This document shows, piece by piece, positions 1 to 64,000 of a DNA stretch of 64,000 nt. Each line of letters begins with the position of its first letter. Position 1 is the stretch's first letter. The DNA comes from Bacteroidaceae bacterium (lineage in GTDB: Bacteria > Bacteroidota > Bacteroidia > Bacteroidales > Bacteroidaceae): assembly GCA_024398435.1 (NCBI GenBank), contig JAKSJD010000011.1:19311-83310 (forward strand), in the 5' to 3' direction. A program made the translations under genes and the position numbers. The notes below the pieces were generated by a model. It searched no databases, was not told where the DNA came from, and saw only the letters and a program-made list of their open reading frames with translations.

Positions 1-1
1 T

Positions 2-1513
2 GAGTTTCTTGCCAGCATTGCCCACACATGGATTGCTTCTGTGCTTGGAGTGAAGAGTCAGAACGTGATGCAGCAAGCCCTTTTCCATCGTTTGCTCGAC
101 GGCAAGTGGATAGGAATCGAGAAGTTCCACAGTGGCGATGTGCTCAACCGACTTTTCGGGGATGTGAGTGACATTGTGAGCCTTATGACTGAGGTTTTGC
201 CATTTGCGGTTACGCTTGTGGTTCAGTTTGTGGCTTCGTTCATTTATCTCTATTCCATCGATGCCACTCTTGCATATATAGTCATCATTGTTTCGCCTAT
301 CTTCCTCGTTCTCAGTAAGATTTACTTCAAGAAGATGAGGCGAATCGTCCGCAAGGTGAAGGACAACAACAGTAGCATTCAATCTACAATTCAGGAGAGC
401 ATTCAGCATAAGATGGTGATTAAGGTGATGGAAATGACTCGCAAAATGGTTGATAAGTTGGAGAATCGCCAATCGCTTCTTCGCTATCAGATAAAAACCC
501 GTGCCCGCCTTTCCATCCTTACCCGAACCATCGTGTTCATCGGTTTCCGCGGAAGTGCTCTTGTGGCATTGATTTATGGTTTGCTTCAGGTGAAGGACGG
601 AATCGTCACGATTGGTGTACTTATGGCTTTCACCCAACTTATCGGACGAATCCAACGCCCACTTCTCGATTTTGGCCGATTGCTTCCAGTGCTTGTTGGC
701 AGTATGACGTCGTCTGAACGTTTGATGGAACTTGAAGAACTTCCTCTCGAACATGCAGATGATGCAGAAACTTTAGTTCGACGGAGTCAATGCAAGATGC
801 AGGATGCAGGATGCAGGATGCAGGATGATAAGGAATTCTGTAATAGTGAAGCGAAGGCACTTGGTATTCGTTTTGACGATGTTACCTATAGTTACGAAGA
901 TACCGGACGCCTTGTCTTGAGGAATTTCTCCCACGATTTCCATCCAGGAACATTCACGGCCATTCTCGGAGAGACGGGAGCAGGAAAGACAACTCTCCTC
1001 CGACTTATGCTCTCGCTCATCGAACCAAAGGAAGGAAATGTGGCTCTTTACGATGATGAGGGCAACATGGTGCCAGCTTCGATTTCATCTCGAAAGCTCT
1101 TCTCTTATGTGCCTCAGGGCAATACACTTTTCTCGGGAACGATTCGCGAAAACCTTCGTTTCGGCAATCCTAACGCCACTTCTGCCCAAATGGCTGAAGC
1201 TCTTCATTTGGCTCAGGCCGATTTTGTGATGGAGTTGCCGCAAGGTCTTGATACAAAATGTGGCGAACTCGGAGGCGGACTTTCCGAAGGTCAGGCACAA
1301 CGAATCGCGATTGCCCGTGCTTTGCTTCGTCCTTGCAGGATTCTTCTGCTCGATGAAGCCACTTCGGCACTCGATGTTCAAACCGAACAATCTCTGCTCA
1401 CAGGCATCAAGGAACATTATTCCGACCGCACGATTATCTTCGTTACCCATCGTTTGAGTGCTGTTTCGTTTGCCACCGAACAAATCCTTATGGAGAGGGA
1501 ATCTGCTGTATGA
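2..1513 (+). CDS. ABC transporter, fused permease and ATPase (5' end cut off)
   Basis: An ABC exporter half-transporter with a membrane domain followed by an ATPase domain. The reading frame is open to the window edge, so the N-terminus is missing; the GTG at 41 is only an internal codon. The visible membrane segments (about nt 180-310 and 530-610) are followed by a complete nucleotide-binding domain: Walker A GETGAGKTT near 968-994, Q-loop YVPQ near 1107, a signature LSEGQ (variant of LSGGQ) near 1279, Walker B ILLLDEA near 1340 and the switch His in FVTHR near 1440. The protein should sit in the inner membrane and export a substrate that cannot be read from sequence. The linker between the two domains carries a heptanucleotide tandem repeat (790-824). 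The stop overlaps the next start (ATGA), which suggests translational coupling to the acetyltransferase. Confidence 0.9.
   Translation, partial: EFLASIAHTWIASVLGVKSQNVMQQALFHRLLDGKWIGIEKFHSGDVLNRLFGDVSDIVSLMTEVLPFAVTLVVQFVASFIYLYSIDATLAYIVIIVSPIFLVLSKIYFKKMRRIVRKVKDNNSSIQSTIQESIQHKMVIKVMEMTRKMVDKLENRQSLLRYQIKTRARLSILTRTIVFIGFRGSALVALIYGLLQVKDGIVTIGVLMAFTQLIGRIQRPLLDFGRLLPVLVGSMTSSERLMELEELPLEHADDAETLVRRSQCKMQDAGCRMQDDKEFCNSEAKALGIRFDDVTYSYEDTGRLVLRNFSHDFHPGTFTAILGETGAGKTTLLRLMLSLIEPKEGNVALYDDEGNMVPASISSRKLFSYVPQGNTLFSGTIRENLRFGNPNATSAQMAEALHLAQADFVMELPQGLDTKCGELGGGLSEGQAQRIAIARALLRPCRILLLDEATSALDVQTEQSLLTGIKEHYSDRTIIFVTHRLSAVSFATEQILMERESAV
790..824 (+). repeat. Heptanucleotide tandem repeat inside the ABC transporter gene
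   Basis: Five consecutive 7-bp units: one ATGCAAG followed by four identical ATGCAGG. The array is translated in frame as part of the linker between membrane and ATPase domains. Seven is not a multiple of three, so gain or loss of one or two units would shift the frame ahead of the ATPase domain. Slippage itself is inferred, not seen. Confidence 0.9.
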
Positions 1514-1998
1514 CAATCCGCGAAACCCAACTGAATGACACAGAGCGAGTGATGCAACTCTATGAGGATGCAAAGCTCATCATGCGAAGCGATGGAAACA
1601 TGCACCAATGGACGGGTGGCTATCCAACGCTTTCCCAATTGGAGGAGGACATGAGACTTGGTCATAGTTTCGTGGTTGAAGATAATGGAATGCTCGTTGC
1701 TACTTTTGCCTGCATCATTGGCGAAGACCCCACCTACAAGAAGATTTATGAAGGTAGGTGGATTGACGACACTCTCAGGTACGCCACCATTCATCGTTTG
1801 GCTTCCACTCCCGATTCCCACGGCATTGCGAAGGCTTGCTTTGATTGGACGAAGGGGAGAATCGATTCCATCCGAGTGGATACTCATCGCGACAATCGGA
1901 TAATGCATCATGTTCTTCAAGAGAATGGTTTCACCCGTTGTGGCATCATCTATCTTCTCAATGGCGACGAACGCATTGCCTATCAGTGGCTTAAATAA
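1510..1998 (+). CDS. GNAT-family N-acetyltransferase
   Basis: A 162-residue protein of normal length for a single-domain GCN5-related acetyltransferase. These enzymes transfer acetyl groups from acetyl-CoA to an amine; the substrate is not predictable here. The N-terminus (TIRETQLNDTERVMQLYEDA) has the beta1-alpha1 pattern of GNAT proteins. The C-terminal part (IRVDTHRDNRIMHHVLQENG, then F-T-R-C-G) matches the motif A/B region in which a neighbouring residue is followed by the NGF-type turn. The ATG lies inside the stop of the ABC transporter gene (ATGA overlap), so the two are probably co-translated. After its stop the sequence becomes a repeat-rich spacer, so this is the last gene of that unit. 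Confidence 0.85.
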   Translation: MTIRETQLNDTERVMQLYEDAKLIMRSDGNMHQWTGGYPTLSQLEEDMRLGHSFVVEDNGMLVATFACIIGEDPTYKKIYEGRWIDDTLRYATIHRLASTPDSHGIAKACFDWTKGRIDSIRVDTHRDNRIMHHVLQENGFTRCGIIYLLNGDERIAYQWLK

Positions 1999-2073
1999 AG
2001 GAACTGCATACATGACAAAATCGACTGCAACGCTGCAACGCGCAACGCTTTGCATGTACATCATCAACTATGA

Positions 2074-2140
2074 TTTTCTCTCTCCGCTTATCGACTTGTC
2101 GCTTGGTTCATCCAAGAAATTATCATAAATTATTCGATTG
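2074..2140 (+). repeat. Dispersed intergenic repeat, copy 1
   Basis: Begins TTTTCTCTCTCCGCTTATCG and continues through CTTGGTTCATCCAAG, a short hairpin. Related copies occur at 26910-26990, 37878-37915 (internally deleted) and 38197-38251 (opposite strand), all between genes. Confidence 0.75.
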
Positions 2141-2185
2141 ACTTCGTCTTGTGCCAAGCCTTTTCTTCGCTGTTCATGAGCCTCC

Positions 2186-2251
2186 GAACCGCGAGAAATC
2201 ACTCTCCGAACCGCGATGTTTTACTCTCCGAAGCGCGAGGAATTATTACCA
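2186..2251 (+). repeat. 22-bp-period tandem array 1
   Basis: Three units start at 2186, 2208 and 2230, exactly 22 bp apart. Each starts GAACCGCG or GAAGCGCG, and the first two end ACTCTCC. The middle of each unit is variable. Two more 22-bp-period arrays lie at 10085-10160 and 16577-16664. Confidence 0.75.
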
Positions 2252-2319
2252 ATCAAGCGTTGCGCGTTGCAGCGTTGCAGCTGTTTTTGTAATACCTGCA
2301 TTTTCCTATTTTTACCACT

Positions 2320-2450
2320 TAACTATCTATATATCAATATATTATATATAGTATATAAGTATATAGTATAGTAATAATAAGTAATAATAATGTATAGTAT
2401 ATAGTGTATATTATATTATATATTATTAATATTATAATTATAATTAATAA
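2320..2450. other. Extremely AT-rich tract
   Basis: Almost pure A/T for about 130 bp, built of TATA, AATAATAA and TAGTATA runs. No gene or promoter is evident. It could be an easily melted or curved region, or decayed sequence. Confidence 0.6.
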
Positions 2451-2700
2451 TAAGAATCCTGGAAAATCTTAGGAAAAGAAAGAACTGCATACATGACAAA
2501 ATCGACTGCAACGCTGCAACGCGCAACGCTTCGCAACGCTTTGCATGTACAATTAAGTGAAAAGTTGGCTTACTTTATATTAATAAATAATGTGCGGATA
2601 ACTTGTGATTCGTAACCCGTATTTGATTCGGTTTTGAGCATTTTTGAGGATGTAAGCAAAAAATATTACTTCGCCGAACCCATGTTTCGGAATTATTGAC

Positions 2701-2708
2701 TATCTTTG
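2701..2708 (+). promoter_or_regulatory. Bacteroidota -7 element ahead of the xse operon
   Basis: TATCTTTG matches TAnnTTTG and lies 9 bp before the ATG at 2717, so the transcript would be almost leaderless. I found no convincing -33 TTTG at the usual spacing. Confidence 0.5.
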
Positions 2709-2716
2709 CGGAGAAT

Positions 2717-3409
2717 ATGAATAGCCAAACAATAAAGCAGTTGATAGTCGCAGGCGATTGGGGAGGGCTCGATAAATCGTTGAGTCGCCTTTCGAACAGC
2801 GAATACCGAAGGATGGAACCCATTGTCAACAGCATGGTTCTCTCCACTTTGGGCAACGACGACTTCTGGAAGGCTTACCTCCATCTGCTTATGTTTCGCA
2901 GGCAATCATTCCTCACTGGAATCCTCTCCATCAAGCATTTGGCTAAAGATGGTTCGTTGGATTTCCGTTCGGAAGATGCGAGGAATGTGGCCGATTGGCT
3001 TCGTGAGAATTCGCCCGAATCGATGGTGAAAGTGGCAAGAATGGCACTCCCGATTTTGTTCACTTGGCAACAAATCGAGGATTTGCTTTGCTTTGCAGGC
3101 ATCGAAGATGAGCAAGCGAGCATCGACCTCTTGGTGAAGGAATCCTCGCCTCATGCATATTATGTGCTTTTCGGCATCCTTCGAAGGGCTTGCGACAATC
3201 AGCAATTGGTTCGCAACTGCTTGATTCAGATAATGAAGAAGAACGACGACCTCTCGTTCAATATGGCCAGCATCGTCAGGAGCTACTTTGGAATCGACGA
3301 TATCCGAAGCACTTTCTCCCTTCAGATTGAGCCATTCGAATTGAACTATTTAGACAAGTCATACGATAATTTTATACATGTTTTACAAGGAAAACGTCCA
3401 AGAATATGA
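2717..3409 (+). CDS. Conserved-looking helical protein of unknown function, first gene of the xse operon
   Basis: I do not recognise this 230-residue protein. It has no signal peptide or membrane segment and looks like a soluble all-helical protein with HEAT-like helical pairs and two unremarkable cysteines. The frame can be opened at a TTG (2696), but the -7 promoter element lies inside that extension, so the ATG at 2717 is preferred. Its stop overlaps the subtilase start by 4 nt (ATGA) and the run continues into xseA and xseB, so it is co-transcribed with exonuclease VII. That gives a weak hint towards DNA repair or cell-envelope work, no more. Confidence 0.75.
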   Translation: MNSQTIKQLIVAGDWGGLDKSLSRLSNSEYRRMEPIVNSMVLSTLGNDDFWKAYLHLLMFRRQSFLTGILSIKHLAKDGSLDFRSEDARNVADWLRENSPESMVKVARMALPILFTWQQIEDLLCFAGIEDEQASIDLLVKESSPHAYYVLFGILRRACDNQQLVRNCLIQIMKKNDDLSFNMASIVRSYFGIDDIRSTFSLQIEPFELNYLDKSYDNFIHVLQGKRPRI

Positions 3410-4989
3410 AGACAATTAGCATTTTCAGAATGTTGGCAGCGGGAATGTTGTTCTCGGTTTGCTCAGTTTCACTTTCAGCACAAGAAACTCCAGAGTTCAC
3501 ACCTTATTATAAATATAGAGTGGCTCTGAAAGACAAGAAGCACAACCCATTCTCTGTTCGCCATCCAGAAGCATTCCTCTCACAAAGAGCAATCGAACGT
3601 CGTGAGCGTCAGGGCCTTAGCATAAAGAAAACTGACTTGCCTCTCACACCAAAATATGTGGAAGAAGTACTCGCCACAGGCGTGAAATATGTTGAGGCAT
3701 CAAAGTGGAACAACACACTTGTTGTCAGCACAACGGATACAAGCCTTATCGAAAAGGTTCGCGCATTGGATTGTGTGGCTTCAGCTCGAAAAGTGGCAAC
3801 TTACACTCGTCCAGCAAGAGAAAACCAGAGAGATCGTCATAGTTTGGTCAACAAAAAGGCACAACCAGTGATTGCAGAAGCCCCTCAACAGCCACAACCA
3901 GAGGAACTCAAACCAGATACATTGATTCTCGACTTCAATAAGAAGTCAATCGAGGATGATATCACAAAACTTGTTTCCTTTGTAAATGCCTACAACGCAA
4001 GACATGCTCAATCTCGCCCACTGACACCAGTGCAAATGGTTGAGAAAGAATACAATCATTATGGAGATGCAAAGGACCAAATCGAACAACTCAATGGAGT
4101 TGCTCTCCACAATGCCGGTTTCACAGGCGAGGGAATGGTGATTGCAATCATCGATGGAGGTTTCTATAATGCCGACATTATTCCAGGACTTAAAGGTGCG
4201 AAGATTCTCGGCACACGCGACTTTGTGAATCCAAGTCCTACAAGTGATATTTACAACAAGCAAGACCACGGAATGATGGTTCTCTCATGCATTGGAGCCA
4301 ACGAACCAGGCAAATTGGTAGGAACAGCTCCAGGTGCTTCGTTCTGGCTTCTTCGTTCGGAAGATGGAGATTCAGAACAACTCATCGAGGAAGACAACTG
4401 GGCAGCAGCAATCGAATATGCCGACAGTGTAGGAGCCGATGTTGTAAACACTTCCCTTGGCTACAACGATTTCGATAATGATATTGACGATGTGAAATAT
4501 TACGAACTCAACGGCCACACCCAACTCATTTCCGTTTCTGCATCACTTTGTGCAGAAAAGGGAATTGTCCTTGTAAACAGTGCCGGCAATTCAGGCAACG
4601 ATGCTTGGAAACTCATCACTTCACCAGCTGATGCTGAAGATGTCCTCACAATCGGTGCAGTAAAGAAAACAGGTGCAATTGCAGAGTTCTCTTCTCTTGG
4701 AAACACTACTGATGGCCGCATCAAGCCAGACGTTGTTGCTAGAGGATACAATGCTGCTCTTTATGGTGATGATGGAGAAGTAACGGCAGCAAGTGGAACT
4801 TCATTCGCCTCTCCAATCACATGCGGAATGGTCACTTGTCTTTGGCAGGCACTTCCACAGTTGAAGGCAAAGCAAATCGTCGAACTTGTTCGCAAGGTGG
4901 GCGACAGAGCCGAACATCCTGACAATGTCTTCGGATACGGAATTCCTGACTACTACAAGGCTTATCGTCTTGGCCTTCAAATGAAATAA
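3406..4989 (+). CDS. Secreted subtilisin-like (S8) serine peptidase
   Basis: A 527-residue S8 peptidase with a signal peptide ending near S-A-Q (residue about 25). The subtilase domain follows an N-terminal prodomain-like region of about 200 residues. The catalytic triad is complete: Asp250 in IAIIDGG, His288 in DHGMMV and Ser466 in SGTSFASP. The protein should act in the periplasm or outside the cell. No C-terminal sorting domain is seen; the chain ends soon after the catalytic domain. It overlaps the preceding unknown gene by 4 nt and is followed 11 nt later by xseA. This mixing of a secreted protease with DNA-repair genes is probably chromosomal packing rather than a shared pathway. Confidence 0.92.
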   Translation: MKTISIFRMLAAGMLFSVCSVSLSAQETPEFTPYYKYRVALKDKKHNPFSVRHPEAFLSQRAIERRERQGLSIKKTDLPLTPKYVEEVLATGVKYVEASKWNNTLVVSTTDTSLIEKVRALDCVASARKVATYTRPARENQRDRHSLVNKKAQPVIAEAPQQPQPEELKPDTLILDFNKKSIEDDITKLVSFVNAYNARHAQSRPLTPVQMVEKEYNHYGDAKDQIEQLNGVALHNAGFTGEGMVIAIIDGGFYNADIIPGLKGAKILGTRDFVNPSPTSDIYNKQDHGMMVLSCIGANEPGKLVGTAPGASFWLLRSEDGDSEQLIEEDNWAAAIEYADSVGADVVNTSLGYNDFDNDIDDVKYYELNGHTQLISVSASLCAEKGIVLVNSAGNSGNDAWKLITSPADAEDVLTIGAVKKTGAIAEFSSLGNTTDGRIKPDVVARGYNAALYGDDGEVTAASGTSFASPITCGMVTCLWQALPQLKAKQIVELVRKVGDRAEHPDNVFGYGIPDYYKAYRLGLQMK

Positions 4990-5000
4990 AAAACAAAAAA

Positions 5001-6257
5001 ATGATGCCGAATACCGACCTTCAGCCATTATCCCTGTTCCAACTCAATTGCCGAGTGCAAGACGCCATTGAGATGGAGTTCGACGAACCCATCTGGCTCC
5101 AAGCAGAATTGAGCAGTGTGAACGTGAGAGGCCCTCATTGCTATCTGGATTTCGTACAGAAGGCAGTGAACGGAAATACCGTTATGGCAACGGCTAAAGG
5201 TCATATTTGGGGCAATAAACGCCAGCTAATCTTCTCCTATTTCGAGAGGGAAACCGGCCGCCCATTAAGTGCGGGAATGCAAGTGATGGTGCAGGTTGAG
5301 GTCAGATTCGACCCCAATTATGGTTATTCACTGAATGTAATCGATATCAATCCCGCTTTCACGATGGGAGAGATTGCCCTTCGAAGGCAGGAAATCATTC
5401 GCCAACTCACCGAGGAAGGCATTCTCGAAATGAACAAGGAATTGCCGCTTCCTCGACTTCTCAAACGCATTGCAGTGATTTCTTCAGAAGGAGCTGCCGG
5501 TTGGGGAGATTTCCGCAACCAACTGCTTGCCAACTCTTATGGTTTGGCTTTCGATGTGAAGCTTTTCCCGGCTATAATGCAAGGCGAACAGGTGGAACGA
5601 ACCATCATTTCCGCCCTCAATCAAATAGCATTGGAATATGATAAGTGGGATGCGGTTGTCATTATCCGAGGTGGAGGAGCAGTGGCAGATTTGACGGGTT
5701 TCGACACTTTGGCTTTGGCCGAGAATGTGGCTCAATTCCCTCTGCCAATCATTACCGGAATCGGTCATGAAAGAGACGATACCGTGATTGATTTAGTCAG
5801 TCATACAAGGGTGAAGACGCCAACGGCAGCTGCCGGATTTATCATCGAACACCAACTCGACGAACTTGCCTTGATTGATTCAATTCGCAAGCAATTGCAG
5901 GAACGGACAAAGGCTGCCTTGTATGCCGAGCATCTGAAACTCAAGCAGATAACCATCAATCTGCCGAATGTTTGCCGAACCTATCAGATGGGACAGGTGC
6001 ATAAGATTGAATTGCTTACAAACCAGATAAAGCAATCAGTCGGTCAGTATTTCCAAAAGCAAAACCATCGACTCGAATTGGTTCGGACACAAATCGAAGC
6101 AGCCAATCCCGAACGCCTTTTCCGCCTTGGCTACAGTGTGGCTCGCATAAACGGAAAAGCCATAAAAGATGCTTCTGAATTGGCTCCAGGGGATGTGGTT
6201 ACAATCTCGTTCAGCAAAGGCAATGCAGAGGCAACTATTAATGAAATTAAGGAATAA
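5001..6257 (+). CDS. xseA: Exodeoxyribonuclease VII large subunit
   Basis: The 418-residue catalytic subunit of exonuclease VII, which degrades single-stranded DNA from both ends into short oligonucleotides. An N-terminal OB-fold (residues about 8-110, with LQAELSSVNVRGPHCYLDF) is followed by the nuclease core, including RIAVISSEGAAGWGDF near 155, VIIRGGGAVADLTGFD near 220 and ITGIGHERDDTVIDLV near 250. A coiled-coil region and a final beta domain end the chain. The length is normal. It starts 11 nt after the peptidase stop and is followed 13 nt later by xseB, the usual large/small subunit order. Confidence 0.97.
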   Translation: MMPNTDLQPLSLFQLNCRVQDAIEMEFDEPIWLQAELSSVNVRGPHCYLDFVQKAVNGNTVMATAKGHIWGNKRQLIFSYFERETGRPLSAGMQVMVQVEVRFDPNYGYSLNVIDINPAFTMGEIALRRQEIIRQLTEEGILEMNKELPLPRLLKRIAVISSEGAAGWGDFRNQLLANSYGLAFDVKLFPAIMQGEQVERTIISALNQIALEYDKWDAVVIIRGGGAVADLTGFDTLALAENVAQFPLPIITGIGHERDDTVIDLVSHTRVKTPTAAAGFIIEHQLDELALIDSIRKQLQERTKAALYAEHLKLKQITINLPNVCRTYQMGQVHKIELLTNQIKQSVGQYFQKQNHRLELVRTQIEAANPERLFRLGYSVARINGKAIKDASELAPGDVVTISFSKGNAEATINEIKE

Positions 6258-6270
6258 AAATATTAAAGTA

Positions 6271-6471
6271 ATGGAACAGGAAAACAATCTCACATACGAA
6301 CAGGCAATGAGTCGGCTGGAAGAGATTACGGAACAAATCTCTTCGGGCGAAATGAACGTTGACGACCTTGCCGCAAATCTCAAGCAGGCACAAGCTTTGC
6401 TGAAGTTCTGTGAGGCGAAACTCAAGACGGTTGAGGACGAAATCCAAGGAATCGTAGGTTCGGAAGAGTAG
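6271..6471 (+). CDS. xseB: Exodeoxyribonuclease VII small subunit
   Basis: A 66-residue helical protein that binds several copies per large subunit in exonuclease VII. It shows the family pattern YEQAMSRLEEITEQISSGE followed by a second helix with LKFCEAKLKTVE. The frame opens earlier inside xseA, but the ATG at 6271 gives the normal small-subunit length and lies 13 nt after the xseA stop. A short GCACC/GGTGC hairpin just downstream (6484-6497) lacks a U tract, so the operon end is not clearly marked. Confidence 0.95.
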   Translation: MEQENNLTYEQAMSRLEEITEQISSGEMNVDDLAANLKQAQALLKFCEAKLKTVEDEIQGIVGSEE

Positions 6472-6578
6472 TTGTCCGACTTTGCACCCCTCGGTGCTGC
6501 CTATATGTGACAATATTCCGCTTTGGATTGCATAAAAATGGAATAGATTGTGAATATCGCCAAAAAATGCTAAAATAG

Positions 6579-6610
6579 TTTGGTGGAATAAAAAATATTT
6601 ACTAAATTTG
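6579..6610 (+). promoter_or_regulatory. Promoter of ndk
   Basis: TTTG at 6579-6582, 20 bp spacer, TAAATTTG at 6603-6610. This is a full match to the Bacteroidota primary sigma consensus. It implies a 5' leader of about 50 nt before ndk. Confidence 0.85.
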
Positions 6611-6668
6611 CACCGACTAGTGGTAATATTACTGCTACGCAAGCAACGAAATATAGACAGACACACTA

Positions 6669-7130
6669 ATGGAGAAAACTCTTGTAATACTCAAACCAAG
6701 TGCCGTTCAAAGAGCAATTGTCGGTGAGGTTACAGCAAGATTTGAGCGCAAAGGATTAAGATTGTGCGGAATGAAAATGATGCAGCTTACGGATGAAATC
6801 CTAAATAAGCATTATGCTCATTTGGCTTCTAAGCCATTCTTCCAAAGAATAAAGGATTCGATGATGGCGGCTCCGGTTGTGTGTTGTTGCTATGAAGGAG
6901 TTGATGCTGTGGAGACAGTCAGAGCAATGACCGGTAGTACAAATGGTAGAAAAGCCGCTCCAGGCACTATCCGAGGCGACTTCGGTATGAGCTTCCAGGA
7001 AAACATCATCCACACGTCCGATTCTCCAGAAAATGCAATCATGGAGATTTACCGCTTCTTCAAGCCAGAGGAGATATTCGACTACAAACAGGCGACTATG
7101 CAGTTCCTCTATGCCAACGACGAGTATTGA
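6669..7130 (+). CDS. ndk: Nucleoside diphosphate kinase
   Basis: A 153-residue enzyme that transfers the gamma phosphate of ATP to nucleoside diphosphates through a phosphohistidine. The active-site His115 is in NIIHTSDSPENA, and the N-terminal MEKTLVILKPSAVQR and the Kpn-loop region are intact. The protein is about ten residues longer than the E. coli enzyme, as is common in this phylum. It has its own consensus promoter and stands alone; the next gene begins 114 nt downstream. Confidence 0.97.
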   Translation: MEKTLVILKPSAVQRAIVGEVTARFERKGLRLCGMKMMQLTDEILNKHYAHLASKPFFQRIKDSMMAAPVVCCCYEGVDAVETVRAMTGSTNGRKAAPGTIRGDFGMSFQENIIHTSDSPENAIMEIYRFFKPEEIFDYKQATMQFLYANDEY

Positions 7131-7244
7131 TGCTCTTCATGTTCGCTTGTCCAGTTGCTTTTCAAACCGAAAGAGATTAAAGTGTTTTACCATCCCGTGT
7201 TTTTCCGGCGGGAACTTAATGCAAAAAAATAAAAAATAGTATAT

Positions 7245-8228
7245 ATGCTAAGAATTTGTAAAGCCTTAACATTGATAGCCTTTTCGATGGTGTCCCTTTG
7301 CTCTTCAGCACAGGACTTGCTCGCTAACCGTGCCCCGTCGGATAGAAAGCTTACTGACTTGAAAGCAATCAAAATCAATAATTCCCACGCTTTTATTGAT
7401 CTTCATAATCCTGCAGCAAATATCTATTCCACATGGGATGATAAGTCGGCTTTGATTGCTCCAGGAGTTTTGCCTCCAAACTTCAAGGTTGACCTTCGCG
7501 GTTTCGCAATGCCAACTCCAAGTCGACAGATTACATCTAAATATGGTCCTCGTTGGGGACGCCAGCATAAGGGCCTTGATGTGAAGGTTTACACTGGAGA
7601 TACTATCTATGCCGCTTTCGACGGAAAGGTAAGAATGAAGAAATATGATGGCAATGGTTGGGGTTATTACATTGTGATTCGCCATCCAAACGGACTTGAA
7701 ACTCTTTACGGCCACTTGAGCAAGCAGTTGGTTAAGGAAAACCAAATCGTTCGTGCAGGTGATCCTATAGGTCTTGGCGGCAGCACAGGAGCTTCAACAG
7801 GTTCTCACCTTCATTTCGAAACTCGTTTGCTCGGTCAGGCAATCAATCCTGCACTTATGTTCGACTTTGAGCGTCAGGACGTGACGGGCGACTACTATGT
7901 AGTAAATACAGGCTCGATTCAGAATAAGAAAAACAATACAGCAGTTGCAAGCACTTTGGTGATTCGTGAAGAGGCAAAGAAAGAAGTGGAAACTGCTCAA
8001 AAGCCTTCAACTCCAGAACCTGCACCACAGGCAAATGCTGAAACAAAGCAACCAGTGGCAGCAGCAACTGCAGAAGCAAATCCATCAGCTACTTATACTG
8101 TAAAGGATGGTGACAACTTGTTCCGCATCGCAACAAACCATGGTTTGACACTCGACCAGTTGTGCAAGTTGAATGGTTTGAAGCCTTCAAGCCGAATCGT
8201 TCGCGGCCAGGTGCTTAAGCTCTCTTAA
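7245..8228 (+). CDS. Secreted M23 metallopeptidase with C-terminal LysM domain
   Basis: A 327-residue peptidoglycan endopeptidase of the LytM/NlpD type. A signal peptide (ending near C-S-S-A-Q) is followed by a linker and the M23 domain at about 85-210, with the zinc ligands in HKGLDV and in SHLHFE. A Pro/Ala/Gln-rich linker (about 245-280) leads to a single LysM domain (about 282-327) beginning TYTVKDGDNLFRIA, which binds glycan strands. It should act in the periplasm on cell-wall crosslinks or as an amidase activator; because the Zn ligands are present, catalysis is likely. A strong terminator follows. Confidence 0.93.
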   Translation: MLRICKALTLIAFSMVSLCSSAQDLLANRAPSDRKLTDLKAIKINNSHAFIDLHNPAANIYSTWDDKSALIAPGVLPPNFKVDLRGFAMPTPSRQITSKYGPRWGRQHKGLDVKVYTGDTIYAAFDGKVRMKKYDGNGWGYYIVIRHPNGLETLYGHLSKQLVKENQIVRAGDPIGLGGSTGASTGSHLHFETRLLGQAINPALMFDFERQDVTGDYYVVNTGSIQNKKNNTAVASTLVIREEAKKEVETAQKPSTPEPAPQANAETKQPVAAATAEANPSATYTVKDGDNLFRIATNHGLTLDQLCKLNGLKPSSRIVRGQVLKLS

Positions 8229-8276
8229 AGCTATCTCGACTTTACATTTAGGCATAGAAAGCCTTAAAGAAATATA

Positions 8277-8317
8277 AAAGAACGTCTAAACTATCAGTTT
8301 GGGCGTTCTTTATTTTG
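8277..8317 (+). terminator. Rho-independent terminator after the M23 gene
   Basis: AAAGAACG and CGTTCTTT form the outer stem, TAAAC/GTTTG the inner one, around a short TATCA loop. A run of T follows. The -33 element of the next promoter lies within this T run. Confidence 0.85.
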
Positions 8318-8344
8318 TTATCAAAATAAATAGTTGTAACTTTG
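8314..8344 (+). promoter_or_regulatory. Promoter of the DUF1599 / DoxX-like unit
   Basis: TTTG at 8314-8317, 19 bp spacer, TAACTTTG at 8337-8344. It is a full consensus match and implies a leader of about 15 nt. Confidence 0.85.
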
Positions 8345-8363
8345 CAGCCAAAATAATGACAAT

Positions 8364-8909
8364 ATGGAAACATCAGAACAGTTCAAGATAGAAATGGATA
8401 AGTGTCGAGAGGTATTCTCAAAGAAACTCATCGATTATGGAGCTTCATGGCGTATTTTGCGTCCGGCTTCAGTTACCGATCAGATACTTATTAAGGCAAA
8501 GCGCATCCGAAGCCTCGAGGTAAAGGGCGTTTCGCTGGTGGGTGAAGGCATCTTTCCAGAGTTTCAGGCAATAGTGAATTATGGTATTGTTGGTTTGATT
8601 CAGTTGGAGAAAGGTTATGCTGATGTTGTGGATATGACTCCAACCGAGGCAATGACCTATTATGACAAGTATGCCCAAACAGCTCTCGAACTGATGCTGA
8701 AGAAGAATCATGACTATGATGAGGCTTGGCGTTCGATGAGAGTAAGTTCATATACCGACCTTATCCTCCAGAAGATTAACCGCACGAAGGAAATCGAAGG
8801 TCATGATGGCAAGACAATCGTTTCGGAAGGCATCGATGCCAACTATCTGGATATGATTAATTATTCAGTGTTCGGACTTATAAAACTCGATTTCGAAGGT
8901 GAAAAGTAG
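8364..8909 (+). CDS. DUF1599 protein (internally duplicated)
   Basis: A 181-residue soluble protein of the DUF1599 family, which has been linked in domain catalogues to nucleotide-modification loci. Two similar halves are visible: the first has DYGASWRILRPASVTDQILI then EGIFPEFQAIVNYGIVGLIQ, and the second YDEAWRSMRVSSYTDLILQK then EGIDANYLDMINYSVFGLIK. The conserved D/Y-x-x-W and R-x-x-S-x-T-D positions suggest a duplicated nucleotide-binding helical unit. It overlaps the DoxX-like gene by 11 nt. Its place ahead of tpiA and folE follows a gene order I know from other Bacteroidales; no reaction can be assigned. Confidence 0.85.
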   Translation: METSEQFKIEMDKCREVFSKKLIDYGASWRILRPASVTDQILIKAKRIRSLEVKGVSLVGEGIFPEFQAIVNYGIVGLIQLEKGYADVVDMTPTEAMTYYDKYAQTALELMLKKNHDYDEAWRSMRVSSYTDLILQKINRTKEIEGHDGKTIVSEGIDANYLDMINYSVFGLIKLDFEGEK

Positions 8910-10059
8910 TACAAAGCAAATATTGAAGAACATTGGAGTGAATGTGTGCCGATTCATCTTGGCAGCGACATTCCTCTTCTCGGGATTCGTTAAGGCGAAC
9001 GACCCTCTCGGCACTGTCTACAAACTTGAAGACTATCTTGCCGCTTGGGGAATCACCGGAATTCCGGAACTCTTCGTATTGCTGGTTGCTCTTGCCTTGG
9101 CTTTCTTCGAGTTTGGCTTGGGAATCTACCTCCTCTTTGGTATGAGAAGGAAGTGGACATCGAGAGTTGCATTCGCCTTTATGGCTGTGATGACGGTTCT
9201 CACCATTTACATCTACATTGCCAATCCAGTGACAGATTGTGGATGTTTTGGCGATGCAATCATACTGACAAATGGACAGACATTGCTTAAGAACATCTTC
9301 TTGCTTGCAGCAGCTTTCGTATTGCTCAAGTGGCACGAATATGAACGCCATCTTGTGAAATCAAGTATATATTGGATTGTCTCTACTATAAGCATTCTTG
9401 CCATTATGGCTTATGCTGTTTATTGCATCTATGCTCTGCCAGTGATTGACTTCCGTCCATATAAGGTCGGTACGGATATTCGCAAGATGCTCGAAGTGCC
9501 GGAGGAACAGCGTCCACAGTTCAAGGTTACCATAGTTTATGAGAAAGACGGAAAGACCCTTGAACTCGACATTGATGACGATGACCCCGACTCAACTTGG
9601 CACTATGTGGAGACAAAGCGTGAGATGATCAAGAGTGCCGACCACAACATGATGGCCGACTTCTACATACAGGAAGATGATTTCGAGATTACGGAAGACA
9701 TTCTTGCAACGGATGGTTATCTCTTCTTCCTTGTGGCACCGATTTTGCAGACGGCAGATGAGGGAGGAATGGATAAGTACAATGATTTGTACGACTATAC
9801 CCAGCAAAACGATATGGAATTCTATTGTCTCACTGCATCCGACCCAGAGGCTTGCAGCCATTGGGCAGATTACACAGGAGCAGAATACATATTCTATAAT
9901 TCGGACGAGCGCGCATTGAAGACAGTGGTTCGTGCCAATCCGGGACTTGTGATGATAAAGGATGGCATCATCCTGAAGAAGTGGAGCAACTGGAATTTCC
10001 CAACACCAGAAGAGGTGGAGGCAATAGTGAAGGCAAACGAGAAGGGCATTGAAGAATAA
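8899..10059 (+). CDS. DoxX/MauE-like membrane protein with C-terminal thioredoxin-like region
   Basis: A 386-residue protein that starts at a GTG inside the end of the DUF1599 gene. The N-terminal third has four membrane segments (about 12-32, 57-80, 90-108, 128-150) with the DoxX/MauE hallmark FSGFVKANDPLGTVYKLEDY and the redox-type motif TDCGCFGD near 113. A fifth segment lies near 158-180. The rest is a soluble domain, probably periplasmic, with a thioredoxin-like pattern ending in NPGLVMIKDGIILKKWS but without a CxxC. It resembles the Bacteroides family catalogued as BT_3928. A role in quinone- or thiol-linked electron transfer at the membrane is inference. Confidence 0.8.
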   Translation: MKSSTKQILKNIGVNVCRFILAATFLFSGFVKANDPLGTVYKLEDYLAAWGITGIPELFVLLVALALAFFEFGLGIYLLFGMRRKWTSRVAFAFMAVMTVLTIYIYIANPVTDCGCFGDAIILTNGQTLLKNIFLLAAAFVLLKWHEYERHLVKSSIYWIVSTISILAIMAYAVYCIYALPVIDFRPYKVGTDIRKMLEVPEEQRPQFKVTIVYEKDGKTLELDIDDDDPDSTWHYVETKREMIKSADHNMMADFYIQEDDFEITEDILATDGYLFFLVAPILQTADEGGMDKYNDLYDYTQQNDMEFYCLTASDPEACSHWADYTGAEYIFYNSDERALKTVVRANPGLVMIKDGIILKKWSNWNFPTPEEVEAIVKANEKGIEE

Positions 10060-10084
10060 GGCTTCGTAGAACCGCAAAAAAACA

Positions 10085-10160
10085 TTGCTAAACTCGAGGT
10101 CATTCCTTGCTAAACTCGGGGGCATTTCTTGCTAGACAAGAGGGCATTTCTTGCTAAACT
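10085..10160 (+). repeat. 22-bp-period tandem array 2
   Basis: Units start at 10085, 10107, 10129 and (partial) 10151, exactly 22 bp apart. They share TTGCTAAACTCG at the start and GGCATTTC at the end. The array sits between the DoxX-like gene and tpiA. No promoter consensus is visible in this 148-bp spacer. Confidence 0.85.
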
Positions 10161-10207
10161 TTTTTGCAAAGCATATTAGGTTTTAAAAACATATAAAGAA
10201 CATTAAA

Positions 10208-10969
10208 ATGAGAAAGAAAATCGTAGCAGGCAACTGGAAGATGAACAAGAACCTGCAAGAAGGTGTTGCATTGGCAACAGAACTCAATGAAGTATTGGCA
10301 GCAGACAAACCAAATTGTGATGTAGTGATTTGCACTCCATTCATTCATTTGGCAACAGTGTCTGGAATTATCAACCACGAAGTAATCGGTCTTGGCGCAG
10401 AAAACTGTGCAGACAAGGCTTCTGGTGCATACACAGGTGAAGTCAGTGCAGAAATGGTAAAGTCAACAGGTGCTGAATATGTAATCCTCGGCCACTCAGA
10501 GCGTCGTGAATATTATAACGAAACTCCAGCAATCCTCAAGGAAAAGGTTGACCTCGCACTCGCAAACGGTTTGAAGGTAATCTTCTGCATCGGTGAAAGT
10601 CTCGCACAGCGCGAAGCTAATGAACAGAATGCAGTAGTAAAGGCAGAACTCGAAGGAAGCGTGTTCCACCTCACTCCTGAGCAGTTTGCAAATATCGTAA
10701 TTGCTTACGAACCAATCTGGGCAATCGGTACAGGCAAGACAGCTACAAGCGATCAGGCAGAAGAAATCCATGCTTACATCCGTAGCATCATCGCTGCACA
10801 GTATGGCAATGAAGTAGCAGAAAACACATCAATCCTTTATGGAGGTTCATGCAAGGCTTCAAACGCTCCTGAACTCTTCGCAAAGCCTGATATCGACGGC
10901 GGCCTTATTGGTGGTGCTTCACTCAAGGCTCCTGATTTCAAGGGCATTATCGATGCATGGAAGGCTTAA
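10208..10969 (+). CDS. tpiA: Triosephosphate isomerase
   Basis: The 253-residue glycolytic TIM-barrel enzyme that interconverts dihydroxyacetone phosphate and glyceraldehyde 3-phosphate in the cytoplasm. All active-site elements are present: the Lys in GNWKMNKNL, the electrophilic His in LGHSERR, the catalytic Glu in [14 protein letters not shown] and the phosphate-binding YGGSCK and GGLIGGASL. Length is normal. Codon use is more uniform than that of its neighbours, as expected for a highly expressed gene. The SPOR gene follows after 44 nt and folE after that, the usual order in the phylum. Confidence 0.98.
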
Positions 10970-11013
10970 TCTTCCCAGCATAGGAACAGTAAAAACAAAC
11001 GTAATAATCATAA

Positions 11014-11559
11014 ATGAAAAAAGCGTTTTCACTTATCGTCTTTGTCTTCATGGTTGCAGGCGCAACCGTGAAGGCTCAGACAAATTTTATTAATCAACTG
11101 CAAACCGAAATCGAAGGTCAAGGCATTATCTCCGTTGACCAAGACCCTCGTCTGACACAGATTGCCGATGCCGAAGAATTGATTCCAAGCACAATAGCCA
11201 CTTCAAAGGCAACATCCATTGCCACGGAATCAAAGGTAAAGCAAGATGCCGATGGACCTGGAGCAAGAGCAGCCGGATTGCATCAGAAAGTGCGTGGCTA
11301 TCGCGTTCAAGTATATTTCGGTGGCAATCTTCGTTCTGACCAAACAAAGGCTCAGCAAGTTGGTACAAAGGTGCAAAGCCAGTTCCCAGAATTGAGAGCT
11401 TACACATCTTTTGAATCGCCACACTGGCGCTGCCGTGTTGGAGATTTCACGACTCATGAAGATGCAGCAGCATATCTTCGCAAGCTGAAGGCACGCGGAT
11501 TCAATGAAGCAATGGTCGTGAAGAGCGAAATATATGTTTCAAGAGACCAGTTGAGGTAA
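11014..11559 (+). CDS. SPOR-domain protein, exported
   Basis: A 181-residue protein with a signal peptide ([20 protein letters not shown], cleavage near A-Q) and a C-terminal SPOR domain of about 75 residues (about 93-175: [12 protein letters not shown] at the start, WRCRVGDF in the middle, FNEAMVV at the end). SPOR domains bind denuded glycan strands at the division septum. The middle of the protein is low in predicted structure. It lies between tpiA and folE, which is typical for Bacteroidales and probably not a functional link. Confidence 0.88.
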
Positions 11560-11578
11560 TACACAAACAAAGTCAGAA

Positions 11579-12163
11579 ATGTACAAACGATCATTTGATG
11601 ATAAGCAGAAGCAAGTCGAGGAACTGAAAGAATGCGTTGAGCGAGTTCTCGGTATTGTAAACGAAGACACCAGTCGCGAAGGATTGCAACGCACTCCCGA
11701 ACGAGTGGCTAAATGCATCGTTCAGTTCACAAGCGGATATGAAGTAGATCCCGTCGAGATTCTTAATTCTGCCAAGTTCACAGAGGAATATTCGCGTCCG
11801 GTTGTTGTGAAGAACATAGAATTCTATTCTCTTTGCGAACACCATATGCTGCCATTCTTTGGTAAGGTTCATGTAGCTTACATTCCAGATGGAAGCATTG
11901 TAGGCCTTAGCAAGATTCCGAGAGTCGTTGATGTCCTCTCACATCGTTTGCAAGTTCAGGAACGATTCACACGCGAAATCTGTCAGTGCATCGACGAGGC
12001 ATTGCATCCAAAGGGCGTAATGGTCGTAGTTGAGGCTCAGCACATGTGTATGCAGATGAGAGGTGTGGAGAAGCAAGGAGCAGTCACTGTTACTTCCGAC
12101 TTCGCAGGCGAATTCTGCAATGCCGAGATGCGTGAGGAGTTCTATCAGCAGATTAAAGGATAG
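11579..12163 (+). CDS. folE: GTP cyclohydrolase I
   Basis: A 194-residue enzyme that converts GTP to dihydroneopterin triphosphate, the first step of folate synthesis. The zinc ligands are in LCEHHMLPF and in HMCMQMRGV, and the GTP-binding [18 protein letters not shown] and [12 protein letters not shown] motifs are intact. Start ATG lies 19 nt after the SPOR gene stop, so the pair is likely co-transcribed. The type IA (Zn, His-Cys) form is present, not the FolE2 replacement. Confidence 0.97.
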
Positions 12164-12242
12164 TTCCCCCTCATCATCCATTGGCTGCATGCCTTAATAT
12201 AGAGACAATAGTTCGACATTATTAAATAAACAACTTGCCAAA

Positions 12243-14276
12243 ATGATTCCAAGATCCACTATAGAACGTATCAGAAGTGCAGCGGATATAGTAGATGTGA
12301 TTTCAGAGTTTGTCTCACTCCGCAAAGCAGGAACAAGTTATAAAGGGTTGTGTCCTTTCCATGACGACACAACTCCTTCTTTCTCAGTATCTCCATCAAG
12401 AGGATTATACAAGTGCTTTGCATGTGGTGAAGGCGGGGACGTTGTTCGCTTTATCATGCAACACGAACAAATATCGTATGTGGAAGCCTTGAAATACCTT
12501 GGAAAGAAATATGGTATAGAAGTTGAAGAGCGCGAACTGACTGATGAGGAACGCCAGACGGAAAGCGAGAGGGAAAGTATGTATGTAGTGAACGAATGGG
12601 CGTGCAACTATTTCCATGACATTCTCCTTTCGAATCCAGACGGTCAGGCAATAGGTTTGGCTTATTTCCGAAGCAGAGGTTTTCGCGACGATATTGTCGA
12701 GAAATTCCGTTTGGGATTCTGTCTTTCCCAACATGATGCAATGTCGAAAGCAGCATTGAAGGCAGGATACAATGATAAATATCTGCAACAGACGGGCCTC
12801 AGCTATAAGAATGATGCCGGTCAGTTGAAGGATAAATATTGGGGTAGGGTTATCTTCCCATGGATTGGAGTCAATGGAAAGGTTGTAGGTTTTGGCGGGC
12901 GAGTACTTGATGCTCGTACCAAAGGAGTAAGTCAGAAATACATCAACTCTCCGGAATCAATCATCTATTCTAAAGGCAAACTTCTCTACGGATTGTTCCA
13001 GGCAAAGAAAGCAATCAGTCGCGAAGATAATGTCTATATGGTGGAAGGCTATACTGATGTCCTTTCGATGCATCAGTGTGGCATTGAGAATGTTGTGGCC
13101 AATTCGGGTACAGCCCTATCAGAAGACCAAATCCGCTTGCTTCACCGTTTTACTCCCAATATAACATTCCTCTATGATGGCGATAAAGCCGGAATAAAAG
13201 CCGCAATGCGTGGTATTGATATGGTGTTGAAGCATGATATGCGAATAAAGATTGTCTTATTCCCTGATGGAGACGATCCCGATTCGTTTGCACGCAAACA
13301 TAATGCCACGGAATTCAAGGAATATGTAGATTCTCATAAAGTCGACTTTATCCAATTTATGACCGATATTCTGCATGAGGAAGCAGGTGATGACCCGATG
13401 AAGCGTGCAGATATGATAAAGTCCATTACTAAGACCATCTCAGTCATTCCTTCAGAGATTGACAGAGCTACATATGCTCATGTTTGTGGTGAACGTCTGC
13501 ATGTTGATGAGGCTATTTTGTTGCGACAGATTAATAGATATCGCAAGGAAGCAAGGGATGAACGAGACAGACAAAAGCGTCTTCGCGAGCAAAGTGAAGG
13601 CAATCAATTGGGAGCAAACTCTTCAGACGAACAACCAGGAGCAGTTAATTCAGATGGAGGATCATCAGGTGATGGTTCTTCAAATGTAGAAGCAACAGCG
13701 AAAGGAATGAACGGACGTCAGCTTTCGAATGAGGAGGCTCGCTTCATAAATCTTGAGCGAATGATTATGATGTTGCTCGTAAGGTTTGGCGAAAAGCAAT
13801 ATTCTTTTGATGACGGAACAGGCAAAGCCGTTAGAATGTCATTGATTGACTATGTGAGTCAAAACTTGAAAAACGACAATCTCACGTTTTATTCTCCTCT
13901 TTATCGCAAGATGCTTAATGAGTTGGTTTCAGCAGAAAAACCAGTTAACTTCATGGCAAGTACTTTCCTTTTGAGTAGTCCTGATGGTGAGATGAGTTGT
14001 GAAGTGTCCGAATTGCTTACAGAGAGATACAAACTCTCACAAGATACACAGAAAACACTTTCGGAAGAGAATATGAGTGCTGAATATATTTCCCATTTGA
14101 TGATGGATTACAAGTATTGCTTTGTAGACGCTCAGTTGGCTGATATTCTCAAGGAAATAGCAAAGCCAGAGGTTCAGCAAGATTTCGCGAAGACTTGTGA
14201 ACTGATTAAGCGACAGGGGGAATTGACTAAGATTCGAAAAACTTTGGCATTTTACCTTGGCGAAAGAATCACGTAA
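12243..14276 (+). CDS. dnaG: DNA primase
   Basis: The 677-residue primase that lays RNA primers at replication forks. The N-terminal CHC2 zinc-binding domain is visible (CPFHDDTTPSFSVSP, then CFACGEGGDVVRF). The catalytic core follows with YFRSRGF and FPWIGVNGKVVGFGGR, and a TOPRIM domain with VYMVEGYTDVLSMHQCG, FLYDGDKAG and FPDGDDPDSF. The C-terminal helicase-interaction domain is poorly conserved, as usual. A low-complexity Ser/Gly/Asn stretch near residues 455-490 separates core and tail. It is not in the rpsU-dnaG-rpoD arrangement of enterics. A strong hairpin ends the unit. Confidence 0.97.
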   Translation: MIPRSTIERIRSAADIVDVISEFVSLRKAGTSYKGLCPFHDDTTPSFSVSPSRGLYKCFACGEGGDVVRFIMQHEQISYVEALKYLGKKYGIEVEERELTDEERQTESERESMYVVNEWACNYFHDILLSNPDGQAIGLAYFRSRGFRDDIVEKFRLGFCLSQHDAMSKAALKAGYNDKYLQQTGLSYKNDAGQLKDKYWGRVIFPWIGVNGKVVGFGGRVLDARTKGVSQKYINSPESIIYSKGKLLYGLFQAKKAISREDNVYMVEGYTDVLSMHQCGIENVVANSGTALSEDQIRLLHRFTPNITFLYDGDKAGIKAAMRGIDMVLKHDMRIKIVLFPDGDDPDSFARKHNATEFKEYVDSHKVDFIQFMTDILHEEAGDDPMKRADMIKSITKTISVIPSEIDRATYAHVCGERLHVDEAILLRQINRYRKEARDERDRQKRLREQSEGNQLGANSSDEQPGAVNSDGGSSGDGSSNVEATAKGMNGRQLSNEEARFINLERMIMMLLVRFGEKQYSFDDGTGKAVRMSLIDYVSQNLKNDNLTFYSPLYRKMLNELVSAEKPVNFMASTFLLSSPDGEMSCEVSELLTERYKLSQDTQKTLSEENMSAEYISHLMMDYKYCFVDAQLADILKEIAKPEVQQDFAKTCELIKRQGELTKIRKTLAFYLGERIT

Positions 14277-14309
14277 TTCTCCGAACTCCTATATATTATA
14301 TAATAATGT

Positions 14310-14351
14310 AAGAGATGCTACGATGGGTTGTCCCCGTTTGTAGCATCTCTT
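14310..14351. terminator. Bidirectional terminator between dnaG and metY
   Basis: A perfect 12-bp stem (AAGAGATGCTAC with GTAGCATCTCTT) around an 18-nt loop, between two convergent genes. Confidence 0.8.
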
Positions 14352-14378
14352 AGTATTTAGTTTGTTGTTTTGCCTTTA

Positions 14379-15656
14379 TTACATCTTGGCCATTGCCTGT
14401 TCGAGGTCGGCAATGATGTCGTCGCAATTCTCGATTCCGACACTGAGGCGGATGAGGTCAGGAGCAACGCCAGCTTCCATGAGTTGTTCGTCCGACATTT
14501 GGCGATGAGTGTGGCTTGCAGGGTGGAGGACACATGTGCGAGCGTCGGCAACATGGGTTACGATGCATATGAAGTCGAGATTGTCCATGAACTTGATTGC
14601 ATCTTCGCGAGTGCCTTTAAGTCCGAATGCGATAACTCCGCAGCTTCCGTTTGGAAGGTACTTCTGTGCAAGTGCGTGATATTTGTTGTCTTTCAATCCA
14701 CTGTAGTTTACCCAAGCAACCTTTTCGTTCTTTTCGAGCCATTCAGCCACCTTCTGTGCGTTTTCGCAGTGGCGAGGCATACGGAGATGAAGGGTTTCAA
14801 GACCGAGATTGAGAAGGAAACAGTTTTGTGGTGAAGGAATGCTTCCGAGGTCGCGCATGAGTTGTGAAACGGCTTTTGTGATGTACGCTTTCTTGCCGAA
14901 TGCCTTTGTATAGGTGAGGCCGTGATAGCTTTCGTCAGGAGTTGTGAGGCCGTGGAACTTGTCGCCATAAGCATCCCAATCGAAGTTGCCGCTATCGACG
15001 ATTGCACCGCCAACCTGAGTTGCGTGTCCGTCCATGTATTTAGTGGTCGAGTGGGTTACGATGTCGCATCCCCATTCGAATGGTCGGCAATTGATAGGAG
15101 TGGCGAATGTGTTGTCGACGATGAGTGGAACTCCATGCTTGTGAGCCATCTTTGCGAATCGTTCGATGTCGAATACGTTTCCGCCTGGGTTGGAGATTGT
15201 TTCTCCGAAGAAGCATTTTGTATTTGGTCGGAATTCAGCTTCGATGCGTTCATCGTCCCATTCCTGGTCGACGAATGTGCATTCGATTCCGAGTTTTTTC
15301 ATAGTTACTCCAAAGAGGTTGTAAGTGCCTCCGTAGATACTGTTTGTAGTGATGAAGTGGTCGCCGGCTTCGCAGATATTGAATACTGCGAAGAAGTTGG
15401 CAGCTTGTCCGCTACTTGTCAGAACTGCTCCCACGCCACCTTCGAGTGCGTTGATTTTGGCAGCTACTGCATCATTTGTTGGATTGGCAAGTCGGGTATA
15501 GAAATAGCCTTCATCTTCGAGGTCGAAGAGTCGGGCCATTTGCTCGCTTGTTTCGTATTTGAATGTAGTGCTCTGATAGATTGGCAGCACTCTTGATTCA
15601 CCTTTCTTTGGTGTCCAACCTGCTTGAACGCAGAGTGTTTCTAGGTTCTTTTTCAT
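14379..15656 (-). CDS. metY: O-acetylhomoserine sulfhydrylase / cystathionine gamma-synthase family enzyme
   Basis: A 425-residue PLP enzyme of the Cys/Met metabolism family that makes homocysteine from O-acetylhomoserine and sulfide. The PLP lysine is in [11 protein letters not shown]; other family landmarks are [34 protein letters not shown] and the C-terminal [16 protein letters not shown]. The length and the large insertion before the C-terminal domain ([20 protein letters not shown]) fit the MetY type better than MetB or MetC. It lies 72 nt downstream of rlpA on the same strand. No SAM riboswitch was recognised ahead of it. Confidence 0.93.
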
Positions 15657-15728
15657 TGGTTTTTGTTTGCGTTTGGTAAGTGTAGTGAGTGCTGTTGAGG
15701 GTCGCTCATTACTATGTGGTTTGATTTG

Positions 15729-16253
15729 TTATCTTATGGTTTTTGCCCACTGAGCGGTTGTATTGAGTTTTGGCAAAACGAACTTGAAGTCTTCATTGAG
15801 ATTTGGTTCGTAGAGCATAAACTGCAAAGCAGGAACGGGTTCTTCCTCTTCGTCGATAACTTCTATTGTGACTTTAGCAACTCCGGCTTTGATCATATCG
15901 ATTTCCATAGCTGCACCCTTTGAAAGGTCGACGATTCGTCCCTTTGCATAAGGTCCGCGGTCGGTAACAGTAACGATTGTTGACTTGCCGTTGGCTTCGT
16001 TTGTCACTTTGAGTTTAGTGCCGAATGGGAGAGTCTTGTGGGCACAAGTGAGTTTGTACATGTCGAACACATCGCCGTTTGCACATTTTCTTCCATGGAA
16101 GCCAGGACCATAGTATGAGGCCTTGCCAGTGAAGGTCTGCGCATGCGAGTCGAGCGCCGAGAGGCACATGGTTGTTGTCAAAATGATGAGGGATACAGTT
16201 TTCACTGCTATCCGCCAGTTAGCACATAAATTTCTTTTCATTATACATTTCAT
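15729..16253 (-). CDS. rlpA: RlpA-like protein (double-psi beta-barrel), exported
   Basis: A 174-residue protein with a signal peptide ending near D-S-H-A-Q and a double-psi beta-barrel domain (about 42-130). The domain carries GKASYYGPGFHGRKCANGD, TLPFGTKLKVTN and VTDRGPYAKGRIVDLSKGA, in which the Asp of TDRGP is the key residue of RlpA lytic transglycosylases that act on denuded glycan at septa. It lacks a SPOR domain and has an acidic linker (E-E-E-E) and a short unique tail. Two starts are close together (residues 1 and 5). A full promoter lies about 110 nt upstream. Confidence 0.88.
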   Translation of the reverse strand: MKCIMKRNLCANWRIAVKTVSLIILTTTMCLSALDSHAQTFTGKASYYGPGFHGRKCANGDVFDMYKLTCAHKTLPFGTKLKVTNEANGKSTIVTVTDRGPYAKGRIVDLSKGAAMEIDMIKAGVAKVTIEVIDEEEEPVPALQFMLYEPNLNEDFKFVLPKLNTTAQWAKTIR

Positions 16254-16362
16254 TCATTAGGCAACCCGTAGGGCTGCAGAGGCCGGATGAATTGATATTT
16301 TGGCCTTCTTACTTAATTAGTCACTTTATCAAAAATTCCACGCTCGGAACTTATTTCGGGTG

Positions 16363-16394
16363 CAAAGTTACGAAAAAATATTGAAACTTCCAAA
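16363..16394 (-). promoter_or_regulatory. Promoter of rlpA-metY
   Basis: On the minus strand: TTTG, 20 bp, TAACTTTG. It implies a leader of about 105 nt that contains a short GC-rich hairpin (CCCTACGGG) near 16268; I could not match it to a riboswitch class. Confidence 0.8.
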
Positions 16395-16576
16395 TTTTCT
16401 TTGTTTTTTCAGTCTTCTCGCCCCTGTATGCGAGTCCGAATAGCCGCGCTCCGAGGGGGCTCGTTGCACGCTTCGTGAGCCTATGTTACTATGCTTCGCA
16501 GTGGAAAACATCAATAAAAATTACCCTATTTCTATAGAGAAATGACCTCCCGAACCGCGGTTCTCGACCCTATTCC

Positions 16577-16664
16577 TATTGATGTTTTGCCTCATGTCTT
16601 ATAATGTTTTGGTATAAACCTTATAATGTTTAGTGCCATTTCTTATAATGTTTTTTGTGTTTCG
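16577..16664 (+). repeat. 22-bp-period tandem array 3
   Basis: Units start at 16577, 16599, 16621 and 16643. The core TTATAATGTTT is repeated three times exactly 22 bp apart; the 16621 unit ends GTGCCATTTC, like the units of array 2. Just upstream (about 16540-16570) lies CTCCCGAACCGCGG, which resembles array 1. Confidence 0.75.
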
Positions 16665-16714
16665 GGTTGGGCGTTGCAAGTTTTGCTGTCGAAAAATAAA
16701 GATTTTCGCAAAAA

Positions 16715-17027
16715 CCTGTCAGCCTGTCAGTTTTTGCCTCTAAGTCTTTGTAATATAACAACTTAAGTGGCTGACAGGTTCCACTAAACCTGTCAGTAAC
16801 CTGTCAGCCATCCTTCAGCTTATTTCATTCCTTTTCCAACAGTTTTCTGCACCATTTCAACAAATCATTCAAATTCCTTTGCTAAAATAAATGAATAATT
16901 CCTATAATTTATCAATATTACAGCTGACAGGTTACTGACAAGTTGCTGACAAGTTTTTATCAACCTGTCAGCCATCTAATTTGCAGATACATAGACAGTT
17001 ATATCCTTAAACTGACAGGCTGACAGG
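16715..17027. repeat. Cluster of CCTGTCAG / CTGACAGG motifs in inverted arrangement
   Basis: Eight exact copies of an 8-bp motif in about 310 bp: forward at 16715, 16723, 16789, 16800 and 16964, reverse at 16771, 16924, 17012 and 17020 (nine if the tandem ends are counted singly), plus two near copies CTGACAAG. The outer ends are inverted copies of each other (AAAAACCTGTCAG and CTGACAGGTTTTT). An internal perfect hairpin spans 16771-16796. The rest of the 16254-17335 spacer holds array 3, the rlpA promoter and the Nudix operators; I see no gene in it. Confidence 0.85.
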
Positions 17028-17255
17028 TTTTTGTAAAATTCTTTTTTCACGAGAAAAAACATGTACTACCCTAGAAAAAGTTGAATGGATTTGTACTATA
17101 AGCCTGGGGCTGGTTGAATGAATTTTGCCTTGTCCCTAGACTTGGTTGAATACACGGTCACGAACTTATGTCGCTATTCAGTGGCTTATTGTTCGGTGAA
17201 ATTTTCCATGCAGCTAAGGTAAAAATCAATAAACAAATACAAATAAACGCTGTAA

Positions 17256-17272
17256 TGTGTAAATTTTACACA
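17256..17272. promoter_or_regulatory. Operator-like palindrome 1 (upstream of Nudix regulator)
   Basis: TGTGTAAATTTTACACA is a perfect 17-bp palindrome with a central T. It lies just upstream of the -33 element. A near-identical site lies 53 bp downstream, about five helical turns. Confidence 0.7.
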
Positions 17273-17278
17273 AAAATA

Positions 17279-17310
17279 TTTGGTAGTTTCAACTTAAATT
17301 TATAACTTTG
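17279..17310 (+). promoter_or_regulatory. Promoter of the Nudix / ADP-ribosylglycohydrolase unit
   Basis: TTTG at 17279-17282, 20 bp spacer, TAACTTTG at 17303-17310. It is flanked and overlapped by two matching palindromes, so it is probably repressed by the Nudix regulator it transcribes. Confidence 0.8.
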
Positions 17311-17325
17311 TGTTAAAATTACACA
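17309..17325. promoter_or_regulatory. Operator-like palindrome 2 (over the transcription start)
   Basis: TGTGTTAAAATTACACA, a near-perfect palindrome sharing TGTGT..ACACA with the upstream site. It overlaps the end of the -7 element and the expected start of transcription, a typical repressor position. Confidence 0.7.
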
Positions 17326-17335
17326 ACTATCAGTT

Positions 17336-18028
17336 ATGGAAGAATTAAAATATCATTATAAGTATCCCCATCCGAGTGTGACAACAGACTGTGTCATCTT
17401 CGGATTTGACGGAGTAGAATTAAAGGTTTTACTGATTGAGAGAGGAGTAGAACCGTTCAAGGGACGGTGGGCATTTCCTGGTGGATTCATAAAGATGGAC
17501 GAGTCTGCAGAGGAAGGAGCCTTGCGCGAATTGCAGGAGGAAACAGGACTGACAGGAGCGTACATCAAGCAGTTCCATGCTTTCACAGATCCTAATCGTG
17601 ATCCTCGTGAGCGAGTAATCACCATAGCCTATTATGCACTTGTGCGCATACAGGATGTGAAAGGAGGCGATGATGCAGCCAAGGCACAATGGTTTGATTT
17701 GGATGAAGTGCCTGCTCTTGCCTTCGACCATGACAGAATACTCCGTAATGCGATGCAAGAGCTTCGCAAGCAGATACATTTCGAGCCGATAGGTTTTGAA
17801 TTGTTGCCAGAGAAGTTCACTATGTCAGCCCTTCAGCATCTATATGAAGCCATCCTAGATGTGAAGTTCGACCGCAGGAACTTCAGCAAGAAGATGCTTC
17901 ACTTTGGACTTCTTGACCTGTTGGAAGAGAAGGCAAAGGTAAGCCAGGCGAAGGAATCAGTTCTTTACACCTTCAATGCGGAAAGGTACAACGAGATGAA
18001 GCAAAAGGGATTTAGATTAGAATTTTAA
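17336..18028 (+). CDS. NrtR-like Nudix hydrolase with C-terminal winged helix
   Basis: A 230-residue protein with an N-terminal Nudix domain (about 13-140) and a C-terminal winged-helix-like domain (about 150-230), the layout of NrtR and related Nudix regulators. The Nudix box is complete: G-x5-E-x7-REL-x-EE-x-GL, running from GGFIKMDE to RELQEETGL. NrtR proteins bind ADP-ribose or relatives through the Nudix fold and repress NAD-related genes; some Bacteroides relatives control sugar genes instead. Here the next gene handles ADP-ribose, which supports an ADP-ribose-sensing role. An intact box also allows pyrophosphatase activity. Two palindromes around the promoter suggest autorepression. 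Confidence 0.88.
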   Translation: MEELKYHYKYPHPSVTTDCVIFGFDGVELKVLLIERGVEPFKGRWAFPGGFIKMDESAEEGALRELQEETGLTGAYIKQFHAFTDPNRDPRERVITIAYYALVRIQDVKGGDDAAKAQWFDLDEVPALAFDHDRILRNAMQELRKQIHFEPIGFELLPEKFTMSALQHLYEAILDVKFDRRNFSKKMLHFGLLDLLEEKAKVSQAKESVLYTFNAERYNEMKQKGFRLEF

Positions 18029-18039
18029 TCAAAATAAAT

Positions 18040-19392
18040 ATGATAGGAAGTATTATAGGTGACATTGTAGGTAGTGTCTATGAGTTCACATACCAGAATA
18101 TAAAGACGAAGGACTTCCCTTTGTTTTCAGAACAAGGAAACTACACAGATGACAGCATCCTCACAGTAGCAACAGCCGACTGGTTGTTGCATGGAGGAAA
18201 TATAGCAGAGTATTACAGCAGATACGGAGCAAAATACCCTAGGCCGATGGGAGGATATGGAGGCAACTTCCAATTGTGGATTGCACGATCCAGTGTCCGA
18301 GGAGACTATAGCCCATACAACAGCTGCGGCAACGGAAGTGCCATGCGAGTTGGACCAGTAGGATGGGCATTTGACACTAAGGATGAGACGCTAGCCGCTG
18401 CGAAGGTCTCTGCCGAGTGTACCCACAACCATCCAGAAGGCATCAAGGGCGCACAGGCTATAGCACTCTGTATCTTCATGGCAAGAAAAGGTTTTGACAA
18501 GGATACAATACGTAAGGAGGTTGAAGAGCAGTTCGGTTACGATTTGAACTTCACTTGCGACGGTATCCGCGACAGCTATACATGGGGCGGTACTTGCCAA
18601 GACAGCGTTCCGCAAGCCATTGTAGCCTTTCTAGACGGAAATGATTTTGAAGATTGCATACGCAACGCCATCAGCATAGGCGGTGACAGCGATACCATCG
18701 GCTGTATCACTGGAAGCATAGCTGAAGCGTTCTATGGTGTACCAAATGTTATTAGAAAGAAGGCGTTAGAATATCTCCTAGAAGAACTGAAAAAAGTACT
18801 TGTTGAATTTGAAAATATATACAAGCCACTAATTATGAAAGAAAATAATGAAATCAGCCCATTCGAGTTTCAAAAGAATATAATTGAAGATTATGAAAAT
18901 GTCAGAGATGCACAGCTGTATTTCTCAACACATGGAAGAACCGGTACTCTGGAAGGTAGGACCACACCGAAAAATATCAGAGAGTTGAAAGAAAACGAGG
19001 TATTTGTCTTCGGAAGCAATGCCAAAGGATATCATGGTGGTGGAGCCGCTGCTTTTGCATTGAATCACTTTGGAGCAGTATGGGGACAAGGTGACGGAAT
19101 TCAAGGGCAAAGCTATGCCATCAGTACCATGGAAGGACTGATTCGCACAGCACGCAATATTAACAGATTTATTAAATATGCGCATGATCATCCGGAAAAG
19201 AGGTTTTATGTAACTGCCATTGGATGCGGCATTGCAGGATATACGCCATTGCAGATTGCGCCTTTGTTTGAAAGAGCGTTAGTATTACCTAATGTGTTTT
19301 TGCCAGAAATATTCTGGGAATACTATTGGATAACAGGCGAACATCAACCAGAATATTTCACACCCGACGATAGTTGGAAGATGTGGAACTAG
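18040..19392 (+). CDS. ADP-ribosylglycohydrolase fused to a macro-like domain
   Basis: A 450-residue two-domain protein. Residues 1 to about 265 are an ADP-ribosylglycohydrolase (DraG/ARH3 type) that removes ADP-ribose from proteins; the two di-metal motifs are visible, NYTDDS near 30 and GGDSDTIGCITGSIAEAFYG near 225. A short helical linker leads to a second domain (about 310-440) with VFVFGSNAKGYHGGGAAAFA, GQGDGIQGQSYAISTM and TAIGCGIAGYTPLQIAPLF. That pattern matches the macro-like family known from phage-associated proteins, expected to bind ADP-ribose or a relative. The gene lies 11 nt after the Nudix regulator. An internal ATG at about residue 267 could also yield the macro-like part alone. 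Confidence 0.85.
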   Translation: MIGSIIGDIVGSVYEFTYQNIKTKDFPLFSEQGNYTDDSILTVATADWLLHGGNIAEYYSRYGAKYPRPMGGYGGNFQLWIARSSVRGDYSPYNSCGNGSAMRVGPVGWAFDTKDETLAAAKVSAECTHNHPEGIKGAQAIALCIFMARKGFDKDTIRKEVEEQFGYDLNFTCDGIRDSYTWGGTCQDSVPQAIVAFLDGNDFEDCIRNAISIGGDSDTIGCITGSIAEAFYGVPNVIRKKALEYLLEELKKVLVEFENIYKPLIMKENNEISPFEFQKNIIEDYENVRDAQLYFSTHGRTGTLEGRTTPKNIRELKENEVFVFGSNAKGYHGGGAAAFALNHFGAVWGQGDGIQGQSYAISTMEGLIRTARNINRFIKYAHDHPEKRFYVTAIGCGIAGYTPLQIAPLFERALVLPNVFLPEIFWEYYWITGEHQPEYFTPDDSWKMWN

Positions 19393-19791
19393 CTTTAAAA
19401 GAACCATTTTTTGATAAAGACTAGGCAGGTAATATCATTCCCATTCTTCCTGATTATAGCGAAGGTCGGTGTAAATGTCCGTAACAATCTGGAAGTATGC
19501 ACAGACGCATCTAGAGAAAAATAGCGATCTATTATCAGCTGTAGCTGTAATCTCTAAACAACGCAGTTGTAAAAGCTACGTTATTTATATAAAAATTAGG
19601 TGATGCTAAAAAAAAGTTATTGGTTAACGTTATCGTTATCGTTTTTATTTGTATATTTGCAAGTGAAAATTACAAAACGAGTTAGGTTCCTGTAACTGAT
19701 CTGGTGAAGTATGATGTATGTGAAGTAAAGGACAGAGCCAAATTCATAGTAGGAATACTTGACTAGACTCGATATTATATAATGTGTAATT
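19393..19791 (+). other. 400-bp spacer ahead of the DUF1848 operon
   Basis: No gene is seen. It holds an imperfect hairpin (GTAGCT near 19542 with AGCTAC near 19574) and, at 19652-19659, TATATTTG, a fair -7 element preceded by a tandem CGTTAT repeat. No TTTG lies at the right distance upstream. If used, this promoter gives a leader of about 130 nt. Confidence 0.45.
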
Positions 19792-20856
19792 ATGGCATCT
19801 TGGAAACATAAAAATATTGAGATTGATGGAAGGCTTGTTGAAGCGCAAGCCCCAATCATCATATCTGCAAGTCGTAGTACGGATATTCCGGCTTTCTATG
19901 CTGACTGGTTCTTTTACCGCCTTGAAAAAGGTTATTCCGCATGGACTAACCCTTTCAACGGGGTTAAGTCTTATGTTTCATACGATGAAACTAGGTTTGT
20001 CGTTTTCTGGTCAAAGAACCCTCGCCCTCTGTTGGAACATCTCCATAAGCTTGAAGAACGTAATATCAAGTGCTACATTCAGTACACACTTAACGATTAC
20101 GAAAAAGAACATCTGGAGAAAGTTCCATCTTTGGAGAAACGCATCGAGACATTCAAGTTATTGGTTGAACGCCTCGGAAAAGGTTCCGTAGTTTGGAGAT
20201 TCGATCCTATGATCCTCACTGATGACATTTCGGTGGATACACTTCTTTCCAAAGTTCAGAACATCGGCGACCAACTCAAAGGCTACACTGAAAAACTCGT
20301 TTTCAGTTATGCCGACATCGCTCTTTACAAGAAAGTAAAGTCTAATCTTGAAAAGAGTGGTATTCCTTACCATGAATGGACAGAAGAACTAATGGAAATT
20401 TTCGCTCAAAGACTTTCATCCATGAATAAGGAGAGAGAATGGAATTATACTCTTGCCACTTGCGGTGAGAAAATTGACATCAACAAATATGGAATTGCAC
20501 ACAATCGCTGTATTGATGGCGACCTCATTACGCGTCTTGCATGGGACGACCCCGTGCTGATGGATTTCATGAAGGTCAAAATTGAGGATGCCCCAGTTCC
20601 TTCACTATTTGGTGACGCCGAGCTTCCACAGGGTGCAATTCATTTACCTCATAATAAATACTTCATCAGCGCACACAAGAAAGATGCAGGACAGCGTGAG
20701 CTTTGCTGCTGTATGGCAGCCAAAGACATTGGAGAGTATAATACTTGCCCGCATTTTTGCGAATATTGCTATGCAAATACTAGCAAGCAGTCTGTAGCAA
20801 GAAACTACAATTGTCATCAACAGAACCCAAATTCAGAAACAATTACAGGAAAATAA
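19792..20856 (+). CDS. DUF1848 family protein with C-terminal cysteine cluster
   Basis: A 354-residue protein of the DUF1848 family. Recognisable landmarks are IIISASRSTDIPAFYADWFF at residues about 22-41, AWTNPFNG near 51, VVFWSKNPRPLLEHL near 70 and VVWRFDPMIL near 135. The C-terminus carries clustered cysteines (CCCMAA, then CPHFCEYCYAN), which in this family resemble a radical-SAM-type iron-sulfur site placed at the wrong end of the chain. The biochemical role is not known to me. It starts an apparent operon; the next gene begins 2 nt after its stop. Confidence 0.85.
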   Translation: MASWKHKNIEIDGRLVEAQAPIIISASRSTDIPAFYADWFFYRLEKGYSAWTNPFNGVKSYVSYDETRFVVFWSKNPRPLLEHLHKLEERNIKCYIQYTLNDYEKEHLEKVPSLEKRIETFKLLVERLGKGSVVWRFDPMILTDDISVDTLLSKVQNIGDQLKGYTEKLVFSYADIALYKKVKSNLEKSGIPYHEWTEELMEIFAQRLSSMNKEREWNYTLATCGEKIDINKYGIAHNRCIDGDLITRLAWDDPVLMDFMKVKIEDAPVPSLFGDAELPQGAIHLPHNKYFISAHKKDAGQRELCCCMAAKDIGEYNTCPHFCEYCYANTSKQSVARNYNCHQQNPNSETITGK

Positions 20857-20858
20857 TT

Positions 20859-23507
20859 ATGTCATATGTAGAAGATATAAGGCTCTTAAATAGTATTGAC
20901 GATATAATAGATTATTGTCATAATGCATTGCCAGTAGAATATAAAAGAACCCCTTGGACGCATCCCGAGTTGAATCGTGGCATAGGCCTGTTAACAAGCG
21001 ATGTCGCGCTCAATTGCTATATGTCTGCATATGGAGATATGCATGTTGCCAAGTGCCGAGCCGCAATGATGAATTTTCCATTTAATGATATCCAAGGAAG
21101 TATAGAAATAGTCGACTGGGGATGTGGCCAAGGCATAGGCTCAGCTACTGTAATTGAAGTGCTAAAGCAACGTAATTTGCTTCAATGGCTTCGTAAGGTA
21201 ACTCTTATTGAGCCTTCTCGAAGTGCCATCGCGAGAGCAAACGATAATGTCCGTGCACTAACTCACGGCATAGTTGAAATAGACCTGAAGAATCTTTTTC
21301 TTCCATCAAACTGTGTAGCAGAAGAGAAAACACTTACCTCTATTGGATATAAATGTAATAATGTCATCCATGTGTTTTCAAATATTTTGGATGTAACTGC
21401 TATAGACTTGGGGAAAGTCGCAAGAATGGTGGCGTCTGCACACGGAAAACACTTTGTGCTTTGTATTGGCCCTAAAAATGGTGCTGCGTACAGAATTAGT
21501 AAATTCTGCTCTGTTTTTGGAGAACAAATGTATTTCAGCCAAATTGATAGTGTTCGTTACGCTCGAACTAAGCGAACTGCACACTCGTATTCATGCATGA
21601 CAAGATGTTTTGAGTACAATGGTGCAACTATTGACCTTAACAGATTAGCTTTGGTGGGTGAGAGTCATGAGGCAATATACCATGAATATGATTTACGCTT
21701 ACAGATTCAAAACCATGTGCTATCACCTCAAAAAGCAAGAATTGCATGGAGATTGGAGAATATTTTGTCTGTGGATGATATTATGTATATTGATGCAGTT
21801 GTAAATGAAGCAGCTGTTGACTTTATTATAGTCAGACCTAACAAGGGAATTCTTTTACTTAATGTATTCGAGGTAAACCTTAATGAGTGTAAAATATCGG
21901 AAGACAAAAAGAAAATAGACGTAAACGGGCAATTATATCAATCTCCTATTGATCTTATAAACCTTTGTCAATCGAGTATCAAGGATGGTGTGGAGGAACT
22001 TTTGATGAGTACGATTGAGAATACTAAGAACTATAGTCTTATTAAAAAGGTGGTTGTATTTTCGGAAAATACTATTGATGAAATAAAGGATTTCTTTGGC
22101 CAAAAAGGTAATATAAATAATTTCGCTTTTGTTTACGGCAAGGAGTTTATTGAGAATAGAGACATCTCACAGAATTTATATACTACTATAGGCTTCCTAC
22201 GCTCCAACAATGTTTTTGACGATGTGGTTATAAGAAAATTGGCTAAGATAATATCTCCTTCTTGGCATTCTTATCAGGAAGGACGTATTGACATGCAACC
22301 AATAGGCGCACAGAAGGGACTTTCGGAAAGCAGTGTTACACACCAGAAAATAAGTGGAGTTGCTGGTTCTGGAAAGTCTCAAGTACTTGTTTTCAGAGCT
22401 GTGAATGCTATGAAACGCACTGGAGGTGATGTTTTAGTGTTGACTTATAACATTACGTTAGCAAATTACCTAAAAATGAGACTTTCGGAAATTCGAGAAG
22501 ATTTCTCTTGGGAAAAAATAGACGTCTATCCATATCATCAGTTTTTTAGAATACGGGCCGCAGAATGTCAGTTACATGTTGATTTTGGATCATATCAAGA
22601 CGAATTTTTCTTTGTTAAATCAAGAAACCATAAGAAATATTCTGCAATCTTCGTTGATGAAGTTCAAGACTATACTACGGAATGGCTTCGCATCGTCATG
22701 CAGAATTTTTTATTGGAGCCTAATGGTGAGCTAGTTGTATTCGGAGACCCAAAGCAAAATGTATTTCAACGACCTTTAGGTATAAATGGCGACATCCGCT
22801 TGGGTGTTATTGGAGGACAGTGGAATCGGCAATTAACAACCAGCCGAAGATTTACTAATCCTAGGCTGGCAAATTTAGCAGCAGCATTTCAAACACAATT
22901 CTTTGCAAATCAACCCTGCGATAATATAGTTGTGGAGAATGCTATATCAAACATGTTCAATTTCCAGATACTTTCATATATTGACATAAGGCAAAATTAT
23001 TCTTTGGATGTTGTAGTATCTAAAATAATTGACATCATATCTAATGATCAACACGAAGCAAGAGACTTTGTTGTGCTAGCTTCATCAACAAAATTACTTC
23101 GTAGTATTGACACGCTTTATCGCCAAAAAACAAATGAACAAACAGAAAATACATTTATACCAGCCGAAGCTCTTGAACGGTTAAAACAAATACATCAAGT
23201 AACTGATGAGAGAATGGCTAATTGGAAATTTAATAGGGATTTTGAGGCCCTTGAACGAACAAGAAAGCAATTGTTTACCACTGACAAACGATGCTTGAAA
23301 ATCTCTACCATACAAAGTTTCAAGGGATGGGAAGCTCCTTCCGTTATAGTTATTCTAGAAAGTGACTTTGCTATACATAATACGACATTCCGTCCAATGT
23401 CGCCACAAACAATATATACGGCGATAACTCGTGCTAGAGAAAACATATATATAATTAATATAGGTAATGATACCTATCACAACTTTTTCTACAATCAGAC
23501 ATTATGA
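20859..23507 (+). CDS. Methyltransferase-like / NERD-like / SF1 helicase fusion
   Basis: An 882-residue protein with three parts. Residues about 60-270 look like a class I SAM methyltransferase, with motif I EIVDWGCGQGIGS near 83-95 and TLIEPSRSAIARAND near 114. Residues about 290-400 look like a NERD nuclease domain, but where active members have E-x-K after the GILVL strand this one reads N-V-F, so cleavage is doubtful. Residues about 490-880 are a UvrD/Rep-type helicase: Walker A GVAGSGKS near 500, IFVDEVQDY near 597, GDPKQNVFQRP near 630, TSRRFTN near 662, STIQSFKGWEAPSVIVI near 817 and YTAITRAREN near 855. A TTG at 20811 would add 16 residues inside DUF1848; the ATG at 20859 is preferred. 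Fusion of these parts suggests a DNA-targeting defence or repair role. Confidence 0.85.
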   Translation: MSYVEDIRLLNSIDDIIDYCHNALPVEYKRTPWTHPELNRGIGLLTSDVALNCYMSAYGDMHVAKCRAAMMNFPFNDIQGSIEIVDWGCGQGIGSATVIEVLKQRNLLQWLRKVTLIEPSRSAIARANDNVRALTHGIVEIDLKNLFLPSNCVAEEKTLTSIGYKCNNVIHVFSNILDVTAIDLGKVARMVASAHGKHFVLCIGPKNGAAYRISKFCSVFGEQMYFSQIDSVRYARTKRTAHSYSCMTRCFEYNGATIDLNRLALVGESHEAIYHEYDLRLQIQNHVLSPQKARIAWRLENILSVDDIMYIDAVVNEAAVDFIIVRPNKGILLLNVFEVNLNECKISEDKKKIDVNGQLYQSPIDLINLCQSSIKDGVEELLMSTIENTKNYSLIKKVVVFSENTIDEIKDFFGQKGNINNFAFVYGKEFIENRDISQNLYTTIGFLRSNNVFDDVVIRKLAKIISPSWHSYQEGRIDMQPIGAQKGLSESSVTHQKISGVAGSGKSQVLVFRAVNAMKRTGGDVLVLTYNITLANYLKMRLSEIREDFSWEKIDVYPYHQFFRIRAAECQLHVDFGSYQDEFFFVKSRNHKKYSAIFVDEVQDYTTEWLRIVMQNFLLEPNGELVVFGDPKQNVFQRPLGINGDIRLGVIGGQWNRQLTTSRRFTNPRLANLAAAFQTQFFANQPCDNIVVENAISNMFNFQILSYIDIRQNYSLDVVVSKIIDIISNDQHEARDFVVLASSTKLLRSIDTLYRQKTNEQTENTFIPAEALERLKQIHQVTDERMANWKFNRDFEALERTRKQLFTTDKRCLKISTIQSFKGWEAPSVIVILESDFAIHNTTFRPMSPQTIYTAITRARENIYIINIGNDTYHNFFYNQTL

Positions 23508-23836
23508 ATAGTTTTACAACAATAGAAACATATGCTATCATAAAAGTTCTTTCTCATATTATGAAAGCAGATGGTATTATCCATCCTGAAGAAGAGAAAT
23601 ATATGAATCAGATATATAGTGATTTTTCCATAACAATCAATGATTTGGAAGATATTTCAAACCTCGATGATGTTCAAACGAAACTTATTATCAGTGTAAT
23701 GTCTGATGAAAAAAAGGATAGAGCTCTTGGCTTATTCGTTGGAATGGCTGAAGCGGATGGCTATTTTCACCCCATGGAGAAGGAAATCTTAAATGACATC
23801 TTTATTGATGATTATGCAAATGGTGATTTGAAATAA
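23504..23836 (+). CDS. TerB-like small protein
   Basis: A 110-residue all-helical acidic protein with two copies of the TerB/DjlA-type pattern: MKADGIIHPEEEKYMNQIY and MAEADGYFHPMEKEILNDIF. TerB domains bind metals through such acidic repeats and often accompany membrane-linked stress or phage-response systems. Its start overlaps the helicase stop (ATGA), so the two proteins are very likely made together and may form a complex. No membrane segment is present. Confidence 0.75.
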   Translation: MNSFTTIETYAIIKVLSHIMKADGIIHPEEEKYMNQIYSDFSITINDLEDISNLDDVQTKLIISVMSDEKKDRALGLFVGMAEADGYFHPMEKEILNDIFIDDYANGDLK

Positions 23837-23944
23837 TTAGTCTTTATTGTTTGTTCATGATAAAAAGTACCATTGTTTAATAGAGAAAAAGAAACGAAGA
23901 TTAAAGATTTCAACAAATTAATTGCAGAAGTTAATAAAAATATT

Positions 23945-24565
23945 ATGATACCAGGTCCTCCCCAAATTCTTACCTGCCCATTCTGTGGCGGCGAGAAACA
24001 AATTATGTCTCTTATTTCCGGCAACACATTTGGTGCCGAGTTGTGGTCGGACAATAAACAGATTGCCCCAATGCTACCTAACATCTCATATATTCAGAAG
24101 TGTCCGCATTGTGGAAAGTATTATATCCTTAGTAGGCAAGAACCGAATTTTGATAGGGATGGTGATTCCTTTGAAACTGGAGAACTGAATTTTGAAGAAA
24201 CCAAAGAAGCATATGAGCAACTGTCTAATGAAGGATTCCGAACTCATGGTGAAGAAATCGAGGTGAGATTAATGCTGTTCCACGCCTTGAACGATTGCTA
24301 TGGCCGAACTTTGCTGGGCTTTGATGGCTGTGAAGATGACTGGAACCTGTTTGTTGAGCAAGGGAAATGGCTTATTGAGCATGCTATTGCCGATAATGTG
24401 TTGAAAGCTGAGTTTTATCGCGAAATCGGTGAGTTTGACAAAGCCAGTGAATTACTCGTTGGGGTAGTGCCTGATGATGATTTCATTAGAGAATTTGCTG
24501 AGAAGATAAAGGAAAGAATCAAGCTTAAAGATAGTAAAGTTTTTATTATCAGCGGAGAAAAGTAA
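23945..24565 (+). CDS. Zinc-ribbon protein of unknown function
   Basis: A protein of 206 residues from the ATG at 23945; a TTG at 23873 would give 230. The ATG is preferred because the recognisable part begins MIPGPPQILTCPFCGG there, yet the upstream frame also looks coding-like (KDFNKLIAEVNKN). Two CxxC pairs (CPFCGG and CPHCGKYY) about 48 residues apart should bind zinc. The C-terminal half is helical, with a tetratricopeptide-like pair around EIEVRLMLFHALNDCYGR and EFYREIGEFDKASELL. I know of similar Bacteroidota proteins but not their function. It may be the substrate- or RNA-binding part of the neighbouring system. Confidence 0.7.
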   Translation: MIPGPPQILTCPFCGGEKQIMSLISGNTFGAELWSDNKQIAPMLPNISYIQKCPHCGKYYILSRQEPNFDRDGDSFETGELNFEETKEAYEQLSNEGFRTHGEEIEVRLMLFHALNDCYGRTLLGFDGCEDDWNLFVEQGKWLIEHAIADNVLKAEFYREIGEFDKASELLVGVVPDDDFIREFAEKIKERIKLKDSKVFIISGEK

Positions 24566-24596
24566 TCATTTTAAAGTCATCTAAAATAGCAAAAGA

Positions 24597-25847
24597 ATGA
24601 TTTCAGTAAAAGAAATACTTTCAGATTTAAACAAATTATCAGACGAGGAATTTGCTAATTTGTCTATATCAACACGCAGGTTATTCGAGTATAAACTTCG
24701 TGCGCTTGAATATAGTGAGTTGGAAGAATTATTAGTTAATGTACCTTCAACCAGTCAAAAACGGAGTTATATCAATGGCATAGCTATTGAGCAAGCCCAA
24801 CGCCTTGCATTTAAAGAAAAGAAAGAAGCCGAGCGTTTGGTTAAAAACGAGACAATAGAGGAATTGCTGGAACTTTACAACAACAAGAAATCTGGAAGAG
24901 TCCAAGAAGCCAGGAAGAAAATTCAACATCGCTATCCATACCTTTCATACAAAGAACAACTCGTTATCATGAGAACTTTTTTGAAAGGCGGAAAAACAGA
25001 AAGGCTTTGGGGATACAATATTCTCCGCAACTTATGGAGTGAAGATTTTAAAGATGATGTGCTTGAACTTTGGCTGAAATACAAGGAAGAGCGATGCGGA
25101 TGGCTATTGATAAAATATTTTTCTACTGACGAAATCCGTCCTTTTGTAGATGACCTCAGCACCAGAAATAGCTATTACAATCTTTGTAAGAAATTGGTCA
25201 AAGAAGAATGGTTTTCGATTGACATTAATTTGTTGAAACAATTACCTTTGACACATGAAGAGTTTATATGGATTGTGTCTCAGTCAAAGAACGGGATATC
25301 CGAAGAAGAAGCCATGTCCTATGTATACAGAAACATTGCTTACACTTTGTGTGGTTTGAATGTGTATACTTATCCCGACGGCCAATTTGCATATGGAAGG
25401 AACATTTATTATTATCCTCCAAAGATAGATGACTTGTTCTATATGCGTAAGATTATAGGTATGGACAATATGCTGACCAGTATATGCAGAATGGGATATG
25501 ATGTCGCTGTTCGAAAATTTTTGGAACTGGACCAGTCCATACATGATTCGATAATTGATATGTACTATGAAGATGAGGTTGGAGGTGATCAACGATATGA
25601 GGCTATTGTTCGTGAATGGCTCGCCGAATACCGAGCTAAATTCCCTAAAGAATATAGATACATATTGGATAATAACTCAGGCACTAAGCCAGTCAAAAGG
25701 TCTTATATTAGGAACAGGCCGATTACTGAAGAAGAGTATAACCAAATGGCATTTGACAATGAATCATTCAATGCCCTTGTGGAGCAATTTAAGTTAGAGG
25801 TTCCAAAGGATGAAGAAACTAATTATGCAGATGATCCTCCGTTTTAA
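24597..25847 (+). CDS. Unknown helical protein
   Basis: I do not recognise this 416-residue protein. The first 110 residues are highly charged and coiled-coil-like (E-K-K-E-A-E-R-L runs), the middle (about 115-310) is a helical solenoid-like region rich in aromatic residues, and the tail is acidic and Pro-rich, ending YADDPPF. There is no signal peptide, membrane segment or catalytic motif that I can name. It lies 31 nt after the zinc-ribbon gene and 14 nt before the lipoprotein gene, so it probably belongs to the same transcript. Confidence 0.7.
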   Translation: MISVKEILSDLNKLSDEEFANLSISTRRLFEYKLRALEYSELEELLVNVPSTSQKRSYINGIAIEQAQRLAFKEKKEAERLVKNETIEELLELYNNKKSGRVQEARKKIQHRYPYLSYKEQLVIMRTFLKGGKTERLWGYNILRNLWSEDFKDDVLELWLKYKEERCGWLLIKYFSTDEIRPFVDDLSTRNSYYNLCKKLVKEEWFSIDINLLKQLPLTHEEFIWIVSQSKNGISEEEAMSYVYRNIAYTLCGLNVYTYPDGQFAYGRNIYYYPPKIDDLFYMRKIIGMDNMLTSICRMGYDVAVRKFLELDQSIHDSIIDMYYEDEVGGDQRYEAIVREWLAEYRAKFPKEYRYILDNNSGTKPVKRSYIRNRPITEEEYNQMAFDNESFNALVEQFKLEVPKDEETNYADDPPF

Positions 25848-25861
25848 TCATTACAAATTAA

Positions 25862-26566
25862 ATGAATATGGCAAATACGGTAAAAAACTGTAAGGAGCAA
25901 AAGGCATGTTTGAAAGACATGCCAATGGTAGATATTGCTACAGAAATCATAGGATACGCAATATCGATACTGATAATTATGTTGATTTCAGGTTGCAACA
26001 ATCAAAACTCCATTCAAGAACCTAATGAAGAGGCAGACACCTGTATTGAGATTTATGTTAATTGTATGAAGTGCCAACAGGAGCTGGATACAGTCATTGG
26101 TAAGTTCGATGGTGTGAATATCGATACTCTGTTCCTTCAGCAACAGGAAATCATCGATATTCATGATGTCTCTTATCTGCTTACTTCCACATCGGGAAAG
26201 CTTCCGGCAATTCAAATGTATGGTTATCATGATGTTAAACCATGTGTTTATGAAGAAGGAGATCTTGACGGAAACGGAACTGATGAAGTTGCCTATATGA
26301 ATTCCATGGACACTGGTGGATGGAGAATGTATTACATACTCTCATTCAAGGATGGCAAGTGGATGAATATGTTCCCTGACTTAAAAGACATTTTGTACAC
26401 AGGCACTTCTTTCAGGGGATTAGACTATGAAATCGCCCAACCATACGAGAAGGGCAAGGTCAAATTAACATACTATTTCGAAGGGTATGACGAAAAAATA
26501 GGTGACAGGATAGAAGAAGTTAGAGATACCATAGTCTCACCATCATTTGGGGATTTATTGCAATAA
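25862..26566 (+). CDS. Putative lipoprotein with Ca-binding-like Asp loop
   Basis: A protein of 234 residues from the first ATG. A hydrophobic stretch (AISILIIMLISGC) ends in a lipobox with Cys45, so the true start is likely the Met at 20 or 22 (nt 25919 or 25925), giving a normal lipoprotein signal. The mature part has EGDLDGNGTDEVAYM, the D-x-D-x-N/D-G pattern of FG-GAP/VCBS-type calcium loops, followed by W-R-M-Y-Y and DGKW strands. It should be anchored to a membrane facing the periplasm. It is the last gene of the run. An imperfect CACTGA/TCAGTG hairpin at 26586-26603 follows the stop. Confidence 0.7.
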   Translation: MNMANTVKNCKEQKACLKDMPMVDIATEIIGYAISILIIMLISGCNNQNSIQEPNEEADTCIEIYVNCMKCQQELDTVIGKFDGVNIDTLFLQQQEIIDIHDVSYLLTSTSGKLPAIQMYGYHDVKPCVYEEGDLDGNGTDEVAYMNSMDTGGWRMYYILSFKDGKWMNMFPDLKDILYTGTSFRGLDYEIAQPYEKGKVKLTYYFEGYDEKIGDRIEEVRDTIVSPSFGDLLQ

Positions 26567-26619
26567 AACATTTGTCGTTAGGAACACTGATTTTAGTCAG
26601 TGCCATTAATGTATCACAA

Positions 26620-26668
26620 CAAAAAAAAGAGTGCTGACCGATTCGTGAATGAATGTGATCAGCACCTC
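26620..26668 (-). terminator. Terminator of the initiator tRNA gene
   Basis: On the minus strand GAGGTGCTGATC pairs with GTCAGCACTC around a long loop and is followed by eight T. It lies just downstream of the tRNA 3' end. Confidence 0.75.
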
Positions 26669-26679
26669 GTGGGTTGTTG

Positions 26680-26753
26680 TTGCGGAGATTGGATTCGAAC
26701 CAATGACCTCCAGGTTATGAGCCTGGCGAGCTACCAGCTGCTGCCACTCCGCG
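26680..26753 (-). tRNA. Initiator tRNA-fMet (CAT)
   Basis: The minus strand folds as a cloverleaf: acceptor CGCGGAG/CTCCGCA, anticodon stem CCAGG/CCTGG around CTCATAA, and T arm ATTGG-TTCGAAT-CCAAT. Position 1 is C opposite A72, the unpaired C1-A72 end that marks initiator tRNAs and stops their use in elongation. The CCA end is not encoded (the sequence continues ACAACA). It has its own promoter and terminator, and is flanked by the accessory block on its 3' side. Confidence 0.93.
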
Positions 26754-26789
26754 ATGTTATGTTGTTGCCTTCATTTCTGAAAGCGAGTG

Positions 26790-26821
26790 CAAAGGTACGA
26801 ACTTTTTTCGACATTGCCAAA
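26790..26821 (-). promoter_or_regulatory. Promoter of the initiator tRNA gene
   Basis: On the minus strand: TTTG, 20 bp, TACCTTTG, ending 37 bp before the tRNA 5' end. Confidence 0.85.
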
Positions 26822-26909
26822 CTTTTTGGTGGAAAAAATGCCTTTTTCAGCATGTTGGCTGATTTCGCCTTCGTTTTTCTTTGGTAATGATAACATAATG
26901 ACACAACAA

Positions 26910-26990
26910 TTTTTCTCTCTCCACTAATCGACTTGTCGCTTGGCTCGTCCAAGAAATATTATCCATAAGTTAAAAACAAATCCATCCGGA
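26910..26990 (+). repeat. Dispersed intergenic repeat, copy 2
   Basis: Begins TTTTTCTCTCTCCACTAATC and includes CTTGGCTCGTCCAAG. At 26974-26990 lies AAACAAATCCATCCGGA, which recurs inverted at 38045-38061. Apart from this and the tamB promoter, nothing is seen between 26884 and 27169. Confidence 0.7.
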
Positions 26991-27102
26991 AGGTCATTGC
27001 CTAGATTCTCGCTTTTGCAAACTCTAAAACCTTTGGTTTTGTGGCTCGAAATCGTCAAAATCTTTCCCCTATAATAAAATAATAATGTGTTTGTTGTATA
27101 TT

Positions 27103-27136
27103 TTTGTAAATTTTCATTGGAGTTTGGAAAAGTTGT
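27103..27136 (+). promoter_or_regulatory. Probable promoter of tamB-tamL
   Basis: TATTTTTG at 27129-27136 with a TTTG 22 bp upstream, slightly wider than usual. A second similar pair (TTGTTGTATATTTTTG) lies just upstream at about 27090-27106. Confidence 0.55.
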
Positions 27137-27169
27137 TGTATTTTTGTACCCTTGATAAAGTGTGTAATT

Positions 27170-30100
27170 ATGCAGAAGCGAACAAAAACCATATTGAAGA
27201 CCTTGATGTGGGTGGTGTTGACTCCAATACTGCTCGTCTTGCTTTTGTTCGTTTGCCTCTATATTCCGCCAATCCAAAAGTGGGCAGTCGATACTGCAGC
27301 CGATTGTCTTTCGGAAGAGATGGGAATGCAGGTCAGTGTCGACCGAGTTTTGCTCAAGTTCCCTCTCGACCTTTCCGTTGGAGGAGTGCTTGCAGTGAAG
27401 CCAGCCGATGGGGTGAACACTCAGCAACCAGATACAGTTCTCGATGCTGAGGAACTTTTGCTCGATGTGGCCTTGATGCCGCTGTTTAAGGGTGAAGTGA
27501 TGGTTGAGAATGCCACTTTGAAAAATACCAAAGTCAATACACTCGACCTCGTCGAAGCCCTTCAGATAAAGGGACATGTGGGCGAGTTGCAGTCGAATGA
27601 TATTAGTTTTGGCCTTAACTCGGGAGAAGGAATTATTCCAACCCTCTCGCTCAAGGATTCCGAACTTTCGATTATATTGGCCGACAGTGTGCTAGAGGAC
27701 ACAACAGAGGAAGAAGAAGGATTCCTGAAGACGATTGACATGCAAGGCATAAAGCTCGAAAATGTGGCTCTCAATCTCGATCTTGCTCCAAGTGCCGACA
27801 GTATGTTCGTGGCCACAAATTTCCCAGAAGCAAGTCTTTCAGCCTTCCTCGACCTAGAGAATGGCAATTACTATGTGAAAGACTTGAAGGCTTCGGATTC
27901 GAAGGTCAATTACGATATAGGAAAGGGAGAGGCACTTCCTGGTTTCGACCCTAACCACATCAACCTCAGCAATCTCAATCTTCAGATAGATTCTCTTTCA
28001 TACCTTGCCAATGGCGACCTTTATGTGGGCATCAATCAATTGGCTGGAAAAGACAGAGGCGGACTTAAAATCAATGATGCGAAGGGCGCATTCCGTATGG
28101 ATGCCAAGCGCCTTTACCTCGATAATTTCAGTTTGAAGACCGACGAAACCGACCTCGACCTCACGATGGCAATGGACATGAATGCCTTCGATGAAACCGA
28201 CCCAGGTGTGTTTGAGATTGACGTGAATGGAATCGTAGGGAAAGACGATATTTCACAGTTTACTTCCGATTTCACTCCACAGTTCATGAAGGGTTGGCCA
28301 AACAAACCTCTCACCATTGATATGAAGGCCAACGGAAACATGCAGACACTTTATGTCGACCACATCAAGGCAAAGATGGACGGAGCCTTCGATATAAATG
28401 GAAGTGGGGTGATGACCGACTTGATGGATCCTAATGGTAACATCGGAATGGACCTTGATATGAATATGGCTGGTCAAGACCTTGCCTTCATCAAGCAGTT
28501 CCTTCCTGCCGATGTCGCTTCATCATTCAATATTCCACGAGGTACAACCCTCAACGGCAAAATGTCGATGAAGAATGGTCGATTGCTTGCTGATGCAATC
28601 CTTTCGAGTGGCCGTTCAAGTGCCAAGTTGAAGGCTGACTACAACATGAACAGCGAAGCCTATGAAATCGACCTACATGCAAAGAATTTTGATGTCAACC
28701 GATTTGTCCCTCTTGGCGAACCTTGCAGCTTTACTGGTCATCTGTATGCCAAGGGACAAGGTTTCGACTTCGACAATCCTCGCACATATTGCAAGGCAAA
28801 TGCCAACATAGACGATGCATCTTATTCGACATATTACTTGACAAACACTTCCCTTGATGCCTCGCTCCTGAAGCAGACAATCAATGCTGATATGAAGTTT
28901 GACGACCCTCGTCTGCAAGGACATTTCATCGTTGACGGAAAGATGACAGCTAAGAATCTTGATGCCGATGCACAGATCGACCTTCCATTCTCCGACATTC
29001 AGGCATTGGGCTTCTCTCCAGATCCACTCACAGCTCATGCCACTCATGGAACACTTCATGCTACAAGCAACTTCGACAACTTGTTCCTCGTGGATGCCGA
29101 TGTTGAGGGAGTTCAGGTGATTCTCAATGAAGACAGTATTGTGACTGACAAGTTCGACCTCTTTGCCGAAACCACTCTCGACCGCACTGATGCCGTACTT
29201 CACACAGGCGACCTCGACTTTGAATTCAATTCGCCAAAGAACCTGTTTGCACTCATAGACGATTTCACGAAAGTGGGAGAGACAGTTCAGCAGCAATTGG
29301 AAGACCGCGAACTCAGTTTTGATGCAATCAAGGCAATTATGCCTGAAGCCCGACTCAAGGCAAATATCGGTCATAACAACCCAGTGAGCAAGTTCCTCTC
29401 AATGCAAGGTTACAACTATGACGAAGTCGTTGCCAATCTTCGTACTTCACAGGAATACGGACTTCAAGGTGATGCTCACGTCTTTGCATTCAAAACTGAT
29501 TCGATGAAGGTCGACACCATATTATTCAATATAGAACAAGACAGTACTCACCTTCGCTTCGATGCAGCTCTTGCATGCAACGAACAGCAAGATTTAGTTC
29601 CTGCTTTCACGGCTCATCTCGATGGTTATGTATCTCCTTCGACGGCTAATGTTCGCCTCAATTATTTCGATGGCGAAGGCAAGAAAGGCGTAGATTTGGG
29701 ACTCGACGGAATCATCGGAGCAGACAGCATCCTCCACATGAAGATGTATCCAGAGGAACCAATCATAGCTTATCGAAAGTTTAAGGTGAACGATGACAAC
29801 TATCTCGACCTTCATAAACACAATCGCTTGTTTGCCGACCTTGAGTTGCAATCTACAACCGATAGTTGTTATGTAGGAATCTTTGCAAATCCAGCCGATT
29901 CGATGAATCAGCAAATCAATGCAATCATCAAGCAACTCAATATTGAGGAACTCCTGACCGTTTTGCCATTCGTACCAAAGATGAAGGGTGTGCTAGGTTT
30001 GGATGCAACATATTCGCAGAATGACGAAAACTTCAATGTAGAGGGAATGCTGAGTGCCGACGACTTCTATTATGAAGGCACTCCACTGGGAGATGTTGTC

Positions 30101-31861
30101 TCAATGTTCAAATATCAGCCAATGGGAGAGGCAGGTCACGACATTCATGCAATCCTCTATCAAAACGGCAACAACATCATGACTGCTCAGGGAACCTACA
30201 ATGTAGTTGGTCCTGACTATCTTGATATGAAGCTTCTTCTCGACAATCTCCCAATGTCGATTGCTTCCGCATTTGTTCCCGACCAGATTTGTGCATTCAG
30301 CGGTAATCTCGACGGAATCATAGATGTTCATGGACCTGCAGATACATTGCTCGTGAACGGAAATCTCTATCCTAATGATATTCATGTTTACAGTGATGTC
30401 TATTCGTTCGACCTCACGATAGGAAACGACCCAATAACATTCACCGACAGCCGAATCCAATTCAATCAGATTAAGATTCTTGGTTCGGGTGGAAATCCTC
30501 TCACTGTGAATGGCTATGTAGATTTCAGCAACTTCGACGATATCAACATGAGTCTCAGTGTCTATGGCCAGAACTTTGAGGTGTTCAATGCTCCTCGCAC
30601 TCGCAAGTCGGCTCTCTTCGGCAAACTCTATGGCGACTTCTTTGCCCGTGTCACTGGTTCTACCAACGACCTCCGAATCCGTGGACTTGTCAATGTACTC
30701 AGTAAGAGTGATATTACTTACATCATGACAAACACTCCACTCACTGTGGATTATCGTCTTGATGATATTGTTACATTCGTCGACTTCTCTGCACCTCCAG
30801 AGTCGTCAGAACGTATTCCACACACATTTGTCGGCATCGATATGGATGTCACTCTCGAAGTGGAAGACGGTGCAAAGATTAATTGTGAGTTCAGTGCCGA
30901 TAAGCAGAGCTACGTTACAGTTCAGGGTGGCGGTTCGATTGATGCTTCCTACACTCCGGAAGGTGTGTTGAGTCTTCAGGGACGATATACAATCAATGAA
31001 GGTGAGATGAAGTACACATTGCCAGTTATTCCTCTCAAGACCTTCACTTTGAAGAAAGGAAGTTACATTGAGTTCACTGGCGAACCAGCTAATCCAACCC
31101 TCAACATAGCAGCTACCGAGCAGACAAAGGCTGGTGTAAGCAATGCCGATGGTTCGAGCCGTTCGGTTCTCTTCAATGTAGGTTTGAAGATAACCAACAC
31201 CCTCAACAATATGGGTCTTGAATTTACGATTGAAGCACCTGAAGATATTGCTGTTCAGAACGAACTTGCAGGAATGACAGCCGAGGAAAAGAACAAGTTG
31301 GCTGTTGCCCTCCTTGCTACAGGAATGTATCTCTCAAGCAGCAATACAACAGGATTCAGTGCTACCAATGCCCTCAACAACTTCCTCCAGTCGGAAATCA
31401 ACAACATTGCAGGCAAGGCCATTTCCACTGCAGTCGATGTGGATATGAGTGTGGGCATGGAACAGACAAAGCGAGATGACGGTACCACTCGCACCGACTA
31501 TTCGTTCAAGTTCACGAAACGTTTCTTCAGTGATAAGCTCAATGTGGTTATCGGTGGTCGAATCAATGCCGATGGCAATAATGGCCACAGTGAGAATTCT
31601 GCCTATATTGATGACATTTCACTCGAATGGCGACTCGATGATGGTGGTACGCAGTATGTCCGTCTCTTCCATGATAAGAACTATGATAATATCGTAGAAG
31701 GTGAACTCACAGAGAATGGTGCTGGTATTGTGCTTCGAAAGAAACTCGACAGCATTTCCGAACTCTTCATCTTCAAGCGAAAGAACAAGGAGGAACAGCA
31801 ACCAGTTTTCACTCCAGGTCTTCGTCAACGAACTCAAACCGAAACTAATGAAAACAAATAA
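27170..31861 (+). CDS. tamB: TamB-like translocation/assembly protein (DUF490)
   Basis: A 1563-residue protein with an N-terminal membrane anchor (about 8-30: WVVLTPILLVLLLFVCLYIP) and a very long beta-rich periplasmic part made of repeating Asp/Asn-rich strands, as in the AsmA/TamB superfamily. The C-terminal DUF490 domain (about 1180-1500) includes the LP-x-IPLKTFTLKKGSYIEFTG region and a barrel-like end (DYSFKFTKRFFSDKLNVVIG). TamB proteins bridge inner and outer membrane and are thought to conduct lipids or assist outer-membrane protein assembly. A TTG at 27152 is in frame, but the ATG at 27170 is preferred. It overlaps the TamA-like gene by 14 nt, matching a functional pair. Confidence 0.92.
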   Translation: MQKRTKTILKTLMWVVLTPILLVLLLFVCLYIPPIQKWAVDTAADCLSEEMGMQVSVDRVLLKFPLDLSVGGVLAVKPADGVNTQQPDTVLDAEELLLDVALMPLFKGEVMVENATLKNTKVNTLDLVEALQIKGHVGELQSNDISFGLNSGEGIIPTLSLKDSELSIILADSVLEDTTEEEEGFLKTIDMQGIKLENVALNLDLAPSADSMFVATNFPEASLSAFLDLENGNYYVKDLKASDSKVNYDIGKGEALPGFDPNHINLSNLNLQIDSLSYLANGDLYVGINQLAGKDRGGLKINDAKGAFRMDAKRLYLDNFSLKTDETDLDLTMAMDMNAFDETDPGVFEIDVNGIVGKDDISQFTSDFTPQFMKGWPNKPLTIDMKANGNMQTLYVDHIKAKMDGAFDINGSGVMTDLMDPNGNIGMDLDMNMAGQDLAFIKQFLPADVASSFNIPRGTTLNGKMSMKNGRLLADAILSSGRSSAKLKADYNMNSEAYEIDLHAKNFDVNRFVPLGEPCSFTGHLYAKGQGFDFDNPRTYCKANANIDDASYSTYYLTNTSLDASLLKQTINADMKFDDPRLQGHFIVDGKMTAKNLDADAQIDLPFSDIQALGFSPDPLTAHATHGTLHATSNFDNLFLVDADVEGVQVILNEDSIVTDKFDLFAETTLDRTDAVLHTGDLDFEFNSPKNLFALIDDFTKVGETVQQQLEDRELSFDAIKAIMPEARLKANIGHNNPVSKFLSMQGYNYDEVVANLRTSQEYGLQGDAHVFAFKTDSMKVDTILFNIEQDSTHLRFDAALACNEQQDLVPAFTAHLDGYVSPSTANVRLNYFDGEGKKGVDLGLDGIIGADSILHMKMYPEEPIIAYRKFKVNDDNYLDLHKHNRLFADLELQSTTDSCYVGIFANPADSMNQQINAIIKQLNIEELLTVLPFVPKMKGVLGLDATYSQNDENFNVEGMLSADDFYYEGTPLGDVVSMFKYQPMGEAGHDIHAILYQNGNNIMTAQGTYNVVGPDYLDMKLLLDNLPMSIASAFVPDQICAFSGNLDGIIDVHGPADTLLVNGNLYPNDIHVYSDVYSFDLTIGNDPITFTDSRIQFNQIKILGSGGNPLTVNGYVDFSNFDDINMSLSVYGQNFEVFNAPRTRKSALFGKLYGDFFARVTGSTNDLRIRGLVNVLSKSDITYIMTNTPLTVDYRLDDIVTFVDFSAPPESSERIPHTFVGIDMDVTLEVEDGAKINCEFSADKQSYVTVQGGGSIDASYTPEGVLSLQGRYTINEGEMKYTLPVIPLKTFTLKKGSYIEFTGEPANPTLNIAATEQTKAGVSNADGSSRSVLFNVGLKITNTLNNMGLEFTIEAPEDIAVQNELAGMTAEEKNKLAVALLATGMYLSSSNTTGFSATNALNNFLQSEINNIAGKAISTAVDVDMSVGMEQTKRDDGTTRTDYSFKFTKRFFSDKLNVVIGGRINADGNNGHSENSAYIDDISLEWRLDDGGTQYVRLFHDKNYDNIVEGELTENGAGIVLRKKLDSISELFIFKRKNKEEQQPVFTPGLRQRTQTETNENK

Positions 31862-34226
31862 TATATATAATAGGCAGTCAACGGGTCAACGGGCCAACAA
31901 GCTGGCAAGCATTGGCTTCGTGGCTATGGTGGTGGCTTGCATTATCCTTTCGGCTTGTTCCACAACGAGCAATCTGCCAGAGGACGAAGTGCTTTATACC
32001 GGTATCAAGAAGATAAGTTATGAGGACAAGAAGAATACCTATGCCGAGAGTGTGGCACTCACCGAAATTGAGGCAGCTCTGGCTTATGCTCCAAACAACT
32101 CGTTCATGGGCAGTTCTTCCGTTCGTTTCCCTCTCCCAGTAGGTCTTTGGGTATATAATGGTTTGGTCAATAAGCAGAAGGACGGTTTCTCAAAGTGGGC
32201 ATTCGATGCATTCAGCAGTGTGCCAATCACTCTCACGGCCGTTGCTCCAGCCACTCGTGTTCAAGTGGCTACCAACACACTTCAGAACTATGGTTATTTC
32301 CAAGGCAAGGTGTCATACGATATAATCGACGAAAAGAATCCTAAGAAGAAAAAGATTGCATACAATGTGAAACTCGGTGAGCCTTATCTTCTCGATTCCA
32401 TTCATTGGTCGTTCCCTGAATTGCAGGACAGCATCATCCGAGCTACCAAGTCGGATAGTTATATTGCTACAGATAAGCAATTCAGCGTCATCGACCTTCA
32501 GATGGAGAAGGACCGTATTACGAGTGAGTTCCACAATAATGGTCTCTACTTTTATCGTCCCGACTATATCAACTATTATGCCGATTCGATGATGGTGCCA
32601 CAGCGAGTGAAACTTCTTGTAATGGAAGACCCCGACACACCGGAGAAAGCTAAGCATAAGTGGTATTTCGGCAATACGAGTGTTTATATCCGCAATTCAT
32701 CATCCAACGGTGCCCGTCGTGGAGCATATACCGACTCTATTATGATGCGAGGCGGAAAATTTGTTTATCAAGGCGAGAAGGAACCAGTGAGTCCTCGCAC
32801 TCTCTTCCGCAATTTCCGCTTCCGCCGAGGCATGATGTTCAAGCAGAGCAGTGTGGACGAAACGCTCACCAACCTTTCCGGAATGCAGATGTTCTCGAAG
32901 TTGCAGTTCTCGTATATTCCTCGTGACACAACCCAAACCTGCGACACCCTCGATGTGAAGATTGAGGCCACGATGGATAAGCTCGTCGATGCCGAACTTG
33001 CTTTCAACATCACTCAGAAGAGCAATTCACAGATTGGCCCGAATGCAGCTGTAACAGTTTCTAAACGCAATGCCTTTGGCCATGGTGAGACACTTTCCCT
33101 CACATTGAAGGGAGCCTACGAATGGCAGACGAAGGCAGAGAACCGCAATAAGGACCAAGACCAAATCAATTCGTATGATGCCGGACTTGGAGCCACTCTC
33201 ACTTATCCTTGGCTCGTTTTCCCTGGTTTGAGCCAGAAGCGTTTCAAGTATGCCACATCTTCTTCATTCCGTTTCGATATCGACCATCTCAATCGTTCGG
33301 GCTATTATCGCATACTCTCATTCAATGCTGAGGCCGACTATAATTTCCGAACTTCAAAATATTGGACTCATAGATTCACTCCGCTCTCCCTCACTTACAA
33401 CCGACTCGAACACACATCCGAGAAGTTCGACTCCATTGCCAGTGTCAACCGAGCTCTCCTTGTTTCGCTTGAAGACCATTTCATCCCAGCAATGGGCTAT
33501 ACCATCACTTACGATAATTCCTTCAAGCCAACACTTCGCACCACTACATGGGCTGAGTTTTCCATCAAGGAATCGGCCAACCTCATCAGTGGTGTTATGG
33601 CACTTTCGGGAAAGGACTTCAACAAGAAGGACAAGAAGCTCTTCAGTCAGCCATATTCTCAGTTCCTCAAGCTCACGATGGATGTCCGCAATAAGTTCCT
33701 CCTGACGGATAAGAGTCTTATTGCCACCCGCTTCTATGCCGGAGTTCTTTGGAGTTATGGCAACAGTGAAGTGGCACCTTATAATGAGTTGTTCTATGTG
33801 GGTGGAGCCAACGACATCCGAGCATTTGCTGCCCATTCCATTGGTCCTGGTCAGTACTACGACTATTCGGGCCGAGGAACATATCTCGACCAAGCCGGCG
33901 ACCTCAAGCTCGAACTCAATGCAGAATACAGATTCAATATAGTCAGCAATCTCTATGGAGCCCTCTTTGTGGATGCAGGTAATGTGTGGTTGCTCGATAA
34001 GCGCGACTCCAATCCTGGTGGTGAGGTAGGTTATGACAGTTTCCTAAAGGATATTGCCCTTGGTACAGGATTTGGTTTCCGCTACGATCTCGAATTCCTT
34101 ATCCTCCGTCTCGACCTTGGTATCGGAATCCATGCACCTTACGATACTGGCAAAAAGGGTTATTACAACATTCCAAAGTTTAAGGATGGTCTCGGTCTCC
34201 ACTTTGCAGTGGGTTATCCATTCTAA
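31848..34226 (+). CDS. tamL: TamA-like outer-membrane protein made as a lipoprotein (TamL type)
   Basis: A 792-residue BamA/TamA-superfamily protein. The N-terminus has a lipoprotein signal ending VACIILSAC, the form found in Bacteroidota (TamL) and absent from proteobacterial TamA. POTRA-like repeats follow (about 40-370), then a 16-strand barrel (about 400-792), with YVGGANDIRAFA-x-x-SIGPG (the loop-6 type region) near 655 and a C-terminal aromatic end (GLHFAVGYPF). The open frame reaches upstream to 31701, but the ATG at 31848 gives the signal and a 14-nt overlap with tamB. Partner of TamB in outer-membrane assembly or lipid transport. Confidence 0.9.
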   Translation: MKTNNIYNRQSTGQRANKLASIGFVAMVVACIILSACSTTSNLPEDEVLYTGIKKISYEDKKNTYAESVALTEIEAALAYAPNNSFMGSSSVRFPLPVGLWVYNGLVNKQKDGFSKWAFDAFSSVPITLTAVAPATRVQVATNTLQNYGYFQGKVSYDIIDEKNPKKKKIAYNVKLGEPYLLDSIHWSFPELQDSIIRATKSDSYIATDKQFSVIDLQMEKDRITSEFHNNGLYFYRPDYINYYADSMMVPQRVKLLVMEDPDTPEKAKHKWYFGNTSVYIRNSSSNGARRGAYTDSIMMRGGKFVYQGEKEPVSPRTLFRNFRFRRGMMFKQSSVDETLTNLSGMQMFSKLQFSYIPRDTTQTCDTLDVKIEATMDKLVDAELAFNITQKSNSQIGPNAAVTVSKRNAFGHGETLSLTLKGAYEWQTKAENRNKDQDQINSYDAGLGATLTYPWLVFPGLSQKRFKYATSSSFRFDIDHLNRSGYYRILSFNAEADYNFRTSKYWTHRFTPLSLTYNRLEHTSEKFDSIASVNRALLVSLEDHFIPAMGYTITYDNSFKPTLRTTTWAEFSIKESANLISGVMALSGKDFNKKDKKLFSQPYSQFLKLTMDVRNKFLLTDKSLIATRFYAGVLWSYGNSEVAPYNELFYVGGANDIRAFAAHSIGPGQYYDYSGRGTYLDQAGDLKLELNAEYRFNIVSNLYGALFVDAGNVWLLDKRDSNPGGEVGYDSFLKDIALGTGFGFRYDLEFLILRLDLGIGIHAPYDTGKKGYYNIPKFKDGLGLHFAVGYPF

Positions 34227-34228
34227 TG

Positions 34229-34262
34229 AAGAGGTTAGGGGTTAGTGGTTAGAGGTTAGGGT
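34229..34262 (+). repeat. GGTTAG-type short repeat between tamL and radA
   Basis: Four to five imperfect units of GGTTAGGG/GGTTAGTG/GGTTAGAG. A complementary CCCTAATCCCTAACC occurs on the other side of radA at about 35737-35752. Confidence 0.7.
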
Positions 34263-34276
34263 ATAAGAAGAAAAAT

Positions 34277-35683
34277 ATGGCAAAAGAAAGAATAGCATAC
34301 GTTTGTTCCGAATGTGGCTACGACTCACCTAAATGGTTGGGCCACTGTCCTTCATGTGGAGCATGGAACACCTTCGTCGAACAGCGACTTGGCAAGAAGT
34401 CTGCTGCCTCCACTGCTGCAAGCAGTTTTGCAAGCGAACTCTCATCTTCCCCAATTTCGATGAGCAAGATAGCAACCGAGGAAGAGCCACGAATCAATAT
34501 GCTCGACGGAGAACTCAACCGAGTGCTCGGAGGCGGACTTGTTCCCGGTTCGCTCACACTTCTTGGAGGCGAGCCAGGCATTGGTAAGTCGACGCTTATT
34601 CTTCAGACGGTTCTTCGCCTGCGTGGTTTCCGCACACTTTATGTCAGTGGTGAAGAAAGTGCGCGTCAGTTGAAACTCCGTGCCGACCGCATCGTGAACC
34701 ACAGCCCCAACAATCCCGACCAGTTGCAAGAGCCAGCCGATGTGCAGGTGCTTTGCGAAGTGATGATAGAGAAGGTGTTTGAGCATATAAAGGCAGTAGA
34801 GCCACAGCTTGTCGTCATCGATTCCATTCAGACGATGGCCACGGAGAATGCCGAGTCGTCGCCTGGCAGCATTACCCAGATACGCGAATGTGCAGCCCTG
34901 CTGCTCAAGTTTGCCAAAGAGTCGAACATACCAGTCATTCTTATTGGCCATATCAATAAGGAAGGCAGCATAGCTGGTCCGAAGATTTTGGAACACATGG
35001 TCGATACCGTTCTCCAGTTCGAGGGCGACCAGCACTATATGTATCGAATGGTGCGTGCCATAAAGAATCGATTTGGCAGTACGGCCGAACTCGGAATCTA
35101 TGAAATGATGCAGGGAGGTCTGCGAATGGTGACCAATCCATCCGAGATGCTTCTTTCGGATGTGAAGGACAGTGAAGGTCTCAGTGGCGTTGCCATTGCT
35201 TCAGCCATCGAGGGAGTGCGTCCGTTGCTCATCGAGACACAGGCACTTGTAAGCACAGCAGCTTATGGAACTCCCCAACGTTCAGCCACTGGTTTCGACC
35301 TTCGTCGCCTCAATATGCTTCTTGCCGTACTTGAAAAGCGAATTGGTTTCAAGTTGGCCCAGAAAGATGTTTATCTCAATATAGCTGGAGGAATCCGTGT
35401 GACCGACCCAGCCATCGACCTCAGTGTCATTGCTGCCGTTCTTTCGAGCAATGTAGATACAGGTCTTGAACGTGATGTATGTATGGCAGGTGAAGTAGGT
35501 CTCAGTGGTGAGATTCGTCCAGTGAGTCGAATCATGCAGCGCATAGCCGAAGCCGAAAAACTTGGTTTCAGTCGCATTCTCATTCCGTCGGCCAATCTCA
35601 CTGGTCTCGACCGCGAGCATTTCAAGATTGAGATAGTTCCAGTTCGTCGAGTCGAAGAAGCTCTCCGTCAGTTGTTGGGATGA
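34277..35683 (+). CDS. radA: DNA repair protein RadA
   Basis: A 468-residue RecA-like protein that helps branch migration in homologous recombination. The N-terminal C4 zinc finger (YVCSECGY then CPSCGAW), the Walker A GGEPGIGKST near 97-106, the RadA-specific KNRFG near 262, and the Lon-like C-terminal domain (about 330-468, GGIRVTDPAIDLSVIAAVLS and GEVGLSGEIRPVSR) are all present. Length is normal. It is preceded by a GGTTAG-type repeat and followed by a hairpin between it and a convergent gene. Confidence 0.97.
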   Translation: MAKERIAYVCSECGYDSPKWLGHCPSCGAWNTFVEQRLGKKSAASTAASSFASELSSSPISMSKIATEEEPRINMLDGELNRVLGGGLVPGSLTLLGGEPGIGKSTLILQTVLRLRGFRTLYVSGEESARQLKLRADRIVNHSPNNPDQLQEPADVQVLCEVMIEKVFEHIKAVEPQLVVIDSIQTMATENAESSPGSITQIRECAALLLKFAKESNIPVILIGHINKEGSIAGPKILEHMVDTVLQFEGDQHYMYRMVRAIKNRFGSTAELGIYEMMQGGLRMVTNPSEMLLSDVKDSEGLSGVAIASAIEGVRPLLIETQALVSTAAYGTPQRSATGFDLRRLNMLLAVLEKRIGFKLAQKDVYLNIAGGIRVTDPAIDLSVIAAVLSSNVDTGLERDVCMAGEVGLSGEIRPVSRIMQRIAEAEKLGFSRILIPSANLTGLDREHFKIEIVPVRRVEEALRQLLG

Positions 35684-35714
35684 TTCAACTCTCAGCTCTG
35701 ACCACTGTCTTGTG

Positions 35715-35735
35715 TTCAAGAGTTTCGCTCTTGAA
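35715..35735. terminator. Hairpin between convergent radA and the EEP-family gene
   Basis: TTCAAGAG and CTCTTGAA form a perfect 8-bp stem around TTTCG. No long T run follows on either strand, so termination is plausible but not certain. Confidence 0.5.
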
Positions 35736-35753
35736 TCCCCTAATCCCTAACCA

Positions 35754-36755
35754 TCAATCTTTAACCGTCAATCGTATATAAACCGGTAGGTGGTCGCTGT
35801 AGCCATGGTTGTAGCGAGGACCGATGAAGGTGCGGAAAGGTTTCGTGCCACCATATTGTTGGTCGGGTTCGAGAAGGAACGGTTTGTCGACGATGCCCGC
35901 ATCGGCAGAGGAGGTATGGAGCGAATTGTCGGAGTCGAGAAGCGACTGACTTACGAGAATGTGGTCGATAGTGTCCCATTGTCCCTGGTATTTGTACGTA
36001 CCAGGTTTTTTGTTTTTCATGAGGTCGGTGAAGCCCTTGATTTGCTTGATAGAACGGGATTTCAGTCCGTCGTTGAAGTCGCCTGCAATGATGATGTTGG
36101 CGTTGGGCGAAATGGTTTGGATGGAATCGATGACCGAAAGAATGGACCTCACCACGTTGTTGCGGTTGGTGTTGCTTTTCTTTCCGCCCAATTTTGATGG
36201 AAGATGAACTGCAAGAATATGAATCGTGTCGCGGTTCAGAGCGAGTCCGGAGGCATAGAGAATGTCGCGGGTGGGAGCATCCGTGGCAGGGCGAATGCTG
36301 TGGTAGTTGAGCAGATGGAAAGTGAGGGGAGAATAGAGGATGGCCACGTTGATGCCACGGCTGTCGGCCGAATGGGTGTTGATGTATTCGTAGCCAAGGT
36401 TTCGGAGAGGGGAGAGTTGAGTGAGGTAGGAGAGAATGGTGTCGCTTTCCACCTCTTCCATGCAAACAATGTCGGCAGGGCGCACGGAGTCGATGGCCAT
36501 GATGGCCGCCGCTGTGTCTCTGAGTTTCTTGAACATTCGGCTGCGAGTCCAATGGTGTTCGCCTTGGGGAGTGAAGTTAGAGTCGGCTGGGATGGTATAG
36601 GCAATTGTGTCGAAGAGGTTCTCGGCATTGTATTCGGCTAGGGTGAAATATTGTGCCTTTATGCTGAGGGAAGTGAATAAAAAGAGGAACGACGCAATGC
36701 AAGCATGTGCAATGGTCGTTCCATATTGTGTGTAATCAGTTTTCTTCGACTGCAT
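35754..36755 (-). CDS. Exported endonuclease/exonuclease/phosphatase-family protein
   Basis: A 333-residue protein of the EEP (DNase I-like) fold with a signal peptide ending near S-I-K-A-Q. Active-site elements of the fold are visible: AEYNAENLFD (Asn), CMEEVES (metal Glu), IIIAGDFNDG (Asp/Asn) and YSDHLPVYI (Asp-His). The substrate could be nucleic acid or a phosphoester; export makes a nutritional or phosphate-scavenging nuclease role likely. It lies 30 nt downstream of the nucleotidyltransferase gene on the same strand. Confidence 0.88.
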   Translation of the reverse strand: MQSKKTDYTQYGTTIAHACIASFLFLFTSLSIKAQYFTLAEYNAENLFDTIAYTIPADSNFTPQGEHHWTRSRMFKKLRDTAAAIMAIDSVRPADIVCMEEVESDTILSYLTQLSPLRNLGYEYINTHSADSRGINVAILYSPLTFHLLNYHSIRPATDAPTRDILYASGLALNRDTIHILAVHLPSKLGGKKSNTNRNNVVRSILSVIDSIQTISPNANIIIAGDFNDGLKSRSIKQIKGFTDLMKNKKPGTYKYQGQWDTIDHILVSQSLLDSDNSLHTSSADAGIVDKPFLLEPDQQYGGTKPFRTFIGPRYNHGYSDHLPVYIRLTVKD

Positions 36756-36785
36756 AAATATAGCTGAAAGCTGACCGCTGGGGTT

Positions 36786-37694
36786 TTACCACAACTTCTT
36801 TGGATATTCGCCGGCATCGATGAGAGCCTGGATGCGAGCCACAGTGTCAGGACGGTCGGCAGCATAAGTGACGCCAAACCACTTGCTTGTGGTATCGAGC
36901 ACCTCAACAGTTGCAGTTCCGTCGTTGATGAGCTTGTTGACCATCAAAGGAATGAAGAACTCAGCCTTGAGGTTTTCCATATTCTTAGGGTCGCTGAGGA
37001 ATTCCTTGAAGTATTCTTCGCTGTACTGGAAGTAGTCAGGAGTGAAGCCCCACATATTCATGCTTACAGGAGCATTCTCTTCTACAGGCACCCATTGTTC
37101 GCCTTCCTGGTAGCAAATCTTACCATCCACACGCTGGATTGCAGTGCGTTCCACAACGTCGGTGAGGAGGTTCTGCTCGTTAGTGGCACAAACGCCGCGA
37201 GCCACAGTACCGTTCTCGCTGAGAGTGTTGCAAACGCGGAAACCAACCATGGCATATTTGTTCTTTGTCCCTTCAGGCAGGTTGAGGAGGTAACGTCCGA
37301 TAGTGGCGAAGGCATCGCGTCCATAGAAGTCGTCGCAATTGATCACGCAGAAAGGTTCCTTCACTACATCCTTGCCCATAAGCACAGCATGGTTGGTGCC
37401 CCAAGGTTTTACTCTGCCCTCAGGACATGTGAATCCTTCAGGAAGGGAGTCGAGAGCCTGGAAGCAGAGTTCGCATTCCACCTTGCCCTCATATTTTGCA
37501 AGAATCTGAGTGCGGAACTGCTCTTCGAAGTCCTTGCGGATTACCCATACAATCTTACCGAATCCAGCACGGATAGCATCGTAGATGCTGTAGTCCATGA
37601 TAGTTTCACCGTTTGGTCCGAGACCGTCAAGCTGCTTGAGGCCACCATATCGGCTACCCATTCCAGCAGCAAGCAAAAATAGAGTTGGTTTCAT
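36786..37694 (-). CDS. Nucleotidyltransferase (NTP-transferase fold)
   Basis: A 302-residue nucleotidyltransferase of the sugar-phosphate or phosphocholine type. The signature loop LLAAGMGSRYGGLKQLDGLG is at the N-terminus, followed by GTNHAVLMG near 108, the metal-binding INCDDFYGRDAF near 128 and MNMWGFTPDYF near 235. The substrate is unknown; this family in Bacteroidales sits in diverse loci. The upstream region (37695-37760) carries a weak promoter (TTTC, TAACTTCG on the minus strand). Confidence 0.88.
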   Translation of the reverse strand: MKPTLFLLAAGMGSRYGGLKQLDGLGPNGETIMDYSIYDAIRAGFGKIVWVIRKDFEEQFRTQILAKYEGKVECELCFQALDSLPEGFTCPEGRVKPWGTNHAVLMGKDVVKEPFCVINCDDFYGRDAFATIGRYLLNLPEGTKNKYAMVGFRVCNTLSENGTVARGVCATNEQNLLTDVVERTAIQRVDGKICYQEGEQWVPVEENAPVSMNMWGFTPDYFQYSEEYFKEFLSDPKNMENLKAEFFIPLMVNKLINDGTATVEVLDTTSKWFGVTYAADRPDTVARIQALIDAGEYPKKLW

Positions 37695-37877
37695 TTTATT
37701 CGTAGTTTAAATTACTTTTCAAAGTGCGAAGTTACGAAAAAGAAACGAAAACGGAAACGAAATCGAAAACTTTTTGCAAATTTCATGGCATATATTAGTA
37801 TTTTCCCGTACATTTGCAGTTGAAAGACGAGTAGGGCAATAAACAAAGGAACAGACTGACATCTTGGCACCAGTGGA

Positions 37878-38251
37878 TTTTTCTCTCTCCACAAATTATC
37901 ACCAATTATTCGATTGCCAGCCCTGAGTCTTCTGCATTGTTTCATCTTCTTACAAGTGAACTTGCAGATGATGCTCCAAACCAGAATTCTCAAAAGTCTT
38001 TTCAAGCCTTTCATTTGGCTGACAATATTTAACGTTAATTACCATCCGGATGGATTTGTTTTAATTTACGAATAATATTTGAGCGCAAGGCCGATTAGGC
38101 CGACTTGGGAGATGGAGAGCCTTTCGATTGGAACTTGTTCACAAGAGAAAGGAATCACATCTTACAATGGAAACGCAAAGCGGAGCAGCTCAAAATCGAT
38201 AATTCTTGGATGAACCAAGCGACTTTGTCGATAAAGCGGAGAGAAAAAAAT
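37878..38251. repeat. Dispersed intergenic repeat, copies 3 and 4
   Basis: Copy 3 (37878-37915, plus strand) starts TTTTTCTCTCTCC and jumps to ATTATTCGATTG, so it lacks the middle of copy 1. Copy 4 (38197-38251, minus strand) has the full middle part including CTTGGTTCATCCAAG. Between them, at 38045-38061, lies an inverted copy of AAACAAATCCATCCGGA from 26974. This 600-bp spacer (37695-38300) shows no gene. TACATTTG at 37809 could be a stray -7 element. Confidence 0.7.
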
Positions 38252-38300
38252 AGTCGATGAGTTAGTGTCATTAAGTATAACATTCAAATAACATAACGAT

Positions 38301-39473
38301 ATGAAAACAAGAATTATGATTCTGCTGCTTGCAGCGTCCACATCCATCAATGCCCAGAAACCAATCAAGATCGTGGGCACCATCGACGACCCATCAACCA
38401 CCCATTTGTACATCCAAGTAGGCAAGGAAGGCTCCTATGGCCTTTACAATCCCGAACAAGAGATAGAAGTGAAGAATGGCAAGTTCCAGTTCCAGACCAA
38501 GCTCAGTCAGGTAGTACCAGCATGGCTGAAGCGCGAAAGCGGCGACGAAGCCCACGTCATGGCCACCATCTACCTAGTTCCCTCCGAGCGACTCAACCTC
38601 ACCATCAAATCAGGCAAATGCATCTGTGCCGGTTCGAAGGTATATAAGGAAATGAACGAAGCCGAGCAGTTCTATTCCGAGAAAAGGGAATTGTTCGATT
38701 CCTGGTACGATTCCGCCCTTGCCCGCTATTATTCAGCATCCGAAACCGATAAGCCAACGATAAACCAAGAAATAACCGACTCCGCCGAAATCAAGTACGG
38801 CGCCCTCACCAAGGCAGTGGCCGACTACCGCAAGCAAAATCTCGCATCAGATGGCGTGCTGATTTATCTTTCCGACCACGACGATGTGGAGATGATGTAC
38901 AGCGACCTCTTGGCAAAGGACGATAATTCCAGCAATCCCGATTTCCCCCAAAGCCATCGAGTAGGGGCATATCTCTCATCCAGAATCAAGCATATCATTG
39001 CAATGCGCAGGTATGAAGAGCAGCAAGACTCCATCGAACAAGCCAAGCTTGATGCCATGAGAGGCACTCCGGCACCCGATTTCACCCTCACCGACATCAC
39101 CGGCAATCCGCTCACCCTCTCATCGCTCCGCGGCAAATATGTCATACTCGACTTCTGGGGCAGTTGGTGCGGTTGGTGCATCAAAGGCATCCCCGACATG
39201 AAGAAATACTATGAGAAGTATGCAGGAAAGTTCGAGATACTCGGCATCGATTGCAGAGATACGGAAGAGAAGTGGAAGGCAGCCGTAGCCAAGTACGAGC
39301 TCCCATGGCTCCATGTCTACAATCCCGCCTCCAGCAGCGTATGCACCGATTTCGACATCACCGGTTATCCAACCAAGATAGTCATAGATCCCGACGGCAA
39401 CATCGCCAAAGTCATCATAGGCGAAGATCCCGCCTTCTATACCTATCTCGATGAACTCTTCGGCAAGGAATAG
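38301..39473 (+). CDS. TlpA-like thiol-disulfide oxidoreductase with N-terminal DUF4369-like domain
   Basis: A 390-residue exported thioredoxin-family protein. The signal peptide ends near S-I-N-A-Q. An N-terminal beta-rich domain (about 22-120) of the type common in Bacteroidota TlpA proteins is followed by a helical linker and a C-terminal thioredoxin domain (about 255-390) beginning GTPAPDFTLTDITGNPLTL. The redox site is GSWCGWCIKG (CGWC) and the cis-proline is in ITGYPTKIVI. It likely reduces or isomerises disulfides in the periplasm. It stands alone, and a bidirectional terminator lies downstream. Confidence 0.9.
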   Translation: MKTRIMILLLAASTSINAQKPIKIVGTIDDPSTTHLYIQVGKEGSYGLYNPEQEIEVKNGKFQFQTKLSQVVPAWLKRESGDEAHVMATIYLVPSERLNLTIKSGKCICAGSKVYKEMNEAEQFYSEKRELFDSWYDSALARYYSASETDKPTINQEITDSAEIKYGALTKAVADYRKQNLASDGVLIYLSDHDDVEMMYSDLLAKDDNSSNPDFPQSHRVGAYLSSRIKHIIAMRRYEEQQDSIEQAKLDAMRGTPAPDFTLTDITGNPLTLSSLRGKYVILDFWGSWCGWCIKGIPDMKKYYEKYAGKFEILGIDCRDTEEKWKAAVAKYELPWLHVYNPASSSVCTDFDITGYPTKIVIDPDGNIAKVIIGEDPAFYTYLDELFGKE

Positions 39474-39512
39474 GTGGTTCAGGCCCCCAAGTTCAAGGTT
39501 CAAAGTCTATAT

Positions 39513-39547
39513 AAAAAAAGCCGACACACTTTCATTGTGTGCTGGCT
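39513..39547 (-). terminator. Second terminator downstream of the giant gene
   Basis: An 11-bp imperfect stem (AGCCGACACAC with GTGTGCTGGCT) around TTTCATT. Seven T follow on the minus strand. Confidence 0.65.
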
Positions 39548-39619
39548 GCTGATAGCTGAAAGCTCTTAGAGGTTTACGAGGAATTCACGGCTTCCTCTCA
39601 CAACTTTGAACCTTGAAAC

Positions 39620-39655
39620 AAAAAGGGCCAACACATAAAGTGCTGCCCCTTCTTT
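39620..39655. terminator. Terminator just after the giant gene
   Basis: GGGCCAACAC and GTGCTGCCCC pair around ATAAA; T-rich sequence lies on both sides, so it can serve both the giant gene (minus) and the thioredoxin gene (plus). Confidence 0.75.
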
Positions 39656-39663
39656 TATGGCTT

Positions 39664-42600
39664 TTACTTCACGAGTACTTTCTTTCCATTCAGGATATAG
39701 ATGCCGCGTGGCAGATTGTCGAGCGAATCTCCTACTCGTATGCCTGTAACTGAATGGATGGCTCCGTTGGCGGCGTTGGCATTTATTCCGTCGATACCTG
39801 TTGAAGCACTGTATTCCAATCGGATTGGACTTGTGAGCGAACCAAGCATAGCGTCGTTTGAATAGATTACGGTTGGCGAGAGTTCTACTTCGCATCCGTC
39901 GAGAATGGTACGGAACGAAATCTCTGGTTCGTTGCCTTCTCCTGGAATGGTGATGAAGTAGCGTCCGTTGGTCGCACGGTCGGCTGAACGATATTCGTTG
40001 CCGTCGAATGTGGCAACTTCGAGTGTGTCGGTCTTGACATCGTTGATATATACTTCTGCCACAACTGTCATATTGCCGGAATACTGACTCATATCACCTA
40101 CTTCGAAGTTGGAAGAACCTGCCTCGGCTGCCATCAGAGGAGCTCGGCGTTCCTTCGTGCCGGCTGCTGTCTCTGGATAGATGAGGGTCTTGGCGTTTGA
40201 GGCAACGGAATGGTAGAGATAGCCCTTTCCTGGTTCGATGCTCGTAAGTGTACCTTCCCATGTGTAGCCGTTGTAGATGGCGAATGCAGTGCGCGACTTG
40301 ATGAGATCGTCGGTCTCTGGGTCCATTCCGGCGAGAGCACGGTCGAGGCTGAGGGTTGTCTGTGATGGATTGCCAATCCAGTTCCAGTTCTTCGTGATGG
40401 TCTGCTTACCTTCTTCAGCGGAGATTGGTTGTCCATGAGTGGTGAATGTAGTAGCGGCGGCGGCATACATCATATAGAGTTTGGCACCTCTGATGGATGC
40501 AAGCGAACCTTCGTAGTGTGTTCCGTCGGACATAGCGAACGATGTGCGGTTCTTCACGATTGTGATATATTCTGCATAATCGTTCATCACGCTTGCCAAG
40601 TCGGCTGGTAATGGCTGTACATAGAGTGATGTCCAGTTCCAACCCTTGTTGAGAGCGATCTGCTGTTCGATGACATTCAGGGTGGTGAGGATTACAGGCT
40701 TGCTGAATGTGCCATATATCATGCCGTCGGCGAATGTGATGTCTTCGGAGGCAGTGACTCCGCTGTAGATGATTCCCTTCGAGGCATCCCATACCTTGAA
40801 ATCGACTGGCTGGCGTGATATTTCGTCGTTGCCGTAGAGGGTCATGCAGAGGTAATAGGCATCACGGGTGGTCAGGTACATTGGCTGTGCCACGCCGATA
40901 CACATGTCGCCGATGAATGCAGCCACGCGGGTGTCGGAATTTTCACATACGGCTCCGTCGAGAATCAGTTGGGCTGTGAGGTTCATCGTCTTGTCGAGGT
41001 TTTCGGTGTCAACTGTCCAGTCAGGAGTGTCGCCGGTGATGATGAGCGAGATGTCGAGTGGTTCGTAGATTCCGCTGTTGCCCACTAGATAGATGTCGCT
41101 GCCGTAGTGGCCGATGGCAGTGGAGTTGGCCACACGGAATGTGATGGTTTCCACGCTTTCTGGCTCGAGTGTGCCCTGAGTCTGACTTGCAGAGAGCCAT
41201 GTAGGCAGACCCATAATCATCCATTGCTGAGCATCTCCGCCGGTGTTGGTGAATGAAATGTCGAACGAAGTGCCTTGTGCTTCCTCGGCCATGAGGTCAA
41301 TATTTTGCTGAGTCCATCTCAGAGGGTTCTTCCTTACATAAGCCGACCATGTGATAGGTTCGTTCACATTCTCGTGCATGTCCTTCACATTGCGGAGAGT
41401 GAAGTAAACGGTAGTGCCTTCGAGTCGGTCGGGGGCATCTGTGAGGTTGAGGAATATCTCGCGTTCGCTTGCAGTGTAAGTGTATTGCAAGTTGGTGAGG
41501 GTTGGAGCATTCTTGAGAGCAGGCGAAGTGGTGGCCTTGACAACGGTAGCCGAGGCATTGCCCGACTTGTTGCCGGAATTGTCGGCAAGAGAGAAGTTGG
41601 TGAAGAGTTGGTTGGCTTGGTCGAGAGCAGTCGATTCGAATGGATAGTAAGCCACGAGTCCGTAGGCATTGGTTGTGTCCACTTTATTATATCTATTGTC
41701 GGCGATATACTTGCCCTGGAGCGATGCCTTCCACAGACGGATTTCGTCGAAGTCGCCCTTCATTTGGTTGCTGAATACATTGTGCTTGAGGTTGTCAAAA
41801 CCGCGTCGGCCTCCGAAGTAGAGACTGTCGCCCTGAAGGGCAGGAACAGATTGCTCAGCCACTGTGAGGATGTTGTTGCCATCGAGATAGAGGATGGCAG
41901 AGGCTCCGCGAAGTACATTGAGAGCCATGTGGTGCCAAACGCTTGGAACGGCTTTAGCCTCCGACTTGAACTGTCCGCTGTTTGTAGTGAGCGTGAGTCG
42001 GTTGTCGCCGTCGATATCGATGCGAATCTTGTCGTCGCCGGAATTGAAGATAGTGGCATCCCCCGTTTCGTCGGCCTTGAACCAGAATTCGAGAGCATAA
42101 TTTTCGTCGATAGTGGCCGAAGCACGCGAGAGGTCGATGGCGAGAGGTTGGGTGCCTTCGATATGAGCTGCAAAGTTCTCATTCTGGAGCATCCACTGGT
42201 CGCCCGAGAGGAAGAGGTTGCGACTGCGGGCAATATCCGTGCAGACATTGCCGTGACCTTCGTCCATCTTCCAGTAACCGATAAGTCCCTTGGTGCCAGC
42301 CGACTTGGTCTTGTTCATCGAAGCAAGAGATTCAACTGATGTGCGGGCAATGTTCCATAGAGCAATTTCCTGAATAGCACCAATGAATCCGTGTCCGACC
42401 GAGAGTTTACCCTTGGCCTTGTTGGTGCCAACGCTTTGGTCGTGGAACAAATCTACTGTCTGGCCGTCGTAAGCACAAACGGCACTGAGTTTGTGTCCGC
42501 TTCCATTGCCAGAGTACGAGATAGTGAGGTAAGTCCACTTATTGAGAGGAACTATATCTTCAGAAATGAATGTCTCGCCAGCAATGCCAATGACAAGATG

Positions 42601-45600
42601 ACCATCAGCGTCGATGTCGGCATTGACAGCATTTTGTGTTGTTCCGAGAGAGAAGAGGTTGCCGTCGGCAGTGCGGTTGAGCCACATATCGATAGTGAAG
42701 TCGCGACCGCCACTGATATCAATCGATACATCGGTCCAGGCTCCGTCGGTTCCTCCATTGAAGAGAGCAGCAACGCTATGGTCAACGTTGGCATCATTCA
42801 ATGCACCGGTCACAATGAAGTTGTTGGCCTTCGTGAGTTCTCCGTTGCGGATATCCTCGTTGAATCTGACATTGATATCATCGGCAGCGGTGAGGATTCC
42901 GTTGGCAGGAGTTGGAGTGCCGAGCAATGCAGGACGGGCAGTGTCTTTCGCGAGAGGAATTTCCTCACTGTACTTATATACCTCGTCGCTGCCGTATGAA
43001 CTGACAGATACCACGCGGAAACAATAGTTGCCATCTGGGTAGGAATCCATATCGAGAGAATATTTGACAGAGGCTCCCGTAGGCAACAACTCGTTTGAGG
43101 CAGTCAGGTTGTTCTCGCTGATCACATATTCGCGGAGTTGGGTCCATCCGGAATCACCATCCATTTGATATTGCAGACGGAATGCCTTGAGATTGTAGTA
43201 GTTGCGGTCGAATCCACTGAATGAGAGGTCGAGGCGGTTACCTGTGAACATATTCATTACAGAATTGGATGCTGTGAGATGAACATCAGAAGATGAAGGA
43301 ACGAACTGAGCCGAAATCCAAACCGTGTCGGCAATGAGGGCCCAAGTGCTCGTAGGGTCGTACTGAGTAGGCGAAGCCAGGACAATTCCGATATTCGTGT
43401 AGTCGAGTATGCTGAGATTCGACTGAGCCAAAAGGAGAGTCTTGGTGAGAGTTTCGCCGGCAGGAACCTTTATGCTTCTGCCTTCCGACAAAGGAACTCC
43501 ATCGACAGAGATTTGTGCTCCGTTGGCATTGGATTCATCGATTACGAGCAAGCGATAATATATGTCGGAGTCGATTTCTGAATCGTTGGAGAGGCGGAGA
43601 GTGAATGTAGCAGCCTGTCCGGAAGGAACATCAACAATAGTGGCTTGGTCGACACTGATATGAGGAACCTCAATCTGCATCGTACCTTCATTGAGTTTAT
43701 GGCGTCCAGGCTCGTAGTATGCAGTCCATTCCTCGCCTTCGTATGGGTTGCAGGTCTGTCCGCCACGAGTGTGGAAAATAGGCGAATAGTTGCCGTAGCG
43801 GAGTACATCGACTGTGATGGCGTCGCCGCTGCCCTCTTCTGCGAGAGTATAGGCGAAGGAAGCCGAATGGGTGGTTTCATCGCTTGATTCATGTTCTTCA
43901 GCACCGCCCGTTTCGGTCTTGAGTTCGAAGATAACACCCGTTCCGTTGATAGTAGCACCGAATGAGTCGCCGACGATAGCCACAGCTCCGGCTGTCCATT
44001 CCTTCGAACTTGTATTGGTTGTGTCGTTTTCGGAAGTGAAATTCACGGAACTGCCCGAATCGAAAGAAATATTGTGTTCGAGGTATGCCTCTCGGTTGTC
44101 GTAGGCCCTTACTTTCTCTTCTTCATTGAATGCGAGCCAATCCTTCCAACGCTCAATTTGGGCATTGAGCCAATAGATGGAATCCTGATAGCACGAGTCG
44201 GCCAATGCAGAGTCGACAGGTCGGAATGCCTTGTAGCTCGGTCCGTCGCTGCTTGGTCCGTTGGTATGATTGGTAGGCCATGCTGTGGCATCATCGTTGT
44301 TGGTTCCCCAGAGAGGGTCGTCATCGGTGAGGGTGGTGAGGTAAACCATGTGGTCGGTGGTGTTCTTGTAGTTGCTGAGAACATCAGGAGTGACAGTCTG
44401 GAGATATGAGTGCTTCAAAGCGTCGAAGTTAGGAATGAGCGTATTCACGATATGGTCTTGTGAGTAGGCGAAGGTAGTGCCGAAACTCATATTAGAGACA
44501 AGTACATCGTGCATTGAGATTTCCACTGTGTTTGCTCCTGCGCTTGTACGCTTGAAACCAACCTCGCGCGACTTTCCGAATGTGATGTTGGTGGAGTTGC
44601 CGAAGAAGATATCGCCATTGCTGCCTACATACTCTGGTTCGCCCGATGTGCTGATAGTTCGGGTGGTGGTTACGCTGACTGTCTGCTCGTTGGAATTTTC
44701 TCCTTCTGCAGTTACCTTTGCTCCAACTTCCAGAATATCATAGACATGAGCCTCGTTTTCGAGCGACAGACCAACACCTCCCACTATAGTTGTGATTTTA
44801 GAACCGAAATTGGTCTTTGTGTTGATTTCGTCTTCCGTACTCCATTTGCTGCCTATCTTTGAGACATGGTTGGTGACAGTTCCTGAGGTCCATTCAGCGG
44901 ATGAGTTGGTGCCAGGAGGGTCGCGCAATATCATTTGCACGGCATCAGGACCTGATGTGATGAAGTTGGTGCCGGTAGGGAGGTCACCGAGGATGATGCC
45001 TGGGAGTCCGCCTTCAATCCAGTTGTAGAGTCGTCCGTTGATATCATAGGTCATTGAAATGCTGCGGCTGTATGGTGCGCTGATGTTTGGAAGTCCTGCC
45101 TTCCATGTGTATGTTGCCTGTCCGAGTGAATCGAGACTTAGCTGATTGTCTTCCAGTTCAATCACTTCACCGGCTGCGCCTTCGCTGTTGTCGTCCATAT
45201 ATACAGCCTGACTTGCCGACAAGGCATTGGAGATGGTCACTACAACTCCAGCGAGCGGAACCTTCGAATCCACAGGATTTGAGCGGTCGTCGTAGTTGGT
45301 GTAGGATTCGTAGCCTTCGAGTCGGAAGTTGTACTTATCGCCCATGACGAAGATAGGAGCTCCGTATTTGTATGCGTATTGCCCGCTTTCAGTGTTCTTG
45401 GCATAGATGTCGTTGATATTGAGTTCGCCCTCAACATCGCTGAACTTGTATTCATTTATTCCGAATGCTCCATCATCTGGGTTTGTCTTGTCGTCCACAA
45501 TGAATGTAGGCTGTGAATGGTAAACCTTTGAGAAAGCGATATTGTAGGTGTATGTTTCGCCGGTTTCGAAAAGTGTGTCAGTAGTTTCGACGAGAGGATT

Positions 45601-48600
45601 GCTGAGGTCCACAATTTCCGCATTGTTGCTGACAGCCATATCTGTGGCAACCACCTTCACATTTTCCACTGAGTATTCCACTGGAGGAACCATAGCAGCA
45701 AACTCACCCGTTGCTGGGTCTGTGTCGATATAGATGTAGTGACAGAGGTCGCCGCTGCCTCTATAACTACTGCTGTTGATGTTCTTTGAATTTGATGGAC
45801 AGGCGACGGTGGCTGTGTTGTCGTCGAGTGAATAAGTAGTGCCATTGCTGTTCTTCACCACATTCATTCGGTGGTCGCTGACAGGCTTGAGAGTGAGGCG
45901 GGCCTTACCGATATTGTTCTGGCTAAGACCGAAACCGAGTTGCTTGTTGCCTTCGATGCTTCCGCCAACAACCTTGCCGGCAAACACTACGAGAGTGGAA
46001 TCGCTGAAGTCGAGATTGCTCACTTCGCTTGTGAAAGTCTTGTAAACTCCGGCACCGTTAGGGTCGAGAGGATAGCGTCCGTTGCCTTCAAATACATGGC
46101 CGTTCTTCTTCACTTGGATGAAGTGGTCGCCGATTGGCACACTGATTTCGTAAGTTCCGTCGGCCTTAGATTCGATGATTTCTCCATCCTTGGCACAGAT
46201 AGTTCCATCTACATAGAAGTTGCAGCCTTCCACAGGGTAGTCGGTGCCACTGTAATAGATTGTTCCAGTCACCTTGAAACTTGATACATCGGTGAAATCG
46301 ACGCCATTGTTGGTGAGGGAGTTGTAGGTAATCATTCGTGTTGTGCTTGAAGGCGAGAATTCATGCACTCCGAGTTGAGGCACAATATTGTAGTTGGTGC
46401 CTTCGCCTGAGAATGGAATACCTCTGACCACATAGTTGCCGATAGAGTCGGTCAGGGCATAGAGAGATAATTGTTCGGATGTAGGAACATTTACCGAACT
46501 TGCCGAACCTGCCAGCATCGTTCCGTGGCATTCGTTTGGCACACCGCCACTCTTCGAGATATCAAACACTCGGTTGATACCTTCATCGAGAGGCCAATAG
46601 AGTTTCAGTCCTGCCTCGCTGCCAGTGATGATTCGATTGTAGGTGGTAAGGATTTCCTTGTCTGTGAGAGCCTTGTTCCATACTCTTACCTCATCGATGA
46701 ATCCAGTGAATCCAGATGAGATATTATTGTCGAATCCCTTACCGATGGCAAACTTGGTGTTCCTGATAATGCTTTCGCCGATGGCATCCTTTATTGTATT
46801 GCTGCTTCTCACCACCTTGTCGTTTTCCACCTTGCCCACAGTCCATGTGCCGTCCGAAGCCATTGTCCAGACGATGTATGTCCAGTTGGTAGGAGAGATG
46901 GAGAGGTCGTTGGCCTCTGTGCTTCCATTCTTTGTGTGAATGGCAGGATGGTAGATATTGTTGTCCTTGTTGAGGCTGAGATAATATGAAGAACCGGCAA
47001 TTTGAGCAACTACAGGTGATGTCTCATTATCCTGAACCGTAGGATTAATCCACATGCCGAGCGAGAATCCGTTGGTGAATGCTGCGGTGCTGAGCGTTCC
47101 TGCAATATTTCCATCGCTTGAGGCAATAGGCAGTTCGATTCCCGAACCCAATCCGGTGAATTCAGTCGAATAGAATTGTTGCTTGCTTTCGCCAAGGTCG
47201 TCGGTGGCCTTGATGAGGTTCACCTTCACATCCTTCACTGCCACACCCGTACCATAGGAGATACGTCCGCCGATAAGACCTGTGGTTTGGCAGAAACCGC
47301 ATTCGGTCATTGAGTTGTTGATAGAATACTGGTCGTCGCAAGGCGTGTAGCATTCAATCTTGTAGTCGTAGAATGTGCCCGGACTTGCAGTATTGTCCTC
47401 ATAGTAGTAAGTGCTGTTTTCGCCAGACACGGTGTATATGCTGCTCGAGGTCCATTCGTCGGTTCCTGCAATGCATCGGCGAAGGATGAACTTTGTGGCA
47501 TCGGTACCCATCTGCTTCACATCCCATGACAGCTTGACGAGTCCTGGATATGAACCCTTTGAAGCACTGAAAGCCGTAATCTGAGTGACACCCGTGATCT
47601 TGCCCTGCACTTCGTTTGAGTAGAATGTAGCACCCATGGCAGTGAAGCGCACGCGATAGGTATAGGCCTGGCAAGCATTCGACACATTATTATCTATATA
47701 TGTAGAGACCGTCTTGGAGTTGCTTGTGACTTGTTCGGTATTGATAACTTCCCACACCTGTCCGTTCTTCTTCTCGAGATAGAAAGTCGGAGTGGCATTG
47801 AAAATGTCGCTTGTGGGAGTGGCTCCGTATGACCAGTTGAGGGTGATGTCGTTTTCGTGAGCTTCAAGTTTCAAATTGATATTGTATTTAGGCACAATAT
47901 TGGATACCGTTGAAGTGGAAAGGTCACTCGTAGGAACCGAAGCCGACTTGTCTGTATACCATGCATCAGGCACGAAAGCCACCGTATAGGTGTAGTCGGT
48001 GTTGTAGTCGGGTACCTGTGTGTCGGTATATTCTGTGTTGGAAACATTCTGAGAAGCGAGGAAAGTAGGGGAGGTGTCACCCTTCTTGCTTCGGTAGATA
48101 CACCATGTGCCCGCTTGGTTACACGAATTGGCATTGTCTTTCCATGAAAGTTCGTTCTTCTTGTTCCACATATCCTGCGTGACCTGTAGGGTGGTAGGAT
48201 ATCTGAGACCTTGCAGGGTTGTGGTTCCGCATACGGAAATTTCAGATGATAGCAAGTCTGAATTGCTCCATAGAGTGGAACTCCCTGAACTGGTGTAGTG
48301 GTCTTTGATAATGACCGAGAGATGCTTAACGATTCGGGCAGTCACCTTGTTGATAGTGTATGTTGAGGTGTTGTTCGGCAAAGTCCACTCTACATTAGCC
48401 GAAGTGGCACTGGCAGGAATATTGTATGTTCCGCCGTTGTTGATATTGGAATCCAATGTTCCGTTCGCACTTTTTTGGAAATACAGTCTCCAGTTGAAAC
48501 CACCAGAGAGAGAAGGCACATATGTACACTTGAACTCGCCCTTTCGGTCGGCTGAGTGAGTGACCGAAACATTTCCGCTCGATATTTGGTAGTTGTTCAG

Positions 48601-49140
48601 CTGAGCGTCGGAACATTTGGATAGTTGTATCTCATACGATTTGGCCGACCCACGGTTGTCCACCCAGTTGCCCACAATCTTAAACCCTAAGGCACGGTTC
48701 CATGCCTGCATGTTGTAGACAGTCACATCAGCCCAATATTCAGATTTCTCCTTATATGCACAACCACTCACCGCGCCTTTGGTGAAGTTGTTCATAAAGA
48801 CGGTGAACTTATTGTCAGAATTGATAAGCATTGTGCCGTTCTTGCTAACAGGATACTCGTTAATCAATTCCATCATAGCATCTTCACCATCACGGCAGAA
48901 TTGGTTCAAGTCGCACAGTTTCTCCCAATACGAACCGTTGGTGGTGTAGTATAGCACGACATTGCTCTGATAGAACGAGTCGCTGCTGTTGTCCTCTGCC
49001 CAATAGAAGGCAAATTTCATATAAGGATTGTCGAATGTAGGCGTCGACTGAATCCATTCGAGCCTTGGTTTGTCGGCATGTGCCAACAATGCACTGGTCA
49101 TCATAATGATGGCTGCGGTAAATCTTAAAATCTTATTCAT
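39664..49140 (-). CDS. Giant secreted multidomain protein (Fn3-like, LamG, sorting tail)
   Basis: A single uninterrupted 3158-residue frame. It has a signal peptide (MNKILRFTAAIIMMTSALLA). Fibronectin-III-like strands occupy about 330-600. A LamG/concanavalin-type domain lies near 670-880 (SLGMWINP then TGFIDEVRVWNKAL), a carboxypeptidase-regulatory-like beta sandwich near 960-1040, and two further LamG domains near 2130-2260 and 2320-2480 (DFTIDMWLN; DFDEIRLWKASL). Later come a BACON-like region (PTWLSASQTQGTLEPESVET) and paired WNW repeats (KGWNWTSLYV, KNWNWIGNPS). The tail RGIYILNGKKVLVK matches type IX-type C-terminal sorting signals. It probably sits at the cell surface as an adhesin or scaffold; no catalytic site is recognised. 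It has its own promoter and terminators. Confidence 0.85.
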   Translation of the reverse strand: MNKILRFTAAIIMMTSALLAHADKPRLEWIQSTPTFDNPYMKFAFYWAEDNSSDSFYQSNVVLYYTTNGSYWEKLCDLNQFCRDGEDAMMELINEYPVSKNGTMLINSDNKFTVFMNNFTKGAVSGCAYKEKSEYWADVTVYNMQAWNRALGFKIVGNWVDNRGSAKSYEIQLSKCSDAQLNNYQISSGNVSVTHSADRKGEFKCTYVPSLSGGFNWRLYFQKSANGTLDSNINNGGTYNIPASATSANVEWTLPNNTSTYTINKVTARIVKHLSVIIKDHYTSSGSSTLWSNSDLLSSEISVCGTTTLQGLRYPTTLQVTQDMWNKKNELSWKDNANSCNQAGTWCIYRSKKGDTSPTFLASQNVSNTEYTDTQVPDYNTDYTYTVAFVPDAWYTDKSASVPTSDLSTSTVSNIVPKYNINLKLEAHENDITLNWSYGATPTSDIFNATPTFYLEKKNGQVWEVINTEQVTSNSKTVSTYIDNNVSNACQAYTYRVRFTAMGATFYSNEVQGKITGVTQITAFSASKGSYPGLVKLSWDVKQMGTDATKFILRRCIAGTDEWTSSSIYTVSGENSTYYYEDNTASPGTFYDYKIECYTPCDDQYSINNSMTECGFCQTTGLIGGRISYGTGVAVKDVKVNLIKATDDLGESKQQFYSTEFTGLGSGIELPIASSDGNIAGTLSTAAFTNGFSLGMWINPTVQDNETSPVVAQIAGSSYYLSLNKDNNIYHPAIHTKNGSTEANDLSISPTNWTYIVWTMASDGTWTVGKVENDKVVRSSNTIKDAIGESIIRNTKFAIGKGFDNNISSGFTGFIDEVRVWNKALTDKEILTTYNRIITGSEAGLKLYWPLDEGINRVFDISKSGGVPNECHGTMLAGSASSVNVPTSEQLSLYALTDSIGNYVVRGIPFSGEGTNYNIVPQLGVHEFSPSSTTRMITYNSLTNNGVDFTDVSSFKVTGTIYYSGTDYPVEGCNFYVDGTICAKDGEIIESKADGTYEISVPIGDHFIQVKKNGHVFEGNGRYPLDPNGAGVYKTFTSEVSNLDFSDSTLVVFAGKVVGGSIEGNKQLGFGLSQNNIGKARLTLKPVSDHRMNVVKNSNGTTYSLDDNTATVACPSNSKNINSSSYRGSGDLCHYIYIDTDPATGEFAAMVPPVEYSVENVKVVATDMAVSNNAEIVDLSNPLVETTDTLFETGETYTYNIAFSKVYHSQPTFIVDDKTNPDDGAFGINEYKFSDVEGELNINDIYAKNTESGQYAYKYGAPIFVMGDKYNFRLEGYESYTNYDDRSNPVDSKVPLAGVVVTISNALSASQAVYMDDNSEGAAGEVIELEDNQLSLDSLGQATYTWKAGLPNISAPYSRSISMTYDINGRLYNWIEGGLPGIILGDLPTGTNFITSGPDAVQMILRDPPGTNSSAEWTSGTVTNHVSKIGSKWSTEDEINTKTNFGSKITTIVGGVGLSLENEAHVYDILEVGAKVTAEGENSNEQTVSVTTTRTISTSGEPEYVGSNGDIFFGNSTNITFGKSREVGFKRTSAGANTVEISMHDVLVSNMSFGTTFAYSQDHIVNTLIPNFDALKHSYLQTVTPDVLSNYKNTTDHMVYLTTLTDDDPLWGTNNDDATAWPTNHTNGPSSDGPSYKAFRPVDSALADSCYQDSIYWLNAQIERWKDWLAFNEEEKVRAYDNREAYLEHNISFDSGSSVNFTSENDTTNTSSKEWTAGAVAIVGDSFGATINGTGVIFELKTETGGAEEHESSDETTHSASFAYTLAEEGSGDAITVDVLRYGNYSPIFHTRGGQTCNPYEGEEWTAYYEPGRHKLNEGTMQIEVPHISVDQATIVDVPSGQAATFTLRLSNDSEIDSDIYYRLLVIDESNANGAQISVDGVPLSEGRSIKVPAGETLTKTLLLAQSNLSILDYTNIGIVLASPTQYDPTSTWALIADTVWISAQFVPSSSDVHLTASNSVMNMFTGNRLDLSFSGFDRNYYNLKAFRLQYQMDGDSGWTQLREYVISENNLTASNELLPTGASVKYSLDMDSYPDGNYCFRVVSVSSYGSDEVYKYSEEIPLAKDTARPALLGTPTPANGILTAADDINVRFNEDIRNGELTKANNFIVTGALNDANVDHSVAALFNGGTDGAWTDVSIDISGGRDFTIDMWLNRTADGNLFSLGTTQNAVNADIDADGHLVIGIAGETFISEDIVPLNKWTYLTISYSGNGSGHKLSAVCAYDGQTVDLFHDQSVGTNKAKGKLSVGHGFIGAIQEIALWNIARTSVESLASMNKTKSAGTKGLIGYWKMDEGHGNVCTDIARSRNLFLSGDQWMLQNENFAAHIEGTQPLAIDLSRASATIDENYALEFWFKADETGDATIFNSGDDKIRIDIDGDNRLTLTTNSGQFKSEAKAVPSVWHHMALNVLRGASAILYLDGNNILTVAEQSVPALQGDSLYFGGRRGFDNLKHNVFSNQMKGDFDEIRLWKASLQGKYIADNRYNKVDTTNAYGLVAYYPFESTALDQANQLFTNFSLADNSGNKSGNASATVVKATTSPALKNAPTLTNLQYTYTASEREIFLNLTDAPDRLEGTTVYFTLRNVKDMHENVNEPITWSAYVRKNPLRWTQQNIDLMAEEAQGTSFDISFTNTGGDAQQWMIMGLPTWLSASQTQGTLEPESVETITFRVANSTAIGHYGSDIYLVGNSGIYEPLDISLIITGDTPDWTVDTENLDKTMNLTAQLILDGAVCENSDTRVAAFIGDMCIGVAQPMYLTTRDAYYLCMTLYGNDEISRQPVDFKVWDASKGIIYSGVTASEDITFADGMIYGTFSKPVILTTLNVIEQQIALNKGWNWTSLYVQPLPADLASVMNDYAEYITIVKNRTSFAMSDGTHYEGSLASIRGAKLYMMYAAAATTFTTHGQPISAEEGKQTITKNWNWIGNPSQTTLSLDRALAGMDPETDDLIKSRTAFAIYNGYTWEGTLTSIEPGKGYLYHSVASNAKTLIYPETAAGTKERRAPLMAAEAGSSNFEVGDMSQYSGNMTVVAEVYINDVKTDTLEVATFDGNEYRSADRATNGRYFITIPGEGNEPEISFRTILDGCEVELSPTVIYSNDAMLGSLTSPIRLEYSASTGIDGINANAANGAIHSVTGIRVGDSLDNLPRGIYILNGKKVLVK

Positions 49141-49206
49141 ATGTTTGATATTTGTATTTTATTTCGCATTACTTTCTTACAGACAAAAAAACTATACTTT
49201 CGCCTA

Positions 49207-49237
49207 CAAAGTTACATAATAAAGCAGAACCGACAAA
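49207..49237 (-). promoter_or_regulatory. Promoter of the giant secreted-protein gene
   Basis: On the minus strand: TTTG, 19 bp, TAACTTTG. It implies a leader of about 60 nt. Confidence 0.85.
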
Positions 49238-49359
49238 ATAAATAATGAATTTTTTTTAAGAAATCAGTAAAATTGTGTCCGTTACCTTACAATGTGTAAG
49301 TGATTGCTTTACAAAATGTCACATTTTTGAAACTTCGTTGAGTGGCTAAGGGATAATAC

Positions 49360-49389
49360 AAGAAGAGCAACCCGAAGGCTGCTCTTCTT
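49360..49389 (-). terminator. Terminator of the nifJ operon
   Basis: A 10-bp stem (AAGAAGAGCA with TGCTCTTCTT) capped on the minus strand by a CTTCGG-type tetraloop. It lies 70 nt past the nifJ stop. Confidence 0.75.
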
Positions 49390-49393
49390 CTGT

Positions 49394-49440
49394 AATCTAT
49401 AATCTCTTTAATCTATAATCTCTTTAATCTATAATCTCTA
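49394..49440 (+). repeat. 16-bp tandem repeat between nifJ and its terminator
   Basis: Three copies of AATCTATAATCTCTTT (the last ends CTCTA), exactly 16 bp apart. Confidence 0.9.
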
Positions 49441-49459
49441 CACTCTCCACTAAAAAACA

Positions 49460-52400
49460 CTACTTCTCACTCATGGCACGATATTTGTCGTAGCGTTCCT
49501 GAGCATCGTCGGTGCCTTTGGCAAAGAGAGAGTCGGCATTCTCTGGGAATGTGCGGCGGAGCGATGCATAGCGCACTTCGCCATCGAGGAAGTCGGTGTA
49601 GGACATCGTTGGCTGCTTGGAGTCGAGCTGGAACGGATGCTCACGACGTGGATCGTAGCGATAGAGCAACCAATATCCGCTTTCTACGGCGCGCTTCATC
49701 TCGTTTTGCACGCGGTGCATGCCGCAGGTGAGGCCGTGGGATGCACATGGGGTGTAGGCCACGATGACGGATGGTCCGTCGTATTCCTCGGCTTCGCGGA
49801 GGGCCTTGATGAGTTGGGCTGGGTCGGCTCCCATGGCTACTTGGGCTACATACACGTTGCCGTAGGTCATCATGATGGCTCCGAGGTCTTTCTTGCGGCT
49901 TCGCTTGCCCGACGAGGCGAACTTGGCCACAGCTCCGATTGGTGTGGCTTTCGACGATTGGCCACCGGTGTTGGAGTACATCTCGGTGTCGATGACGAAC
50001 ACGTTCACATTTTCGCCACTGGCGATGACATGGTCGAGACCGCCGAATCCGATATCATAAGCCCATCCGTCGCCTCCGTACATCCAGAAGGTCTTCTTGG
50101 CGAGCATGTCCTTGTCCTGAAGGATGGCCAATGCGGACCCCTTCTCCGCTTCCCCTAAAGGGGCAGAACCAAGGAGTTGGATGAGTCGGTCGGATGCTTG
50201 GCGTGAGGCTGTGAGGTCGTCGAACGATGCAAGCCAATCGTTGCATGCGTCGATGATTTCCAATGCAGGATTTTCTTGCTGATTGCTGACCGCTTCTTCA
50301 AGCTGAGCTTTGAGGGCTTCTACTTTCTCGCGCATTGCATTGCGACGCTGACGCACGGAGAGGAACATTCCGAGACAGAGTTCGGCATTGTTCTCGAAGA
50401 GGCTGTTGGTCCATGCCGGTCCGAATCCGCGCTGATTGACGGTGTATGGAATGCCTGGCATTGCGGCTCCCCATGCTTGGGAGCATCCGGTGGCGTTGGC
50501 CCAGAATACGCGGTCGCCGAACAACTGGGTGAGCAACTTGGCGTATGGGGTTTCGCCACATCCGGCGCATGCGGCTGAATATTCTACGAGTGGACGGCGG
50601 AACTGACTGCCCTTGATGGTGTATGGCTCGAAGAGGTCGCCCTTATTGGAAATGGTGAGTCCATAGGCATATTGGCTGGCATTGGCTTCGCCAAACTGGG
50701 CTGGCTGCATCTCGAGGGCATCGACCGGACAGCATTCGGCACAACTGCCGCAACCTGTACAATCGAGGTCGGACACGGCGAGGGAGAAATGGAGTCCCTT
50801 GGCCTTGCTGCCATTGGCTGGAATGGTGGTGAAGCCTTCGGGTGCTGCTGCCTTTTCCTCATCGTTGAGCAGATAAGGACGGATGACTGCATGTGGGCAG
50901 ACGAGTGAGCAGCGGTTGCACTGTATGCACTTCTCGGCATTCCACTTCGGTACTTTCACTGCTATTCCTCGTTTTTCGTAGGCTGTGAGACCGAGTTGGA
51001 TGGTTCCGTCGACACAATCAAGGAACGAACTGACTGGCAGGTCGTCGCCTTTCTGGCGGTTGATTGGGCGGAGAATGTTGCGGACAACATCAGGAACTGA
51101 CTCCTCCCCACATGATTGGGCAGCACTGTTGCTCTCGGCTTCTGCCCATTCGGCTGGTACGGCTATTTCGCGCACCTCTGAAGCTCCGCATTCGATGGCT
51201 GCTATGTTTTCGTTGATTACTTTTTCGCCTTTGGCAAAATAGGTTTGACGGGCTGCTGCCTTCATGGCATCGAGTGCAACCTTGGAATCTATCAAACCTG
51301 CAACGGCAAAGAATGCTGCCTGGAGCACGGTGTTGGTGTGGTTGCCCAAACCGAGGCGCATGGCTATCTTCGTGGCATCGATGGCATAGAGATGGATGTT
51401 TCGCTCTGCCAAAACGCGCTTCACATCGCTTGGAAGCCATGCCTTGAGTTCTTCATCGTCCTTTCCACAATTGAGGAGGAAACTGCCGCCTGGCTTTATC
51501 TCGCTCACGATATCATACTGACCGATATAGCTCTGATTGTGGCAAGCCACGAAATCGGCACTCTTCACATAGTAGGAACTCTCGATAGGGCGATGGCTGA
51601 AGCGGAGATGCGACTTGGTGACTCCGAACGACTTCTTGGCATCGTATTCGAAATATGCCTGTCCGTACATGCCGCCCGTGTCGCTCACGATATGTACAGT
51701 GTTCTTGTTGGCTCCCACGGTTCCGTCGCCTCCGAGTCCCCAGAACTTGCAACTGAACATGTCGGTGGCTGTATGGTGGAAGGCGAGAGATGGGAGAGAG
51801 AGATGGGTGACATCGTCGTTGATGCCTATCGTGAAGCCATTCTTTGGCTGTGGAGATTCGAGATTGGCAAAGACTGCAAGAATCTGTCCGGGGTCGGTGT
51901 CCTTCGATGAAAGACCATAACGACCTCCGATGATGCTGATGCGGCCATTGAGCGATTCGTTGTTGGCCACGGCTGCACAGAAATCTTCGTAGAGAGGTTC
52001 GCCGGCGCTGCCTGGTTCCTTGCAACGGTCGAGCACTGCCACGCGCTTCACGCTTGATGGCATTGCCTTGAAGAGATGCTCGGCACTGAATGGGCGATAG
52101 AGATGAACCTGAACGAAACCGGTCTTCTTGCCCTGGGCATTGAGATGGTCGACTGCTTCCTTCACTGCTCCCGAAACACTGCCCATGGCCACGATGATGT
52201 CGGTGGCATCGGCTGCTCCGTAGTAGTTGAAGAGATGATAGTCGCGACCAGTGATTTTATTGATTTCGCCAAGATAGTCCTCCACAATCTGTGGCATTGC
52301 ATTATAGTAAGTGTTGCAAGCCTCGCGCACCTGGAAATAAACATCAGGATTCTGCACCGTACTGCGCATCAAAGGATGCTCTGGATTGAGGGCATGGGCA

Positions 52401-53014
52401 CGGAAGGCAGCGAGGGCATCGCGGTCGAGAAGGGAATGGAGGCGATTGGTGTCGATCATGTCGACGGTATTGATTTCGTGGGATGTGCGGAAACCGTCGA
52501 AGAAGTGCATAAACGGTGTGCTTCCCTTGATGGCTGCAAGATGGGCAACGGCTGCAAGGTCGATAACTTCCTGAACACTGCCAGAACACATCATTGCAAA
52601 TCCCGTATTGCGGCAGCACATCACGTCGCTGTGGTCGCCGAAGATACTCATGGCATGTGTGCCGACTGTGCGGGCAGCCACATGGAGAACAACAGGAAGG
52701 CGCTCACCGGCAATGCGGTGGAGCACCGGAATCATGAGCATGAGACCTTGGCTCGATGTGAAACTTGTAGCAAGCGAACCGGTCTGTGCAGCTCCGTGAA
52801 CGGCTGCAATGGCTCCTGCCTCCGACTGCATTTCAGTCAGGGTGACAGTCTGTCCGAATATGTTTTTCCTGCCTTTGGCCGACCAGAAATCGGTGTGCTC
52901 AGCCATAGGTGAGGATGGTGTTATTGGGTAGATGGCTGCTATCTCCGTGAAATCGTATGCAATGTGGGCAGCAGCTTCGTTTCCGTCAATGGTGATGAGT
53001 TTCTTTTCTTCCAT
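49460..53014 (-). CDS. nifJ: Pyruvate:ferredoxin (flavodoxin) oxidoreductase
   Basis: The 1184-residue single-chain enzyme that splits pyruvate to acetyl-CoA and CO2 and passes electrons to ferredoxin or flavodoxin. It is central to anaerobic energy metabolism. The N-terminal domain has AAIYPITPSSPMAE and MQSEAGAIAAVHGAAQTGSL. Two 4Fe-4S motifs (CIQCNRCSLVCPH near 690 and CTGCGSCAECCPVDAL near 745) precede the TPP-binding domain (CAGCGETPYAKLL near 815, GGDGWAYDIGFGGLDHVI near 985). Further cysteines for the third cluster are in the C-terminal domain. Length and order are normal. It lies 27 nt downstream of the synthetase fusion, so it is part of a three-gene operon. Confidence 0.97.
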   Translation of the reverse strand: MEEKKLITIDGNEAAAHIAYDFTEIAAIYPITPSSPMAEHTDFWSAKGRKNIFGQTVTLTEMQSEAGAIAAVHGAAQTGSLATSFTSSQGLMLMIPVLHRIAGERLPVVLHVAARTVGTHAMSIFGDHSDVMCCRNTGFAMMCSGSVQEVIDLAAVAHLAAIKGSTPFMHFFDGFRTSHEINTVDMIDTNRLHSLLDRDALAAFRAHALNPEHPLMRSTVQNPDVYFQVREACNTYYNAMPQIVEDYLGEINKITGRDYHLFNYYGAADATDIIVAMGSVSGAVKEAVDHLNAQGKKTGFVQVHLYRPFSAEHLFKAMPSSVKRVAVLDRCKEPGSAGEPLYEDFCAAVANNESLNGRISIIGGRYGLSSKDTDPGQILAVFANLESPQPKNGFTIGINDDVTHLSLPSLAFHHTATDMFSCKFWGLGGDGTVGANKNTVHIVSDTGGMYGQAYFEYDAKKSFGVTKSHLRFSHRPIESSYYVKSADFVACHNQSYIGQYDIVSEIKPGGSFLLNCGKDDEELKAWLPSDVKRVLAERNIHLYAIDATKIAMRLGLGNHTNTVLQAAFFAVAGLIDSKVALDAMKAAARQTYFAKGEKVINENIAAIECGASEVREIAVPAEWAEAESNSAAQSCGEESVPDVVRNILRPINRQKGDDLPVSSFLDCVDGTIQLGLTAYEKRGIAVKVPKWNAEKCIQCNRCSLVCPHAVIRPYLLNDEEKAAAPEGFTTIPANGSKAKGLHFSLAVSDLDCTGCGSCAECCPVDALEMQPAQFGEANASQYAYGLTISNKGDLFEPYTIKGSQFRRPLVEYSAACAGCGETPYAKLLTQLFGDRVFWANATGCSQAWGAAMPGIPYTVNQRGFGPAWTNSLFENNAELCLGMFLSVRQRRNAMREKVEALKAQLEEAVSNQQENPALEIIDACNDWLASFDDLTASRQASDRLIQLLGSAPLGEAEKGSALAILQDKDMLAKKTFWMYGGDGWAYDIGFGGLDHVIASGENVNVFVIDTEMYSNTGGQSSKATPIGAVAKFASSGKRSRKKDLGAIMMTYGNVYVAQVAMGADPAQLIKALREAEEYDGPSVIVAYTPCASHGLTCGMHRVQNEMKRAVESGYWLLYRYDPRREHPFQLDSKQPTMSYTDFLDGEVRYASLRRTFPENADSLFAKGTDDAQERYDKYRAMSEK

Positions 53015-53041
53015 TTCGTGTTTGTTTTATGTCTTTTTTGT

Positions 53042-55519
53042 TCACAATCCTAACTTTTCAACAGCCATTTCCCGCATCTTGTATTTGAGAATCTTTCCGG
53101 CTGCATTCATAGGGAAACTATCCACAAATTCGATGTATTTTGGTACCTTGTGGCGGGCAAGACTGGCAGTGATGAAGTCGCGCATCTCGGGTTCGGTGAT
53201 TTCCTCACCTTCCTTCAATATGATGCAGGCCATGGCTTCCTCTCCGTATTTCTTGTCAGGCACACCAATCACCTGGACATCGCGAACCTTTGGATGGGTG
53301 TAGATGAATTCCTCTATTTCCTTTGGATAGATATTCTCGCCTCCGCGGATAATCATGTCCTTCAGACGACCAGTAATCTTATAGTTGCCATTGGCATCGC
53401 GGCAAGCAAGGTCGCCCGAATGGAGCCAACCCTCAGAATCGATGGTCTGGGTGGTGGCCTCTGGCATCTTGTAGTAGCCCTTCATCGTGTTGTAGCCCTT
53501 CGAGCAGAACTCGCCGTTCATTCCGTCGGGCACTTCCAAACCTGTCTCTGGGTCGATTATCTTGCAGAGAATATGTGGGAAGTTGTAGCCAACCGTGTCG
53601 CAACGGACATCGATGCTGTCGGTCCATGCCGACATGGTGCTGCCCGGAGCCGATTCGGTCTGCCCGTAAACACTGACAATGCCCTTCATGTTCATCTCGT
53701 CCTCACGAGCTGCCTTGCGCATGAGTTCAGGAGGACAACCCGAACCAGCCATGATGCCTGTGCGCATGTGGGAGAAATCGGTCTTGCGATAGTCGGCATG
53801 GTTGAACATGGCGATGAACATTGTTGGCACTCCGTTGAAACATGTGATGCGTTCCTGATTGATGCATGCAAGCGACGACTTGGCCGAGAAGTATGGCATT
53901 GGACACATTGTGGCTCCGTGGGTGATGGACGATGTCATCGAAAGTACCATTCCGAAGCAGTGGAACATAGGTACCTGAATCATCATGCGGTCGGCTGTGG
54001 AGAGGCCCATTCTGTCGCCAATGCTCTTTCCGTTGTTCACCACATTATAGTGGGTGAGCATCACGCCCTTTGGAAAACCTGTGGTTCCAGATGTGTATTG
54101 CATGTTGCAGACATCATCAGGGCGAACTTCTGCTGCCATTCTCTGAACCACATCAAGCGGAACGAGGTCTTTGCGGGCCATTGCCTCGTCGAATGTGAGG
54201 CAGCCCTTCTGGCGGAATCCAACCGTAATGACATTGCGGAGGAAAGGCAGGCGCGAACAATGAAGTGGCTTGCCTGGTTCGCTCTTCTTGATTTCGGGAC
54301 AGAGGTCGTTGATAATCTTCTTGTAGCTGGAGTCGAGACTTCCGTCAATCATCACGAGGGTGTGGGTGTCGGATTGCTGAAGCAAGTATTCGGCTTCGTG
54401 AGATTTGTAGGCCGTGTTTACGGTGACGAGAACGGCTCCAATCTTTACCGTAGCCCAAAACGTGATGTACCATGCAGGGACATTCGTTGCCCAGATGCTT
54501 ACCTTGCTGCCAGGCTTTACGCCAAGCGAAACGAGAGCACGGGCAAAATCGTCGACATCGTTTCGGAACTCACTGTAAGTCCTTGTGTAGTCGAGTGTTG
54601 TATATTTGAAGCAATACTGGTCGGGGAATGCCTCGACCATGCTGTCGAGAACCTTCGAGAACGTGAGGTCGATGAGTTCGTCCTTCTTCCAGAGGTAGTA
54701 GCCACTGCCATCGTGGTTGGGGTAGAACTTGACCTTGTTTTCGCGGTTGCGCTCGAAGCGTTCCATATAATTTACAAAGTGAGGGAAGATGATTTCGCGG
54801 TCGGTAAGGTCGTCCATCCATTCCGTCTTCCATTCGAGCGAGATGAAACCATCATAGTCGATGGAACTCAGGGCATCCATCACTTGCTTGATAGGGAAGT
54901 TGCCCTCGCCGATGAGATTGTATGTAGATGCATCGTCGCTGTCGCGCATGTGGACATGCTTGATGTAGGCACCCAAATTCTTGATGGATTGGGCGGGAGT
55001 TTCGCCTTTGTCGCGATAAGGGTGGTGGACATCCCAAAGGGCAGCCAACTGGTCGCAGGCAAAATCGTTCATCAAATCGTGGAGCAAAGCTGTGTCGGCA
55101 TAGATTCCGCTTGTCTTGACTAGAATCGTAACACCCTTATCGGCAGCCACGGGAATGAGTTCCGACAGATTCTGACGGATTATGTCGTGATGGTCTTCCT
55201 TTGCGAAACCACACACATAAGGACAATGCATGTCGGCAGCCAAACTGATCAGTTGCTTCATCTCTTCGAGCATCTCCTGATTGTCGGAGGAGAGGTCGTT
55301 GGAAGAGTCGAAACAAGGGATGCAGAGCTTCTTCTCCCTCAGATTGCGGTAGGTCCTTACGGTTGAATATTTGTGGAAAGGGTTGGAGTTGTCGTTGAAA
55401 TCGGCCGACTTCATGACATTATAGGCTTCAATGCCCGAGAAATGCATCTCGCAGGCACTGTCGACGATTTCGTCCCAGCTCAGGTTAGCCCATCCACGTG
55501 TGGAAAATGACAATTTCAT
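53042..55519 (-). CDS. TIM-barrel sugar-isomerase-like domain fused to AMP-forming acyl-CoA synthetase
   Basis: An 825-residue fusion. Residues 1 to about 255 are a xylose-isomerase-like TIM barrel of the sugar phosphate isomerase/epimerase family (SFSTRGWANLSWDEIVD at the start, LWDVHHPYRD near 165, HVHMRDSDD near 190, SLEWKTEW near 228). Residues about 290-825 are an adenylate-forming acyl-CoA synthetase: P-loop MQYTSGTTGFPKG near 475-487, YGQTESAPGS near 618, HSGDLACRD near 700, GRLKDMIIRGGENIYPKEIE near 716 and the catalytic Lys in AAGKILKYKM near 808. It should activate a carboxylic acid to its CoA ester. The barrel may prepare or bind that substrate. Its start overlaps the LeuA-like gene stop by 4 nt. 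Confidence 0.88.
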   Translation of the reverse strand: MKLSFSTRGWANLSWDEIVDSACEMHFSGIEAYNVMKSADFNDNSNPFHKYSTVRTYRNLREKKLCIPCFDSSNDLSSDNQEMLEEMKQLISLAADMHCPYVCGFAKEDHHDIIRQNLSELIPVAADKGVTILVKTSGIYADTALLHDLMNDFACDQLAALWDVHHPYRDKGETPAQSIKNLGAYIKHVHMRDSDDASTYNLIGEGNFPIKQVMDALSSIDYDGFISLEWKTEWMDDLTDREIIFPHFVNYMERFERNRENKVKFYPNHDGSGYYLWKKDELIDLTFSKVLDSMVEAFPDQYCFKYTTLDYTRTYSEFRNDVDDFARALVSLGVKPGSKVSIWATNVPAWYITFWATVKIGAVLVTVNTAYKSHEAEYLLQQSDTHTLVMIDGSLDSSYKKIINDLCPEIKKSEPGKPLHCSRLPFLRNVITVGFRQKGCLTFDEAMARKDLVPLDVVQRMAAEVRPDDVCNMQYTSGTTGFPKGVMLTHYNVVNNGKSIGDRMGLSTADRMMIQVPMFHCFGMVLSMTSSITHGATMCPMPYFSAKSSLACINQERITCFNGVPTMFIAMFNHADYRKTDFSHMRTGIMAGSGCPPELMRKAAREDEMNMKGIVSVYGQTESAPGSTMSAWTDSIDVRCDTVGYNFPHILCKIIDPETGLEVPDGMNGEFCSKGYNTMKGYYKMPEATTQTIDSEGWLHSGDLACRDANGNYKITGRLKDMIIRGGENIYPKEIEEFIYTHPKVRDVQVIGVPDKKYGEEAMACIILKEGEEITEPEMRDFITASLARHKVPKYIEFVDSFPMNAAGKILKYKMREMAVEKLGL

Positions 55520-56934
55520 GCTTCTTCCTCCTCGCTTACGATTTTATTCACTGCATTCAGATAGGCCATGATGCTGGCACCTACAATATCTCGGGAAACA
55601 CCACGACCCGAATAAATCTTTCCGTTGTGGCGAAGACGAACTACCGTACCACCCATTGCTTCACGTCCTTCTGTGACGGATTGAATCTGGAAGTCGTCGA
55701 GTTCGTATTGGCGGCCTACCAATTGCTCGATTGCTCGGAAGGCTGCATCGACCGGACCGTCGCCAAGGCTCACGCTGTCGAGCAAGGCATCGTCTTTCTT
55801 CAGACGAAGATGACAAACGGCTGAAATAAGGTTGCCCGAATTGATGAGATAACTCTCGAGACAATAAATCGGAGGAGCCTGGAAAGCAACCGAAGCCACG
55901 ATGGCATCCAATTCCTTTGCTTCCACGGTTTCGTTCTTTTCTGCAAACTTGATGAAGGCATCGTAAACCTTCTTGCTGTCGGCTTCGTCGAGGTCGTAAC
56001 CCAACTTGCCTGCCACCTTGACCACAGCATTCATATCGTCGTGAACGGTCAGTTTCAATTCGTTTCTGTCTGCCTGCAATTCATCTTCAACGATATAAGG
56101 CTTGTAGCGGTCGGCCTCACAGAGCGACTTGATTTGCTCAACGGCACGCTTCAGTTCGGTAGCCTTCACGTCGCAATGAGCCTTGCAAACATCAGCCTTA
56201 GAACTGAGAATCTTCACGAATCGCTTGAGCGAAGCAGTGGTGTCGCCATAAGGAGTGGTCTTGATTTCGTCGGCACCGGCTCTGACGGCAGCAATGGCAC
56301 ACGTGTCGGCCATGAACATTTCGTTAGAGCACCAAACGCCCAACTTCACGCCTTCTGGCAATATGTTGCGAATCCATTTTGTGGAATCATAGAATTCGTA
56401 TTCGAAGAGATTGCCTGCAGTGTCGAAGATTGTCACGATGGAAGCACCATTGTCGACTGCTGTCTTCACTGCATTGAGAAGGAATTCCTGTTCGCTTCGG
56501 CCAAAGTCGGCTGCAACGAATTCCACGTCCTTACATACCTTTGCACATCGGCTCACCAAGTCGGCCACCAATTCGATGATGGCTGCAGGTTTCTTGTGGC
56601 AAAGATATTCCATCTGAACCGTACTTACAGGAACCGACACTTGCAGACGAGGATGAGCCGCACCTTTAAGGGCATTCCAAGTCTCTTCTATGCTGTCTGG
56701 ATTGAAAATGTCCACAGGAACGGCCAAGATGCCTTTCTTCACAGTGGAAGCAAGCGACTTGATTAGTAGGCTGTCCTGCTTTCCGTTGACGATTGGGCCA
56801 GTCTCGATGACCGACACACCAAGTTTGTCCAGCATTTTAGCCAGTTCGATTTTCTGGCGGAACGACAGGCGGTTACCTTTCTCGCTGTCGGCCAGCTTCA
56901 TAGTAATGTCGCTTACAAAGATTTTTCTATCCAT
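55516..56934 (-). CDS. LeuA-like protein with degenerate active site and LeuA regulatory domain
   Basis: A 472-residue protein with a DRE-TIM-type barrel (about 1-280) and a C-terminal LeuA-type dimer/regulatory domain (about 355-465, ending GRGVSRDIVGASIMAYLNAV). The family's catalytic motif DTTLRDGEQ reads DITMKLADS here, with Asp9 kept but the key Arg replaced by Lys13. The metal-binding HxHND stretch reads V-W-C-S-N-E at 200-205, so both His are lost (Trp201, Ser203). It is therefore unlikely to be an ordinary metal-dependent 2-isopropylmalate synthase. A changed reaction, or a binding or regulatory role, is possible. It is the first gene of the operon with the synthetase fusion and nifJ. 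Confidence 0.85.
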   Translation of the reverse strand: MDRKIFVSDITMKLADSEKGNRLSFRQKIELAKMLDKLGVSVIETGPIVNGKQDSLLIKSLASTVKKGILAVPVDIFNPDSIEETWNALKGAAHPRLQVSVPVSTVQMEYLCHKKPAAIIELVADLVSRCAKVCKDVEFVAADFGRSEQEFLLNAVKTAVDNGASIVTIFDTAGNLFEYEFYDSTKWIRNILPEGVKLGVWCSNEMFMADTCAIAAVRAGADEIKTTPYGDTTASLKRFVKILSSKADVCKAHCDVKATELKRAVEQIKSLCEADRYKPYIVEDELQADRNELKLTVHDDMNAVVKVAGKLGYDLDEADSKKVYDAFIKFAEKNETVEAKELDAIVASVAFQAPPIYCLESYLINSGNLISAVCHLRLKKDDALLDSVSLGDGPVDAAFRAIEQLVGRQYELDDFQIQSVTEGREAMGGTVVRLRHNGKIYSGRGVSRDIVGASIMAYLNAVNKIVSEEEEA

Positions 56935-57011
56935 ACTTTTATATGCTTTAATCTGTAATTAATACTTCTTGTTTTGTCAGTGTTTTATATCTCTTTCTAT
57001 AATATTGGGCG

Positions 57012-57042
57012 CAAAAATAGTAAAGTTATTTCATTTGGCAAA
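57012..57042 (-). promoter_or_regulatory. Promoter of the LeuA-like / synthetase fusion / nifJ operon
   Basis: On the minus strand: TTTG, 19 bp, TATTTTTG, ending about 78 nt before the LeuA-like start. It is the closest full consensus match. Confidence 0.8.
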
Positions 57043-57130
57043 ATAATTAGCACAAAATGTGTCATCAGCAAAGCTGAAAGTTCTTTCGGTGGCCATTTCG
57101 GGTATGGGTCGGTTGCAATGGAAGGTGCAA

Positions 57131-57166
57131 ACAAAAGAAAAGCGGCACTGCTTGAGTGTCGCCTTT
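57131..57166 (-). terminator. Terminator of the candidate small RNA
   Basis: GCGACACT and AGTGCCGC form an 8-bp stem (one wobble) around a CAAGC loop. On the minus strand TTTTCTTTTG follows. Confidence 0.75.
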
Positions 57167-57363
57167 CCATGAGTATGTGTTGAGCTATTACTTAACTTCT
57201 TCTAATTTAACCACTACTGAAACTCAGCGAGTTATAAGTTTTATGGTACAAATTAGGGACACCATAAGCATCCTAAATAACAGGAATCAATAATCATCGA
57301 GAGCTATCCGTGCTCTCACTTTTGCCGACGACTTTTATCGTTGTCTTTGCTTTCCTATTTGTT
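57131..57363 (-). ncRNA. Candidate small RNA of about 230 nt
   Basis: A full promoter (57369-57400) reads into this ORF-free stretch, and a good terminator ends it. Within it are hairpins such as GAGAGC-ACGGATA-GCTCTC near 57299-57317, AACTC-GCT-GAGTT near 57223 and an ACGA/TCGT stem near the 5' end. No family could be named; 6S-like or an antisense/leader role are open. It could also be a 5' leader of the downstream operon with internal termination. The rest of the spacer 56935-57497 holds the operon promoter. Confidence 0.5.
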
Positions 57364-57368
57364 GTTTG

Positions 57369-57400
57369 CAAAGGTACAGATTTTGCTGCATTTGAGCAAA
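57369..57400 (-). promoter_or_regulatory. Promoter of the candidate small RNA
   Basis: On the minus strand: TTTG, 20 bp, TACCTTTG. The same -7 variant is used by the initiator tRNA promoter at 26790. Confidence 0.8.
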
Positions 57401-57497
57401 TTTCTATGGTACAAATGTGCTGTTATATCGAAAGAACTATGCACATTGCTGACTTCGGGACTCGAAATCCGCATCTTGAACCTTATCGTTAGGAATT

Positions 57498-58472
57498 TTA
57501 CTCGTGACAAATCTCTTTACGCAAGCGTTCCAAGTCCGCTTCAAGACCATCCTTTGATACAAGGGAATCCTTTGGCAGAACATTATAGTTTTTCAAAATG
57601 TTTTCCCTCTTGCCTGTAAACCAATCACAGAAATAGGTCATCAGGAAGTTTGTGAAGTCGTAGTTCTCCTTTTGATTGTAGTTAAGAATATTGATGACGA
57701 ACTGCTTCAACTCTGCATTGCGTAGTTTTTTGTTATAAGCAATCCTCAAACTCTTATCGGCAGGTACATGCCCATGCTCAACAAACAATTTCACAACCAT
57801 CAATACTTTTTCTACATCTTCTACAGGCGTCTTAGCCAGCTCAAAGAAGAGTGCGGCATACTCTGTTGTATTTTTGAGGCGATATTCCTGCTCAAGCTTT
57901 TCTTTCTCTTCAATATCTTTGCTGAGTCTCACCAGCATATCGCGAGTTTCGATGAGGGCCCCCACAGAACTTGATTTCTTCTTTAATTCTGCCAATTTCT
58001 GTTGATAGTCAAGTTCCAACCGCTGTTTTTCCTGAGCCACCCTCAGTTCCACTTGCTCATTAATGAGATTGGAAAGCATATCTGGCAGACTAGATCTTAA
58101 AGATTCGATGATAGAAGTTGTGTCCGTATGAGGAATAGCTGCAATATCAGCGATAATTTTATCCAGTTTGTTGGGTGCAGAACTCTCTTGCTTCTTTATT
58201 TGACGTTGTTGATTCTCGATAATTGCTTGTAGATGTTTTGTCTTCTTCTCTATTTGAATTTCCAAATACAACTTCACGCCTACGATTGTTGCCTTGAATG
58301 CGGTATAAATAAAAGCGAAGACATAGAAATAAGGAAGGTATGGCATGACATAGTCACACAAAGTGTCAAAACTGTCAATGACACCAAATCCGAGTAAGGC
58401 GAAGGCAAGAATAATGAGCCCCCACCCAAAATACCAGATGTAATCATCTATGAAGTCTAAGAATTTTATCAT
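57498..58472 (-). CDS. Membrane protein with coiled coil, unknown function
   Basis: A 324-residue protein not recognised as a named family. Two membrane segments lie in the first 75 residues (YIWYFGWGLIILAFALLGFG and YLPYFYVFAFIYTAFKATIV). A long charged coiled coil follows (about 70-200, with Q-R-Q-I-K-K-Q and Q-Q-K-L-A-E-L-K-K-K runs). The end is a small helical domain with aromatic residues (LMTYFCDWFTGKRENILKNY). The layout, a membrane anchor with a long cytoplasmic coil, resembles sensor or effector subunits of phage-defence or stress systems, but that is only analogy. It lies 105 nt downstream of an XRE regulator on the same strand. Confidence 0.7.
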   Translation of the reverse strand: MIKFLDFIDDYIWYFGWGLIILAFALLGFGVIDSFDTLCDYVMPYLPYFYVFAFIYTAFKATIVGVKLYLEIQIEKKTKHLQAIIENQQRQIKKQESSAPNKLDKIIADIAAIPHTDTTSIIESLRSSLPDMLSNLINEQVELRVAQEKQRLELDYQQKLAELKKKSSSVGALIETRDMLVRLSKDIEEKEKLEQEYRLKNTTEYAALFFELAKTPVEDVEKVLMVVKLFVEHGHVPADKSLRIAYNKKLRNAELKQFVINILNYNQKENYDFTNFLMTYFCDWFTGKRENILKNYNVLPKDSLVSKDGLEADLERLRKEICHE

Positions 58473-58577
58473 ATCAATTCCTAAATATTTTCAAAACATG
58501 TATTCTCTTCCTCATGCCTGAGAGAGAATGTACTTTCTACACAGTTGTATCTTATATTATATGAATGTGTATCAATG

Positions 58578-58829
58578 TTATTTGGTTGGGCAAAGCAAAT
58601 CCCTGATGTCAACGTCAAGAATAGCTGCCACCTGACGAAGAGTTTCGAGATTAGGTTGTACAATGTTAGTGCACCACTTGCTGACCGTTGCAGGGTCTCT
58701 ACCAACCTTCTCTGCTAACCACTTCGCGGTCTTTTTCTGTTCCACCAGCACCACCTTCAAACGGTTAATGTCACCCTTTGAGATTTTACTGATGTTACTC
58801 GTATTATCCGTATTACTGATATTACTCAT
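58578..58829 (-). CDS. XRE-family helix-turn-helix regulator
   Basis: An 83-residue regulator from the ATG at 58829. The open frame continues upstream but crosses the promoter, so that extension is rejected. After a Ser/Asn-rich N-terminus (NISNTDNTSNISKIS) comes an HTH domain: LKVVLVEQKKTAKWLAEKVG, then DPATVSKWCTNIVQPNLETL. It is a paralogue of the divergent gene at 59107 (about 60% similar by eye). It probably controls the intervening promoters and perhaps the membrane protein that follows. Confidence 0.88.
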   Translation of the reverse strand: MSNISNTDNTSNISKISKGDINRLKVVLVEQKKTAKWLAEKVGRDPATVSKWCTNIVQPNLETLRQVAAILDVDIRDLLCPTK

Positions 58830-58853
58830 ATTTCTATTTCTTTGCGTTTTGTG

Positions 58854-58885
58854 CAAAGTTATAAATAATTTTTGTAATACACAAA
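58854..58885 (-). promoter_or_regulatory. Promoter of the minus-strand XRE gene
   Basis: On the minus strand: TTTG, 20 bp, TAACTTTG, ending 24 bp before the start codon. Confidence 0.8.
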
Positions 58886-58929
58886 AAATTACCAAACAAA
58901 CATGGGCAATCATGTGTTTTTGTAATACA
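58869..58929. promoter_or_regulatory. Two repeated operator-like sites for the XRE pair
   Basis: TTTTTGTAATACA occurs at 58869-58881 and again at 58917-58929, 48 bp apart. The second contains the perfect palindrome TTGTAATACAA. The first overlaps the -33 end of the minus-strand promoter, a position suited to autorepression. Confidence 0.6.
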
Positions 58930-59075
58930 AGAATAGGGACGCTATGTACAAATACAGCAGGAACAACTTGGTACGTTTTGCCAGAAGAATCCTTCAGAAA
59001 AGGCAAATTCCAAAGAAAATGACACGTAAAACACTATTTTTCGTTGAATAATTCTTCCTTCTCGCATATTTTTTA

Positions 59076-59083
59076 TATTTTTG
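59076..59083 (+). promoter_or_regulatory. -7 element ahead of the plus-strand XRE / AlbA operon
   Basis: TATTTTTG, 23 bp before the start codon. No clear -33 TTTG is seen at the right spacing, so it may need an activator or be weak. Confidence 0.5.
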
Positions 59084-59106
59084 CGTTTAAATTAAAACGT
59101 TTTATC

Positions 59107-59319
59107 ATGGCAGAAATAAAGAAGCTTAATAGAATCAAGGTTGTTTTGGCAGAAAAAGACAGAACTGGCAAATGGCTGGCAGCGCAAGTTGGCAAAAGCA
59201 ATTGTACCGTATCTAAATGGTGCAGCAATACAGCTCAGCCAGACCTGCAAACTTTAGACAAGATTGCCATTGCGTTAGATGTAAATGTAAAAGATCTGCT
59301 TAACGACACCGAGAAATAA
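59107..59319 (+). CDS. XRE-family helix-turn-helix regulator (paralogue of the divergent gene)
   Basis: A 70-residue protein consisting almost only of an HTH domain (IKVVLAEKDRTGKWLAAQVG, then NCTVSKWCSNTAQPDLQTL). Starting at the ATG at 59107 places the -7 element upstream; an in-frame extension to 59044 would include it and is rejected. Its stop overlaps the next start by one base (TAATG), so it is co-translated with the AlbA-domain gene. The pair of similar, divergently oriented regulators suggests an autoregulated switch for the restriction locus. Confidence 0.88.
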   Translation: MAEIKKLNRIKVVLAEKDRTGKWLAAQVGKSNCTVSKWCSNTAQPDLQTLDKIAIALDVNVKDLLNDTEK

Positions 59320-60758
59320 TGACGTTAGAAGAAATAATAGCTCGAAAAGAAGGACAGACATTTGATTGCAAGAGCATTCAGATAGAGCCTAAGGCATTAG
59401 CAATTCCGATTGTGGCAATGGCTAATGCAGATGGTGGCATGCTTGCTATTGGAGTGTCTGACAAGACACGCAGAATAGAAGGCGTTGATGGCAATGAAGA
59501 ACGTCTTAACGATTTGCTCCGTGTGCCATTCGACTTCTGCAATCCTTCTGTAAAAATTCGATGCGAATACCTTCCATGCACAGATTCCGAAGGTAAAGAA
59601 AATCGCATTCTCCTCATTCATATCCCAGCCAGCGGTCAACTCCACACCAATCAGGCAGACGAATGCTTCATGCGTGTTGGTGACAAGAGCAAGAAACTCA
59701 ACTTTGACGAGCGTATGCAGCTTCTCTATGACAAGGGCGAACGCTACTACGAGGACAAAGATGTGTATGGAGCCACCATCAACGATGTTGACATGAACCT
59801 TGTGAATGACTACATTCAGGTCATTGGCTACAGCAAGTCTGCTATGGAGTACCTGCGAGAGAATAACGATTTCGTCACAGAGGTTGATGGTCAGCAAAAG
59901 ATAAGCACCGCTTGCATTCTTCTCTTTGGCAATAATCCACAACGCTTCTTCCCTCGTGCTCGAACACGCTTCATCCGCTATGAAGGAACAGAAGAGAAGG
60001 TTGGTACAGAAATGAACGTCGTCAAAGACGTGACTTTCGAGGGCGCCATCCTCAATCAGGTTCGTCGCACCATTGACTATCTTGAGACTCAGGTTCGTGA
60101 ACACACATTCTTAGGACAGGACGGACGTTTTGTTACCAACCGCAACTATCCAAAGTTCGCTATACAAGAGATGGTGGTTAATAGCGTCTGCCATAGAGCG
60201 TACAACATAAAGGGAACCGAGATACAGATAAAAATGTTCGATGACCGTCTTGTATTCGAGACACCTGGCGACCTCCCAGGACTTGTTCGTCCCGACAATA
60301 TCCGTCACACTCACTTCTCACGCAACCCGAAGATAGCCCAATACCTAAAGGCATACAAGTACGTCAAGGAGTTCGGAGAAGGCATCGACCGCATCTGTAA
60401 CGAATTAGAGACAAGAGGTTCCGCAATCCCCTCTTTCCACATCAATGCATTCATCTTGAAAGCAACATTGAAAGCGGAGTGGACAGAAAAAGATACATTG
60501 GCAACGAATACGGACAATAATGTCCACAAAGATGTCCACAAAGATGTCCACAAAGAAATAACAGAGCGCCAAGCCCTTATTATTTCAATGATTCAAGACA
60601 ATCCTAATATAGGGCGTATTGAAATGTCCACAAAATTGGGAGTAAACGAGAAGACCATCAGACGCGACCTTGAAGACCTTAAAGAAAAAAGGATCATAGT
60701 TCGTATTGGAGGGCGTAAAGAAGGTCATTGGGAAATACTTGCTGACAATCACTCGTAA
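59319..60758 (+). CDS. AlbA_2 (Schlafen-type) ATP-binding protein
   Basis: A 479-residue protein. The N-terminal AlbA_2/Schlafen-like domain (about 5-130) has GQTFDCKSIQIEPKALAIPI and ANADGGMLAIGVSDKTRRIE. The middle is a GHKL-like region (about 270-390) with QEMVVNSVCHRAY and FETPGDLPGLV. A linker carries VHKD repeated in tandem, and a winged-helix domain ends the chain (NIGRIEMSTKLGVNEKTIRR). Such proteins are often regulators or accessory factors next to type I restriction genes. Its position between XRE and GIY-YIG/HsdR genes agrees with that. Nucleic-acid binding is likely; a nuclease activity, as in some Schlafen proteins, is not shown. Confidence 0.85.
   Translation: MTLEEIIARKEGQTFDCKSIQIEPKALAIPIVAMANADGGMLAIGVSDKTRRIEGVDGNEERLNDLLRVPFDFCNPSVKIRCEYLPCTDSEGKENRILLIHIPASGQLHTNQADECFMRVGDKSKKLNFDERMQLLYDKGERYYEDKDVYGATINDVDMNLVNDYIQVIGYSKSAMEYLRENNDFVTEVDGQQKISTACILLFGNNPQRFFPRARTRFIRYEGTEEKVGTEMNVVKDVTFEGAILNQVRRTIDYLETQVREHTFLGQDGRFVTNRNYPKFAIQEMVVNSVCHRAYNIKGTEIQIKMFDDRLVFETPGDLPGLVRPDNIRHTHFSRNPKIAQYLKAYKYVKEFGEGIDRICNELETRGSAIPSFHINAFILKATLKAEWTEKDTLATNTDNNVHKDVHKDVHKEITERQALIISMIQDNPNIGRIEMSTKLGVNEKTIRRDLEDLKEKRIIVRIGGRKEGHWEILADNHS
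60520..60558 (+). repeat. 12-bp tandem repeat inside the AlbA_2 gene
   Basis: Three units of a 12-bp motif containing GATGTCCACAAA, read in frame as V-H-K-D repeats in the linker before the winged helix. Copy-number change would keep the frame and alter only linker length. Confidence 0.8.
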
Positions 60759-60832
60759 GTTGTATAATTGAGAACGAACTGCAATCATAAGTTATAAACA
60801 TATTCCATACTCATCAAAAAGATACTCAAAGT

Positions 60833-61684
60833 ATGAGAGCCAAGAATACATTCACAATCCACACGGAGCTAATAGATGGTACGCTTTCAGGAGCTCGTAA
60901 CATATATATGGGAGCAAACTCAACTTGCCATCTATATGTCATACCTCGTGATGAAATCAATATCGCCAACAACATAGCTGATATTGCAGGCCAACCTGCA
61001 TTTTATATTCTGCTTGGCGACACTAACGCACTGAAACCGGAGGCATATATCGGTCAGACAACGGATTTCGCAAACCGCAAGAATGATCATGTACAAAAGA
61101 AAGACTTTTGGAGGACGGCTCTCGTATTCATTTCTGACAACCACAAGATATATGGCGATGATGTAAAATACTTGGAGTATTTAGGAATAGAGGCAGCTCA
61201 AGGCGTAGACTCTTTCTCTCTGTTGAATGGTGCTAACCCTCGAAAGCCTAATATAGCTCCATTCCGTGTCAATGACATGGAAGTGTTCTTCCGTGACATA
61301 CAATTACTCACTCGCTTCTATGGTTGTGGTATCTTTGATGCTCCTGTAGCAAAGCCACAACCAGAACATTTGTTCTACGTACATGCAACCGATCGTCCTG
61401 CTGAGGGAATCGGTTACTATGATGAGAATGCAAAGCAGTTTGTTCTTGTAAAAGGTAGTATAATAGCAAACGAGGTAGTAACAAGTTTCAAGTCTATAGT
61501 TGCTCGTGAGAAATTCATCAAAGAACACTGTAAGACAGACAAAGGACAGATTGTTCTGCAACATGATGTACCTATGGATAGTCCAAGCGGTGCAAGTGGC
61601 ATTATTCTTGGTCGTCCAAGCAATGGATGGGACGACTGGAAAGATGCAGATGGAAACAAGTTAGGTAAAGTCGTAAAACGATAA
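60833..61684 (+). CDS. GIY-YIG nuclease domain protein with DUF4357
   Basis: A 283-residue protein. The N-terminal half has the GIY-YIG core (FYILLGDT, then EAYIGQTTDFANRKNDHVQ, then WRTALVFIS), a small endonuclease fold. The C-terminal part ends in the DUF4357 pattern (SGIILGRPSNGWDDWKDADG). Proteins of this type are found next to type I restriction systems and phage-defence genes. It starts 74 nt after the AlbA_2 gene and ends 4 nt before the HsdR gene. Confidence 0.88.
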   Translation: MRAKNTFTIHTELIDGTLSGARNIYMGANSTCHLYVIPRDEINIANNIADIAGQPAFYILLGDTNALKPEAYIGQTTDFANRKNDHVQKKDFWRTALVFISDNHKIYGDDVKYLEYLGIEAAQGVDSFSLLNGANPRKPNIAPFRVNDMEVFFRDIQLLTRFYGCGIFDAPVAKPQPEHLFYVHATDRPAEGIGYYDENAKQFVLVKGSIIANEVVTSFKSIVAREKFIKEHCKTDKGQIVLQHDVPMDSPSGASGIILGRPSNGWDDWKDADGNKLGKVVKR

Positions 61685-61688
61685 TGAT

Positions 61689-64000
61689 ATGACTCCAGAA
61701 GAGAAAGCAAGGGTCAAGATAGACCAGATGTTTGAAGATGCCGGTTGGCAGGTGGTGGATAGAGATTTCTATTCGCCAACTATTACTGCTGCCGCTATCA
61801 GAGAAGGTCTTCTTGAAGGAAATCACGAAGCCGATTACTTTCTGTTTATCAACGGAAAGGCAATCGGTGTGCTCGAAGCAAAGCGTGAAGAGGTTGATGT
61901 GACCTCAACCAAGGTTTGCGAGCAGACAGAAATGTATGCTCGTGGAGTACCAGAATGCTACCAAGCATGGCTACGTCCTCTTCCTTTTGGCTATCAGTCA
62001 AACGGTGAAGAGACCTACTTCCGTGACTTCAGAGATAAAGATGGAGGCATGGAACTTCTTAACCGCATCCATACCCCAAAGGAGTTGTGTAAGATGCTTG
62101 GCATTGAGGACGTATATGCAGGATTGCCAACGCTCAAAAAGAAGGGATTGCGCGATTGTCAGTTTGAAGCAATCACAGAGCTTGAAAAGTCATTCCGCAC
62201 AGGACAAAACAAAGCTTTGATGGTACTGGCTACAGGTTCTGGCAAGACTTACACAGCTTGTCTGGCGTCATATCGTTTCCTTGCTTATACTCCAATGAGA
62301 CGAATCCTTTTCCTTGTTGACCGAAACAATCTCGGCAAACAAGCAGAAGGAGAGTTTGGAATGTTCCGACTTACAGAAACAGGAGATCCATTCAATACCA
62401 TCTTCACCGTTAATCGCTTGAAGTCTGCTAAGATTCCAAGCGACAGCAATGTTGTAATTTCCACTATTCAGCGACTTTTCTCTTTGCTGAAGGGTGAAGA
62501 CATCACTGATACAGACGAAGATGACGATGATAACGACATTCCTGTAGAACTTCCAGAGAATCCAACTCTGCCAAAAGATTTCTTTGATGTTATAATCATT
62601 GATGAGTGCCATCGTAGCATCTATGGCAATTGGAAAAAGGTTCTTGACTACTTTACAACAGCCAAGATGATAGGTCTTACAGCAACTCCGGTTCCTGAGA
62701 CCATGGCATTCTTCAACAACAACCGCATTGTCAACTACACCCTTGAAAAGAGTATCGTTGATGGTGTAAACGTGGATTGCCGTATCTATCGTATCAAGAC
62801 AGAGGCAACAGAGAATGGTGGTGCTATCAAGCAAGGTGACAAACTTAGACGTGAAACTCGCTATACTGGCAAGATAGAAACCATCAGCCAAAGAGAAACT
62901 AAGCAATACACCAAGGAAGAGCTTAACCGAAGTGTCATCAATCCTGCCCAGATAAAGTTGGTGCTTGAAACATATAGAGATAGTGTCTATTCCGAGATGT
63001 TCACTGACCCACAGCGTGAGCCGAACATGGACTATCTCCCAAAGACTCTTATCTTTGCCTTGAATGAGGCACATGCTACCAATATCATGAACATTGCAAA
63101 GGAGGTGTTCGGACATCCAGATGCTGATGACCCTTATGTTCAAAAGATAACCTATAGTGCTGGCGATAGCAATGAACTGATTCGTCACTTCCGCAATGAT
63201 AAGGAGTTCCGCATTGCTGTTACCTGTACGCTTGTTGCAACAGGTACAGACGTTAAACCTCTGGAGGTTGTCATGTTCATGCGTGATGTTCAGTCACTCC
63301 CTCTCTATGTTCAGATGAAGGGTCGTGGTGTTCGTACCATTGGTGATGAACAGCTTCGTAATGTTACTCCTAATGCATTCTCGAAAGATTGCTTCTACCT
63401 CGTTGATGCCGTAGGTGTAACAGAACACGAAATGCACATACCATCAGCAGGAACGGATGATGAACACAAGGAAACCATAACCTTCAAGCGACTCCTTGAA
63501 CTGATTACACATGGTAACGTCACTGATCAGTACCTGAGAATGCTTGCTTCACGCCTCGCGCGTATATATAATAAATGTAATGACGAGCAGCGCAATAAGT
63601 TCACGGAACTGGCAACGATTGATATGAAGGAACTCTCATCTGCCATCTTTACGGCTCTTGACCAACAGTTATTGCCTCCATTTGAAGACATCAATCAGCC
63701 GAATAACGAGCGCAAGGGCTTGGTCGGAGGTATTATCAACCATCCTGAGGCACGCCAGTATCTGCTAATTATCAATGCAGGATTTGTTGAGATACTTATG
63801 CCAGGTGAAGACACCCTTATCAGCAAAGGATTCTCCATCGAGGATGCCAAGGACACAACAGATGCTTTTGAGAAGTATTGTAATGAGCATCGTGATGACA
63901 TAGAGGCGTTGCGAATCATCTGGAACAATGAAGGTGAACCGCTTACATACGCAGTACTGAAGGACTTGGAGAACAAATTGAAGATGGCAAACAACAGATT
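61689..64000 (+). CDS. hsdR: Type I restriction endonuclease R subunit (3' end beyond the window)
   Basis: The first 770 or so codons of an HsdR of the EcoEI type (DEAD helicase with nuclease). A start at 61689 lies 4 nt after the GIY-YIG stop. A PD-(D/E)xK-type nuclease core is near the N-terminus (EADYFLFINGKAIGVLEAKR). The helicase motifs are complete: ATGSGKTYTA near 180, IIIDECHRS near 302, GLTATPV near 330 and the motif VI-type MKGRGVRTIG near 545. It cleaves or translocates DNA that lacks the system's methylation. The hsdM and hsdS genes should lie to the right, out of view. Confidence 0.92.
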   Translation, partial: MTPEEKARVKIDQMFEDAGWQVVDRDFYSPTITAAAIREGLLEGNHEADYFLFINGKAIGVLEAKREEVDVTSTKVCEQTEMYARGVPECYQAWLRPLPFGYQSNGEETYFRDFRDKDGGMELLNRIHTPKELCKMLGIEDVYAGLPTLKKKGLRDCQFEAITELEKSFRTGQNKALMVLATGSGKTYTACLASYRFLAYTPMRRILFLVDRNNLGKQAEGEFGMFRLTETGDPFNTIFTVNRLKSAKIPSDSNVVISTIQRLFSLLKGEDITDTDEDDDDNDIPVELPENPTLPKDFFDVIIIDECHRSIYGNWKKVLDYFTTAKMIGLTATPVPETMAFFNNNRIVNYTLEKSIVDGVNVDCRIYRIKTEATENGGAIKQGDKLRRETRYTGKIETISQRETKQYTKEELNRSVINPAQIKLVLETYRDSVYSEMFTDPQREPNMDYLPKTLIFALNEAHATNIMNIAKEVFGHPDADDPYVQKITYSAGDSNELIRHFRNDKEFRIAVTCTLVATGTDVKPLEVVMFMRDVQSLPLYVQMKGRGVRTIGDEQLRNVTPNAFSKDCFYLVDAVGVTEHEMHIPSAGTDDEHKETITFKRLLELITHGNVTDQYLRMLASRLARIYNKCNDEQRNKFTELATIDMKELSSAIFTALDQQLLPPFEDINQPNNERKGLVGGIINHPEARQYLLIINAGFVEILMPGEDTLISKGFSIEDAKDTTDAFEKYCNEHRDDIEALRIIWNNEGEPLTYAVLKDLENKLKMANNR

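Follow-up and report, generated by a model that had tools for sequence, protein, structure and literature searches.

A modular gene set of DUF1848, methyltransferase-helicase and TerB proteins in the Bacteroidaceae: a candidate mobile, defence-type family

Gene layout and the conserved unit

Six consecutive genes in a 64,000-nucleotide stretch of a Bacteroidaceae genome (the window) raise the question of whether they constitute a single undescribed defence operon, as a sequence-only reading had proposed, and, if not, which of them belong together. They encode, in order, a DUF1848 protein, a methyltransferase-helicase fusion, a TerB-like protein, a zinc-ribbon-like protein, a helical protein and a putative lipoprotein. 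The six open reading frames were confirmed on the forward strand at 19792-26566, as was the AT-rich character of the block (34.5-39.7% G+C per 2-kb step over 19001-27000, compared with 41-54% in most of the window, which has a second low stretch of 38.6-40.1% at 57-60 kb). The G+C content of the individual genes is 31-42%, whereas genes on the flanks (NrtR, ADP-ribosylglycohydrolase, AsmA-like) have 44-46%, and a tRNA-Met gene (26679-26753, reverse strand) lies beyond the sixth gene. The spacing between the DUF1848 gene and the fusion is +2 nt, given a fusion start at ATG 20859, and the later junctions are, in order, -4, +36, +31 and +14 nt; the wider range given earlier (-4 to about 108 nt) stands at its lower end, and its upper end fits a zinc-ribbon gene that starts at a later ATG (23945). 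The non-coding leader of 399 nt (19393..19791, forward strand) is a probable promoter region, with one TAnnTTTG box of the Bacteroidetes -7 type at 19652, which is a weak indication since the forward strand of the window has 29 such boxes. No gene order upstream of the AsmA-like gene is common to the window and the genus relatives examined.

Relatives of the N-terminal methyltransferase-like (MT) domain of the fusion occur at 404 places in one scan of GTDB, of which the best 80, mostly from Bacteroidales, were examined along with four loci on viral contigs, yielding 86 MT ORFs (some loci have two ORFs, and some are near-copies). DUF1848 is encoded within 100 nt upstream of 72 of these ORFs; 14 have no DUF1848 directly upstream, and 5 have none anywhere in the locus. 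The MT domain is found in 20 of 251 genomes of the family, at 22 places, which by a hand count of the listed places comprise 17 where DUF1848 is the gene immediately upstream, 3 others with it within 5 kb, and 2 without it on the contig. Comparison of these loci shows that DUF1848 as a rule directly precedes the protein that starts with the MT domain, as it does in the window, and that the part fused behind the MT domain differs between loci, being either a motor (UvrD, RecQ/DpdF-like or Mokosh-like) or repeats. Co-occurrence of the gene families elsewhere is borne out for genes 1-3; the proposal of a defence-type set, apparently without a name, in which methylase, helicase and TerB are brought together is also supported.

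The remaining three genes fare differently. The zinc-ribbon-like protein (230 aa, two CxxC pairs; 23873..24565, forward strand; start codon uncertain, TTG 23873 or ATG 23945) has relatives in 9 of 151 family genomes and at 2 of 84 module loci. The helical protein (416 aa; 24597..25847, forward strand) has relatives in 10 of the 151 genomes and at 6 of the 84 loci with the window protein as query (7 with a family profile, which has no match in 20 control regions), at varying places either upstream or 1-3 kb downstream; at four loci (L089, L123, L135, L146) a UvrD-type gene is followed by the helical-type gene at a distance of approximately 1-3 kb. The lipoprotein (234 aa; 25862..26566, forward strand), predicted from a lipobox-like LISGC recognized by eye, has relatives in 2 of the 151 genomes (1 of 150 besides that of the window) and at none of the 84 loci. 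All three gene families are found mostly in genomes without the module. Among the earlier domain calls, DUF1848, UvrD and TerB are recognized by Pfam, the zinc-ribbon-like matches fall below the cut-off, and NERD is not recognized by Pfam; the helical protein has nothing above the Pfam cut-off and the lipoprotein no Pfam match.

A single six-gene defence operon with a lipoprotein effector at its end would account for the shared strand, the gaps of -4 to +36 nt and the low G+C content common to all six genes, as well as for the recurrence of helical-type genes near modules; the order of genes 1-6 is absent from every examined locus, however, and the poor linkage of genes 4-6 largely refutes this explanation, leaving it very improbable. 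Genes 4-6 are, by this comparison, companions in the same island, outside the fixed unit of genes 1-3, the helical gene being a loose but recurrent neighbour. The membrane-linked end point that had been suggested cannot rest on the lipoprotein. A sister subtype of the module, with a RecQ-type motor, does have a membrane-tailed third gene.

Proteins of the module

The DUF1848 protein (354 aa; 19792..20856, forward strand) matches Pfam PF08902 (1.4e-88) and PADLOC RTasDUF1848 (1e-35), and has near its C-terminus a CX3CX2C motif (C319/C323/C326) like that of the radical SAM superfamily. These cysteines and four others (C224, C240, C305, C307) are invariant columns of alignment A3 (n=50), as are many other residues; CX3CX2CYA is found in 49 of the 50 rows, with the spacing two residues longer in the exception (L144), and the motif is present in 49/50, 25/25 and 15/15 recognized proteins of three sets. 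The assignment of DUF1848 as a probable iron-sulphur enzyme of the radical-SAM type is based on the motif and on a Pfam remark; the Pfam Radical_SAM model gives the window protein only E 0.096. Comparison with sequences of solved structures gave nothing useful, and no paper naming DUF1848 was found in the literature library searched. DUF1848 recurs beside a second methylase-helicase architecture, and it has other roles as well, because it lacks a methylase-helicase partner at 9 of 20 DUF1848 loci sampled away from MT genes, and because PF08902, present in 55 of 296 genomes of the phylum, is mostly single-copy per genome in one family. Near short DUF1848 genes, UmuC-like genes were recognized by eye at 7 of 30 loci; a radical-SAM-like piece of one locus (L231) had one weak, unrelated match among solved structures, and no photoproduct lyase.

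The fusion (882 aa; 20859..23507, forward strand) comprises a class I methyltransferase-like domain (residues 1-255, from alignment A2 of 61 MT domains), a degenerate NERD-like region (approximately residues 300-400), and an SF1/UvrD-type helicase (approximately residues 480-880; Pfam UvrD, 3.2e-9), which alignment shows to be intact, the SF1 motifs being present in all 45 aligned UvrD-type proteins, that of the window among them. Residues D86, G88 and G90 belong to the methylase motif, and K506 is the Walker lysine of the helicase. The NERD part, missed by Pfam, is seen solely through PADLOC C3a187 ("NERD+UvrD"), which matches residues 286-865 (1.4e-32) over nearly the whole length of the profile. 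Active NERD nucleases have an E-x-K motif, and the Pfam-recognized NERD of L217 carries E-F-K; the lysine is absent from all 45 aligned UvrD-type proteins including that of the window, so that nuclease activity, for which the NERD part had been considered, is improbable.

The MT domain has weak methyltransferase matches alone among solved structures (1dus, 0.25; 3gu3, 0.97). The name "Rsm22-like" was considered for it and dropped, the model of this ribosome-linked family (PF09243) giving no match to the window domain even at E 10 and, among the matches listed at E 0.01, none to any of the 61 MT domains; the sole match of the model in genome G000 is on a different contig. These results bear on the idea that the module is directed at RNA or the ribosome, with the methylase and DUF1848 modifying tRNA or rRNA, an RNA helicase as motor, and translational arrest or ribosome protection as its effect on phages. 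The Viral_helicase1 family of RNA helicases does match the window motor, and a methylase encoded in a different DUF1848 operon (L228) scores around the Rsm22 cut-off of 23 bits (19.7 in one comparison, 23.8 in a second), but the motor profiles that match most closely are of DNA helicase families (UvrD, GajB, DpdF, PsyrT, MkoA), which, with the UmuC-like genes near short DUF1848 and the failure of the Rsm22 model, makes an RNA-directed module unlikely.

The TerB-like protein (110 aa; 23504..23836, forward strand; Pfam TerB, 5.5e-9), whose gene completes the three-gene core of the UvrD subtype, has two ADGxxHPxE stretches, which by a crude pattern are paired in just 9 of 30 TerB relatives. In the window it follows the fusion with a -4 nt junction. 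Elsewhere, TerB is the next gene after 30 of 47 UvrD-type ORFs (for 3 of the 47, owing to a contig end or an opposite strand, no same-strand ORF follows), versus none of 33 RecQ-type ORFs; conversely, a third protein with a C-terminal transmembrane segment follows 28 of the 33 RecQ types and none of the 47 UvrD types. The third small gene thus goes with the type of motor, as comparison across the loci shows.

Separate histories, mobility and possible function

On the tree of MT domains the UvrD types form one clade (support 98/96), and 8 changes suffice for all 8 labels of C-terminal parts (5 for RecQ, 1 for UvrD); therefore the motor is fairly stable, DUF1848 is the most exchanged part, and swapping of motors behind the MT domain was set aside as the main theme. 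In Mantel tests within subtypes, from which near-copies (both proteins >97%) were left out, MT and motor are correlated (rho 0.80 for UvrD types, 0.83 for RecQ types), as are motor and third gene (0.67 and 0.78). The correlation of DUF1848 with MT is 0.14 for UvrD types (61 of 999 permutations as high), 0.41 for RecQ types (0/999) and 0.13 over 70 loci (3/999), and that with TerB and with the RecQ third gene is 0.44 (1/999) and 0.34 (4/999), respectively; the independence of DUF1848 from the cassette is not complete. A quick tree of DUF1848 requires 18 changes of the UvrD/RecQ labels (shuffled mean 20.7, with 64 of 500 as low), and a single UvrD clade on the DUF1848 tree is rejected (p 1.7e-8). 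In 12 pairs of loci picked for discordance (8 in one direction, 4 in the other) and compared at 150-nt resolution along with 3 concordant pairs, DNA identity switches at the borders of DUF1848, the breaks in the discordant pairs being at gene borders or within approximately 150 nt of them; in L104/L105 the change is inside DUF1848, and in L145/L098 upstream DNA moved with it (78% identity in the last 150 nt upstream). Sequence comparison shows that DUF1848 has largely its own history, having been exchanged with the cassette in both directions and usually kept.

Such a history, with identity changes near both borders and upstream DNA sometimes moving too, is what would be expected if DUF1848 were mobile on its own account, or selfish, and came to lie ahead of methylase-helicase operons without being their functional partner. 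Its usual presence, the short junctions, its recurrence with the second methylase-helicase architecture, and the invariance of its cysteines and many other residues count against a selfish gene, which we consider quite improbable. Because DUF1848 genes of different histories accompany the same type of cassette, the modules probably share what DUF1848 makes or acts on, with no need of a tailored protein interface.

The module as a whole appears mobile. The fusion is 83-85% identical in three other genera, whereas identities of an AsmA-like protein encoded on the flank lie mostly at 46-60% even within the genus, a gap that counts for transfer. One RecQ-type copy is approximately 5 kb from a phage terminase gene, and copies on viruses or plasmids are few: the four viral-contig loci, one unannotated phage record (unverified), and two weak plasmid matches, both to Moraxella records. 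Neighbouring proteins were taken from 68 loci, after removal of 10 judged to be near-duplicates, with a size of 130-900 aa, within 4 kb, at most three per locus and with RecQ third genes left out. The 147 of 185 such proteins that were tallied, from 63 loci, match 105 PADLOC families, versus 22 for the 148 of 150 control genes tallied from 20 regions of 4 genomes that carry the module; the tally counts overlapping families rather than proteins, and one neighbour (L135) is a split piece of the module helicase. The neighbours match 101 Pfam families, and 25 families are listed of each set. Defence-type neighbours include Druantia III, Schlafen, AbiEii-type, RhuM and AbiP2, and in L150 the DruE gene of Druantia III stops 1 nt before DUF1848. 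L113 has genes for VWA and PP2C proteins next to the module, and homology indicates the like for L115, L118 and L136.

The TerB protein, these TerY-P-like VWA and PP2C genes and the UmuC-like genes near short DUF1848 suggest another possibility, a Ter-type island for stress or DNA repair, whose benefit would concern damage or metal stress rather than phages; the patchy distribution, the phage-borne copy and the defence-type neighbours speak against it, and TerB is also listed for the phage-defence systems Shango and Bunzi (PMC10952713). A stress island consequently seems improbable, and the first three of these points are in favour of a role in defence or genome integrity. Genes 1-3 may, on balance and with a slight preponderance of probability, be assigned to a family of mobile, modular gene sets of defence type, widespread in gut bacteria and apparently undescribed, possibly acting against phages or DNA stress. 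In such a family the helicase would patrol DNA (or RNA) and recognize abnormal structures that arise from damage or when phages replicate, both SAM-dependent enzymes would act on the nucleic acid it has bound, by chemical modification or repair of bases, or would mark self, and the third gene would relay activation to arrest or a membrane response.

A bolder proposal, which is tentative and rather less probable, is that these modules represent a new class of immune system with an interchangeable radical-SAM enzyme, in which one DUF1848 chemistry (for example, base modification or repair on nucleic acid, together with the methylase) would serve many sensor/motor cassettes, exchanged downstream of it at the gene border in the way that restriction systems shuffle their specificity subunits. 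DUF1848 in any case gains a setting, being usually beside methylase-helicases, yet with an exchange history largely separate from theirs. Should the module be an immune system, radical-SAM-type chemistry would be added to helicase-centred defence, and the roles of the TerB and membrane-tailed partners would become testable, because each replaces the other according to helicase type.

Comparison with known systems

Several described systems resemble parts of the module. Gabija consists of a GajA OLD-type nuclease beside a GajB helicase; GajB matches to the window motor are partial, and no GajA family was matched among 8 window proteins. PADLOC families associated with DRT systems (RTasDUF1848, RTasHel, RTasNERD-Hel) match window or related proteins, and a crude YxDD motif scan found no convincing reverse transcriptase among the window ORFs. 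The resemblance to the C3a187 and Nhi nuclease-helicases covers residues 286-865 of the fusion, which differs from them in its added N-terminal methylase-like domain, its DUF1848 and TerB neighbours, and the missing nuclease lysine. The motor of the RecQ subtype matches the DpdF (5e-74) and PsyrT (3e-51) profiles, unlike Dpd and PsyrTA having a methylase-like domain in front and DUF1848 and membrane-tailed partners. The VWA and PP2C genes beside some RecQ-type modules recall the TerY-P-associated systems described in PMC11090510, but no kinase is among the scanned neighbours of L113, and the window itself has TerB only.

Shango (SngABC), which combines a TerB-like protein with a helicase, is found in defence islands and has shown anti-phage activity, according to PMC10250203; it has an ATPase (SngB) and a DEAD/DEAH helicase (SngC), whereas the window has an SF1 helicase, a methylase-like domain and DUF1848, and no Sng family was matched among the 8 window proteins at E 0.1. 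No HamA family is among the PADLOC matches of these 8 proteins either. Hachiman (HamAB) is an earlier example of defence in which a helicase detects DNA damage (PMC12278908); its HamB is likened there to Hel308, and the window helicase differs in being of the SF1 type.

The six-gene run and the unit conserved within it

From 19792 to 26566 the forward strand carries six open reading frames at intervals of +2, -4, +36, +31 and +14 nt, in agreement with the sequence-only reading of a closely spaced run in one direction: a DUF1848 gene (19792-20856), a fusion of a class I methyltransferase-like (MT) domain to a UvrD-type helicase (20859-23507), a TerB gene (23504-23836), and genes encoding a zinc-ribbon-like protein (23873-24565), a helical protein (24597-25847) and a putative lipoprotein (25862-26566). 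Pfam and PADLOC profiles matched DUF1848, UvrD and TerB, matched the zinc ribbon weakly, and gave no match above the cut-off for the last two. The run is followed by a tRNA-Met gene on the opposite strand and a gene that we take to be AsmA-like, and 399 nt of non-coding DNA separate it from an NrtR-type Nudix regulator gene and an ADP-ribosylglycohydrolase gene fused to an A1S_2505-type domain (in that order, 17336-19392). The genome bin, a member of Bacteroidales judging by its relatives, comprises 32 contigs (2.3 Mb, 78% complete); the same window has a very large reading frame (39664-49140, reverse strand) whose 3158-aa product begins like a signal peptide.

The fusion was matched in 24 of 301 family genomes searched. 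Outside the window's genome it has five full-length relatives, at 64-85% identity in four cases and 33% in the fifth; each is directly preceded by DUF1848, and four are directly followed by TerB. Many further matches share just the N-terminal domain, joined to a variety of other proteins, and most of these too have DUF1848 upstream. A GTDB search with 18 aligned N-terminal domains found 404 MT-domain relatives, of which the best 80, with four viral-contig loci, gave 84 loci and 86 MT reading frames (47 fused to UvrD, 33 to RecQ, 6 to others). DUF1848 is the usual associate, lying at most 100 nt upstream in 72 of the 86, within 1.5 kb in four, elsewhere in the locus in five and nowhere in five. 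Among 251 family genomes, a set overlapping the 301, the MT domain occurs at 22 places in 20 genomes: 17 of these places have DUF1848 directly upstream, three have it within 5 kb and two lack it on the contig (counted by hand from positions).

The co-occurrence expected of all six families thus holds for genes 1-3, which recur as neighbours, and the proposed single six-gene unit dissolves beyond them: zinc-ribbon relatives occur in 2 of the 84 module loci (L110, L121) and lipoprotein relatives in none. Relatives of the zinc-ribbon, helical and lipoprotein genes were found in 9, 10 and 2 of 151 genomes, the window's own included; apart from the latter, one such genome (G038) has an MT domain; there a RecQ-type module is preceded by a helical-type gene, and the zinc-ribbon relative is on a different contig. 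In another genome (G001), in which the MT domain was not found, zinc-ribbon and helical relatives are ~1.1 kb apart. Relatives of the helical protein occur in six module loci (L089, L135, L144, L146, L151, L155), to which a family profile, built partly from module loci themselves, adds L123; it matches none of 20 control regions of 12 kb each. Because its position differs (~1-3 kb downstream of the UvrD-type gene in L089, L123, L135 and L146, just upstream of DUF1848 in L144 and L151, ~3 kb downstream in L155), the helical gene can be called a companion that recurs near modules but holds no fixed place.

Relatives of the ADP-ribosylglycohydrolase (E 1e-40 or better) are present in six other module loci (L092, L123, L135, L137, L151, L155), with a weak match in L157; L092 and L121 have NrtR relatives, and L123, L135, L151 and L155 have both a glycohydrolase relative and a helical-type gene nearby. 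A connection of NAD or ADP-ribose to defence is possible.

Enzyme domains, motors and third genes

The module retains active-type motifs. The first 255 residues of the fusion have no Pfam match of their own and contain VDWGCGQG and LIEPS, which we take to be motifs typical of class I methyltransferases. D86, C89-Q91, E118, P119, N175 and other residues are invariant in 61 sequences, at most 13 of which match generic methyltransferase Pfam families (E 0.01); the nearest solved sequences, all weak matches, are methyltransferases, one named only MJ0882. An Rsm22-type assignment was rejected, as the Rsm22 model does not match the MT domain; the same model recognises the methylase in a different DUF1848 operon (L228). 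The helicase has intact SF1 motifs. Across 45 aligned proteins the NERD-like region almost always retains acidic D321, but the lysine of the presumed nuclease motif is missing from every one; the Pfam-recognised NERD domain of L217 has E-F-K. In 50 aligned DUF1848 proteins the CX3CX2C cysteines and four further cysteines are invariant columns, with CX3CX2CYA in 49 rows and spacing two residues longer in L144. A looser cysteine pattern is present in all 25 short-form and all 15 other DUF1848 proteins recognised via a start motif, from 30 and 20 loci. In L231, the DUF1848 profile matches an adjoining radical-SAM-like piece (5e-5).

The third gene is paired with the motor: TerB lies directly downstream in 30/47 UvrD types and 0/33 RecQ types, whereas a protein ending in a TM segment, called from a hydropathy window, is found in 28/33 RecQ types and 0/47 UvrD types. 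Weak Pfam matches in three examples suggest a coiled coil in the RecQ-type third protein, and the RecQ motors scanned match the DpdF and PsyrT profiles. A Mokosh-like motor is found in two members, from a Flavobacterium bin (at a locus without DUF1848) and a Chloroherpeton bin (with DUF1848 downstream); a few others are fused to leucine-rich or Sel1 repeats. An extra N-terminal region of ~130 aa or more, resembling WG-type repeats by eye, precedes the MT domain in L096-L098, L107, L137, L138, L148, L152 and L153. In L113, one run (6974-18086) encodes VWA, PP2C, a 365-aa protein, MT-RecQ, a coiled coil, VWA, DUF1848 and an endonuclease/exonuclease/phosphatase family protein.

Of 20 DUF1848 loci sampled at a distance from MT genes, nine (L215-L222, L229) have a second architecture: a methylase with or without NERD, a separate SF1-like gene (335-380 aa), one or two large proteins (595-825 aa) and DUF1848. 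The methylase has a profile match in all nine; the one large protein scanned had no Pfam or PADLOC match. An hhalign comparison suggests that the two methylase families are related (86.7%, E 4e-6, 112 columns). In L228, NERD, AAA and methylase parts are fused in one protein; L227 shows a short SF1-like reading frame at the contig end (by eye), and nine of the 20 loci have no methylase/helicase partner within three genes of DUF1848. Short DUF1848 (L052-L081) is mostly single-copy per genome within one family of the phylum (f17), and a UmuC-like gene, identified by eye, flanks it in 7/30 loci, a hint of a core DNA-damage role for the family.

History and mobility of the module

DUF1848 has a history largely separate from that of the MT cassette. 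In a tree of 92 MT domains the UvrD types form one clade (98/96) and the RecQ label takes 5 changes, whereas for 67 DUF1848 proteins of this locus set, placed in a quickly built tree, the two labels take 18, against a mean of 20.7 for shuffled labels (64 of 500 as low as 18). At least 7 changes are forced by starred branches of this quick tree, in which two long branches meet, and a topology grouping all UvrD types into one clade is rejected (p 1.7e-8). Mean identity within versus between types is 0.649 versus 0.644 for DUF1848 and 0.492 versus 0.364 for MT. Exchange runs both ways, judging from pairs: L145 (RecQ) and L098 (UvrD) are 90% identical in DUF1848 and 39% in MT, L085 and L083 62% and 90%. 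DNA identity in 150-nt bins, compared in 12 pairs picked for discordance and three concordant pairs, shifts around the DUF1848 stop in the 12 (interrupted there by a long N-terminal insertion in L152/L150), also near its start in the eight with alike DUF1848, and inside DUF1848 in one concordant pair (L104/L105).

Control correlations (UvrD, RecQ) were rho 0.80 and 0.83 for MT with motor and 0.67 and 0.78 for motor with third gene. DUF1848 correlated with MT at 0.14 in UvrD types (61 of 999 permutations as high), 0.41 in RecQ types (0 of 999) and 0.13 in 70 pooled loci (3 of 999), with TerB at 0.44 (1 of 999) and with the RecQ third gene at 0.34 (4 of 999). Exchange of DUF1848 is thus extensive, not complete.

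Distribution points to transfer of the module. Copies of the window's fusion 83-85% identical occur in three other genera, whereas the 16 remaining genomes of its own genus, many incomplete, yielded none; its nearest neighbours in the MT tree are from Bacteroidaceae, Prevotellaceae and an unplaced Bacteroidota bin. Across the genus, identities of the AsmA-like protein encoded beside the run are mostly 46-60%. A RecQ-type member lies ~5 kb from a terminase gene (L164), and DUF1848 and a UvrD-type gene are both present in MT836254, an unannotated sequence from faeces entered as an unverified phage clone. At 1e-15, PADLOC families, as overlapping family counts, numbered 105 among 147 neighbours (from 63 loci, and including one fragment of the module helicase of L135) versus 22 among 148 control genes, most RecQ-like. 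The Pfam matches listed for neighbours include Schlafen AlbA_2 (4), RhuM (3), AbiEii-type AAA (3), transposase (3), integrase (2), Fic (2) and RVT_1 (2), along with ferredoxin and hydrogenase families; in L150 a Druantia III DruE gene ends 1 nt ahead of DUF1848. The window's right-hand end (59319-63998) holds a Schlafen/AlbA_2-resembling reading frame and two more, the last resembling type I restriction HsdR from its first residues by eye, possibly a second defence island.

Proposed action and relation to known systems

The helicase may act as a sensor, by analogy with HamB, the sensor helicase of Hachiman (PMC12278908). The two putative SAM-type enzymes would then modify or act upon the nucleic acid that it binds, and a signal could be relayed via TerB or the membrane-tailed protein. 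The target may be RNA; DNA is favoured because of the helicase relatives and the UmuC-like genes beside short DUF1848 (7/30 loci).

The earlier claim that this gene set belongs to no named system stands within the literature searched, which covered few subscription papers, so that absence is weak evidence: no paper naming DUF1848, RTasDUF1848, PF08902 or C3a187 was found, nor any title describing this combination of genes, and the NERD and radical SAM passages of PMC10853773 and PMC12839542 do not describe it. TerB is among the components of Shango and Bunzi (PMC10952713), and Shango is defined in PMC10250203 as TerB, an ATPase and a DEAD/DEAH helicase, a set from which the window differs. TerY-P triads are linked to restriction-type systems (PMC11090510). 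The module run of L113 has TerY-P-like parts built in.
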